From assembly GCA_027484145.1 (NCBI GenBank), contig JAIXUH010000001.1, positions 1-41,534 of the forward strand: DNA of 41,534 nt, read 5' to 3'. A model generated the notes under the pieces. That model was not told the DNA's origin and did not search any database. It saw nothing but the letters and a program-made list of their open reading frames with translations. Position 1 is the first letter of the stretch. Every line of letters starts with the position of its first letter. Below, piece by piece: positions 1 through 41,534 of this stretch. The DNA comes from Rhodobacter sp. Lineage in GTDB: Bacteria; Pseudomonadota; Alphaproteobacteria; Rhodobacterales; Rhodobacteraceae. Made by a program: the position numbers and the translations under genes.

Positions 1-246
1 GATTTTGCCGTGGGGGTGGATGATATCTTGCTGGCCTCCGGGATTTTTACCGCCATCGGTGCCAGCCTCAGCGCCAGCGAGTTCCGCATTGGCGCTGCGG
101 TCGATGCCAACGACTTCCTTCTGTATAATGCGGCCACGGGGGCGCTGACCTATGATAGCAACGGCAACGCCGCTGGTGGGGCCACGCAGTTTGCGACATT
201 GCAAACCGGGCTGGCGCTGACGGTGGCGGATTTCGGGGTGATCTGA
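1..246 (+). CDS. RTX-type secreted protein, C-terminal fragment
   Basis: The reading frame is open from the first base of the window and stops at 244-246, so only the last 81 residues are present. They match the C-terminal domain of the complete RTX proteins at 325-2601, 10075-12987 and 15063-17777. The shared pattern is a strand near LLYNAATGALTYDSNGNAAG (the others have IIYDSTTGNLYFDADGTG), then a QFATLQTGLALTVADFGVI ending (the others end in LDFLVF or DFFVF). In this family the C-terminal region carries the type I secretion signal. The calcium-binding repeats and anything N-terminal lie outside the window. The next gene starts only 78 bp downstream in the same direction, so the two may share a transcript. 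Confidence 0.85.
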   Translation, partial: DFAVGVDDILLASGIFTAIGASLSASEFRIGAAVDANDFLLYNAATGALTYDSNGNAAGGATQFATLQTGLALTVADFGVI

Positions 247-324
247 GTGCCGGGTGCGCCAGCTGGAACAGAACGAACGCCTTTCGCGCAAAAAATCTGA
301 TTAAATCTGAGGGGGTTTTGTCAC

Positions 325-2601
325 ATGCCAATCTTCGCCGGGACAGAAATCCTTCTCAACAGTACATTCCCGTTGGATCAATACCTCGCCACGCTGACGG
401 TTTTGGCCGATGGGCAAATTGTAGCCGCATGGTCAGATGAAAGCGGCTCGGGCGCTGTTTTCGGCAGGGTCTTCAGCCCCGATGGCCTTGCTGCCACACC
501 GCAGTTTCTTGTGAACGCGACAACGGCCAGCATTCAGACATCGGTGGCTTTGGCGGCCTTGCCAGACGGCCGGTTCATCGCAACGTGGACGGACTTCAGC
601 GGCACACCGCCAGAGACGGACACAGGCGTGCGCGCCCGCATCTTCAACGCCGATTTCACCGGTTCGGTGCCCGAGTTCCTTGTCAACTCAACAACCCAAG
701 GCTCTCAGGACGGCAGCGAGATCACGGTCCTAACGAATGGCAACATTCTGATCACTTGGACAGACGCCAGCCAGTCAGAGGGCGATGCATCGAACGCCGC
801 CGTGCGCGGGCGCATCTTCGACGCGGATGGTGTTCAGGTGGTGCCCGAGTTTCTGGTGAATGCAACCACCAATCAACGTCAGGAAAACGGTGATGTGACC
901 GCCCTTGCCGATGGCGGGTTCGTCGCGGTCTATACGGATTTCAGCTTGACCGGTGGCGACGCGTCACAAGCTGCGGTCCGCGCGCGGATATTCAATGCCA
1001 ATGGCGGCCAGTCGGTGGCCGAGTTTCGGGTGAACACCTCCACCTTCAGCGCACAGACCGATGCCAGTGTCGAGCAACTGCCCGATGGTCGGCTGGTCTT
1101 TGTCTGGCGCGATTTCAGCGGGGCTGCGGGCGATCCGTCGGGCAGTGCCATCCGCGCCCGGATATTCAATGCCAACGGAACCGAGTCCGTGCCGGAATTC
1201 GTGGTGAACACAACGGTAACGGCAGATCAGTCCCAGCCTAGTCTCGCCGTTTTGGCGGACGGGCGCTTTGTGGTGACCTGGGCTGATTACAGCGCCTTGG
1301 CGGGAGACCTCAGTTTCGCTGGGATCCGTGGCCGGGTGTTCAACGCTGACGGGACCGAAGCCATCCCCGAGTTTCTGGTGAATGCCACGACCAATCAAAG
1401 CCAGATTGGCGGCACAGTGGTTGCGTTGCCAGATGGCCGGTTCATGGTGTCGTGGACCGATGGAAGCCAAACCGGCGAAGATGAATCCGGCTTGGCCGTT
1501 CGGGGCCGCATCTTTGACCCGACGGTGTTTTCCGGCACCAGTATCGGCGAACGCGCGACCGGCGGCAGTCTGGGCGACCGTCATTATGGCCTTGGCGGGG
1601 CTGACACGTTGACCGGGAATGGTGGCCAAGATTACCTGAGCGGTGGCGACGGCAATGACCAGCTTTATGGCGGAACCGATGCCGACACGCTGATCGGCGG
1701 CGCCAATGATGATACGCTGAACGGCGGCTCTGGCGTTGACACGATGAATGGCGGCTTGGGCAATGACATCTACTTCGTCGACAGCGCCGCCGATGTGATC
1801 ATTGAGTCCTCTGGCTTGGGCACGGCCGACCGCGTGGCAGCCAGCGTGAGTTTCGTTCTGGCAGCGGATGACAATATCGAAATCCTGACCACCACCTCTT
1901 CGGGCGGCACGACCACCATCAACCTGACGGGCAACGCAGTGCAGCAATCCATCACCGGCAATGCGGGCGCGAATGTGCTGTCCGATGGCGGTGGCGCAGG
2001 GGCAGATACGCTCACGGGCCTTGGCGGCAACGACACCTATATCCTGCGAAACGCGGGGACTGTGATTGTCGAAGGCGCGGGGCAGGGCGTGGCAGACCGG
2101 GTGGCGGCTGGCGTTTCGTTCGTGTTGGCGGCGGATGACAGCATCGAGGTGTTGACCACCAGTTCAGCGGGGGCGACGGTGGCCATCAACCTGACTGGCA
2201 ACACATTGGCCCAAACCCTCACCGGCAACGCCGGGGCCAATGTGCTGGATGGGCGGGGCGGCAACGACACGATGACAGGCGGGGCCGGGGCCGACAGTTT
2301 CCAGTTCAGCACGTCCTTGACCGCGAACACCGACACGATCACCGATTTCAACGTGGCCGCCGATACGATCCGGCTAGAAAACACGATGTTTACTGGTCTG
2401 CTGAATGGCACGCTGACCTCCGCCGCCTTTCGGACCAACACCACTGGCCTTGCAGGCGACGGCAGCGACCGCATCATCTATGACTCGACCACCGGCAATC
2501 TCTATTTCGACGCGGACGGCACCGGCGCGACTGCACGGGTGCAATTTGCGGTGCTGGATAGCGGGCTTTCGTTGACCAACCTTGATTTTCTGGTTTTCTG
2601 A
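325..2601 (+). CDS. RTX protein with an N-terminal seven-repeat (propeller-like) domain
   Basis: A 758-residue protein, probably exported by type I secretion and bound to calcium outside the cell. ATG 325 is preceded by GAGGGGG at good spacing. Residues 1 to about 405 hold seven repeats of about 55 residues, each centred on a DGRFxVxW motif and followed by a VRxRIFNADGT and PEFLVNATT pattern. Residues about 418-486 hold glycine/aspartate nonapeptides of the hemolysin type (GGDGNDQLYGG, GGANDDTLNGG). About two 89-residue modules follow (GNDTYILRNAGTVIVEGAGQ type, ending INLTGN). The last 100 residues are the serralysin-like C-terminal domain (TITDFNVAADTIRL) with a hydrophobic tail LDFLVF. There is no N-terminal signal peptide, as expected for type I export. 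No protease or lipase catalytic motif is visible, so the role is unknown; adhesin or matrix protein is an inference. Confidence 0.9.
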   Translation: MPIFAGTEILLNSTFPLDQYLATLTVLADGQIVAAWSDESGSGAVFGRVFSPDGLAATPQFLVNATTASIQTSVALAALPDGRFIATWTDFSGTPPETDTGVRARIFNADFTGSVPEFLVNSTTQGSQDGSEITVLTNGNILITWTDASQSEGDASNAAVRGRIFDADGVQVVPEFLVNATTNQRQENGDVTALADGGFVAVYTDFSLTGGDASQAAVRARIFNANGGQSVAEFRVNTSTFSAQTDASVEQLPDGRLVFVWRDFSGAAGDPSGSAIRARIFNANGTESVPEFVVNTTVTADQSQPSLAVLADGRFVVTWADYSALAGDLSFAGIRGRVFNADGTEAIPEFLVNATTNQSQIGGTVVALPDGRFMVSWTDGSQTGEDESGLAVRGRIFDPTVFSGTSIGERATGGSLGDRHYGLGGADTLTGNGGQDYLSGGDGNDQLYGGTDADTLIGGANDDTLNGGSGVDTMNGGLGNDIYFVDSAADVIIESSGLGTADRVAASVSFVLAADDNIEILTTTSSGGTTTINLTGNAVQQSITGNAGANVLSDGGGAGADTLTGLGGNDTYILRNAGTVIVEGAGQGVADRVAAGVSFVLAADDSIEVLTTSSAGATVAINLTGNTLAQTLTGNAGANVLDGRGGNDTMTGGAGADSFQFSTSLTANTDTITDFNVAADTIRLENTMFTGLLNGTLTSAAFRTNTTGLAGDGSDRIIYDSTTGNLYFDADGTGATARVQFAVLDSGLSLTNLDFLVF
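1972..2238 (+). repeat. 267-bp RTX-associated coding module
   Basis: One complete 89-codon unit, from the AAT of GANVLSDGGG to the base before the same AAT at 2239. A diverged partial copy precedes it. The same exact period occurs in the genes at 10075 and 15063. Confidence 0.8.
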
Positions 2602-3199
2602 CGGGCACTTGGACAAAAAAATGTGGTTCGCCTCGTGGCCACATGGACCAACGCAGCGGGGGCTGGAAGGCGACTTTGTCGGCTTTGGCAGGCCGCCGCG
2701 ACGGATGGTCAAGCGCCCGGTTCCCTGTCTCACCGCGATTTACACGGCCAATTGGCCCACCTTGACGTGCACGCCGGGCCAACCGACCCGCAACAGCACC
2801 GTTTTGGGCAACATCCGCCCAAAAGGCCAACAGCGTAGGTGGAAGGAAACGTACAAGCACGGCACCGGAGGCCCAACTGCCTAACGTGCGACCATCAGCC
2901 ATCCGGGCCCGCGTGACCCAAGCTCTGAAAGGGGGCTCTAACCCGGTCGTCTGATCAGTGGCTTTCGACCAATCCCGGCGAAGATGCCGATTGGCCATAA
3001 TGCCATCGGAATGTGCGGCGGCGTGACGGGATCTTGCCCTTCGCTAACCAAAACAAGCCATTAGCTTTGTCGCGCGGCAGGCCTGCCATCGCTAAAGGCA
3101 ATCTGGCCGATGCCCTTTGCGGAAGATGACGGCCATGCGATGGCTGCAACTGTTGCAAGGTCCCCGGCGATCTGTTGGGCTGGTCATGCCGCATGTGGG
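2602..3199. other. Intergenic region between convergent genes
   Basis: About 600 bp between the stop of the RTX gene and the stop of the histidine kinase gene. Short open frames occur on both strands but none has a ribosome binding site, a recognisable product or the codon pattern of its neighbours. An 8-bp inverted repeat (TTTTGGGC at 2802-2809, GCCCAAAA at 2817-2824, 7-nt loop) could form a hairpin on either strand but has no T-tract. No confident gene or promoter is seen. Confidence 0.5.
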
Positions 3200-3210
3200 T
3201 CACATGACCA
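3181..3210. promoter_or_regulatory. Inverted repeat at the histidine kinase stop codon
   Basis: TGGTCATG (3181-3188) and CATGACCA (3203-3210) are perfect complements separated by 14 bases. The inner CATGTG (3192-3197) and CACATG (3201-3206) can also pair. The structure spans the kinase stop codon (3200-3202) and has no T-tract, so it is at best a weak minus-strand transcript end or a protein-binding site. The same GGTCATG half-site recurs at 6037-6054 on the other side of this three-gene locus. Confidence 0.35.
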
Positions 3211-4567
3211 GTCGCATCACCACCTTCAGCCCCGGCGTGTTATCCTCTAGCGCCATGTCGCCGCGATGCAGCCGGGCCACCGCCTCGACCAGAGACAAGC
3301 CAAGCCCCGAACCCGGTTTGCCTCTGGCCGGATCAAGCCGGGCAAAGCGTTTTCTGGCCTCGTCCCGTTGGGGTTCGGGAATGCCGGGCCCATCGTCAGC
3401 CACGCCAAGGGCAAGGGTTGCGTCCAATCGCGCGGCGGAAATCCGGATGGTTTTGCCCCCGTCTGCATATTTGAGCGCGTTTTCGATCAGGTTGCCCAAG
3501 GCCTGACTGACCAGTTCCCGGTGCAACGGAAAACGCAGGTCCGCCACCGCATCGCACGATAGGATCTTGCCCGCGTCTTCGGCAACCGGGCCATAGATCT
3601 CAACCAGATCAGACAGCAGGGCCCCGACATCAGTCATGACAAACCGGTCGCGTCCGATTCCAGCCTCGGCCCGGCTGATTTGCAGGGCCAGGGTCAACAT
3701 GGCCAGCAGATTGTCAGCCTCGTCCGCCACCCGTGACAGGGCCATTTGTGCCGCCGGATCGCTGGTTTCGATAAGCGCGCGCTCCAGCACAGACCTAAGC
3801 CGCGTGATGGGAGAGCGCAGATCATGGGCAAGCCCATCTGTCACCACACGCAATTCGCCTACCAAGGCTTCGATCCTGTCCAGCATGGTGTTGACGCTTT
3901 TGCCAAGCTGATCAAAGGCATCATCGCTTTGGTCGCTGGGGACGCGGTGGTGCAGATCACCGTTCCCGACCAAACGGGCCGTCGCCACGATGCGCCGGAT
4001 CCGGTCTGTGATCATGCGGCCCAGAAAAAGCGAAAGCGCAAGTGTCAGGGGAATGGCAAAGGTCACTGCTCCCAGCGTCGCCTCGCGGCCGATCAGCGAA
4101 AGGCGTTCCACCTGTGCCAATGGCGCGCCGACCAGCAGATGCTCGCCGCCCGGCAGCGGCGTGGCTGACAGGCCCATGGCTTGCGGCTGATCGGCCCCGG
4201 TCCGGTCAAGCGTGGCAACGCGCCAGTCCACGGACAAGGGGATATACGCAGGCCAGACGGCCAGGTTGCCCGCAACCACCTGACCCGTTTCGTCGATCAG
4301 CAGGATGATCGCCTCTTCGGTCAATTCATCGCGCATCTGTGCCCGGATCATCTGCGACAGGCCGGCGCGGCCGTTCAGGCTGTACACAGCCGCAAGGTCG
4401 CCCTGAATGTCGCGGACAAGGGATTGCTGTTCTGCCAACAGAGCCTGCTCGCTGGATCGCTGCACGAAGAACAACACGCCAAGCGCCAGACCCATCTGCG
4501 CCACAAAGAAAAGAATGGAAAACCGGAATGTGGTTGACCGGATCAACTTGCGCCCAGACAACAGCAT
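3200..4567 (-). CDS. Membrane sensor histidine kinase
   Basis: A 455-residue inner-membrane sensor kinase. The first membrane segment is about residues 14-35 and the second about 165-184, enclosing a periplasmic sensor region of about 130 residues. A HAMP linker follows (about 185-240). The dimerisation/phosphoacceptor helix has LAHDLRSP, giving phosphorylated His248. The ATPase domain has the N box NLIENALKYA (359-368), the G1 box DDGPGIP (391-397) and the G2 box GSGLGLSLV (419-427), so all catalytic boxes are intact. ATG 4567 directly abuts the stop of the response regulator (4568-4570), so the genes are co-transcribed and probably translationally coupled. The kinase should phosphorylate that regulator. 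The signal is unknown; the short periplasmic domain has no recognised ligand fold. Related family members sense metals, cationic peptides or organic acids, but nothing here decides between these. Confidence 0.95.
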   Translation of the reverse strand: MLLSGRKLIRSTTFRFSILFFVAQMGLALGVLFFVQRSSEQALLAEQQSLVRDIQGDLAAVYSLNGRAGLSQMIRAQMRDELTEEAIILLIDETGQVVAGNLAVWPAYIPLSVDWRVATLDRTGADQPQAMGLSATPLPGGEHLLVGAPLAQVERLSLIGREATLGAVTFAIPLTLALSLFLGRMITDRIRRIVATARLVGNGDLHHRVPSDQSDDAFDQLGKSVNTMLDRIEALVGELRVVTDGLAHDLRSPITRLRSVLERALIETSDPAAQMALSRVADEADNLLAMLTLALQISRAEAGIGRDRFVMTDVGALLSDLVEIYGPVAEDAGKILSCDAVADLRFPLHRELVSQALGNLIENALKYADGGKTIRISAARLDATLALGVADDGPGIPEPQRDEARKRFARLDPARGKPGSGLGLSLVEAVARLHRGDMALEDNTPGLKVVMRLVM

Positions 4568-5260
4568 TCAGTGCGCAGACCCCAGCCGGTACCCTGCACC
4601 TCTGACGGTGTGCAAAAGCGGTGACGGAAAATCATCGTCCAACTTGCGGCGCAGGCGGCTGATATGCACGTCGATCACGTTTGTGCCGGGGTCAAAGTGG
4701 TAATCCCACACCCCCTCCAGCAGCATGGTGCGGGTGACCACCTGATCAGCATGGCGCAGCAGGTATTCCAGAAGCCTGAACTCGCGCGGCTGCAGATCGA
4801 TGGGCGATCCCCCGCGCCTGACCTTGCGCGACAGCAAATCCATCTCAAGATCCGCGCAGATCAGCGTGGTTTGCGGCGCAATGCCGGCCCCGCCCTTGCG
4901 CAGCAGCAGGCGGACGCGTGCCAAAAGCTCGGCAAAGGCAAAGGGCTTAACCAGATAGTCATCTGAACCCGCGTTCAGCCCTTCGACCCGATCATCGGCT
5001 GTGCCCAAGGCGGACAGGATGATGACAGGCGTCGCAATCTTTGCGGCTCGCATCGCGCCCAGCACGGCCATGCCGTCCATGCCGGGAAGATTGCGGTCAA
5101 GGATCACCGCGTCATAGCTGCCGTCGCTGACATGAAACAGGCCATCGCGGCCATTTTCGGCCAGATCGACGGTAAAGCCCTCTTGGGTCATGCCCTTGAC
5201 GATATAGGCGGCGATTGCGGCATCATCCTCGACCAGCAGCAGCTTGTGTCCCATGATCAT
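4568..5260 (-). CDS. OmpR/PhoB-type response regulator
   Basis: A cytoplasmic DNA-binding regulator of about 230 residues. Numbering from the MGHKLLLVEDD methionine (ATG 5254), the receiver domain has the acidic pair Asp10-Asp11, phosphoacceptor Asp53 (VILDRNLPG), Ser81 and Lys103 (LVKPF). A winged-helix output domain follows at about 128-226, with the typical ending LHTVRGAGYRLG. Three in-frame ATGs lie at 5266, 5260 and 5254. I chose 5260 because a GGGAAC sequence sits seven bases upstream of it; 5254 is the minimal alternative. An open frame extends up to 5395, but its extra N-terminal residues do not resemble any receiver domain. The gene is followed without a gap by its histidine kinase. 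Upstream on the same strand is the SnoaL-like exported protein, separated by a hairpin terminator or attenuator. Confidence 0.93.
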   Translation of the reverse strand: MIMGHKLLLVEDDAAIAAYIVKGMTQEGFTVDLAENGRDGLFHVSDGSYDAVILDRNLPGMDGMAVLGAMRAAKIATPVIILSALGTADDRVEGLNAGSDDYLVKPFAFAELLARVRLLLRKGGAGIAPQTTLICADLEMDLLSRKVRRGGSPIDLQPREFRLLEYLLRHADQVVTRTMLLEGVWDYHFDPGTNVIDVHISRLRRKLDDDFPSPLLHTVRGAGYRLGSAH

Positions 5261-5381
5261 CACCATTGTTCCCGATACGGGGGATATGAACGCAGTGCTT
5301 TCGGTCTGCCAAGGGCCAGATATAGCCGCGACAGGCCTCTTGGGACAGTTGGCACCTGTTCGTTCCACGCGACGAAGGGAT

Positions 5382-5408
5382 GAAAGGCGGGCCAAATGCC
5401 CGCCTTTC
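5382..5408 (-). terminator. Stem-loop terminator or attenuator after the SnoaL-like gene
   Basis: Perfect 11-bp inverted repeat GAAAGGCGGGC (5382-5392) and GCCCGCCTTTC (5398-5408) with a five-base loop. On the minus strand the stem ends in TTTC. It starts 17 bp beyond the stop of the gene at 5425-6000 and lies about 120 bp before the response regulator. It probably ends or dampens the upstream transcript, so the regulator and kinase may be expressed at a lower level or from their own promoter. Confidence 0.65.
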
Positions 5409-5424
5409 GCCGATCAGCGCCGCG

Positions 5425-6000
5425 CTAGTGCTTTGCCTCATATGGCAGGGACGAATGCTGCAGGAACAGCTCCAGATGGCCATCGCTCGGCGCGCGTTTG
5501 AAGCCCATGGTGAAATCCACCTTCACATCCTTGCCGGTCTTGGCATCGGTGAAGAAGTAGTTGCCCATCGCGACCGCGCTGTCGCCGTCGATGTACATGC
5601 CCTTGTTGTCAAAGCGCACATTGGACCACGGGTTGATGGCAAAGCCATGATCTTCGGCCTCCATCCCCCCGACAAAGTAGGACAGAGCCTGATCCTTGTC
5701 CTCGCGGAATTCATCAACCGCGGCTTTGGTCGGCTTGAACAGCACCGTGCCATCCTGAAAGGCATAATGCGCGTCGATAAAGCTGGATGCAGCGGCCTTG
5801 AAGTCACCGCCACTGGTGTAGACCTTGCCGATGTCCACAAGGCCCGCGCCCCATGACGCTTCGGCGGCAAGCACCTCAGCCTCGGTGATTGGCCCTTTTG
5901 CGCTTTGGGCAAGGGCCGGTGTCACAACGCTTGCGACCATGGCCAAAAGCGTGGCGGCCACCAGATGCCGTGCCCACTTGGTTTGTTTGATGTCTTTCAT
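5425..6000 (-). CDS. Exported SnoaL-like (NTF2-fold) protein
   Basis: A 191-residue protein with a clear Sec signal peptide: a positively charged start (MKDIKQTKWARH), a hydrophobic core, and a likely cleavage after ALA at residue 31 before QSAKGP. The mature part (ITEAEVLAAEASWGAGL, then SSFIDAHYAFQDGTVLFKP and a FTMGFKRAPSDG to HSSLPY end) reads like the small SnoaL/DUF4440 ketosteroid-isomerase-like fold. It is probably periplasmic. ATG 6000 has AAAGGACAGC upstream at correct spacing; an open frame extends to 6039 but lacks a ribosome site there. It is the first gene of the sensor locus, so it may supply or bind the ligand sensed by the kinase, or be a target of the regulator; both are inferences. 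From memory, relatives have sometimes been labelled phosphoribosyl-AMP cyclohydrolase. I see no HisI metal-binding cysteines, so I do not use that name. Confidence 0.8.
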   Translation of the reverse strand: MKDIKQTKWARHLVAATLLAMVASVVTPALAQSAKGPITEAEVLAAEASWGAGLVDIGKVYTSGGDFKAAASSFIDAHYAFQDGTVLFKPTKAAVDEFREDKDQALSYFVGGMEAEDHGFAINPWSNVRFDNKGMYIDGDSAVAMGNYFFTDAKTGKDVKVDFTMGFKRAPSDGHLELFLQHSSLPYEAKH

Positions 6001-6371
6001 GATGCTGTCCTTTCCCGGATTGCCAGTCGGTCTGTGCATGACCGCTTGGTCATGTCCGCCTTGTAAGGACCTGCCGCTTTCGGGGATGTTTCCGCATCAT
6101 TACAAATCGTTCATCAAAGTGGCTGCCGATCGCTACGCCGGGTCTGGCTGATGTCCTTTGTGCGTGCGGAAAACGGCTGACAGAGCCGCAGATCGACGGC
6201 CATTCAGGCCAGCATTGCTGCAGATCAGGCATGGCCGTGGCGATGGCGCGACCAAGCCAGATCGAAGGATTGTTGAAAATTTGGCACCAATAGCGTATCG
6301 TCGCGCAGCGGTCTGAACGGCGGACCGTGGCGAATTTCTTGATATTGTTTTGATATGAAAGGGGATTTCAC
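6001..6371. other. Divergent intergenic region
   Basis: A 371-bp region between the start of the SnoaL-like gene (minus) and the start of the RTX gene at 6372 (plus). It must hold both promoters. Visible elements are a palindrome at 6037-6054, a TTGTAA/TTACAA pair at 6061-6066 and 6100-6105, and an AT-rich stretch just before 6372 that includes the ribosome binding site AAAGGGGAT. No convincing gene is present. Confidence 0.5.
6037..6054. promoter_or_regulatory. Palindromic operator-like site before the SnoaL-like gene
   Basis: CATGACC (6037-6043), spacer GCTT, GGTCATG (6048-6054): a perfect 7+4+7 inverted repeat 37 bp upstream of ATG 6000. It could be a binding site for a dimeric regulator or a hairpin in the 5-prime leader of the minus-strand transcript. 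OmpR-type regulators usually bind direct rather than inverted repeats, so the neighbouring regulator is not an obvious candidate. Confidence 0.45.
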
Positions 6372-7616
6372 ATGGCAGTCTTTACTGGCACCTCCCTCGA
6401 TGAGGTGATTAGCCCGAGTTTTGTTTCTGCGTCGGTCCTGCCGCTTGGGCCTTTACCCAGTACGTCTGCAGATGTGCTTTATGGCGGCGGTGGCATTGAT
6501 ATCCTGTATGGCGGCGGTGGTGCAGACTATCTCTGGGGTGGGTCCGGCGATGACTACATCATTGCAGGTCTGGGTCAGGACAGTGCCGATGGCGGATCGG
6601 GCATCGACTGGCTGGATACGTCGCTTTACACCGGCAACTACACGGTCAATTTGACGACGGGCCTGACAAACCTTGCAGGCGAAAGCTTTTTGAACTTTGA
6701 AAATCTGTTCAGTGGGTCGGGCAACGACAGTCTGTTTGGAACCACGGGGGCCAATACAATCCACGGGAATGCCGGAAACGACACCATCAATGGCGGCGGC
6801 GGGGCGGATTCGTCTTATGGCGGGGCAGGCAATGACCGGATCTTTGCGGTGTTGGGTGCGGATTTTGCCGATGGCGGCGCCGACACCGACACGCTGGACA
6901 CCACCCTTGTGGAAGGGAACTACACCGTCCGGCTGTCTGACGGGCTGACAAGCAACGCAGGCGAGCTTTTCATCAATTTCGAAAACCTTGTCAGTGGCAG
7001 CGGCCATGATGACCTTTACGGCACCACGGGGGCAAACTCGATTTCTGGCGGTGGCGGCAATGATATCATTCACGGGGGATCTTACGATATCTTCACGATC
7101 ACCGACGGGAATGACACCCTGAATGGCGACGCCGGAAATGATCAGCTTTTTGGCGGTCGGGGCAATGATCTGTTGCGTGGCGGAGACGGGGACGACACGC
7201 TGACGGGGGGTGATGGAAGCGACAGGTTCGTTTCGGGGGCAGGCCGTGATCTGATGTTTGGCGGCGTGGGTGTTGATACCTATATCTTTGCAAATGCATT
7301 GGACTCTTCGCCGTTGTACTTTGATACGATCCAGTATGCGCCGGCTTCGGGCAGCAGCGCCTTTACCGATATCATCGACCTTAGCCTGATTGATGCAAAC
7401 ACAGCCCTTGCCGGCAATCAGTCCTTCTCGTTCCTTGGAAGTGGCGGCATTGTGCCAGGTGTGTTGATCATCGACGAAGTCACAACAACCAGCGGGCCCA
7501 GCCACACCGTGATTTTCGGAAATACGGATTCCGACGCGCAGATGGAATTTGTGCTGATCATCGAAGATGGCATCACGCTGCCAAGCGATTACAGCGCTGG
7601 AAACATCATCCTGTAA
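6372..7616 (+). CDS. RTX calcium-binding repeat protein
   Basis: A 414-residue protein made almost wholly of glycine/aspartate-rich RTX repeats (GGGGIDILYGGGGADYLWGG, GNAGNDTINGGGGAD, GGRGNDLLRGGDGDDTLTGG). It contains two copies of a longer module: GxDxLDTxL, then GNYTVxLxxGLTxxAGExFxNFENLxSGSGxDxLxGTTGAN, around residues 70-140 and 170-240. The last 100 residues (DTYIFANALDSSPLYFDTIQ to PSDYSAGNIIL) form a beta-rich tail that differs from the C-terminal domain shared by the other RTX proteins here, so its export signal is of a different subtype. ATG 6372 has AAAGGGGAT upstream. RTX repeats fold into a calcium-filled parallel beta-roll outside the cell. No catalytic domain is recognised; a structural or matrix role is an inference. 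Confidence 0.88.
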   Translation: MAVFTGTSLDEVISPSFVSASVLPLGPLPSTSADVLYGGGGIDILYGGGGADYLWGGSGDDYIIAGLGQDSADGGSGIDWLDTSLYTGNYTVNLTTGLTNLAGESFLNFENLFSGSGNDSLFGTTGANTIHGNAGNDTINGGGGADSSYGGAGNDRIFAVLGADFADGGADTDTLDTTLVEGNYTVRLSDGLTSNAGELFINFENLVSGSGHDDLYGTTGANSISGGGGNDIIHGGSYDIFTITDGNDTLNGDAGNDQLFGGRGNDLLRGGDGDDTLTGGDGSDRFVSGAGRDLMFGGVGVDTYIFANALDSSPLYFDTIQYAPASGSSAFTDIIDLSLIDANTALAGNQSFSFLGSGGIVPGVLIIDEVTTTSGPSHTVIFGNTDSDAQMEFVLIIEDGITLPSDYSAGNIIL

Positions 7617-7938
7617 GGGGGGCAGGGCGCATGTGACCTGCGCTATCAGGGGACGCAGGCAACGCCAGAAGGCCGATCCAAGGGTGCCCTTTTTGGGGCT
7701 GCCGGGTGCGCAAGTGTCCTTATGGTGTGCCACCCGCTGCGACGGTCGCCCAAAAGTATTCTGCGTTGACGGTCGCAAGCGGACAGACTCAACACGAAAG
7801 CTGGCATTCCCTTTCTAATTCAAACGCTTCGGTGTTTTGCGCCAGTTTCGTGCGGCACCTTGTCGAAGAAACCATTGATCCGCGCAGGTGCGAGCCTGAA
7901 AAATGCGCTTGCGACTCTTGGGCGGCATCGCGTGGCAA
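7617..7938. other. Intergenic region between convergent genes
   Basis: About 320 bp between the RTX gene stop and the aldo/keto reductase stop. Short frames on both strands lack ribosome binding sites and recognisable products. No strong terminator with a T-tract was found on either strand. Confidence 0.45.
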
Positions 7939-9012
7939 TTACCCGCGTTCGGCCCAACCCCTGACGTCATGCCCGCCATAAATCATGCGGCGGATCATCG
8001 GTTGGGCCAATGCGGCGGTAAAGCCCATCGGCGGGGCCGAGGCGGTGGTCAGCCGTTCTGTCTGTGCCGGGGTCAGCGTGATTTCAGCCGCCGCCAGATT
8101 GCCGGTCAGTTGTGCCACACTGCGCGCGCCGATCAGGGTCGAGGTGACACCCGGCCGCGCCATCACCCACGCGAGGGCAACCTGCGCAGGCGGGCGGCCC
8201 ACCTCGGTTGACACGTCAAGCAGGGTGTCAAGGATCGCAAAGTTCCGGTCGCAGAACTTGCTGTTGCCAAAGGGGTTCGGGCCGCTCAGCCGCCCGCTGT
8301 GGCCAGGTTCCTCGCGGCGGTACTTTCCGGTCAGAAAACCACCGGCGAGCGGGCTCCAAGGCATCACGGCCATTCCGGCTTCGGCTGCCATGGGGAAATG
8401 TTCGGCCTCGGTGTCACGCGCCACCAGCGAATACTCGACCTGCAGCGCGATGGGGCCGGGCACCCGCCGCTCTACTGCGATGGTTGCGGCCTTCATGCCC
8501 ACCCATGCTGGAACGTCTGAAAAGGCATAGTGGCGGATCTTGCCTGCGCGCACCAGATCGCCCAGCGTCTGCACGATCTCTTCAATCGGGGTCACGCCAT
8601 CCCAGATGTGCATCCAGTAAAGGTCGATGTAATCGGTCTGCAACCGTCGCAAGGACGCGTCCAGCGCACGGTAAATGTTTTTGGCCCCCGCACCCCCTGT
8701 AAGGGGATTGCCGCGCCCTTGCTGCGCCGTCAGCGGACTGGCCGAGGCGTTGAAGCCGAACTTGGTCGACAGCACCACATCGTCGCGCGTTCCCGTTTCT
8801 TTCAGGAACCGGCCAACCAGCACCTCGCTTTCGCCACCCGCATAGATATCGGCCGTGTCGATAACGTTGCCGCCCGACGCAAGATAGGCGCCAAACAGCG
8901 CGCGGGCGGTGGCATCGTCGGCATTCCATGCGCCGGGGCCAAAGGTCATGGTACCAAGGGCAAGCGGGCTGACGATCAGGCCAGAGCGGCCAAGGGTGTG
9001 GTAGGTGGTCAT
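7939..9012 (-). CDS. Aldo/keto reductase
   Basis: A 357-residue cytoplasmic NAD(P)H-dependent oxidoreductase of the aldo/keto reductase superfamily, predicted to reduce aldehydes or ketones. Numbering from MTTYHTLGRSG, the catalytic tetrad is visible: Asp52 (IDTAD), Tyr57 (IYAGGESE), Lys84 (STKFGF) and His135 (LYWMHIWD). The C-terminal cofactor region has a GARSVAQLTGNLAA motif, typical of the voltage-channel-beta/YajO-like subgroup. The start is uncertain. ATG 9012 gives the usual family N-terminus, whereas ATG 9027 adds five residues and sits inside the upstream operator palindrome. Neither has a clear ribosome binding site. The gene is divergent from a TetR-family repressor gene and shares its two operators, so induction by a TetR ligand, perhaps a reactive carbonyl, is likely. 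The physiological substrate is not evident. Confidence 0.93.
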   Translation of the reverse strand: MTTYHTLGRSGLIVSPLALGTMTFGPGAWNADDATARALFGAYLASGGNVIDTADIYAGGESEVLVGRFLKETGTRDDVVLSTKFGFNASASPLTAQQGRGNPLTGGAGAKNIYRALDASLRRLQTDYIDLYWMHIWDGVTPIEEIVQTLGDLVRAGKIRHYAFSDVPAWVGMKAATIAVERRVPGPIALQVEYSLVARDTEAEHFPMAAEAGMAVMPWSPLAGGFLTGKYRREEPGHSGRLSGPNPFGNSKFCDRNFAILDTLLDVSTEVGRPPAQVALAWVMARPGVTSTLIGARSVAQLTGNLAAAEITLTPAQTERLTTASAPPMGFTAALAQPMIRRMIYGGHDVRGWAERG

Positions 9013-9021
9013 TGGAGCTAC

Positions 9022-9043
9022 TTTCATAGTGGTCACTATGAAA
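9022..9043. promoter_or_regulatory. TetR operator 1 (reductase side)
   Basis: TTTCATAGTG (9022-9031), GT, CACTATGAAA (9034-9043): a perfect 22-bp palindrome. The core ATAGTGnnCACTAT (9026-9039) is identical to that of operator 2. It covers the region where the reductase promoter -10 element and transcription start are expected, and it includes a possible start codon (9027-9025, minus strand). Confidence 0.85.
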
Positions 9044-9056
9044 ACGCCTAGCTGCC

Positions 9057-9085
9057 TTGATCCCAAAGGTCAATCGGTTTAATAG
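9057..9085 (+). promoter_or_regulatory. Predicted promoter of the TetR gene
   Basis: TTGATC (9057-9062) and TAATAG (9080-9085) are spaced by 17 bp and resemble -35 and -10 elements. Transcription would start about six to nine bases downstream, at or next to ATG 9094, implying a leaderless mRNA. The -10 overlaps operator 2, so the repressor would shut off its own gene. Confidence 0.4.
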
Positions 9086-9095
9086 TGATCACTAT
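9082..9095. promoter_or_regulatory. TetR operator 2 (repressor side)
   Basis: ATAGTG (9082-9087), AT, CACTAT (9090-9095): a perfect 14-bp palindrome with the same core as operator 1, 56 bp away centre to centre. It runs into the ATG of the repressor gene (9094-9096). Two identical operators between divergent genes are the classic arrangement for a self-regulating TetR repressor. Confidence 0.85.
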
Positions 9096-9735
9096 GGAAA
9101 CGCCTGCGCCTCGAAAATCCGGCCGTCCGCTGTCATTCGACCGCCAGACTGCGCTGCGCCGTGCCATGCTGACCTTCTGGCAACATGGGTATGAGACGAC
9201 GTCGATCGCTGATCTGACACAGGCCATGGGCATCACGGTACCCAGCCTTTATACAGCCTTTGGCGACAAGAAGCACCTGTTTCTCGAAGCGGTTCACCTT
9301 TACGCCCAACCGCCCGATGTGTTGCAGGCGCAACTGGATGCGGCCCCGTCGGGCCGGGCTGCGGCGCAACGGCTGCTGACGACCGCCGCCGTCGCCTTTA
9401 CCGGTGACGCAACGCCACCGGGTTGCCTGCTGGCCAGCTCTGCCGCCACCGGGTCTGCCGACGCCGCCGAAGTGCGGGCCGCCATCGCCGCCATTCGCCG
9501 CGACATCATCGACCGTCTGGCCGCCCGCATTGCGCGGGACATCTTACCCGACGACACCTCAGCCCCGGTGTTAGCCGTGATGGTCGTGGCGGTGATACAG
9601 GGCATGTCGGTGCTGGCGCGCGACGGTGCCCCGCGTGAGATGCTTTTGGCCGTTGCCGAGGCGGCGCTGCTTGGCTGGCCCCGACCTATGGGCCAAGAGG
9701 CGAACAGCGACAGGCAGCCCGCCGCGTCGCCCTGA
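9094..9735 (+). CDS. TetR/AcrR-family transcriptional repressor
   Basis: A 213-residue one-component regulator. The N-terminal helix-turn-helix is clear: RRAMLTFWQHGYETTS, IADLTQAMGITVPSLYTAF, then GDKKHLFLEAVHLY. The C-terminal 140 residues are the all-helical ligand-binding and dimerisation domain, with a conserved GCLLASSA stretch seen in many relatives. The start was set at ATG 9094; a GTG at 9085 in the same frame would add three residues. Neither has a ribosome binding site at normal distance, and operator 2 covers this spot, so leaderless translation is likely. It is divergent from the aldo/keto reductase gene and should repress both it and itself through the two palindromes. The ligand is unknown. 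Confidence 0.93.
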   Translation: METPAPRKSGRPLSFDRQTALRRAMLTFWQHGYETTSIADLTQAMGITVPSLYTAFGDKKHLFLEAVHLYAQPPDVLQAQLDAAPSGRAAAQRLLTTAAVAFTGDATPPGCLLASSAATGSADAAEVRAAIAAIRRDIIDRLAARIARDILPDDTSAPVLAVMVVAVIQGMSVLARDGAPREMLLAVAEAALLGWPRPMGQEANSDRQPAASP

Positions 9736-9932
9736 CGTGGGGCGTCGGGGGGCCGCTGCGCCTGTCCCGACAGGGTGGGCAGAACAGCGTCCGGCCCTCG
9801 CATCGCAATTGCGGCGGCGTCAGTCCGGGTTCAACCGCCATAGCAGGATGCGTGCAGCAACGCCGACGGCCATGAAAAAGTTGCAAAACATGAACAAAAC
9901 TGACAGCCTGCTGCCCATCGGGCCGGCTCTTT

Positions 9933-9989
9933 TGGCCCATCAGCTTATTTGGACGATCATGGATGCTGTTTTCTGGATTTGATGGGCCA
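9933..9989. promoter_or_regulatory. Long-loop inverted repeat
   Basis: TGGCCCATCA (9933-9942) and TGATGGGCCA (9980-9989) are perfect 10-bp complements with 37 bases between them. TCTTTT follows immediately. It could be a weak terminator for the TetR transcript or a pair of regulator half-sites. Confidence 0.4.
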
Positions 9990-10006
9990 GTCTTTTGTAC
10001 GACAGA

Positions 10007-10026
10007 CGATCAAGCCAACTTGATCG
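10007..10026. promoter_or_regulatory. Perfect hairpin or operator before the RTX gene
   Basis: CGATCAAG (10007-10014), CCAA, CTTGATCG (10019-10026): an 8-bp perfect inverted repeat with a four-base spacer, ending 48 bp before ATG 10075. It has no T-tract, so an operator or a 5-prime leader hairpin is more likely than a terminator. Confidence 0.5.
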
Positions 10027-10074
10027 CCTGTGCAAGCGCCCTCGTGTTTTGCGCCAGCCTACATGGGGGATGTC

Positions 10075-12987
10075 ATGACTGATCCGAAAGACACCGGTGC
10101 AGCACCGCTGCCAGCCGTCGGTGCGCCTGTGTTGGCGTTCAACACGGGCCGCAGGGCCGACGAAGCCGCAGGCCTATGGCTGGCGACGGAACCGCCGTTC
10201 GACCTTGAAATGGCGGCAATCGGACGGAACTCTGCCCCGGTGCCGGGCGCAGACCGCCCGATCAGCATCCGCCCCGGCGAGACGGTAACCTTTACAGGTG
10301 CCCGCCTTATTGCCAATGACGTGGATCCGGACGGCGATCCACTGTCCATATCGCAGATCTTCAGCACCACCGCGCAGGGTGGTACGGTGCAGGCTATCCG
10401 CGCTGATACGTTCAGATATACGCCCCCGGCCGGGTTTACGGGCAGTGATACGTTCACTTATGTGATCAGTGACGGTTTCGGCGGCCTTGCAACCACAACC
10501 TTGACCATCAATGTCGTCAATACCGCACCCGTGGCCGTTGCCGACACCTACACCCTTCGCCCCGGTCAGACACTGACCGTGCCCGCCGCGACAGGTCTTT
10601 TGGCCAATGACACCGATGCCAATGGTGATCCGCTGACGGTGCTTTCGACCAACGTCACCGGTACCGATGGCATCGTCTCTGCTCAGACGACCGGCGCCTT
10701 TACCTATACGCCCGATGCCGGGTTCGTCGGCACCGACAGCTTTACCTACACCATACGTGACGGCTTTGGTGGCTCCAGCACAGGGACCGTGACGCTGAAC
10801 GTTGTAAATACCGCGCCCGTCGCCGTTGCCGACACCTACACCCTTCTCCCCGGGCAGACGTTGACCGTGCCCGCCGCAACGGGCCTTTTGGCCAATGACA
10901 CCGATGCCAATGGTGATGCGTTGTCGGTGCTTTCGATCACCCCCACCGACCTCGACGGCACCGTGTCTGTTCTGACGGGCGGCGGCTTTACCTACACCCC
11001 CGATCCCGGGTTCAGCGGCATAGACACCTTTACCTACACCATACGTGACGGTTTCGGCGGCTTCAGCACAGGGACCGTCACGCTGAACGTTGTCAACTCC
11101 GCGCCAGTGGCGGTTGCCGACAACTACACCCTTCTCCCCGGTCAGACGCTGACCGTGCCCGCCGCAACGGGCCTTTTGGCCAATGACACCGATGCCAATG
11201 GTGATCCGCTGACGGTGACGTCGATCAACGTCACCGGTACGGACGGCGCTGCGAGTGCACTGGCGAACGGCGGCTTTACCTATACGCCCGATCTCGGGTT
11301 CGTGGGAACCGACAGCTTCACCTATACCATACGCGACGGCTTCGGCGGCACAGGTTCGGCGACGGTCACGCTGCACGTGGTCAGCGCAACCTTGGTTGAA
11401 ACGCTGTTCAGCGCGACCTCCCTGAACCTGAACTCATCCGTGCTGTTGCAGGATGCAGAAAACCTGACCCTGACCGGCGCGAGGAATATCAACGCCACCG
11501 GCAATGCGCGCGACAACTTTCTGACCGGGAATGCAGGCAACAACCGGCTGAATGGCGGGGTCCGCAATGACACCATGCTGGGCGGCGCGGGCAATGACAC
11601 CTATGTCGTGGACGCTGCGGGCGACCGGGTGTTTGAGACGACGACAACCGCCGGCCGCATCAATGCGGGCGGCATTGACACGGTGGAGAGTTCGATCACC
11701 TTCAGCCTTGATGCCACGGTCGGGCTGCGATTTGTGGAAAATCTGATCCTGACCGGCAATGGCGCCATCAATGGCACCGGCAATGAATTGGCAAACCGGA
11801 TCACCGGAAATGCGGCGGTCAATGTCTTGTCCGATGGCGGCGGTGCCGGGGCCGATGAGCTGATCGGCGCGCTTGGCAACGACACCTACATCGTGCGCAA
11901 TGCTGGCACCCAGATTGTCGAAGTGGCGGGTCAAGGCACCTCCGACCGTGTTGCGGCGGCTGTCAGCTTTGTCCTTGCGGAAGATGACGATATCGAACTG
12001 CTGACCACCACCTCCCTTGCGGGGACGGATGCGATCAACCTGACTGGCAATGGCCTCGCCCAGTCCATCACCGGCAATGCGGGCGCGAATACGCTGTCGG
12101 ATGGGGGCGGCGGTGCGGCGGATGTGCTGATCGGGTCGTTGGGGAACGACACCTATATCGTGCGCAACGCTGCCAGCCAGATTGTCGAAAGCGCGGGGCA
12201 AGGCACCGCCGACCGTGTGGCCGCCGGGGTCAGCTTTGTTCTGGCCGCCGATGACGATATCGAAGTGCTGACCACCACCTCGACCGGTGGCACCGGTGCG
12301 ATCGACCTGACCGGCAACGGGCTGGCGCAGACCATCACCGGCAATGCGGGCCTGAACGTGTTGTCCGATGGCGGCGGCGCGGGGGCGGACGTGCTGACCG
12401 GCCTTGGCGGCAACGACACCTATCTTGTGCGCAATGCGGGCACGCAGATTGTTGAAGGCGCGGGGCAGGGTACGACCGACCGGGTGGCGGCAGGGGTGTC
12501 GTTCACCCTTGCGGCAGATGACAACATCGAAGTGATGACGACCACATCCTCGGCGGCAGTGACGCTGATCAACCTGACCGGCAATGACGTGGCGCAAAGC
12601 CTGACCGGCAACGCCGGGACCAATACTCTGGACGGCGGCGGCGGCAACGACACAATGATCGGCGGGCTTGGAGCGGACAGTTTCCAGTTCAGCACGGCGC
12701 TTGGCGCGGGCAACATCGACACGATCACCGATTTCAATGTGGCGGCGGATACGATCCGGCTGGAGAACGCGTTTTTTGCCGGACTTGCCACCGGCACCCT
12801 GACCGCCGCCGCCCTTCGGGTGAGCATTACGGGGCTGGCGAGCGCGGCCGCAGACCGGATCATCTATGACTCTGCCACCGGGAACCTTTACTTCGATGCC
12901 GATGGCACGGGTGCGACCGCACGGGTGCACTTCGCGGCGCTGGATGCTGGGCTGGCGTTGACCAACCTTGATTTTCTGGTGTTCTGA
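10075..12987 (+). CDS. RTX protein with cadherin/Ig-like repeats
   Basis: A 970-residue protein. ATG 10075 has GGGGGAT at ideal spacing; an open frame reaches back to 10030 but lacks a ribosome site. After about 50 residues of low-similarity N-terminus come four Ig/cadherin-like repeats (residues about 55-436). Their pattern is PVAVADTYTL, GQTLTVPAATGLLANDTDAN, FTYTPDxGFxGxDxFTYTIRDGFGG. The last three are exactly 96 residues each. Residues about 480-515 have RTX nonapeptides (GNAGNNRLNGG, GGAGNDTYVVD). Three complete 89-residue modules follow (583-849). The final 100 residues are the C-terminal domain shared with the gene at 325, ending LDFLVF, consistent with type I secretion. The GLLANDTDANGDPL signature is common in large secreted adhesins, so a surface or matrix role is likely. 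No enzyme motif is visible. Confidence 0.9.
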   Translation: MTDPKDTGAAPLPAVGAPVLAFNTGRRADEAAGLWLATEPPFDLEMAAIGRNSAPVPGADRPISIRPGETVTFTGARLIANDVDPDGDPLSISQIFSTTAQGGTVQAIRADTFRYTPPAGFTGSDTFTYVISDGFGGLATTTLTINVVNTAPVAVADTYTLRPGQTLTVPAATGLLANDTDANGDPLTVLSTNVTGTDGIVSAQTTGAFTYTPDAGFVGTDSFTYTIRDGFGGSSTGTVTLNVVNTAPVAVADTYTLLPGQTLTVPAATGLLANDTDANGDALSVLSITPTDLDGTVSVLTGGGFTYTPDPGFSGIDTFTYTIRDGFGGFSTGTVTLNVVNSAPVAVADNYTLLPGQTLTVPAATGLLANDTDANGDPLTVTSINVTGTDGAASALANGGFTYTPDLGFVGTDSFTYTIRDGFGGTGSATVTLHVVSATLVETLFSATSLNLNSSVLLQDAENLTLTGARNINATGNARDNFLTGNAGNNRLNGGVRNDTMLGGAGNDTYVVDAAGDRVFETTTTAGRINAGGIDTVESSITFSLDATVGLRFVENLILTGNGAINGTGNELANRITGNAAVNVLSDGGGAGADELIGALGNDTYIVRNAGTQIVEVAGQGTSDRVAAAVSFVLAEDDDIELLTTTSLAGTDAINLTGNGLAQSITGNAGANTLSDGGGGAADVLIGSLGNDTYIVRNAASQIVESAGQGTADRVAAGVSFVLAADDDIEVLTTTSTGGTGAIDLTGNGLAQTITGNAGLNVLSDGGGAGADVLTGLGGNDTYLVRNAGTQIVEGAGQGTTDRVAAGVSFTLAADDNIEVMTTTSSAAVTLINLTGNDVAQSLTGNAGTNTLDGGGGNDTMIGGLGADSFQFSTALGAGNIDTITDFNVAADTIRLENAFFAGLATGTLTAAALRVSITGLASAAADRIIYDSATGNLYFDADGTGATARVHFAALDAGLALTNLDFLVF
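10519..11382 (+). repeat. Three tandem 288-bp coding repeats (Ig/cadherin-like)
   Basis: Units begin at 10519, 10807 and 11095, each exactly 288 bp, encoding 96 residues. They are highly similar at the DNA level, especially around CCGTTGCCGACACCTACACC and the LLANDTDANGD coding stretch. A more diverged unit precedes them. Confidence 0.88.
11821..12621 (+). repeat. Three tandem 267-bp RTX-associated modules
   Basis: Units begin at 11821, 12088 and 12355, and the next equivalent position is 12622, giving an exact 267-bp (89-codon) period. Each encodes LSDGGGAGADxLxG, GNDTYIVRNAGxQIVEGAGQ, DRVAAxVSFVLAADDxIE and INLTGN blocks. Confidence 0.88.
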
Positions 12988-13213
12988 CCTGCAGCTTGGT
13001 CCTTTGATCTGTTGCTATTCAGAACGACCATCCCCGCCGCGACGGCAGGCCAACCCCCTTATCGCGCGCGCCTTTTGTCCGGCGCGGGCCATTTGGCCCC
13101 CTGCGGTCAGGCTGGTTTCCGCCGGGATAAGTAGTTTCCGAACCTGACGCAGGCCGTTGCCTTCGGCCAAGCTCTGCTCAGACGCAATTCCTGCGCCGCA
13201 GAAGGAGACAGAA

Positions 13214-13861
13214 ATGTCCGATGACAAACACCTCAAGCAAGCCGTGCTGGACGAGTTGAAATGGGAGCCGAGCGTCAATGCCGCCCATATCGGCGTGACT
13301 ACGAAAGACGGCGTCGTCACCCTGATGGGTTCGGTTGAAACCTATGCTGAAAAGCACCACGCCGAAACCGCCACCCTCCGGGTCAAGGATGTGAAGGCCG
13401 TGGCCGAAGAGATCGAAGTCAAGCTGCCGTTCAGCGTCAAGCATGGCGATGCGGAAATCGCGGCTGCGGTCGTGGATCGGCTGGCATGGAATGTGTCGGT
13501 GCCAAAGGATGCGGTCAAGGTGGCTGTGTCCAAAGGCTGGGTCACGCTGACCGGCGATGTGCATTGGCATTACCAGCATGACGCTGCCGCTGATGCCGTC
13601 CGCACGTTGTGGGGCGTTACCGGCGTGTCAAACCAGATCGCCATCAAGCCAATGGCCAACGCGGGCAACATCAAGTCCGACATCATGATTGCCCTGAACC
13701 GGTCGTGGTTCAGCCCGGAAAACATTGATGTGGTGACGAATGACGGCAAGGTCACCTTGACCAGCAGCGTGGAATACTGGGACGAACGCGCTTTGGCAGG
13801 CACCACCGCTTGGGCCGCGCCGGGCGTGACATCTGTCACCAACGACATCCGCGTGAACTGA
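13214..13861 (+). CDS. BON-domain protein (three BON domains)
   Basis: A 215-residue protein with three consecutive BON domains, at about residues 5-70, 78-145 and 150-215. Each has the pattern VxVxVxxGxVTLxGxVxxxxxxxxAxxxxxxxxGVxxVxNxIxV, for example KDGVVTLMGSVETYAEK, KGWVTLTGDVHWHYQ and NDGKVTLTSSVEYW. BON domains (OsmY family) are thought to bind phospholipid or other envelope components and are often induced by osmotic or general stress. There is no signal peptide, unlike OsmY itself, so this one is probably cytoplasmic or membrane-peripheral. ATG 13214 has a strong AAGGAG ribosome binding site; the open frame extends back to 13157 without support. It is monocistronic, closed by a strong terminator eleven bases after the stop. 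Confidence 0.93.
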   Translation: MSDDKHLKQAVLDELKWEPSVNAAHIGVTTKDGVVTLMGSVETYAEKHHAETATLRVKDVKAVAEEIEVKLPFSVKHGDAEIAAAVVDRLAWNVSVPKDAVKVAVSKGWVTLTGDVHWHYQHDAAADAVRTLWGVTGVSNQIAIKPMANAGNIKSDIMIALNRSWFSPENIDVVTNDGKVTLTSSVEYWDERALAGTTAWAAPGVTSVTNDIRVN

Positions 13862-13871
13862 TCCTGCGATG

Positions 13872-13904
13872 GCGCCGCAGTCCAGACCGGGCTGCGGCGC
13901 TTTT
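13872..13904 (+). terminator. Rho-independent terminator of the BON gene
   Basis: GCGCCGCAG (13872-13880), an eleven-base loop, CTGCGGCGC (13892-13900), then TTTT. It is a perfect 9-bp GC-rich stem directly after the stop codon. Confidence 0.9.
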
Positions 13905-14058
13905 CACCCTCTGACTGTAATTGACCCATGCCGCTGGCCCCTACGGGATGGGTATCTATCGGCCCCGCTGATCTGCGACAGCGCGGCGCGCGCCTGTTTC
14001 TGCCAAGCTCTGGCAAGGCATCTGCCGGTGCCACAGCAATGCAGAGGAAATCCGAACC

Positions 14059-14610
14059 ATGTCGGACGGTCATCTTATCCGGGCATCCCGGCCCGAAGGC
14101 GCGGCCCCATTGTCAGGGCCATACTCTGTTGCGGCGCAGCTTGACCGGCTGATGCCCGGATGGTTGTTTGACCCGGCCCTCTTGCGGCGCAACGCCGAGT
14201 TGCAGGCCCAGAATCTGATCCTGAAACAGGCACTTGCGGCGCGACCGCTTCAAACCCATGTGGGCCCGGATCAACCGGATGCGGCCCGCTTGCCCGCGCC
14301 CGACCTGTCCGGCAAGGTGCTGCCACAGGCTTCGCTGCCCGCGATCGTGGTCAAGGACACGCCTTTTCCAGGCCTGACCCCCCGGCAACTACAGGTGCTT
14401 GCCCTTGTCCTGACCGGATGCCCCAGCAAGAACATTGCCGCCGATCTGGGCATCAGCCGCCGCACCGTCGAAAACCACCGCGCAGCCATCATGCAGCGCA
14501 CGGGCGCCACATCATTGCCCGCCCTTGCCCGTCTGGCCATAGGGGCGGCGCGTTCGTGTGGTTGCAAGACCGCACCGGCGCCGAACGCCCTGCTGTCCCC
14601 CCTGCGCTGA
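14059..14610 (+). CDS. LuxR-family (HTH) transcriptional regulator
   Basis: A 183-residue protein. Residues about 103-163 form a LuxR/FixJ-type helix-turn-helix: FPGLTPRQLQVLALVLTG, SKNIAADLGISRRTVENHRA, AIMQRTGATSLPALARLAI. The N-terminal 100 residues have no receiver, autoinducer-binding or PAS domain that I recognise. They contain a short helical stretch (LLRRNAELQAQNLILKQAL, 41-59) that may mediate dimerisation, followed by a proline/alanine-rich linker. ATG 14059 has GAGGAAAT upstream. It stands alone between the BON gene terminator and the RTX gene at 15063, on the same strand, and could regulate either that gene or itself; this is inference from position only. Confidence 0.85.
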   Translation: MSDGHLIRASRPEGAAPLSGPYSVAAQLDRLMPGWLFDPALLRRNAELQAQNLILKQALAARPLQTHVGPDQPDAARLPAPDLSGKVLPQASLPAIVVKDTPFPGLTPRQLQVLALVLTGCPSKNIAADLGISRRTVENHRAAIMQRTGATSLPALARLAIGAARSCGCKTAPAPNALLSPLR

Positions 14611-15062
14611 CCCGGTTCGCGCGGGCATCTTGCCACTAAAGGGCGTAATCCCGTCTTGCACAGCCGTGAAAACCACATTCGGAATGTGCAGGCGCAGTAG
14701 ACGTGGCCGTGATTTTCTTGATTTGGCAACGGCTGGTGTTAATCGTTACCGCATTAGGAACATTTACTGCAGGAATCACAAAGACGGACCTGACAGGCCA
14801 AAGGCGTTTGCAAATGATCGGCGGCATATCCGCGCTACCCATGGGGCCTCGTTGGGGCACCACCGCAGGCTGATCGTTTCGCAAGCTGTGTCGCGGCCTT
14901 TTCGCTTGCGACTTGGCAAAGGCGCAAGGGCGTTGCCAAAGGTGACGGGTCAATCGTCTTGGGACATCTCAGCAAAGGGTCCGCGCCTGCGATCATCATC
15001 TTGCGCCACCATGCGCAACCAACCGGATTTGCATTTCCCTCAATCATGAAGGGCGGGTTTCC
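14611..15062. other. Intergenic region upstream of the RTX gene at 15063
   Basis: About 450 bp without a supported gene; short frames here lack ribosome sites and family resemblance. It contains a 15-bp palindrome at 14674-14688 and a small hairpin (TTGCGC 15001-15006, GCGCAA 15013-15018). AAGGGCGGG just before 15063 serves as ribosome binding site. Confidence 0.5.
14674..14688. promoter_or_regulatory. 15-bp palindrome, operator-like
   Basis: CACATTC (14674-14680), G, GAATGTG (14682-14688): a perfect 7+1+7 inverted repeat located 64 bp after the LuxR-type gene and about 375 bp before the RTX gene. It has the size and symmetry expected of a site for a dimeric helix-turn-helix regulator. Confidence 0.45.
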
Positions 15063-17777
15063 ATGACAATCACTCCGACAATCTGGACAGCATTGTTTCA
15101 GGGCAACCTGTCCGATACCCCCCCCGCCGGCGCCAACCTGTTCACCACGACCGAACAAAGCCGGTCTTTGGTGCTTGGCCTGTCGGGGGGCGGGTTTCTG
15201 CTGGCTTATGAGGATTGGTCGGGCAATTTCGCCTTCGGGTTTGAACCGCGCGACATCGTTGGCCGCTATTTCGACGTTGAGGGAAACCCGATCGGCGACG
15301 AATTCAATATCAGCGCGATCTACAACGACTTTGACCAGCAGGCCCACGCCATAGCCGCGCTGGGTGACAATCGATTTGTCGGTGTCTATCAGACCACCGA
15401 TGCTGCCTCGTTCAACGATCTGGAGAATGTGGCCTATTCCGAGTTCGTAGATTTCGGTACGCTTTTGCATCAATGGGACGACTTCCGCGAAGGTCCGGTG
15501 AACTTCCCCGAGGTTGGTCATAACGACACCGCCCCCAACGTGGCCGCCTTTGCCGATGGCAGTTATGTGGTGATTTATGAAAACGATGCGGCCGGAAACC
15601 GCGATCTGACCGCGCATATCGTGGCCGAAGATGGCACCCCCGGCGCTGCGGTCACGATCGAAGGATCGATCCAGAACGCCAACGGGCCGGTGGCGGTGAC
15701 GCTGACCAACCAGACCGTCGCGGTGGTTTACGGGCTGGATGACGATGTGGTGTTCCGCATCTTCTCGAACACCCTGGCGCAGACGGGGGCGGGGTCGCTG
15801 GCGCTTGGCGCATCGGTCGAAGGCGATGTGGCGGCAGCGGCGCTGACCGGCGGCGGCTTTGCGGCCGTCTGGCACGACAGCACCGGCGACGGGGCCGGCA
15901 ATCCGGGTCTGCGTGTCAGCGTGCTGAATGCGTCAGGCGGGGTCGTGACGGCGGCCTTTGGCCCGACAACCACCACCGCCGGTGATCAGGATCAGGCGGC
16001 CATCTGCGCACTGGCCGACGGCGGGTTCCTGATCCTGTGGCGCGATGTGACAACCGCCACCATCATGGGCCAGCGGTTTGGCGCAACCGGCACCAGTGTG
16101 GGCAATGAGTTTGCCGTCACCTCTGCGGGCAACGGCGCTGCATCGCGCCCATCTGCGACCCTGTTGGGCGACGGGCGGGTGTCGGTCACCATGACACTCG
16201 ACGACGGCGCCAATATCGACGTGCATGTCGTGATCCTTGATCCGCGCACTTCGGTCAGGGGCACGACAAATGATGAGGTGCTGACCTCGCGCCGCGATGG
16301 GGCGCTGGTCGAGGGCCTGGACGGGGACGACACGTTGCGCGGCTATGACGGCGATGACACGCTGGTGGGCGGCACGGGAAATGACAGCCTGCAGGGCGGA
16401 TTGGGCAATGATACCTTCGATATCGACAGCATTGGCGATGTGATCACCGATGCGGGCGGCACGGCAGATGTGGTGCGGTCGGCGACACTTTCGCTTGACC
16501 TCGGAATGGCGGCCTTGGCCGGGATCGAACACGCGTCGCTGACCGGATCGGTGGCGCTGAACCTGACCGGAAATACCGCCTCCAACACACTGACCGGCAA
16601 TGCCGGGGCCAATGTGCTGGCGGATGGTGGCGGCGCGGGGGCCGATCTCTTGGCAGGCGAGGGCGGCAACGACATCTACATCATCCGAAATGCCGGCAGC
16701 CAGATCAACGAAGGGGCCAGCGGTGGCACCAATGACCGCGTGTCCGCCGCTGTCAGCTTTGCCCTTGCCGCCGATGACCGGATCGAGGTTATGACCACAA
16801 CCTCATCCGCAGGAACCACGGCGATCAACCTGACGGGCAACGGATTTGCGCAGGCGATCACCGGCAATGCCGGGGCCAATGTTCTGTCAGACGGCGGTGG
16901 TTCGGGGGCTGACAGCCTTGCGGGTCTGGGGGGCAACGACAGCTATATCGTGCGCTACGCATCCACCATCATCATCGAGGGGGCGGGTCAGGGTACGGCT
17001 GACCGCGTGTCGGCCGCTGTCAGTTTCGTGCTTGCCGCCGATGACAACATCGAAACCCTGACCACCACCTCGTCAGGGGGCACCACCGCGATCAACCTGA
17101 CCGGCAACGCCTTGGCGCAGGTGATCACGGGCAACGCCGGTGTGAACGTGCTGTCAGACGGTGGCGGCGCGGGGGCGGATACGATGACCGGGCTTGGCGG
17201 CAATGACACCTATATCGTGCGCAACGCGTCAACCGTCATCGTCGAGGGGACAGGGCAGGGCACAGCCGACCGTGTGGCCGCGGCCGTCAGCTTTGTCCTT
17301 GCGGCAGATGACAACATCGAGGCGCTGACGACCTCATCCTCAGGCGGAACCGCAGCGATCAACCTGACCGGCAATGCCTTGGCGCAGGCCATAACCGGCA
17401 ATGCCGGGGCTAACCGGCTGGATGGTCTTGGCGGCAACGATACCATCACCGGTGGGTCGGGGGCTGATATCTTTGTGTTCAGCACCGCCCTTTCGCCCGG
17501 CAATATCGACATCATCACCGATTTCAGCGTGGCGAATGACACGATCCATATCGATGATGCCGTGTTTGTCGGTCTGGGGCCGGGTTTTCTGAATGCCGCC
17601 GCCTTGCTTGTTGATCCTTCGGGCGTGGCATCCACCCCACAGCACCGGATCATCTATGAATCGGACACTGGGAATTTGTATTTCGATCCCAACGGGTCGG
17701 CCGCCGGGGGACGGGTTCAGTTTGCCACCCTTGACGCCGGGCTTGCGCTGACGACCGCCGATTTCTTCGTGTTCTGA
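15063..17777 (+). CDS. RTX protein with an N-terminal seven-repeat (propeller-like) domain
   Basis: A 904-residue protein with the same architecture as the one at 325-2601. Residues 1 to about 398 contain seven diverged GGGFxxxW/Y-type repeats (GGGFLLAY, DNRFVGVY, DGSYVVIY, NQTVAVVY, GGGFAAVW, DGGFLILW, DGRVSVTM). RTX nonapeptides follow (LDGDDTLRGYDGDDTLVGG, about 418-450). Three complete 89-residue modules occupy about 517-783. The last 100 residues are the shared C-terminal domain (ITDFSVANDTIHI, RIIYESDTGNLYFD) ending DFFVF, a probable type I secretion signal. ATG 15063 follows AAGGGCGGG. The repeats in the N-terminal domain are much less alike than those of the gene at 325, so this copy is older or under different selection. 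There is no enzymatic motif. Confidence 0.9.
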   Translation: MTITPTIWTALFQGNLSDTPPAGANLFTTTEQSRSLVLGLSGGGFLLAYEDWSGNFAFGFEPRDIVGRYFDVEGNPIGDEFNISAIYNDFDQQAHAIAALGDNRFVGVYQTTDAASFNDLENVAYSEFVDFGTLLHQWDDFREGPVNFPEVGHNDTAPNVAAFADGSYVVIYENDAAGNRDLTAHIVAEDGTPGAAVTIEGSIQNANGPVAVTLTNQTVAVVYGLDDDVVFRIFSNTLAQTGAGSLALGASVEGDVAAAALTGGGFAAVWHDSTGDGAGNPGLRVSVLNASGGVVTAAFGPTTTTAGDQDQAAICALADGGFLILWRDVTTATIMGQRFGATGTSVGNEFAVTSAGNGAASRPSATLLGDGRVSVTMTLDDGANIDVHVVILDPRTSVRGTTNDEVLTSRRDGALVEGLDGDDTLRGYDGDDTLVGGTGNDSLQGGLGNDTFDIDSIGDVITDAGGTADVVRSATLSLDLGMAALAGIEHASLTGSVALNLTGNTASNTLTGNAGANVLADGGGAGADLLAGEGGNDIYIIRNAGSQINEGASGGTNDRVSAAVSFALAADDRIEVMTTTSSAGTTAINLTGNGFAQAITGNAGANVLSDGGGSGADSLAGLGGNDSYIVRYASTIIIEGAGQGTADRVSAAVSFVLAADDNIETLTTTSSGGTTAINLTGNALAQVITGNAGVNVLSDGGGAGADTMTGLGGNDTYIVRNASTVIVEGTGQGTADRVAAAVSFVLAADDNIEALTTSSSGGTAAINLTGNALAQAITGNAGANRLDGLGGNDTITGGSGADIFVFSTALSPGNIDIITDFSVANDTIHIDDAVFVGLGPGFLNAAALLVDPSGVASTPQHRIIYESDTGNLYFDPNGSAAGGRVQFATLDAGLALTTADFFVF
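16611..17411 (+). repeat. Three tandem 267-bp RTX-associated modules
   Basis: Units begin at 16611, 16878 and 17145, with the next equivalent position at 17412, an exact 267-bp period matching the modules in the genes at 325 and 10075. Confidence 0.88.
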
Positions 17778-17993
17778 CACAGGCACACAGGGCATTTCAC
17801 GTGGCTGGCCAAGCTGGGGCCGGGGGGCTGTTGCGCGCCCCGTAAAGGTCATGGCAACGGCCAAGGGTCGCCCAACAAATGCACAGGCGGGCAGCGTGGT
17901 GGTGTCAGGGGGGCGGCTTTGGCGACCAAATGACTTGTCCCTAGCCGTGAAACACCGTTGTCTGGGCGGAACGCACAAGCAGTGGAGCCGCCA

Positions 17994-19178
17994 ATGCCCT
18001 TCGTCTTTGACAACGCGCGGCTGGCGGACGGGCGGTTGGTCCGTATTCGTGTCGTGGATGGGCGGTTTCAGTCGATCACGCCGGTGTCTGGCCCAAGCGA
18101 AGGGCAAGATCTGGGGGGTGCCTTGGTGGTGCCGGGGTTTGTCGAAGGGCATATCCACCTTGATACCAGTTTCTGGGGTGGCCCATGGATGCCGCACAAA
18201 CCCTGTACGGCGGGGTTTGATGTGCGCGAACGCGTGGCCTTTCAGGCCGAAAACATCGCCAACGCCGCCCCCATGGCCGAACGCGCCCGCGCGCAACTGG
18301 AACTGTGCCTTGGTCAGGGCAGCACGACCGTTCGCAGCCATGTGATGATTTCAGCCGATGTCGGGCTATCGCACCTTGAAGCCGTGCTGGAGGTGCGCGA
18401 GGCCTATCGTGGCCGTGTCGATGTGCAGCTTGTGGCCTTTCCGCAAAGCGGCATTCTGGCCAGCCCCGGCACGGCGGCACTGTTGGAGCAGGCGCTTGGC
18501 ATGGGGTGCGATCTGATCGGCGGTCTGGACCCCGGCAGTTTTGACCGCGATGTCGACGGGCATCTGGATGTGGTGTTTGGCTTGGCCGCAAAGCATGCCT
18601 GCGGGGTTGATATCCACCTGCATGACGGTGGCGCAGCGGGTGTGGCGCAGATTGTGCAGATCGCGCGGCGGTCGGCACAGATGGGCTGGAACGGACAGGT
18701 GGCGATCAGCCACGCTTATGCCTTGGGTGAACTTAGCCCCGATGACCTGCGCCCGGTCGCCGATGATCTGGTCAAGGGCGGCGTCGCAATCATGACCAAC
18801 GCGCCGGGTTCGCACCCGTTTCCGCCGGTCAAGGCCCTGACGCAGGCAGGGGTCACGGTGTTTGCGGGCAGCGACAACATCCGCGACAGTTGGTGGCCCT
18901 ATGGAGATGGCGATATGCTGGGCCGGGCCATGCTGATCGGCTATTGCTCGGGGTTCTACGAGGATGCCGATCTGACGCTTGCCTTCCGCACCGTGACCGA
19001 CGCCGGGGCAAAGGCACTTGGCCTTCCGTCCTATGGCATCGTGCCGGGTGCCCCGGCCGATTTCGTGGTGCTGAACGCGGCCCATGTGCCCGAGGCCGTG
19101 GTGGCCGTGCCGCGCCAACGGCAGGTCTACAAGGCCGGAACGCTGGTGGCCCGCGACGGCGTTGTGGTGGCGGCATGA
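17994..19178 (+). CDS. Amidohydrolase, cytosine-deaminase-like
   Basis: A 394-residue cytoplasmic metallo-hydrolase of the amidohydrolase superfamily, closest in style to cytosine deaminase. ATG 17994 follows GTGGAG; an open frame reaches back to 17958 without support. The metal-binding His53 and His55 lie in GHIHLD. His208 is in DIHLHD, with Asp211 where cytosine deaminase has its catalytic Glu. His240 is in ISHAYALG, and the catalytic Asp294 is in GSDNIRDSWWPYG. The site is therefore nearly complete, with a Glu-to-Asp change. It probably deaminates or hydrolyses a cyclic or amidine nitrogen compound. Its stop overlaps the start of a second amidohydrolase (ATGA at 19175-19178), so the two are translationally coupled. 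It is the first gene of a cluster that continues through a ureohydrolase and a MoxR/VWA pair. The substrate cannot be assigned. Confidence 0.9.
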   Translation: MPFVFDNARLADGRLVRIRVVDGRFQSITPVSGPSEGQDLGGALVVPGFVEGHIHLDTSFWGGPWMPHKPCTAGFDVRERVAFQAENIANAAPMAERARAQLELCLGQGSTTVRSHVMISADVGLSHLEAVLEVREAYRGRVDVQLVAFPQSGILASPGTAALLEQALGMGCDLIGGLDPGSFDRDVDGHLDVVFGLAAKHACGVDIHLHDGGAAGVAQIVQIARRSAQMGWNGQVAISHAYALGELSPDDLRPVADDLVKGGVAIMTNAPGSHPFPPVKALTQAGVTVFAGSDNIRDSWWPYGDGDMLGRAMLIGYCSGFYEDADLTLAFRTVTDAGAKALGLPSYGIVPGAPADFVVLNAAHVPEAVVAVPRQRQVYKAGTLVARDGVVVAA

Positions 19179-20392
19179 CCGATCTGGTGCTGACCCGCCT
19201 GCGCCTGCCCGACAGGCCCGGCCTATGGGACATGGCCTTTGCACAGGGGCGTATCAGCGGCATCGCGCCGCAGATCGACGCCGATGCCCCACGCCATGAT
19301 GCGGCGGGTTGTCTGGGTATTGGCGGCTTTGTCGATCCGCATATTCACCTGGACAAGGCGCATATACTGGACCGCTGTGAGATGTCAGAGCCCAGTCTGG
19401 CCGCCGCCGTGCGCGAAACCGCCCGTGCCAAGGCCGGGGCCGATGTGGCAGATGTCTATGCCCGCGCCGCGCGGGTGGCCGAGTCTGCAATTCTGAATGG
19501 CACCAACCTGTTGCGAACCTTTGTTGAGGTTGATCCGCGGGCTGGGATGCGTGGCTTTGACGCCATCATGCAGATCAAGCAAGACTATGCTTGGGCCATC
19601 GACATCCAGATCTGTGCCTTTGCGCAAGAAGGGCTGACGAATGAGCCGCAGACCGAGGCGCTGCTGGTGCAGGCGCTGGAGCAGGGGGCCGATCTGGTGG
19701 GCGGGTGCTCTTACCGTGACCCCGATCCGGAGACGCATATCGACAGGGTCTTTGCATTGGCCAGGCGCTTCGGCACCGATGTCGATTTTCACATCGACTT
19801 CAGCCTTGATCCGGGCATGGCCGATCTTCCGGCGCTGATCGCAGCCACGCAGACCCATGGTTACGGCGGGCGCGTCGTGGCGGGGCATGTGACGAACCTG
19901 TCGGCCATGCCGCCGGAAGAGGTGGCGCGCATCGGGCGTGATCTTGCGGATGCCGGCATTGCCGTGATTGCCTTGCCTGCGACCGACCTGTTCCTGATGG
20001 GGCGTGAGGCGGACCGATTGCCCCCGCGCGGCCTAGCCCCACTGGCAGCACTTCGGTCCTTGGGGGTGCACGTGGCCGTTGGCACCAACAACGTGATGAA
20101 CCCGTTCACGCCCTATGGCGATGCCAATGCGCTGCGGATGGCCAACCTTTATGCCAATGTCGCGCATCTGGCGGCCCCGGATGATCTGGCCGCCTGCTTT
20201 GACATGGTTGGCGACGGGGCGGCCCGTCTGATGGGGCGACATCGCAGCCTTGCGGTGGGTCAACCTGCCGATCTGGTGCTGATCGACGCCCCGGACCAGG
20301 CAACGGCGGTGCGAACCCTCGCGCCGGTCCGGGCGGGGTGGCGGGCCGGGCGGCAAACCTTTGTCAAACCGGCAGGCCAGTTGCTGCGATGA
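19175..20392 (+). CDS. Amidohydrolase-family protein with altered active site
   Basis: A 405-residue partner of the preceding gene; ATG 19175 overlaps the upstream stop by four bases. A longer open frame from 18890 only reads through the upstream gene in another frame. The fold signature is clear: His56 and His58 (DPHIHLDKAH), His206 (DFHIDF) and His238 (AGHVTNLSAM). However, the position of the catalytic Glu is Phe209, and the position of the catalytic Asp is Asn305 (GTNNVMNPFTPYG). Compared with Escherichia coli cytosine deaminase (Glu217, Asp313), both key acids are lost. It may therefore be a regulatory or structural subunit of the first amidohydrolase, or an enzyme with a different chemistry. 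The C-terminal beta-sandwich motif GQPADLVLIDAPD is intact. It is cytoplasmic. Confidence 0.88.
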   Translation: MTDLVLTRLRLPDRPGLWDMAFAQGRISGIAPQIDADAPRHDAAGCLGIGGFVDPHIHLDKAHILDRCEMSEPSLAAAVRETARAKAGADVADVYARAARVAESAILNGTNLLRTFVEVDPRAGMRGFDAIMQIKQDYAWAIDIQICAFAQEGLTNEPQTEALLVQALEQGADLVGGCSYRDPDPETHIDRVFALARRFGTDVDFHIDFSLDPGMADLPALIAATQTHGYGGRVVAGHVTNLSAMPPEEVARIGRDLADAGIAVIALPATDLFLMGREADRLPPRGLAPLAALRSLGVHVAVGTNNVMNPFTPYGDANALRMANLYANVAHLAAPDDLAACFDMVGDGAARLMGRHRSLAVGQPADLVLIDAPDQATAVRTLAPVRAGWRAGRQTFVKPAGQLLR

Positions 20393-20482
20393 CCGATCCT
20401 GTGTTGAAGATTGCCGCGATTTGGGTTGAATACCTGTGACGCAGATCAGGGCATGATGCCCTGCCGCAAAGGACCATCCCGC

Positions 20483-21466
20483 ATGACCGGCACACCAAAC
20501 CCGTTTTTCCAGCCTGTTTCGGCCATTGAACTGCCGCGCTTTGCGGGCGTGCCCAGTTTCATGCGCCTGCCTTACCTGACGCCCGCCGATGCCGAATATG
20601 CCCAAGTGCAAATGGGCCTTGTCGGCATTCCATGGGATGGTGGCACCACCAACCGTCCCGGCCCGCGCCATGGCCCGCGACAATTGCGCGACCTGTCCAC
20701 CATGATCCGCGCCGGAAACCCGGTGACAGGGGTTAACCCCTTTGTCACCGTCAACTGCGCCGATCTGGGGGATGTGTCGCCCAACCCGGTGGACCTGATG
20801 GACAGTATGGCACGCATCACCGCGTTCTACAGCAAACTGAAGGCACGGGGCATTGTGCCGATGACGGCGGGCGGTGACCATTTGTCGACCTTGCCGGTGC
20901 TGCGCGCCCTTGCGGCCGATGAACCCGTCGGCTTTATCCAGTTCGATAGCCATACCGATCTGTTCGACAGCTATTTTGGCGGCAACAAATATACCCATGG
21001 CACGCCGTTCCGCCGCGCCATCGAAGAAGGTCTGATCGACCCCAAGCGTATGGTCCAGATCGGCATTCGCGGCACTGCCTATAACGCAGAGGATGTGGAA
21101 TGGGGCGAGGCGCAGGGCGTGCGGATCATCCGCATCGAAGAGTTCTTTGCGCGCGGCGTTGATGATGTGATGGCCGAGGCGCGCCGCATCGTGGGGGATG
21201 GGCGGACATATTGCTCGTTTGACATCGATTTCGTCGATCCGGCCTATGCGCCGGGCACGGGCACGCCCGAGGTTGGCGGGCCGACCAGTTTTCAGGCGCA
21301 GCAAGTGGTGCGGGCGCTGATGGGGCTGAATCTGATCGGGGCCGATCTTGTCGAAGTCTCCCCCCCGTTTGACCAGACCGGCAATACCGCATGGCTGGGG
21401 GTGTCGCTGATGTTCGAATTGATGTGCGTTCTGGCAACGGCCATGGCCGCACGTGCGGCAGGTTAG
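20483..21466 (+). CDS. Arginase/agmatinase-family ureohydrolase
   Basis: A 327-residue cytoplasmic binuclear metal enzyme of the ureohydrolase superfamily, which splits guanidino compounds into urea and an amine. All six metal ligands are present: His133 (GGDHL), Asp155, His157 and Asp159 (FDSHTD), and Asp247 and Asp249 (SFDIDFVDP). The N-terminal GIPWDGGTTNRPGPRHGPR segment is of the kind I associate with the agmatinase, guanidinobutyrase and guanidinopropionase branch rather than true arginases. ATG 20483 follows AAAGGA at good spacing; the open frame reaches back to 20411 without support. It lies 90 bp after the second amidohydrolase and 59 bp before the MoxR ATPase, all on the same strand. 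The exact substrate is unknown; agmatine, guanidinobutyrate or guanidine itself are possibilities. No urease genes are in the window. Confidence 0.92.
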   Translation: MTGTPNPFFQPVSAIELPRFAGVPSFMRLPYLTPADAEYAQVQMGLVGIPWDGGTTNRPGPRHGPRQLRDLSTMIRAGNPVTGVNPFVTVNCADLGDVSPNPVDLMDSMARITAFYSKLKARGIVPMTAGGDHLSTLPVLRALAADEPVGFIQFDSHTDLFDSYFGGNKYTHGTPFRRAIEEGLIDPKRMVQIGIRGTAYNAEDVEWGEAQGVRIIRIEEFFARGVDDVMAEARRIVGDGRTYCSFDIDFVDPAYAPGTGTPEVGGPTSFQAQQVVRALMGLNLIGADLVEVSPPFDQTGNTAWLGVSLMFELMCVLATAMAARAAG

Positions 21467-21525
21467 CACGCGCGCCTCTTGCCCTGCGCGGGCTGACCGC
21501 TAGTTGCCTGACGGGGAGGATGGTC

Positions 21526-22641
21526 ATGTCGATCAATACGATGCCCGTCACGACGGGCGAGGCGTTTCGCGTGTTGTGGCAAGGGTTTATGGCTCAAAAG
21601 GCCGGGGCGATGACCGCATCATGGATGCTGCATGGCAGGCCGGGCATCGGCAAGACCGAAATTGTGCAAGAGCTTGCCACCCGTGCCGGGGCGCTGCTGT
21701 TTGACCTGCGCCTGACCACGATCGAACCGCAGGATCTGCGGGGCTTGCCCTATTACGATCATGCCGCGCAGCGCACGGTCTGGTATCGGCCCGAGGATTT
21801 GCCCGACGATCCCGCCCGTCCGTCGGTCCTGTTTCTGGACGAGTTGACGGCAGCGCCCCCCGCCTTGCAGCCCACGGTATACGGGCTGCTGCAGGAACGC
21901 CGGATCGGGCGGCATCGGCTACCGGACTCGTGCCTTGTGGTTGCGGCGGGCAACGGCCCCGAAGACGGTGCCATTGCTTATGAAATGGGAACGGCGCTGT
22001 CAGACCGCCTAATCCATCTTTCGCTGCGGGCGACCGCGCAGGACTGGGTGCAGAACTATGCCTTGCCCAAAGGTCTGCATCCGGCGGTGCCTGCCTTTAT
22101 CCGGTCACGGCCCGACCTGTTGGAAACCACGAATGACACCTTGCAGCGCGGTCAGGTGATTGCCTGCACGCCACGCAGCTGGGCGCGGGTCAGCGCCATT
22201 GTTCGGGCTGTCACCGACCGCCGACTGCGCGATGTGATGATCGCGGGCACGGTGGGAGAGGCGGCGGCGGCCGAATTCGCCCTGATCGCGGATGAGATTG
22301 CCGCAATGGTGCGGGTGGATGACATGCTGGCCGCCCCGCCCGCCAAACGGTGGGAGATGTATCCCACCAATCTGCACGGGCTGACGGCACTGGCCTATGC
22401 CTTGGTCGGCGCGGCGACGCGGGACAACATCGGCGCGGTGATCGCCGTCATGGTGGGGATCGGGCAGGTTCACCAGCACCGCGATGAGGCCATCTTGCGC
22501 GCCCTGCCATTGGCCGAGTTGTGCACGCATGGCTTTGAGGTCCTGTTGCAAAAGGCGCTGGATCAGGGCTGGGAAGACGCTTTTGCCGCCTCGCCCGACT
22601 GGCGCGCCTATGCGCAGGCACGGGCGGCGGCCGGGTTGTGA
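21526..22641 (+). CDS. MoxR-type AAA+ ATPase
   Basis: A 371-residue AAA+ ATPase of the MoxR group. Walker A is GRPGIGKT (37-44), Walker B is VLFLDE (101-106) and the sensor-1 region is AAGNGPED (Asn143). The start was set at ATG 21526, seven bases after GGGGAGG; ATG 21520 overlaps that ribosome site and is less likely, and the open frame further upstream is within the preceding gene. MoxR proteins work with a VWA-domain partner as chaperones that insert metal cofactors or remodel target complexes (for example methanol dehydrogenase, or CbbQ/CbbO for Rubisco). Here the VWA gene follows at once, its ATG overlapping this stop (TGATG, 22639-22643). The upstream metalloenzymes are the natural candidates for its client; this is inference. 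Confidence 0.9.
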   Translation: MSINTMPVTTGEAFRVLWQGFMAQKAGAMTASWMLHGRPGIGKTEIVQELATRAGALLFDLRLTTIEPQDLRGLPYYDHAAQRTVWYRPEDLPDDPARPSVLFLDELTAAPPALQPTVYGLLQERRIGRHRLPDSCLVVAAGNGPEDGAIAYEMGTALSDRLIHLSLRATAQDWVQNYALPKGLHPAVPAFIRSRPDLLETTNDTLQRGQVIACTPRSWARVSAIVRAVTDRRLRDVMIAGTVGEAAAAEFALIADEIAAMVRVDDMLAAPPAKRWEMYPTNLHGLTALAYALVGAATRDNIGAVIAVMVGIGQVHQHRDEAILRALPLAELCTHGFEVLLQKALDQGWEDAFAASPDWRAYAQARAAAGL

Positions 22642-23936
22642 TGGCGCGGGGGCCGACGCCGGGCATCCATTCCGACCGCGCGCGCCCGGCCCTTGTCCGG
22701 CTGGCCACCGAAGACCCGGCCATGGGGGCGCTGTCCTTGTGGTGCGCGCACCGGGATGCCGTTGATGGCCCGCCCGCCCGCACCGATGGCACGGTCATCT
22801 GGTATGGTCCCGGTTTCGCCGCATTGCCCGGCCATGAACAGATGGGGCTTGCCGCGCATCATGTGTTGCATGTGGCGTTGCGCCATGGGCCGCGCATGGG
22901 GGCCATGGCGGCACGGCTGGGGGCAGCTTTTGACGACCAGCTTTATGGCCTTGCCGCCGATGCTGTGATCAACACGGCCCTGCTTCAGGCCGGTCATGCC
23001 CTGCCGCGCCCCGCCGTCACGCTGGCCGACCTTCTGGCGCGGGCCTTTGGTCTGCCCTCCGGGGCTGCCGCCCTTGCCGATTGGGATGTGGACCGCCTGT
23101 ATCTGCGCCTGATCAGCCCGGATGACGGCAAGGGTGGGCGCGATGCCACCGAAAGCGGATCGGCCAAGCAACCTGCCGAATCCGCAAAGGCCTATGCCGC
23201 CGAGGTGGGCTTCAGCCCCGATGTGACCCGCGCGGTGCCGGATGCAGACAACCCCGACGGCGCAGATCAAGCGGCACTGTGGCGCCAGCATCTGGCCCGC
23301 GCGCTGGAGGTGGGGCGCGTTGCGGGGCGTGGCATCGGCACGCTGGGCCACCGGATAGCCGACATCCCCGAACCGCGCACGCCGTGGGAACTGGTGCTGC
23401 GCCGCCTGCTTTCGCGGGCGCTGCTGCCCGGCCTTGCCCTGACCCATCGGCGCCCCGCCCGCGACTGGGTGGCGGCCGAGTCGCTGGCCCGTGCGCAGGG
23501 TGGCCCCGTTCCGGCCTTTCGTCCGGGCACCCGGCGGATGCTGGATGCGCCGCGCGTCGTGGTGGCGGTCGATGCCTCGGGCTCGGTTGATACGGCTTTG
23601 CTGGGTCGTTTCATTGGCGAAATCAGCGGCATAGCGCGCCGCGTTGCAGCCGAAATCACTCTGTTGGCCTTTGATGACGGGGTTCGCTGGCAGGTGCCGC
23701 TGGACCCGTCACGCTGGCAAACGCAATTGCACAGCCTTGACTGGCCCCGCGACGGCGGCACGGATTTTGCCCCACCTGTCGCAGCAGCGCAGGCGGCCTC
23801 TGCCTCGGCCATTGTCATCCTGACCGATCTGGACGGGCCGTTCGGTCCGCCGCCCAAGGGCCTTTCAGTCATCTGGGCGGCCACAGAAGTGACCTGCACG
23901 CCGCCCTTTGGCCAAGTCCTGTCGCTTGACCGTTAG
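22641..23936 (+). CDS. VWA-like protein, putative metallopeptidase-related (DUF2201 type)
   Basis: A 431-residue partner of the MoxR ATPase. The N-terminal half resembles the putative metallopeptidase domain of DUF2201 proteins: AAHHVLHVALRHGPRM. Its zinc-like motif reads HHVLH (His73, His74, His77), so the usual HExxH glutamate is replaced by histidine and proteolysis is doubtful. The middle (about 165-220) is charged and probably flexible. The C-terminal half is a von Willebrand A-like domain with a metal-ion-dependent adhesion motif DASGS (Asp311, Ser313, Ser315) and a later GTDF. ATG 22641 overlaps the MoxR stop by one base; a GTG at 22638 is possible. It is cytoplasmic. Likely role: the adaptor that connects the ATPase ring to its client. 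The gene ends by overlapping the convergent gene by four bases. Confidence 0.88.
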   Translation: MARGPTPGIHSDRARPALVRLATEDPAMGALSLWCAHRDAVDGPPARTDGTVIWYGPGFAALPGHEQMGLAAHHVLHVALRHGPRMGAMAARLGAAFDDQLYGLAADAVINTALLQAGHALPRPAVTLADLLARAFGLPSGAAALADWDVDRLYLRLISPDDGKGGRDATESGSAKQPAESAKAYAAEVGFSPDVTRAVPDADNPDGADQAALWRQHLARALEVGRVAGRGIGTLGHRIADIPEPRTPWELVLRRLLSRALLPGLALTHRRPARDWVAAESLARAQGGPVPAFRPGTRRMLDAPRVVVAVDASGSVDTALLGRFIGEISGIARRVAAEITLLAFDDGVRWQVPLDPSRWQTQLHSLDWPRDGGTDFAPPVAAAQAASASAIVILTDLDGPFGPPPKGLSVIWAATEVTCTPPFGQVLSLDR

Positions 23937-24610
23937 GCGATACCCGTCAGCGCAGCCATGCGCGCATGGGCGGGAATAGTGCGAAGCTCAAGTGCGACGC
24001 TATGAATGGTCTCATTGCGGGCAAGGGTCAGTTTGTGCATCTGCGCCTCGGTCAGCGGTGCATCAAACAGGGTGCTGCGGATCAAGTCGCGTTCATCCTT
24101 GGTCAGCTTCAGGATTTCGGGCCCCTCGCTCCACTGCACACTCACAAGGGTCAGCGGCGCGATCCGGGCAAGGTCGGATTGTTCGACGACCAGAGTCAGG
24201 GTGCCCTCGGCCATGCGGCGGGCGGCCGCGATCCGTGTCAGCAATTGGCGCCCGCGCACGGCAAAAAGATCAAGCGCACGGTCGCAATCGACCTGCGGCA
24301 GGATCGACCCGCGCGCCGCCTTCGCGACGCGCAAAAAGCGCATCTCCACGGCGTAAACGACCAGCAGCATCAAAAGCGGCGCCTGCGAGATGGCAAGGGC
24401 ACTGTCCTGCCAGATCAGGGCCGCCACGGCAAAGGGCGAAAGTGCCGCGAAATACCGCAGCAATTCAACCTCGAAGATCAGCCGCGCCTTTAGCCGCCAG
24501 TCTCCTTCGGCACGCGGCCACACAAAGACCCGGCCCAGAAACCGGCGCGGCACCTGACGCAGTTCAAGCGCATTTTGGTTCGACAATGTGTCAGCGGTGA
24601 TGATGAACAT
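23933..24610 (-). CDS. Membrane protein of unknown function
   Basis: A 225-residue protein that I do not recognise. It has a charged N-terminus, two hydrophobic segments at about residues 53-68 (RYFAALSPFAVAALIW) and 75-92 (ISQAPLLMLLVVYAVEM), and then a helix-rich soluble part of about 130 residues with many Arg, Leu and Ala (VDCDRALDLFAVRGRQLLT, AAARRMAEGTLTLVVEQ). It is probably an inner-membrane protein with a cytoplasmic C-terminal domain. The start at 24610 is the first ATG after a GC-rich leader. Its 3-prime end overlaps the VWA gene by four bases on the opposite strand, so the two transcripts converge. It faces away from the binding-protein gene at 24765, and the 154-bp gap between them should hold two promoters. 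Confidence 0.75.
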   Translation of the reverse strand: MFIITADTLSNQNALELRQVPRRFLGRVFVWPRAEGDWRLKARLIFEVELLRYFAALSPFAVAALIWQDSALAISQAPLLMLLVVYAVEMRFLRVAKAARGSILPQVDCDRALDLFAVRGRQLLTRIAAARRMAEGTLTLVVEQSDLARIAPLTLVSVQWSEGPEILKLTKDERDLIRSTLFDAPLTEAQMHKLTLARNETIHSVALELRTIPAHARMAALTGIA

Positions 24611-24764
24611 GGGGCGAACCTAGCACGAGCAACGCCGCCGTCGACCGTGTCTGTCGCGGGGTGCAAGGGGCCTGGGAGGAGGAACTTCGATAAAACCTGA
24701 TCGATTATGCGGACGTTAAGCGTGCTGCTGTACACCCGGCGCACCGAAACAACGTGAGGTCAGC

Positions 24765-25904
24765 ATGAAACTCGCATCTTTTCTATCGGCTCTGATTTGT
24801 CTGGCCTCGCCTGTGATGGCGGGGCAGGGGGTGACGGACACCACGATCAGCTTTGCGCAGGTGGCCGCACTGGATGGTCCGGCAGCGGCGCTTGGAACCG
24901 GCATGCAACTGGGGGTGCGCGCGGCGTTCGAAGAGGCCAATCGTGCGGGCGGTGTCGCAGGCCGGATGCTGACGCTGGAGTCTTTCGATGACGGGTATGA
25001 ACCGGAACGGTCGGTCGAACATGTGTCGGCCATTCTGGCCGGTGATGCGCACCTTGGCCTGATCGGGCCCGTGGGCACACCGACAACGCAAGCCGCGCAA
25101 CCGCTGACCACCGAACACGCCTTTCCGGTGATCGGTCCCTTTACAGGCGCCGGTTTTCTGCGCTCCGCCGAACTGACCAATGTGTTCAACGTCCGCGCCT
25201 CTTATGATGCCGAGACAGAGCGCTGGATACAGTATCTTGCAGACATCAAGGGTCTGAAAAAGATCGCCATTCTGTATCAGGATGACGGGTTCGGCCGGGC
25301 GGGGCTGTCCGGTGTCACCAAGGCGCTGGAAAAGCGCGGCATGAAGCTGGTGGCCGAGGGCGTTTATGCGCGCAATACGACGGCGGTCAAGGCGGCCTTG
25401 CTGGACATCCGCCGATCCGAAGCCGAAGCGGTGGTCATGGTCGGGGCCTACAAGCCCGTGGCCGAGTTCATCCGCCTGTCGCGCAAACTCGACTTCAATC
25501 CGGTGTTCATGAACATCTCGTTCGTTGGTACGGACGCCCTGATTGCCGAACTTGGTGGTGACGGCGCCGGCGTCATCATCTCGCAGGTCGTCCCCTATCC
25601 GATGGATGCGACAGTGCCGCTGGTCGCAGAATATCAGGCGGCGCTGACGGCGTTGGACCCCGCCGCAACACCAGGGTTTGTCTCGCTTGAAGGCTACATC
25701 GCCGGGCGGCTTGCGATCGAGGCGCTGCGCAACAGTGGCCCCCATCTGACGCGTAACTCTTTCCTGATGGCGTTGCGCTCGTTGAGCAAGGTCGATCTGG
25801 GCGGCGTGGTGCTGGAGTATGGCGCCGGTGACAATCAGGGGATGGACGATGTCTTCATGACCGTCATCTCGCCCGAGGGGCAGATTCAGCCGTTCAGCGG
25901 CTGA
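24765..25904 (+). CDS. Periplasmic binding protein, branched-chain amino acid (LivK) type
   Basis: A 379-residue exported protein of the type I periplasmic binding fold. A signal peptide is evident (MKLASFLSALICLASPVMA, cleavage about residue 19-20). The mature part has the family features: ISFAQVAALDGPAAALGTGM at the start, a GLIGPVGTPTTQAA segment in the ligand site, and KKIAILYQDDGFG. ATG 24765 follows GTGAGG at good distance. LivK-type proteins bind amino acids, amides, urea or aromatic acids for ABC import. However, no permease or ATPase gene is adjacent. Instead a very large chemoreceptor follows 97 bp downstream, with a perfect hairpin between. The binding protein therefore probably feeds that receptor, as in two-part chemosensory systems; this is inference from context. 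Confidence 0.93.
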   Translation: MKLASFLSALICLASPVMAGQGVTDTTISFAQVAALDGPAAALGTGMQLGVRAAFEEANRAGGVAGRMLTLESFDDGYEPERSVEHVSAILAGDAHLGLIGPVGTPTTQAAQPLTTEHAFPVIGPFTGAGFLRSAELTNVFNVRASYDAETERWIQYLADIKGLKKIAILYQDDGFGRAGLSGVTKALEKRGMKLVAEGVYARNTTAVKAALLDIRRSEAEAVVMVGAYKPVAEFIRLSRKLDFNPVFMNISFVGTDALIAELGGDGAGVIISQVVPYPMDATVPLVAEYQAALTALDPAATPGFVSLEGYIAGRLAIEALRNSGPHLTRNSFLMALRSLSKVDLGGVVLEYGAGDNQGMDDVFMTVISPEGQIQPFSG

Positions 25905-25926
25905 CCATCCTGCCCGGTAGCAGGCC

Positions 25927-25952
25927 CGGGTTGCCTCATAGCAGGCAACCCG
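25927..25952 (+). promoter_or_regulatory. Intercistronic stem-loop
   Basis: CGGGTTGCCT (25927-25936), CATAGC, AGGCAACCCG (25943-25952): a perfect 10-bp stem between the binding-protein stop and the chemoreceptor start. There is no T-tract. Such hairpins often stabilise the upstream part of a message, allowing more binding protein than receptor to be made. Confidence 0.7.
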
Positions 25953-26001
25953 CGTGCAAATGGGTTTGCGACCTGTCGTGATCACGCAAGGGACATCCGC
26001 G

Positions 26002-28767
26002 ATGCGAATGATACTGAACCGCGCCTTTGGAAGCCTGTCTTTCAAGATCATCGGCCTGATGGGCGTCATGGGGTTGACCACGGCCGCCGCCGTTACCCTT
26101 GGGCTTCAGACCTTTCTGAAAACCTCAAGCCATGTGTCGGATCTGATTACGCAAGATGTGCAAGTGCTGGCCAACAGCAACATCGCCATGTCAGAACTGT
26201 CGCACCTGTCGGAAAACGTGGCCAAGGTGCTTGCCGCCGCGACCGACACCGAACTTCAAACAGCCGATGCGCTGATCACGGAAAACTTTATTCAGTTGCG
26301 GACGGATCTGCGCACCGTTCTGACGCCGGACCTCTCGGCGCAACTGGCGCGGATTCAAACCAGCGCCGCTGAAATGGTGGCGGCGCGCGGGCAGGAATTT
26401 GTCTTGCAAGACAGCATTTCCGCCAAGCTGACAGCCATTGACCAGACGGCAAATGACCTGGAGGTTGCGGTCGATGCGGGCAGTGACGCGGCCTATGCCG
26501 ACCTTCTGGTTGGCGGGCAGGCCACCGCCGATGCCGTGGCAAAGACCCTTGAAGGGCTGATTGCGCAAGATGTGGAACGTATTCAGGCGGCCTTGACCAC
26601 ACGGATTGAGGTGAATGCCCTGATCGGCGTGGTCCTGGGGCTGAGTGCCAAGCCTGATGAGGCGCGCATTGCCATTCTGACCGACCTTGCCCGTGCCTCG
26701 GTGAACCGTCTGGCCACGGTTCGCACAACGATCAGCGATCAGCCTGACAGCGCTGAACAGGCACGTGCCCTTGATGACATCTTGACGCGCATGGCCGCGA
26801 TTGTTGATGCGCCACAAACGGCAAATTTTCTGGGCAAAGCCTTGATTGCAGATATGCAAAGGATCGATGCCGCGCTGCTGGTCTGGCAGGACGATCTGCG
26901 CTTTACCCTTGAACTTTCTGCCATTGAGGCGGGCGAACAAAACAAGGCCGCAATCGAAACCCTGTTGGAAAAGCATGTCGAGCCTCTGCGCCAGCTTGCC
27001 CTTCTGGACGCCACCGCCCGCTCGGTTTCGGCAGCGGCCACCGCCGTCGCGCTGACGCGAAACCCTATTGACGCGGAACGCGCAACGGCGGCTTTGTCGG
27101 CCAATATCAGCGAACTGCAGGGGCTGATCCCCGGTGTCCCGGCGGATCTGCGCGAAAAGGCGGAAAGCTTTCTGCAGATGGGCGATGCCCAAACCGGCAT
27201 TGCCGCCGAACAGCTTGCGCTTTTGTCGGCCCGAGCCCGGGCCGAAGCTGTGTCCGGCGAGGTGGTCGATGCCGTTGGCACTTTGGCCGCGACGATGCGC
27301 GGTCTGGCCAAGTCGACCCTGACGTCGGTTGCAGATGGCGGTCGTGACCTGATGGCGCAGGCCGAGGCGTCGATCAACGCCCTGTGGTTGCTAGCCGCCC
27401 TGACGGGTGCCCTGATCGCGGGCGCGCCGGTGGTGGCATGGGTCTTTGTCATTGCGCCGATCCGCCGCGCAACGCGGGCCACTACCGGGCTGGCCGCTGG
27501 CAATCTTGCGGCGGCTGATGGATTGCGGTCCGGCGCCGGCGAGATCGGGGATCTTGGCAAAGCGCTGTTGGTCTTTCGCGATACGTTGCGCGCCAAGATC
27601 ACGCTGGAGGCCGAAGAACAGCGTGCCGCCGAGGCACGGCGAGCCCAGAGTGCCGCCGAAGCGCGCGCCGTTCAGGAGCGTGAGCGCCTAGAAGCGGTAC
27701 GGCTGGCCGAGGCAGAGCGGCATGAGCGCGAACGGGTTGCGGCTGCAGAGGCCGAGCGTCAGCGCCTGCGCCAGATTGCCGATGCCGAACGTCAGGCCCT
27801 GATGGATTTGCAGGATCAGATCGTGGCAACCTTGGCGCAAGCCTTGCGGCGCCTGTCTGAGGGCGACCTGACGGTCGAGATCGTTGATGCCTTTGCCGGT
27901 GGCCATGATAGCCTGCGGGTCGATTTCAACGTGGCGACGCGGGCCTTGCGCGATCTGGTGCAAGATATCCGTCGCATGGCAGAAAACATCGATGGCGAAA
28001 CAGGCGGCATTGCGGACGCTGCCGAAGAATTGTCGCGGCGCACGGAAAGCACGGCCGCGACGCTTGAAGAGTCCGCCGCGGCGCTCAGTGAGTTGACTTC
28101 GCTGGTGAAATCCACGGCGGCCCGGTCGCGTGAGGCGCGGCACGCAGTAGAAAACGCCACAGAAAAGGCAGATCAGGGCCGCGCGGCGGTGCAATCGGCC
28201 AAAGGGGCGATCGATGCGATTGCCCGCTCCTCCAGCCAGATTTCATCGATTGTCGAAATGATCGAGGGAATCGCCTTTCAGACCAACTTGCTGGCATTGA
28301 ATGCGGGGGTTGAGGCTGCCCGGGCCGGTGAGGCGGGGCGCGGGTTTGCAGTGGTCGCCTCGGAAGTCAGGGCCCTGTCTCAACGCACGACCGAGGCTGC
28401 GCGCGATATTTCGGCGCTGATCGCGCAAAGCGCACAAGAGGTGCAGCGCGGGGTGCATGTTGTTGGCGATGTTGACCTGTCGCTGTCCGAGATTGGCGAG
28501 GCGGTTGAGCGCTTGACGCAAACCATCCGGGCGATTTCTGCCGCAAGTGAGGAACAGGCGTCGGGATTAACGGAAATTGACAGCGCGGTCAGCCAGTTGG
28601 ATCAGAACACGCAAAGCAACGCAGCAATTTCGGAGGAGGTGACGGCAAGCGGCCAGACTTTGCGCCAGCAAGTCTCGGCCCTGCGGGATCAACTGATGTT
28701 GTTCCGGGTCGAGGCTGGCCGTCAGGCCCGGTCCGCCGGGCAATGGCAAGAATTGCGGACAGCTTGA
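26002..28767 (+). CDS. Methyl-accepting chemotaxis protein
   Basis: A 921-residue chemoreceptor, much longer than the usual 500-650. ATG 26002 follows AAGGGA at correct distance; the open frame reaches back to 25954. The first membrane segment is about 14-36. A periplasmic region of about 420 helical residues follows, roughly twice the usual size. The second membrane segment is about 460-483. HAMP lies at about 484-535, then an Ala/Glu/Arg-rich helix (about 534-600) and a second HAMP-like segment (RRLSEGDLTVEIVDAF, about 613-663). The signalling domain is at about 665-890. Its tip reads EGIAFQTNLLALNAGVEAAR, with Gly where most receptors have Ala (NAAVEAAR), then GEAGRGFAVVASEVRALSQR, which binds CheA and CheW. 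No pentapeptide tether for CheR is seen. It is paired with the upstream binding protein; no other che genes are in the window. Confidence 0.95.
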   Translation: MRMILNRAFGSLSFKIIGLMGVMGLTTAAAVTLGLQTFLKTSSHVSDLITQDVQVLANSNIAMSELSHLSENVAKVLAAATDTELQTADALITENFIQLRTDLRTVLTPDLSAQLARIQTSAAEMVAARGQEFVLQDSISAKLTAIDQTANDLEVAVDAGSDAAYADLLVGGQATADAVAKTLEGLIAQDVERIQAALTTRIEVNALIGVVLGLSAKPDEARIAILTDLARASVNRLATVRTTISDQPDSAEQARALDDILTRMAAIVDAPQTANFLGKALIADMQRIDAALLVWQDDLRFTLELSAIEAGEQNKAAIETLLEKHVEPLRQLALLDATARSVSAAATAVALTRNPIDAERATAALSANISELQGLIPGVPADLREKAESFLQMGDAQTGIAAEQLALLSARARAEAVSGEVVDAVGTLAATMRGLAKSTLTSVADGGRDLMAQAEASINALWLLAALTGALIAGAPVVAWVFVIAPIRRATRATTGLAAGNLAAADGLRSGAGEIGDLGKALLVFRDTLRAKITLEAEEQRAAEARRAQSAAEARAVQERERLEAVRLAEAERHERERVAAAEAERQRLRQIADAERQALMDLQDQIVATLAQALRRLSEGDLTVEIVDAFAGGHDSLRVDFNVATRALRDLVQDIRRMAENIDGETGGIADAAEELSRRTESTAATLEESAAALSELTSLVKSTAARSREARHAVENATEKADQGRAAVQSAKGAIDAIARSSSQISSIVEMIEGIAFQTNLLALNAGVEAARAGEAGRGFAVVASEVRALSQRTTEAARDISALIAQSAQEVQRGVHVVGDVDLSLSEIGEAVERLTQTIRAISAASEEQASGLTEIDSAVSQLDQNTQSNAAISEEVTASGQTLRQQVSALRDQLMLFRVEAGRQARSAGQWQELRTA

Positions 28768-29216
28768 ACCGCCACTGAGACGCCGCAGAAAACGAGGCAA
28801 AACGCGTCATGTGTCGGGTTTGATTGCGTCAGCATTGCTGAAGTGTTTTAGGGCTATGCTCTCTTCTTTGGTCAGCTGAACAGGGCCATTGCTGAGGTGT
28901 GGATCAATCATCCGGGGGGCGTTTTATCCTGCAGCGCATGATCCGATGTGCAGCTTTACTGCTTCCGTTGTCAAACGGGCTGCAATTCAGGGGCATAGCG
29001 AAGGTGTCATGGTAGTGACATGCCTTTGTCACTGTTTCGGATCGGCCATTGGCGCAGTACATGCGGAGAACATGGCGCTTGCCTCAACGAATCCTGCTTT
29101 TTCACTGTCTCGTTTGGCCTGCACTTTGCGTGTGACCTTGGTGCGTGGAAGAGCGGGCCGAGGCCCTTTCCGTCGCCTTTAGGGCGTCCTCTTGTTTGGT
29201 CTGGCGTGTTCACCCC

Positions 29217-29240
29217 TTCGGGTGCGACCCGGATTTTTTT
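29217..29240 (+). terminator. Rho-independent terminator
   Basis: TTCGGGT (29217-29223), GCG, ACCCGGA (29227-29233) pair with one G-T wobble, and are followed at once by seven T residues (29234-29240). An alternative stem CACCC/GGGTG (29211-29215 with 29220-29224) overlaps it. It does not belong to a recognised gene. Confidence 0.75.
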
Positions 29241-29418
29241 GGTGAATTCATATATGCTTGATGGCGTTTCTTCACGTTAGTGCATCTCTGGCTTGCGACA
29301 AAATGCGGTCGCGCCGCGCCCACCTGACATTTTACCGCAGCACATCCGGCGCAGGCCATAAAATCAGCGGGTTGCCCGAACTTCGCGCGGAACCGGCGCG
29401 GTTCTTTGCACAAAAACA

Positions 29419-29448
29419 TTGACAGAACAGCCTCTTCAAAGGTGTTAT
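29419..29448 (+). promoter_or_regulatory. Predicted sigma-70-like promoter of the giant gene
   Basis: A consensus -35 TTGACA (29419-29424) is followed after 18 bp by TGTTAT (29443-29448), four of six matches to the -10 consensus. The start of transcription would fall near 29455, giving a 5-prime leader of about 60 bases before ATG 29516. Confidence 0.6.
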
Positions 29449-29515
29449 TCTGCCAATTGCGGCGAATTTTTGGCCGTCACTTGCATTTGTTACATAGCTT
29501 AGGGGAAGACCCAAA

Positions 29516-30676
29516 ATGACCGTCGAGCTTACTTCGGATGTCATCGCCAGCATTTTTACTGATGGCAATCAGCAGGATATCGAACTTAGCACATTGCCGG
29601 GCGGCGGCTTCGTCGCGGTCTGGACCTCGAGCGCGCAGAACGGTTCGGGGCTTGGACTGGTGGGCCAAGTTTACAATGCCTTCGGGCAGCGAATCGGCGG
29701 TGAGTTTCAGGTCGAGACCTCGACACTCGGAAATCAGTCCGATCATTCGGTGACAGGCCTGACGGGCGGCGGCTTTGTCGTCAGCTGGCGCAACACAACC
29801 ACCAATGACATCCGCACCCAGATGTTCGACGCCTCTGGCGCACCTGTTGGCACCGAGCGTGTAACGAACACCGAAACCTTTTCCACCCAACAAGGGCCAT
29901 CGGTTGTCGCCTTGCCGGACGGTGGTTTCACCCTGGCGTGGACGTCCTATAACGACGAAACCTTTACGCAGGATATCCGCGCGCAGCGCTTCAATGCCTC
30001 GGGGACGCCGGTCGGCGTCGAGCGGACGCTGAACATTACGACGACGGGCGAGCAGACTGCCGTTGACCTGTCGCCGCTTGGAACCGGCTACGTCGCGGTC
30101 TGGGCATCAACCGGCAATGCGGGCGTGATCCGGGGGCGGTTGCTGAACGCAGACGGAACCTCGGCCGAGGCGGAATTTGCCGTGGGATCGAACACGGCCA
30201 TCGGCGGGTCTGATCCACAGGTTGTCACCCTGACCGGCGGGCGGTTTGTCGTGGTCTGGACGGGCGACACGGGTGATGGCAGTGCCACTGCGATCAACGC
30301 CCGCCTGTTCGAGGCGAACGGTACCCCGGTGGGTAACCAGTTCGTTGTGAACGTGTCGACGCTGAACAACCAGAACCAGCCTTCGGTTGCGGCAACGCCG
30401 GATGGCGGCTTTTTTGTCAGCTATTACTCCGACACGTCAGGGGGCACCTCGACCTTCGATCTGATGGGCCGGCGGTTCGACGCCAATGGCGCACCCGATG
30501 CCGAGGGTGAGATCCAGATTACCGACAGCGTCAGTTTTTCCCCGAACCAGCCCTCTGTGGTCGTGCTGCCGAACGGTTTGATCATTGTCGGGCATGACGT
30601 TTATCAATCGACCACCAATGATGGAAACGTTCTGATCTCGGTGCTGGCACCGTCGGCGGGTGCCGTTGTGCTGCCC
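29516..30676 (+). repeat. Giant protein: seven-repeat block 1
   Basis: Seven repeats recognised by GGGFVAVW, GGGFVVSW, GGFTLAW, GTGYVAVW, GGRFVVVW, GGFFVSYY and NGLIIVGH. This block forms the N-terminus of the protein and follows no linker module. Confidence 0.8.
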
Positions 30677-33600
30677 GTGTCGCCTGTGGTTGATGGCCTG
30701 CGCGACACCCTTAACCTGACCGAGACACAGATCAATGCGGGCGCGGTGTTGCTGGATCTGGGCGTCGCCGTTTCGGATGCGGACAGCGCCAATTTCGGCG
30801 GTGGACGGCTGGTCTTGCAGCGCGTGACGGCGGAAGGCGATTTTGAAGGTGCTGGTCAGCTGTTCAGCGACATTCTGGGCGTTCAGAACCAAGGCATAGG
30901 GGCCGGCCAGATCGGTGTGGCGGGCACCACCGTCAGTTTTGGCAACGTGACCATTGGCACGATCACCAGCAACGGGACGAACGGGGCCGATCTGGTGATT
31001 TCCCTGACGGCGGCCGCAACCTCGGCGGCAGTCGAAGCCCTGATCGAGGCGTTGACCTATCGCAGCAACAGTAACGATCCTGACAGTCAGGTCGAACTGG
31101 CCTTGCTGTTGCAAGACGGGGCGGGCGGGTCGTCGGCGCCACAAACCATCACCATCAACATTACACCCGAAGAAGATGCCCTGTCGCCCTTGGGCGATGA
31201 CGCCGAACTGGTGAACACCACGCAGGTCTCGGGGCAACAGTTTTCGTCGGTGGTGGGGTTGCCGGGCGGCGGCTGGGTTGTGGTCTGGCGGTCCGAACTG
31301 CAGGATGGCGCATCCGGCGGCATCTTCGGACAGCGCTATGACGCCAGCGGCGCGATGGTCGGGCCGGAATTCATTGTCAACTCCGTCACAGCCGGCACGC
31401 AAACCTCCCCGTCGATTGCAGCCATCACGTCGGGCGCGAATGCGGGCGGCTTTGTCGTGGTCTGGGATGGACCCGTCCGCTTTGCCGGCGACAGCGAGGT
31501 TCACGGGCAAATATTTACAGCCACTGGGCAGCCGGTGGGGAGCGAATTCGCCATTGGCAGTGGCGCAAACTTCTTCAGTCAATCCGTGCCGCAGGTCACC
31601 ACCTTGGCCAACGGCGGCTTTGTCGTTGCCTACAGCGTGTTCAACAATACCACGGGCCTGACTTCGGTGCAGGCGCAATTCTACACCGCAGCCGGCGTGG
31701 CCAGCGGTGCCCCCATCATCGTCGACACCAACGTGCAAAGCGGCAACCCTGTGATCGACATCACAGTGCTGTCGAACCAGAATATCGTTTTTGCGTGGGA
31801 TGATTTTTCGGCCCCCACAAACGCGCCTGATGTGCGGTTTGCCATCTATTCGCCCGCGGGCGTGCAGCAGGGCACAACGGGAACCGTTGAGAGCGGTAAC
31901 TTGACCGGCACCCAGAATGACGCCTCGGTGGCGGCGCTGACGGGTGGCGGTTTTGTCATCGTCTGGACTGACGGGTCGGGGGACGCGTCAAGTACGGGCA
32001 TCTTCGGGCAAATGTTCACGGCGGCGGGTGTGCCGACGGCGGGGCGTTTCCTTGTCAATGAAACCACAGGCGGCACGCAGACCGAACCTTCCGTTGTCGC
32101 ACTGGCCGATGGTGGATTCATTGTTGCGTGGGAAGGGCAGGGCCCGACCGGCGCATACGGGATTCTGATCCAGTCTTATGCCGCTGACGGCAGCCGCGTG
32201 GATGGTGAGACGCAGTTCATGCTGGTGCCGTCAGGTTCGGTGCAGGACGTCAGTCTGGCGCGTCTTGCCAATGGCGATGTGATCGTGACCGCAACCGTCA
32301 ATTCCACTGCATTTGACTCGGACGGCGCGGGTATTGTTCAACGCATTGTCGGCACGTCCAGCAATTATGCTTTGCCGGAAAACGAACCCGTCATTTCGGG
32401 GTTCTCCTCGACCCGCAGCTTGACCGAGGCTGAACTGAACGCGGGCGCGGTGCTTTTGGATGCAGATGGCCGTGTGTCGGTCAGCGATCTGGATTCGGCC
32501 AATTTCGCGGGCGGTCGGCTGGAATTGACGCGGGTGATCGCTCCCGACGCGTCGAACCTGTTTGCTGCGCCCGATGGCACCACGCAGGATATCTATGGCA
32601 TTCGCAACCAAGGCGTTGCGGCAGGGCAGGTCGGTGTGTCCGGGGCCAACGTGACCTTCGGCGGCACGGTCATCGGCACCTTTGCGACCGATGCCGCTGG
32701 TCTGGTGGTGACCTTCAACGCCTCGGCCACATCGGCCGCGGTCGAGGCGGTTTTGGGCAACCTGACCTATTTCAACCTGTCCGATGATCCGCGCGCCACG
32801 CGCGATGTCCGCCTGACGCTGACCGATGGCGACGGCGGGCAATCTGCCCCGCAACTGGTGACAATCACCATCGCCCCCGAGGCCGAGATTCCGGTCTTTG
32901 CCACCGATGAGCGGCTGGTGAACACGGCGACCGAGAGCTCACAAAGCCTGGCCATCGTTTCGGCACTGACAACGGGCGGATATGTCGTTGTCTGGACGTC
33001 ATCCGATCAGGATGCCGCATCCACCAACGGCATTTATGCACAGCGCTATGGAGCCGATGGCCTGCGCGTGGGCGAGGAGTTCCGCGTCAACGCAACAACG
33101 GCAGGCACCCAGAGGGCCCTTGATGCGGTTGGGCTGCCGGGCGGCGGCTTTGTCGTCGTGTTCAGTGCCCCCCCCAACGGGCTGTCTGAAACCTTGCGCG
33201 GACAGATCTTCGATGCCTCGGGCAATCCGTCCGGGGCGGAATTCGTGATCGAAGGGCTTGACAGCTTCAGTGGGGTCAGGGCGCAGGTCATCGCCTTGTC
33301 TGGCGGTGGTTTCGGGGTCGTTTACAACGCCGTATCGCAGGCAACGTTTACAGCTGATGTGTTTTATCAGGCCTTTACGTCCGCAGGCGTACGCGTCGGG
33401 GCCGAGGTGACGGTGTCAACCGACCTTGGCTTTTCCAACGATCCTCCGCAGGTGGCGCAACTGTCAAACGGCAATATCGTGGTTGCCTGGACAAGGTTTG
33501 ACAATGCTGGTGCCGATTTCGGGGTTGCTGCGCAGATCTTGAACGCTGCGGGCGGTCTGGTTGGCGGGCCGATTGCCGTCAATTCGGTCTTTGTCGGTTC

Positions 33601-36600
33601 GCAAAACGAACCTTCCATCGCGGCACTGTCCACGGGTGGCTTTGTCATCGCATGGCGCGACGATTCCGGCACAGACGGAAGCAGTTCAGGGGTGTTTGCG
33701 CAGCGGTTCGATGCGGCGGGCAACCGCGTGGGTGGCGAATTCCTCGTCAACGAAATGACGTCAACCCAGCAATTTGACCCCGAGGTCATTGCGCTGCCGG
33801 GTGGTGGCTTTGCCATAGCCTATTCGGACAACTCGGGCGCTGACGGCAACGGCGGCGGTGTGTTCATCCAGTTCTATGCCGCTGATGGCAGCCGGATCGA
33901 CAACCCGGTTTCCGTCAGAACATCCGGCGACGGCGGACAGTCTGAAGGCGCGCTGACGCTGCTGACCAGTGGCGCGATCATTGCCGCGTGGCAAGAAGCA
34001 TCAGCGACGGGCGACTTTTCCGTAGACATTCTGCACCGGATTCTTGGCACGCCCGCAACCTTTGCCGGAACGGCCCTAAACCCGGTCATCACTGACCTTG
34101 ATGATGTGACGGTGCCGCAGGCTTCCGCAGCGACGGCCCGTGTGATTGATGATGCGGTGTCGGTCCTTGACCCTGATTCCGCGAATTTCGACGGCGGCAG
34201 CCTGAACTTGGTCTGGTTGAACCACCGCACGACGGCCAACGATCAGCTTGGCTTTGCCGCTGGTGGCCGCGTCAGCGTGGTCGGCAATGCAGTGTCGGTG
34301 GATGGCATCCAGATCGGCACGATCGATGCCGTTCTGAACGGCGTGAACGGTGTCGGTCTGCGCATTGCGTTTGATGTGGATGCCACGCCCGCCCGCGTGT
34401 CTTTGCTGCTGGAGGCGCTAACCTATGCCAACACGGCGGCCTCTCCGGCGACTGGCGTGCGCGAACTGGGGTTCACCCTGACCGATGGCGACGGCGGCGT
34501 GTCTGATCCGGTCAGCGTGTCCATCAACATCGGCACACCTGCCACAGTGACCATCGCCCTGACCGACCTTGCCACGGACCTGGTGGTTGCCGAAGCCGCA
34601 GCACAATCGACGGACGGCGTCGCCTTGGACACAGCGGTCGATTTTGACTATTCCGGTGCGGCGGGTCTTTCGGGGGGGGCTGTCGAGGTCAGCTATGCGG
34701 ACGCCTCGGTGTCGCGCGAGTCGAGTGCGTTTGAAACCCTGCGGGTGGCCAGCATTGGCACCGGTGTGGGGCAGATCTCGGTCGCGGGCAACGTGATCAG
34801 CTTTCAGGGCGTTGCCTTTGCCACGATCGATGCGGTTCAGAACGGCCTTGCCGGTGGCACCTTGCGGCTGCTGTTGGGGGCAGGGGCTACTGCACCGGCG
34901 GTCGAGGCGCTGATCGAGGCGCTGCGCTATCGCAACACATCTGACGGCGTGCTTGAGGACCGGGATATCCGGATCAGGGTGACCGACGCCGGTTCCGGCA
35001 CCACGGGGTTCCAGACGATCTCTATCGTCAACACGCCCGAGGATGACGGCGGTCTGCAACCCGAAGGCGGCGAGACGCAGGTCAACACCTTTACCAACAG
35101 CATCCAGGAAGAAGCCGAAGTCTTTGCTCTTTCCTCTGGCGGCTTTGTGGCGGTCTGGCAGTCGTTTAATCAGGATTCCCCCAACACCTATGGTGTGTTT
35201 GTCCAGCGATTTGGCGCAGATGGCAGCCCGATCGGGCCGGAAGTCCGCGTTGGCACCTCGGGCATCGGCAACCAGACCGAGCCTGCGGGCATAGGTCTGG
35301 CAACCGGCGGCTATGTGGTGACATGGACCGACGACACGGCCGATGACTCGGGGTCGGGCGTGCGGGCACAGATCTTTGCAGCCGATGGCACGCCGGGGAC
35401 AATCTTTACGGTCAACGCGCAAACCTCGTCCACCCAGTCCGCGCCGACCATTGTGCAACTTGGCAACGGGAACCTGTTGTTCGCGTGGGAGGCGGTGACC
35501 TCTGCCGGATCTGGCGATGGCAATGGGACCGGTGTTACCGGGCGGATCTTTACGTCAGCGGGCGCGCTGGTGACGGGTGATTTCGTTCTGAATCCCACCA
35601 CGCTGAACGCCCAGTCCGACGTTGAAGTTGCCCTGAACGGGGCCAACGGCTTTGTCGTTGTCTATCGCAGCGAAGGCACCGATGGCTCGTCTGGCGGCAT
35701 CTACTTTCAGCGCTATGATGGGGCGGGCGCGCGCGTTGGCGTCGAGGTGCGGGCCAACACCACCACCTCGGGCAACCAGAACGACCCGGCCATCGCGCGC
35801 TTGGCGGACGGCGGCTTTGTCATCACCTGGACGGATGACACCGTGGGTGACGGGGCGGGGCAAGCCATCTATCTGCAGCGGTTCACGGCTGCCGGGGCGC
35901 CGGTGGGCGGGCAGGTCATCGTCAACACGCTGCCCTCTTCGCAGCAGTTCCAGTCAGACATCACCGAATTGCCCGATGGTGGCTGGCTGGTCAGCTGGTC
36001 AGACAGCAGCGGCATTCTGGGCAGCAGTTTTGACATCTATGCGCAGCAGTTTGCGGCCGATGGCAGCCGCGTTGACGGCATGTTCCGCATCAACGAACAG
36101 ACCGAAACGTCGCAAAGCAACAGCAGCCTTGTGACCTTGTCGGATGGCCGCGTGGCTGCGGTCTGGATTTCGGAAACCAGCGGCGCTGCCGGTGACGGGT
36201 CGAGCCGCGGTGTGTTCCTGCGCGTCTTGGGCGACGGTGTGTCTGCTGCCGGGGCAGGGGCGCCCACGATCGAAGGCGTGCCCGAAACGGTGACCCTGAC
36301 CGAAGCTCAGGTAAACGCGGGCTTTGTGGCGCTTTTCCCCAACCGTCTGACCGTTTCGGACGCTGACAGTGCCAATTTCCTGAATGGTCGGCTTGAGATC
36401 ACCCGCGCGATCAATTCCGACAGTGGCGTGCAGTTTTCGGCCCCCGACAATGGCGCGCAGGATGATCTGACCTTTGCCTCGGCGCGCGTGTCGCTTGTCG
36501 GTGGCACCGTCAGTGTTGATGGCGTGGCAATTGGCGTGCTTGTGGCGAATGGTCAGGATGGCGTGCCGCTGTCGGTGACGTTCAACGCCAACGCAACAGC

Positions 36601-39600
36601 GGCGCGGATCGAGGCGCTGCTGGATGCGCTGTCCTATCGCAACATCAGTAATGACCCCGAAGCCACGCGCGACCTGCGCATCGTGCTGACGGATGGCGAT
36701 GGCGGCTTTGTGCAGTCGGAACTGATTTCCTTGGTGATCACGCCACAGGCGGAATCTTTCGTGCCAATGGGGGGCGATCAGCGGGTCAATTCCGAAACGG
36801 CCAGCTCACAATCTGATCCGGCTGTGGCGGTCCTGTCGGGTGGCGGGCATGTCGTTGTCTGGTCATCCGCCGCGCAAGATTTTGATCTTGATAGCGGCTC
36901 TGGCGTTTTCGGCCAGCTTTATGATGCCTTGGGCCAACCGGTCGGGCCGGAATTCCTGATCAACACCACTGTTCAGGGCTTTCAATCCGCACCGTCCGTT
37001 GTGGCGCTTAGCACGGGCGGGTTTGTCGTTGCGTGGGAAGGCACGGGCCCCGACGATACCAACGGTGTCTTTGCCCAGATCTTCACATCCGCTGGCGCGG
37101 CCGTCGGCGGGCAGATGCGGCTGAACGAATCCGCCTCGGGCACGGAAACCTCCGTGTCGCTGGCCAGCGACGCCTTTGGCCGCTTTGCTGCTGTCTGGAC
37201 CGATTCCAACGGCGATGCCAGCAGCACCGGCATCCGGGTCCGCGTGTTTGACCAGAACGGCGCCGCAGTGACGGTCGAACTTGCCGGAAACACCTTTACC
37301 ACCAGCACCCAGCAATCCCCGGCCGTGGCAGCCTTGGCTGGCGGGGGCTGGGTCGTCACATGGGAAAGCTTTGGCCAGGATACGACGAACACCTATGGCG
37401 TTTACGGCCAAAGATTCTCGGCCACCGGCGCACTGGTGGGCACCGAATTTGCCGTCAATACCTCGGTCCTGAGCAACCAGACCAATGCGTCTGTCGCGGG
37501 TCTGGCTGGCGGCGGTTTTGTGGTGGTCTGGACAGATTCAAACGGCAACGACGGGTCCGGCACGGGGATTTATGGTCAGCGCTATGATGCGGCTGGCAAC
37601 CGGGCGGGCGGTGAATTCCTTGTCAACGAAGTCGTCGTGTCCAGTCAGGATAATGCGCAGGTCGTGGCCCTGCCATCCGGCGGCTTCATGGTGGTGTTTC
37701 AGGATTCGTCAGGCTTTGACGGGTCGGGTCAGGGGGTTCTTGGCCAAAGGTATGCCGCCGATGGCAGCCGCATTGACGGGCTGATCAGTCTGGCCGAAGT
37801 GACGACAGGCACGCAAGGCAGCCCGGCCATTGCTGCAACGGTTGATGGTTTTGTGGCGGCGTGGACATCCAGCGACAACGCCTCGCTTGGGGTGTTCCAG
37901 CGGCTGTTTGAATCCCTGCCCGCGACCGATCTGTCGGGCCTGCCTGATCTGGACGCGATCAACGCCACGCTGACGGTGGCGGAAAACACGGTGAACGCGG
38001 CTCCGGTGCGCATTGATGTGAATGCGGCCGCCGTTGTGGTTGACCTCGACGGGTCGGGCTGGGGCGGCGGGTTCATCCGCGTTGATGTGCGCCAGACCAA
38101 TTCATCATCCCTGACGGGTTTCCTGAGCGAAGATGGCGCGGCGCAAGATCAGATTGGTCTGCTTCAGGCGTCCGGCATCACCATTTCCGGCAGCAACGTC
38201 ATCTTCAACGGGCTGACCGTGGCCACCATCACGCAACCCGGCACCGGGGGGCAGCCGTTTGTCTTGTCGCTGACCGCAAATGCGACGACGGCCATCGTCG
38301 AGCTTTTGGTCGAGAACCTGTCGTACCGCAACATCTCGGATGATCCTGCGGCCACCCGCATTCTGCAGATTCAGGTGGGCGACGCCGAGGGAGAGCGGTC
38401 AGACCCGGCCTTTGTCACCGTCACGGTGACTCCCGAAGCGGATGGCGCCAGCCGCGAGTTCGGGGAACGGCAGGCCAATACCTTTGAGACCGGCGCACAG
38501 AACGGCGCCGACGTGGCCGCAATCACCGGCGGCTTTGTCATGGTGTGGGAAAGCTTTGGCCAGGATGCAGTCAGCAGCACCGGCGTCTACGGGCAGCGCT
38601 TTGACCTTGACGGCAACCCGGTCGGGACCGAATTCCGCATCAACAGCACCACGGCGGGCGAGCAGACCGACCCAAATGTGATCGGGTTGCAAGGAGGCGG
38701 CTTTGCGGTCGTCTGGACGGGTATTGACGCCAGTGGCCAAGGGATTTTCCTGCAGCGCTATGATGCGGCAGGGGCACCCGTCGGCACAGAAACACCGGTC
38801 AATTCCTTTACCGTCAGCACGCAATATGCGGCCGAAGTCACCCGCCTGACCGATGGCAACATTCTGGTGACGTGGACCGGATTTGCCAGCGCCATTCCGG
38901 GTGGCAGCGGCGGCGATATCTATGGCCGGGTCTTCTCGGGGACGACCGGCACACCGCTGACGCCCGAATTCCGCGCCAACTTGTCCGTCATCAGCACGCA
39001 GGATCGGGCCTCAGTCACTGCCCTTGCCGGGGGTGGGTTTTTCATCGGCTGGGATACGGACGCGGTCGCGGGCAGTGGCGGCGACGGCAGCGGCCAATCC
39101 GTGGTGGGCCGGGTGTTCACCCCCGGCGCAGGCGGAACCTACACGGGCGGCGCAGCCGAGGTGCGGCTGAACGTGTCGACCCTGAACGCACAGGACACGC
39201 TGGCCCTGACCACGCTGACGGGCGGAAACATGGTGGCGGTCTGGGAAAGCTCGGGCACCGACGGCTCTGCCGAAGGTGTTTATGCCCGGATCTTCGATGC
39301 CACCGGCCTCGCTGTCAGCCTTGAATTCCGCGTCAACGATTTCCGCAGTTCGTCCCAATATCAACCGGCTGTTGCAGCGCTGGAAAATGGCGGCTTTGTC
39401 GTCGTCTTTACCGACGATTCCGGTCAGGACGGGTCGGGCCTTGGGGTCTTTGCGCAGCAGTTCGATGCGGCGGGCAACCGGATCGATGGCCCGATCGAGG
39501 TGAACACCCAAGATGCAAGCTCGCAGTTTGCCCCCACGGTGGCCGCGCTTCCGGGCGGCGGCTTTGTGGTGGGCTGGACCTCGAACACCTCGGGTACGGC

Positions 39601-41534
39601 GGGGGATGGCAGCGGCACGGGCGTGTTCTACCAGATCTTCGGCAACGAACCGCCCGTGGTGCAGAACGTGGTGGCCAACGCGGTCGAAGACACGACATTT
39701 GTGTTCTCGTCGGCGCTGTTTGCGGCCGGATTCACCGATGCCGAAGGCCAGCCGCTGGCCGCGATCCGCATCGATGTGCTCCCGACCGTAGGCCAGTTGT
39801 TCCTCAACGGCCTTCTCGCGACACCCGGTGCCGTGGTGACGGTCGCGCAACTGAATGCGGGTGCGCTGACCTATCAGCCCGGACCAAACGCAAACGGTCT
39901 GGATACCTTTGGCTGGTCGGGCTCTGACGGATCGTCCTTCAGCCCGGCGCAGGCACTGACCAACATCAACGTGGCCCCGGTCAATGACCCGCTGTCGTTT
40001 GAGGCGGGCGCAAACACCGTCATCTCCGAAGGGGCAAGCCTGTCGCGCAACCTGACGATTGTGGATCCGGATGCCGACACATGGACCATCACCATCAACT
40101 ACGGCGAAGGGGCGGGGCCGCAGGTCTTCAACCAGACCACCCGCACCATCAACCTGTCGAACCTGTACGAGGCCGAGGGCGTTTATACCGTCACCGTCAG
40201 CGTCAATGACAACAACGGCTCGTCCACAACGGATACGTTCACCGTCACCGTGAACAACGCGCCACCACAACCGCGCAACGATTTCTTCTCGATCAGCGAA
40301 GACACGGCCTTGACCGGCAATATCTTTGCCAGCAACGGCACCGGCGCCGATTTCGATCCGGGTAGCGACGCCTTTACCCTGACGGCCATCAACGGTGTGA
40401 TTTACGTGCCCGGCAACCCCTTGGTTCTTCCATCGGGGGCGACCGTGTTGATCGGTGCGAATGGCGCGCTGAACTATGATCCGACCACCTCGGCCGCGCT
40501 GCAATCGCTTGCCTCGGGCGAAAACCAGACCGAGACCTTTACCTATACCATCACCGATAATGGCGGGCTGTCCAATACGGCCACGGTCAGCATCAATGTC
40601 ACTGGTGCTGATGACAACGTGGTGGCCCGCAACGACAGCTTTACCGTGTCCGAAGATGCCACACTGGCCGGATCGGTCTTTGCCAACAACGGGTTGGGCA
40701 TCGATTTTGATCCTGAAGGCGATAGCCTCAGCGTGGCGTCGGTCAATGGAAACGTGGCTTTCGTCGGCGCGCCGATCAACCTTTCCGGCGGGGGCACCCT
40801 GACGGTCGGTGCCGATGGTACGCTTTCGTTCAACACCAACGGCGCGTATCAGCATCTTGGGGTTGGCGAGACACAGGTGCTGACCTTCACCTACGTCGTG
40901 CGCGAAAGCGGTGCCAACCTGACCAGCAGCGCCACGGGCACCATCACGGTCACCGGCGCGAATGATCTGCCGGTGGCACAAGATGACAACCGCAGCACAG
41001 CCTTCAACACGGCCCTGACCGGCATCAACGTGCTGGCCAACGACTTTGATGTCGATGGCGATACCCTGACCGTCACCGCCTTTACCCAAGGGGCCAACGG
41101 TACAGTGGCGGCCACGGCCAATGGCGTGTTTACCTATACGCCGAATGCCGGGTTCTCGGGCACCGACACCTTTACCTACACCGTCAATGACGGGTTTGGC
41201 GGCACCGATGTTGCGACCGTGGCCGTCTCGGTCGCGCCGCCCTCGAACCTGCCGCCGGTGGCAACGGATGACACTGCAACCACCACCGAAGACAATGCCG
41301 TGATCATTCTGGTGCGCGGCAATGATTCCGATCCCAACGGCCACCCCTTGAGCGTGGTCGCCATCACCCAAGGCACCAACGGCAGCGTCACGCTGAACGG
41401 GGCCGGCAACCCGGTCTATACGCCGAACCTGAACTTCACCGGGACGGACAGCTTCACCTATACGATCAGCGATGGTCAGGGTGGGTTTGACACGGCGACG
41501 GTGAATGTGACGGTGACGCCGATCAATGATGCGC
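29516..41534 (+). CDS. Giant repeat-rich surface/adhesin-type protein, 3-prime end beyond window
   Basis: A single reading frame runs from ATG 29516 to the last base without a stop, at least 4006 codons. GGGGAAG lies eight bases before the ATG. I translated most of the frame by hand; frame checks at 34022, 38999 and 41459 agree. The architecture, in residues, is: seven-repeat block 1 (1-387), linker module (388-555), block 2 (556-955), linker (956-1123), block 3 (1124-1521), two linkers (1522-1842), block 4 (1843-2248), linker (2249-2413), block 5 (2414-2805), linker (2806-2975), block 6 (2976-3376). About six Ig/cadherin-like domains follow to the window edge (FTYTPNAGFSGTDTFTYTVN type). There is no signal peptide, as for type I secreted adhesins. 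The C-terminal end, where RTX repeats and the export signal would be expected, is not seen. The likely role is adhesion or biofilm matrix; this is inference. Confidence 0.93.
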   Translation, partial: MTVELTSDVIASIFTDGNQQDIELSTLPGGGFVAVWTSSAQNGSGLGLVGQVYNAFGQRIGGEFQVETSTLGNQSDHSVTGLTGGGFVVSWRNTTTNDIRTQMFDASGAPVGTERVTNTETFSTQQGPSVVALPDGGFTLAWTSYNDETFTQDIRAQRFNASGTPVGVERTLNITTTGEQTAVDLSPLGTGYVAVWASTGNAGVIRGRLLNADGTSAEAEFAVGSNTAIGGSDPQVVTLTGGRFVVVWTGDTGDGSATAINARLFEANGTPVGNQFVVNVSTLNNQNQPSVAATPDGGFFVSYYSDTSGGTSTFDLMGRRFDANGAPDAEGEIQITDSVSFSPNQPSVVVLPNGLIIVGHDVYQSTTNDGNVLISVLAPSAGAVVLPVSPVVDGLRDTLNLTETQINAGAVLLDLGVAVSDADSANFGGGRLVLQRVTAEGDFEGAGQLFSDILGVQNQGIGAGQIGVAGTTVSFGNVTIGTITSNGTNGADLVISLTAAATSAAVEALIEALTYRSNSNDPDSQVELALLLQDGAGGSSAPQTITINITPEEDALSPLGDDAELVNTTQVSGQQFSSVVGLPGGGWVVVWRSELQDGASGGIFGQRYDASGAMVGPEFIVNSVTAGTQTSPSIAAITSGANAGGFVVVWDGPVRFAGDSEVHGQIFTATGQPVGSEFAIGSGANFFSQSVPQVTTLANGGFVVAYSVFNNTTGLTSVQAQFYTAAGVASGAPIIVDTNVQSGNPVIDITVLSNQNIVFAWDDFSAPTNAPDVRFAIYSPAGVQQGTTGTVESGNLTGTQNDASVAALTGGGFVIVWTDGSGDASSTGIFGQMFTAAGVPTAGRFLVNETTGGTQTEPSVVALADGGFIVAWEGQGPTGAYGILIQSYAADGSRVDGETQFMLVPSGSVQDVSLARLANGDVIVTATVNSTAFDSDGAGIVQRIVGTSSNYALPENEPVISGFSSTRSLTEAELNAGAVLLDADGRVSVSDLDSANFAGGRLELTRVIAPDASNLFAAPDGTTQDIYGIRNQGVAAGQVGVSGANVTFGGTVIGTFATDAAGLVVTFNASATSAAVEAVLGNLTYFNLSDDPRATRDVRLTLTDGDGGQSAPQLVTITIAPEAEIPVFATDERLVNTATESSQSLAIVSALTTGGYVVVWTSSDQDAASTNGIYAQRYGADGLRVGEEFRVNATTAGTQRALDAVGLPGGGFVVVFSAPPNGLSETLRGQIFDASGNPSGAEFVIEGLDSFSGVRAQVIALSGGGFGVVYNAVSQATFTADVFYQAFTSAGVRVGAEVTVSTDLGFSNDPPQVAQLSNGNIVVAWTRFDNAGADFGVAAQILNAAGGLVGGPIAVNSVFVGSQNEPSIAALSTGGFVIAWRDDSGTDGSSSGVFAQRFDAAGNRVGGEFLVNEMTSTQQFDPEVIALPGGGFAIAYSDNSGADGNGGGVFIQFYAADGSRIDNPVSVRTSGDGGQSEGALTLLTSGAIIAAWQEASATGDFSVDILHRILGTPATFAGTALNPVITDLDDVTVPQASAATARVIDDAVSVLDPDSANFDGGSLNLVWLNHRTTANDQLGFAAGGRVSVVGNAVSVDGIQIGTIDAVLNGVNGVGLRIAFDVDATPARVSLLLEALTYANTAASPATGVRELGFTLTDGDGGVSDPVSVSINIGTPATVTIALTDLATDLVVAEAAAQSTDGVALDTAVDFDYSGAAGLSGGAVEVSYADASVSRESSAFETLRVASIGTGVGQISVAGNVISFQGVAFATIDAVQNGLAGGTLRLLLGAGATAPAVEALIEALRYRNTSDGVLEDRDIRIRVTDAGSGTTGFQTISIVNTPEDDGGLQPEGGETQVNTFTNSIQEEAEVFALSSGGFVAVWQSFNQDSPNTYGVFVQRFGADGSPIGPEVRVGTSGIGNQTEPAGIGLATGGYVVTWTDDTADDSGSGVRAQIFAADGTPGTIFTVNAQTSSTQSAPTIVQLGNGNLLFAWEAVTSAGSGDGNGTGVTGRIFTSAGALVTGDFVLNPTTLNAQSDVEVALNGANGFVVVYRSEGTDGSSGGIYFQRYDGAGARVGVEVRANTTTSGNQNDPAIARLADGGFVITWTDDTVGDGAGQAIYLQRFTAAGAPVGGQVIVNTLPSSQQFQSDITELPDGGWLVSWSDSSGILGSSFDIYAQQFAADGSRVDGMFRINEQTETSQSNSSLVTLSDGRVAAVWISETSGAAGDGSSRGVFLRVLGDGVSAAGAGAPTIEGVPETVTLTEAQVNAGFVALFPNRLTVSDADSANFLNGRLEITRAINSDSGVQFSAPDNGAQDDLTFASARVSLVGGTVSVDGVAIGVLVANGQDGVPLSVTFNANATAARIEALLDALSYRNISNDPEATRDLRIVLTDGDGGFVQSELISLVITPQAESFVPMGGDQRVNSETASSQSDPAVAVLSGGGHVVVWSSAAQDFDLDSGSGVFGQLYDALGQPVGPEFLINTTVQGFQSAPSVVALSTGGFVVAWEGTGPDDTNGVFAQIFTSAGAAVGGQMRLNESASGTETSVSLASDAFGRFAAVWTDSNGDASSTGIRVRVFDQNGAAVTVELAGNTFTTSTQQSPAVAALAGGGWVVTWESFGQDTTNTYGVYGQRFSATGALVGTEFAVNTSVLSNQTNASVAGLAGGGFVVVWTDSNGNDGSGTGIYGQRYDAAGNRAGGEFLVNEVVVSSQDNAQVVALPSGGFMVVFQDSSGFDGSGQGVLGQRYAADGSRIDGLISLAEVTTGTQGSPAIAATVDGFVAAWTSSDNASLGVFQRLFESLPATDLSGLPDLDAINATLTVAENTVNAAPVRIDVNAAAVVVDLDGSGWGGGFIRVDVRQTNSSSLTGFLSEDGAAQDQIGLLQASGITISGSNVIFNGLTVATITQPGTGGQPFVLSLTANATTAIVELLVENLSYRNISDDPAATRILQIQVGDAEGERSDPAFVTVTVTPEADGASREFGERQANTFETGAQNGADVAAITGGFVMVWESFGQDAVSSTGVYGQRFDLDGNPVGTEFRINSTTAGEQTDPNVIGLQGGGFAVVWTGIDASGQGIFLQRYDAAGAPVGTETPVNSFTVSTQYAAEVTRLTDGNILVTWTGFASAIPGGSGGDIYGRVFSGTTGTPLTPEFRANLSVISTQDRASVTALAGGGFFIGWDTDAVAGSGGDGSGQSVVGRVFTPGAGGTYTGGAAEVRLNVSTLNAQDTLALTTLTGGNMVAVWESSGTDGSAEGVYARIFDATGLAVSLEFRVNDFRSSSQYQPAVAALENGGFVVVFTDDSGQDGSGLGVFAQQFDAAGNRIDGPIEVNTQDASSQFAPTVAALPGGGFVVGWTSNTSGTAGDGSGTGVFYQIFGNEPPVVQNVVANAVEDTTFVFSSALFAAGFTDAEGQPLAAIRIDVLPTVGQLFLNGLLATPGAVVTVAQLNAGALTYQPGPNANGLDTFGWSGSDGSSFSPAQALTNINVAPVNDPLSFEAGANTVISEGASLSRNLTIVDPDADTWTITINYGEGAGPQVFNQTTRTINLSNLYEAEGVYTVTVSVNDNNGSSTTDTFTVTVNNAPPQPRNDFFSISEDTALTGNIFASNGTGADFDPGSDAFTLTAINGVIYVPGNPLVLPSGATVLIGANGALNYDPTTSAALQSLASGENQTETFTYTITDNGGLSNTATVSINVTGADDNVVARNDSFTVSEDATLAGSVFANNGLGIDFDPEGDSLSVASVNGNVAFVGAPINLSGGGTLTVGADGTLSFNTNGAYQHLGVGETQVLTFTYVVRESGANLTSSATGTITVTGANDLPVAQDDNRSTAFNTALTGINVLANDFDVDGDTLTVTAFTQGANGTVAATANGVFTYTPNAGFSGTDTFTYTVNDGFGGTDVATVAVSVAPPSNLPPVATDDTATTTEDNAVIILVRGNDSDPNGHPLSVVAITQGTNGSVTLNGAGNPVYTPNLNFTGTDSFTYTISDGQGGFDTATVNVTVTPINDA
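30677..31180 (+). repeat. Giant protein: linker module 1
   Basis: About 168 residues: LNLTETQINAGAVLLD, VSDADSANFGGGRLVL, QNQGIGAGQIGV, GNVTIGTI, then AAVEALIEALTYR and an ITINITPEED end. The pattern resembles cadherin/Calx-beta-like domains of large adhesins. Confidence 0.75.
31181..32382 (+). repeat. Giant protein: seven-repeat block 2
   Basis: Seven repeats: GGGWVVVW, GGFVVVW, GGFVVAY, NQNIVFAW, GGGFVIVW, GGFIVAW, NGDVIVTA. It opens with the half-repeat AELVNTTQVSGQQ and ends with GAGIVQRIVGT. Confidence 0.82.
32383..32889 (+). repeat. Giant protein: linker module 2
   Basis: Same module as linker 1: SLTEAELNAGAVLLD, VSDLDSANFAGGRLEL, RNQGVAAGQVGV, AAVEAVLGNLTYFN, ending TITIAPEAE. Confidence 0.75.
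32890..34078 (+). repeat. Giant protein: seven-repeat block 3
   Basis: Seven repeats: TGGYVVVW, GGGFVVVF, GGGFGVVY, NGNIVVAW, TGGFVIAW, GGGFAIAY, SGAIIAAW. It opens with DERLVNTATESSQ and ends with VDILHRILGT. Confidence 0.82.
34079..34545 (+). repeat. Giant protein: linker module 3a
   Basis: VLDPDSANFDGGSLNL, NAVSVDGIQIGTIDA, RVSLLLEALTYANT, FTLTDGDGGVSDP. It is followed directly by a second linker, the only place where two occur in tandem. Confidence 0.72.
34546..35045 (+). repeat. Giant protein: linker module 3b
   Basis: A more diverged copy: VDFDYSGAAGLSGGAVEV, GTGVGQISVAGNVISFQG, AVEALIEALRYRNTSDG, ending ISIVNTPEDD. Confidence 0.7.
35046..36259 (+). repeat. Giant protein: seven-repeat block 4
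   Basis: Seven repeats: GGFVAVW, GGYVVTW, NGNLLFAW, NGFVVVY, GGFVITW, GGWLVSW, DGRVAAVW. It opens with GETQVNTFTNSIQ and ends with RGVFLRVLGD. Confidence 0.82.
36260..36755 (+). repeat. Giant protein: linker module 4
   Basis: LTEAQVNAGFVALF, VSDADSANFLNGRLEI, GGTVSVDGVAIGVL, ARIEALLDALSYRNISNDP, ending SLVITPQAE. Confidence 0.75.
36756..37930 (+). repeat. Giant protein: seven-repeat block 5
   Basis: Seven repeats: GGGHVVVW, GGFVVAW, GRFAAVW, GGGWVVTW, GGGFVVVW, GGFMVVF, VDGFVAAW. It opens with DQRVNSETASSQ and ends with LGVFQRLFES. Confidence 0.82.
37931..38440 (+). repeat. Giant protein: linker module 5
   Basis: Diverged copy: LTVAENTVNAAPVRID, VVDLDGSGWGGGFIRV, ISGSNVIFNGLTVATI, IVELLVENLSYRNISDDP, ending VTVTVTPEAD. 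Confidence 0.72.
38441..39650 (+). repeat. Giant protein: seven-repeat block 6
   Basis: Seven repeats: GGFVMVW, GGFAVVW, DGNILVTW, GGGFFIGW, GGNMVAVW, GGFVVVF, GGGFVVGW. It opens with ERQANTFETGAQ and ends with GVFYQIFGN. Confidence 0.82.
39651..41534 (+). repeat. Giant protein: run of Ig/cadherin-like domains
   Basis: About six domains of 90-120 residues starting near 39651, 39988, 40269, 40617, 40976 and 41261. Typical elements are SEDTALTGNIFASNGTGADF, NVLANDFDVDGDTL, FTYTPNAGFSGTDTFTYTVN and a VTVTPINDA end. The second resembles a PKD-like domain (YEAEGVYTVTVSVNDNNGS). The run continues past the window. Confidence 0.82.

Follow-up and report, generated by a model that had tools for sequence, protein, structure and literature searches.

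The giant protein encoded at the end of the Rhodobacter sp. contig analysed here is supported, on predicted and comparative evidence, as a chain of six seven-bladed beta-propellers in a single polypeptide. Its blocks belong to a propeller family that has no curated model in Pfam or NCBIfam, that is strung into chains and that, in some relatives, is copied in whole rings. Computation establishes the number of repeats, the circular permutation of the blocks, the predicted fold, the separation of two adjacent rings and the dominance of seven in the family.

Repeat blocks in the giant protein and its neighbours

The window is the whole of contig G000:C18 (41,534 nucleotides), from a genome of 4.97 Mb in 39 contigs. 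The giant open reading frame (29516-41533, forward strand) runs to the contig end without a stop codon and encodes at least 4006 aa. A repeat HMM was built from the giant's own repeats and searched in this protein and in the two forward-strand proteins starting at 325 and 15063. In the giant, 42 matches fell into six groups of seven (aa 7-371, 565-944, 1130-1510, 1849-2238, 2417-2799 and 2983-3376), matching the seven repeats per block that the initial annotation had counted. The corresponding propeller blocks lie at 29516-30640, 31181-32365, 32885-34069, 35042-36250, 36746-37930 and 38441-39661. Between them, alignment revealed six homologous copies of a spacer domain of ~165-185 residues, whose fold appears cadherin/Ig-like by eye. 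Single copies occupy 30641-31180, 32366-32884 (with a sub-cut-off LapB_rpt_80 match near its end), 36251-36745 and 37931-38440, and the double spacer between blocks 3 and 4 (34070-35041) holds two copies in tandem, as judged from alignment and block spacing. The remainder (39662-41533) consists of PKD, cadherin-like and Big_9/tandem-95 domains recognised by Pfam and NCBIfam, and is truncated where the contig stops.

The protein at 325 has a single seven-repeat block (325-1530; repeats at aa 6-399), and the protein at 15063 a diverged one (15063-16268; aa 23-388, one repeat being weak with an iE of 0.029); one extra weak match inside the RTX part of each (iE 0.72 and 0.21, respectively) was not counted. 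Under an iterated model, the protein at 15063 gave 3 + 3 repeats around a one-blade gap of 98 aa, indicating that its middle blade is weak; with this qualification, the seven repeats earlier assigned to both RTX proteins were recovered. Their C-terminal parts (1540-2601 and 16269-17777) match the RTX calcium-binding family PF00353 above cut-off.

Run on the 59 ORFs of the survey of relatives described below, the iterated model produced 738 matches at an iE below 5, compared with 2 in reversed and none in shuffled ORFs, which excludes chance repeats. The initial annotation had described the blocks as circularly permuted, opening with the second half of a repeat and closing with the first, and the boundaries of 68 seven-blade clusters agree. 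In 64 of the 68, the first blade does not begin before model position 3, and in 54 of the 68 the last does not extend beyond position 55, while the remaining blades of the same clusters start at 1-2 in 339/408 and end at 56-57 in 385/408. Within the giant, the other blocks are 33-38% identical to block 5. Blades matched by position are only slightly more alike than unmatched blades (identity 0.356 versus 0.323), so recent whole-block copying inside the giant is without support. Blade conservation is strongest at G, W, N and Q positions.

Other features of the window were noted in passing. The gene directly upstream of the giant on the same strand (25954-28767) has, by eye, features of a methyl-accepting chemotaxis protein. 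Two more RTX-type proteins (6372-7616 and 10030-12987, the second with cadherin-like repeats) were recognised by eye and by RTX-type matches; both are absent from the genome's propeller-block matches. Two amidohydrolase-like genes and one agmatinase-like gene stand in a row at 18000-21500 (by eye), apparently unrelated to the propeller proteins. The C-terminal RTX part of the protein at 325 has matches on contigs C2, C4, C7, C9, C18, C21 and C35 of this genome that start within 6 bases of a contig end, and the first 240 bases of the window are one such fragment; since the matches begin a few bases from contig ends, the assembly may break at this RTX paralogous family.

Predicted ring structure and its likeness to CylK

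An AF2 model of block 5 (pLDDT 86.8, pTM 0.90) is a propeller of seven blades with 27 strands and one broken strand in the order d-(abcd)x6-abc, the blade strands carrying the motifs PxVxAL (a), GGFVVxW (b), GIYxQRFDA (c) and EFxVNT (d). Its last blade is made up of three C-terminal strands and, by strand order, the N-terminal strand, and solved seven-bladed propellers align over nearly the full model. The initial annotation had predicted a closed seven-bladed ring in which one repeat forms one four-stranded blade, and had named an open beta-solenoid or separate Ig-like domains as contrary outcomes. The model is neither of these, and its strand count, together with the 6 x 7 repeats, fits one blade per repeat. 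Closure by the N-terminal strand is implied by strand order, block boundaries and the near full-length matches rather than by coordinates. On this model, the chain would enter the ring with strand d and exit after strand c, so that the N-terminal strand would lock the ring by completing blade 7, and each block would be an independently closed seven-bladed beta-propeller of ~385 residues.

A joint model of blocks 5 and 6 (pLDDT 69.9, pTM 0.46), computed from an alignment of five rows of which one has partial coverage, is weak overall, with the intervening spacer at low confidence; the two neighbouring rings are separate in it. The giant would then comprise six rings parted by spacer domains, once doubled, ahead of a cadherin/Big_9 stalk.

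Among the structures listed, the closest fold match to block 5 was the C-terminal propeller of CylK (PDB 7ron, 7fh6), which was also the best match in the analysis including block 6 and stood far above all other propellers among the matches listed; sialidases and arabinanases were frequent among the lower Foldseek matches. Identity between a block and the CylK propeller is 13%, and neither block nor single-blade profiles matched the CylK chains at E up to 10. The giant's blocks and CylK, a cyanobacterial Friedel-Crafts alkylase, have the same kind of ring, while membership of the CylK family is without sequence support. CylK has one ring, whereas chains in the giant's family reach eight blocks (L045) or 49 repeats (L063).

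The CylK report (PMC8916777) places the active site at the interface of the propeller with an N-terminal RTX-like domain, describes calcium at each blade junction and calls the fusion of folds unprecedented. The catalytic residues of CylK/BrtB are Arg105, Tyr473 and Asp440. In CylK, the RTX-like domain is N-terminal and forms part of the active site, whereas the RTX parts of the proteins at 325 and 15063 are C-terminal. An N-terminal RTX-like domain as in CylK/BrtB is absent from the giant and from the protein at 325, where the first repeat begins at residue 7 and residue 6, respectively. Strands d and a are joined by a conserved N-T-x-T-x-x-x-Q loop, whose N and Q each occur in 79% of blades; this loop, which would lie between blades, is a candidate calcium site, and calcium may likewise sit between the blades of the giant's rings.

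Secretion and possible role of the rings

Type I secretion of the giant appears most likely, as indicated by the RTX tails of the neighbouring proteins, the Big_9/cadherin stalk, type I secretion genes at related loci and a PrtD-type ATPase encoded on another contig of the window's genome. Of 15 annotated homologous loci, three had such secretion genes within the fetched stretch, and a single species accounts for two of the three; no secretion genes were found there in the other 12, and no type I secretion genes were seen by eye among the window ORFs. In 7 of the 15 loci, the fetched stretch holds genes related to polysaccharide, in L059 only a glycosyltransferase at the edge. Together with the signs of secretion, these genes led us to read the rings as binding heads in repeated copies that the spacers keep apart, with polysaccharide as the probable ligand, a role for which we see the balance as about even. 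The giant would be exported by type I secretion and act as a calcium-dependent protein of the surface or matrix, and closed rings serving as binding heads on such a protein are, taken as a whole, the explanation that we regard as probable.

The main competing readings are passive extension and catalysis. It is conceivable, if rather unlikely, that the rings are passive extenders of a very long secreted stalk whose ligand-binding part lies elsewhere, given that spacer domains come between them and that they are followed by Big_9/cadherin domains, which are typical extender modules. However, the proteins at 325 and 15063 have a single ring and an RTX tail as their only other recognised part, which leaves nothing to extend, and disc-shaped propellers are, to our knowledge, uncommon in that role. 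Since the best structural match is an enzyme and the lower ones are often sialidases or arabinanases, the rings might instead be extracellular catalytic propellers repeated along the chain. We consider this improbable, because the CylK active site needs an N-terminal RTX-like domain but block 1 begins at the N-terminus without one, and because six diverged copies with conserved G, W, N and Q positions look, at the sequence level, unlike one conserved active site.

The proposed surface protein with binding heads may be compared with several known systems. LDL-receptor-related proteins are extracellular propeller chains with small spacer domains that serve as multivalent receptors; they differ in being animal proteins with a YWTD motif, six blades and EGF spacers, and provide an analogy only. 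RTX adhesins of the LapA and SiiE type share with the giant its size and its Big_9/cadherin-like repeats, with RTX parts found in the giant's relatives and type I secretion genes near some homologues. SiiE is described as 53 Ig-like domains (PMC5466336), whereas the main modules of the giant are predicted propellers. BapP of Pseudoalteromonas tunicata is presented as an adhesin that depends on calcium and combines Calx-beta/Big_9 repeats with a propeller predicted at its N-terminus (PMC12153261); this single predicted propeller has five blades, compared with six seven-bladed ones in the giant.

Bacterial integrin-type FG-GAP propellers are likewise seven-bladed and occur in tandem copies (PMC3192720), though their motif differs from the giant's repeat. 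That the blocks are integrin-alpha type FG-GAP/VCBS propellers is very improbable: no such Pfam model appeared among the matches listed up to E 1 for the giant and the proteins at 325 and 15063 (HMMER filters drop most matches above 0.1), and the best NCBIfam VCBS_repeat match on the giant, at aa 3644-3715, lies in its C-terminal stalk. In addition, the CylK structural match is better by 12 Z units, and the repeat consensus is without the FG-GAP and DxDxDG signatures.

Constancy of seven and distribution of the family

We surveyed 60 loci (L011-L013 and L044-L100) and the window, translated between stops, which yielded 59 ORFs with at least three strong repeats; L078, L094, L096, L099 and L100 were dropped for lack of such an ORF. 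The sample comprised 17 of 34 plasmid records (the 17 omitted were all Pantoea agglomerans) and regions from 31 of 38 other matching genomes. The first, stricter model gave 58 clusters with seven repeats, two with 14 and a single one with 49; another 14 had six, two had eight and one had ten, and 44 were fragments of 1 to 4 repeats. The iterated model (iE below 5) yielded 108 clusters: 68 had seven repeats, three had 14, and there were single arrays of 35 and 49; a further seven had six, three had eight, and the remaining 25 were fragments with four repeats at most. Among clusters of more than 4 repeats, 7 or a multiple thereof thus accounts for 73/83 with the iterated and 61/78 with the first model. 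Several fragments of 3 + 3 around a gap of about one blade, including that of the protein at 15063, were not counted as sevens. Repeat number does not vary freely in homologues; free variation was the outcome that the initial annotation had named as speaking against a closed fold. Seven dominates, but it is not without exception, as the clusters of eight and six attest.

The strongest evidence for seven comes from the long tandem arrays. In these, blades seven apart are 96% identical in L050, 98% in L064 and 74% in L063, compared with 23-44% at other offsets up to 13, and the copied unit of L047 is fourteen blades (91% identical at offset 14). Since identity peaks at offsets of 7 or 14, whole rings rather than single blades were duplicated in these arrays, and relatives thus appear to copy such rings as whole units. 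The L064 cluster of 35 and one L047 cluster of 14 depend on the permissive iterated model: two blades per unit are weak in the former (iE 0.06-3) and one blade in the latter (iE 0.4), both with regular spacing; under the first model, the former breaks up into five six-repeat clusters separated by 100-residue gaps and the latter into 10 + 3. Tandem duplication without a ring constraint, with seven an accident of recent copying, can draw on the near-identical recent copies in L050 and L064 but is hardly tenable, as the copied units are 7 (L050, L063, L064) and 14 (L047), for which we estimate by hand a chance of ~(1/7)^4 over the four arrays were their lengths arbitrary, old diverged blocks also keep seven, and the strand order of the AF2 model is that of a closed ring. 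The closed fold, which had been preferred over simple duplication from the outset, is accordingly retained.

Eight-repeat clusters occur in L066, L090 and L057 with the iterated model, and the regular ones of L057, L066:3959-7300 and L090 are possibly eight-bladed rings of the same family. Six-repeat clusters were found in L044, L060, L061 and L067, and three times in L062. After one of those in L061 and one in L062, the stretch before the next block exceeds that behind a seven-blade block by ~50 residues, which points to a seventh blade that the model missed. Spacers between adjacent seven-blade clusters, over all loci, form a single class of 142-212 residues (23/27 cases) and a double class of 334-346 (3/27), with one spacer of 784. 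The build of the giant recurs in L044 (Rhodovulum sp. P5; six clusters, only six blades being recognised in the first), in L061 (eight clusters, one of six) and in L045 (Rhodobacteraceae bacterium SC52), whose 6274-residue frame has eight clusters of seven and continues into 12 Big_9 stretches and a sub-cut-off RTX match.

Three gene models among these loci were also noted. At L044:7669-8850, block 1 of Rhodovulum sp. P5 with its six recognised blades, the annotated start overlaps a short separate ORF (7703-7969). At L056:4772-9722, Pantoea agglomerans FDAARGOS 1447 has two annotated genes, compared with one long gene in AB378 (L047). A block of the giant's family is contained in a frame reported as 26,117 residues in L080 (G093:C1; match 7408-7884).

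The family is common: in a sample of 398 genomes from across the phylum, an eight-block profile matched 39, counting that of the window. Even so, on the blocks of the window's three proteins every Pfam and NCBIfam model stays below its cut-off. Such blocks occur in 13 ORFs of the window's genome, and tblastn with block 5 found 34 plasmid records, 19 of them Pantoea. A wider scan of genome contigs gave 3 loci only, all of which we take to be Pseudomonadota; phages gave no match to the blocks, and no match on viral contigs was confirmed. Annotated homologues are named, for example, hypothetical, calcium-binding or Ig-like protein. The earlier statement that no named family fits the repeat therefore stands with respect to these models, while CylK is now the closest relative by fold. 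Searches of solved-structure sequences with block 5, with the 325 block and with 8-block, 56-block and single-blade profiles found nothing convincing, the best match being an endo-arabinase (E 0.0078), itself presumably a propeller enzyme.

On the family blocks, Pfam, NCBIfam and PHROGs gave scattered low to moderate scores to many unrelated families (136 Pfam families for 56 blocks, most commonly CopC, in 31 blocks), which were discounted since such a pattern is expected from repetitive sequence. The Delta-60 repeat/DUF5122, a propeller type by name, matched weakly in 5/56 (NCBIfam) and 3/56 (Pfam) blocks and was absent from the matches listed for the window's proteins up to E 1; this identity was rejected, the match level being equal to what the same blocks give to unrelated families. 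Among the matches listed from the open-access literature, none concerned this repeat or a bacterial six-propeller chain.

Propellers usually occur singly or in pairs; for a bacterial protein to chain six to eight rings is unusual. The arrays of L050, L063 and L064 provide a natural record of how evolution fixes ring size. The structural tie between this propeller family and the alkylating enzyme CylK is surprising. We tentatively propose, with somewhat less than even confidence, that the blocks represent an undescribed large family of calcium-bridged propellers, used as chained, duplicable binding rings on secreted giants of Pseudomonadota, of which the CylK alkylases would be cyanobacterial members whose top face and RTX partner became an active site. 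The CylK match offers a structural template for the family and a possible origin for the CylK enzyme.
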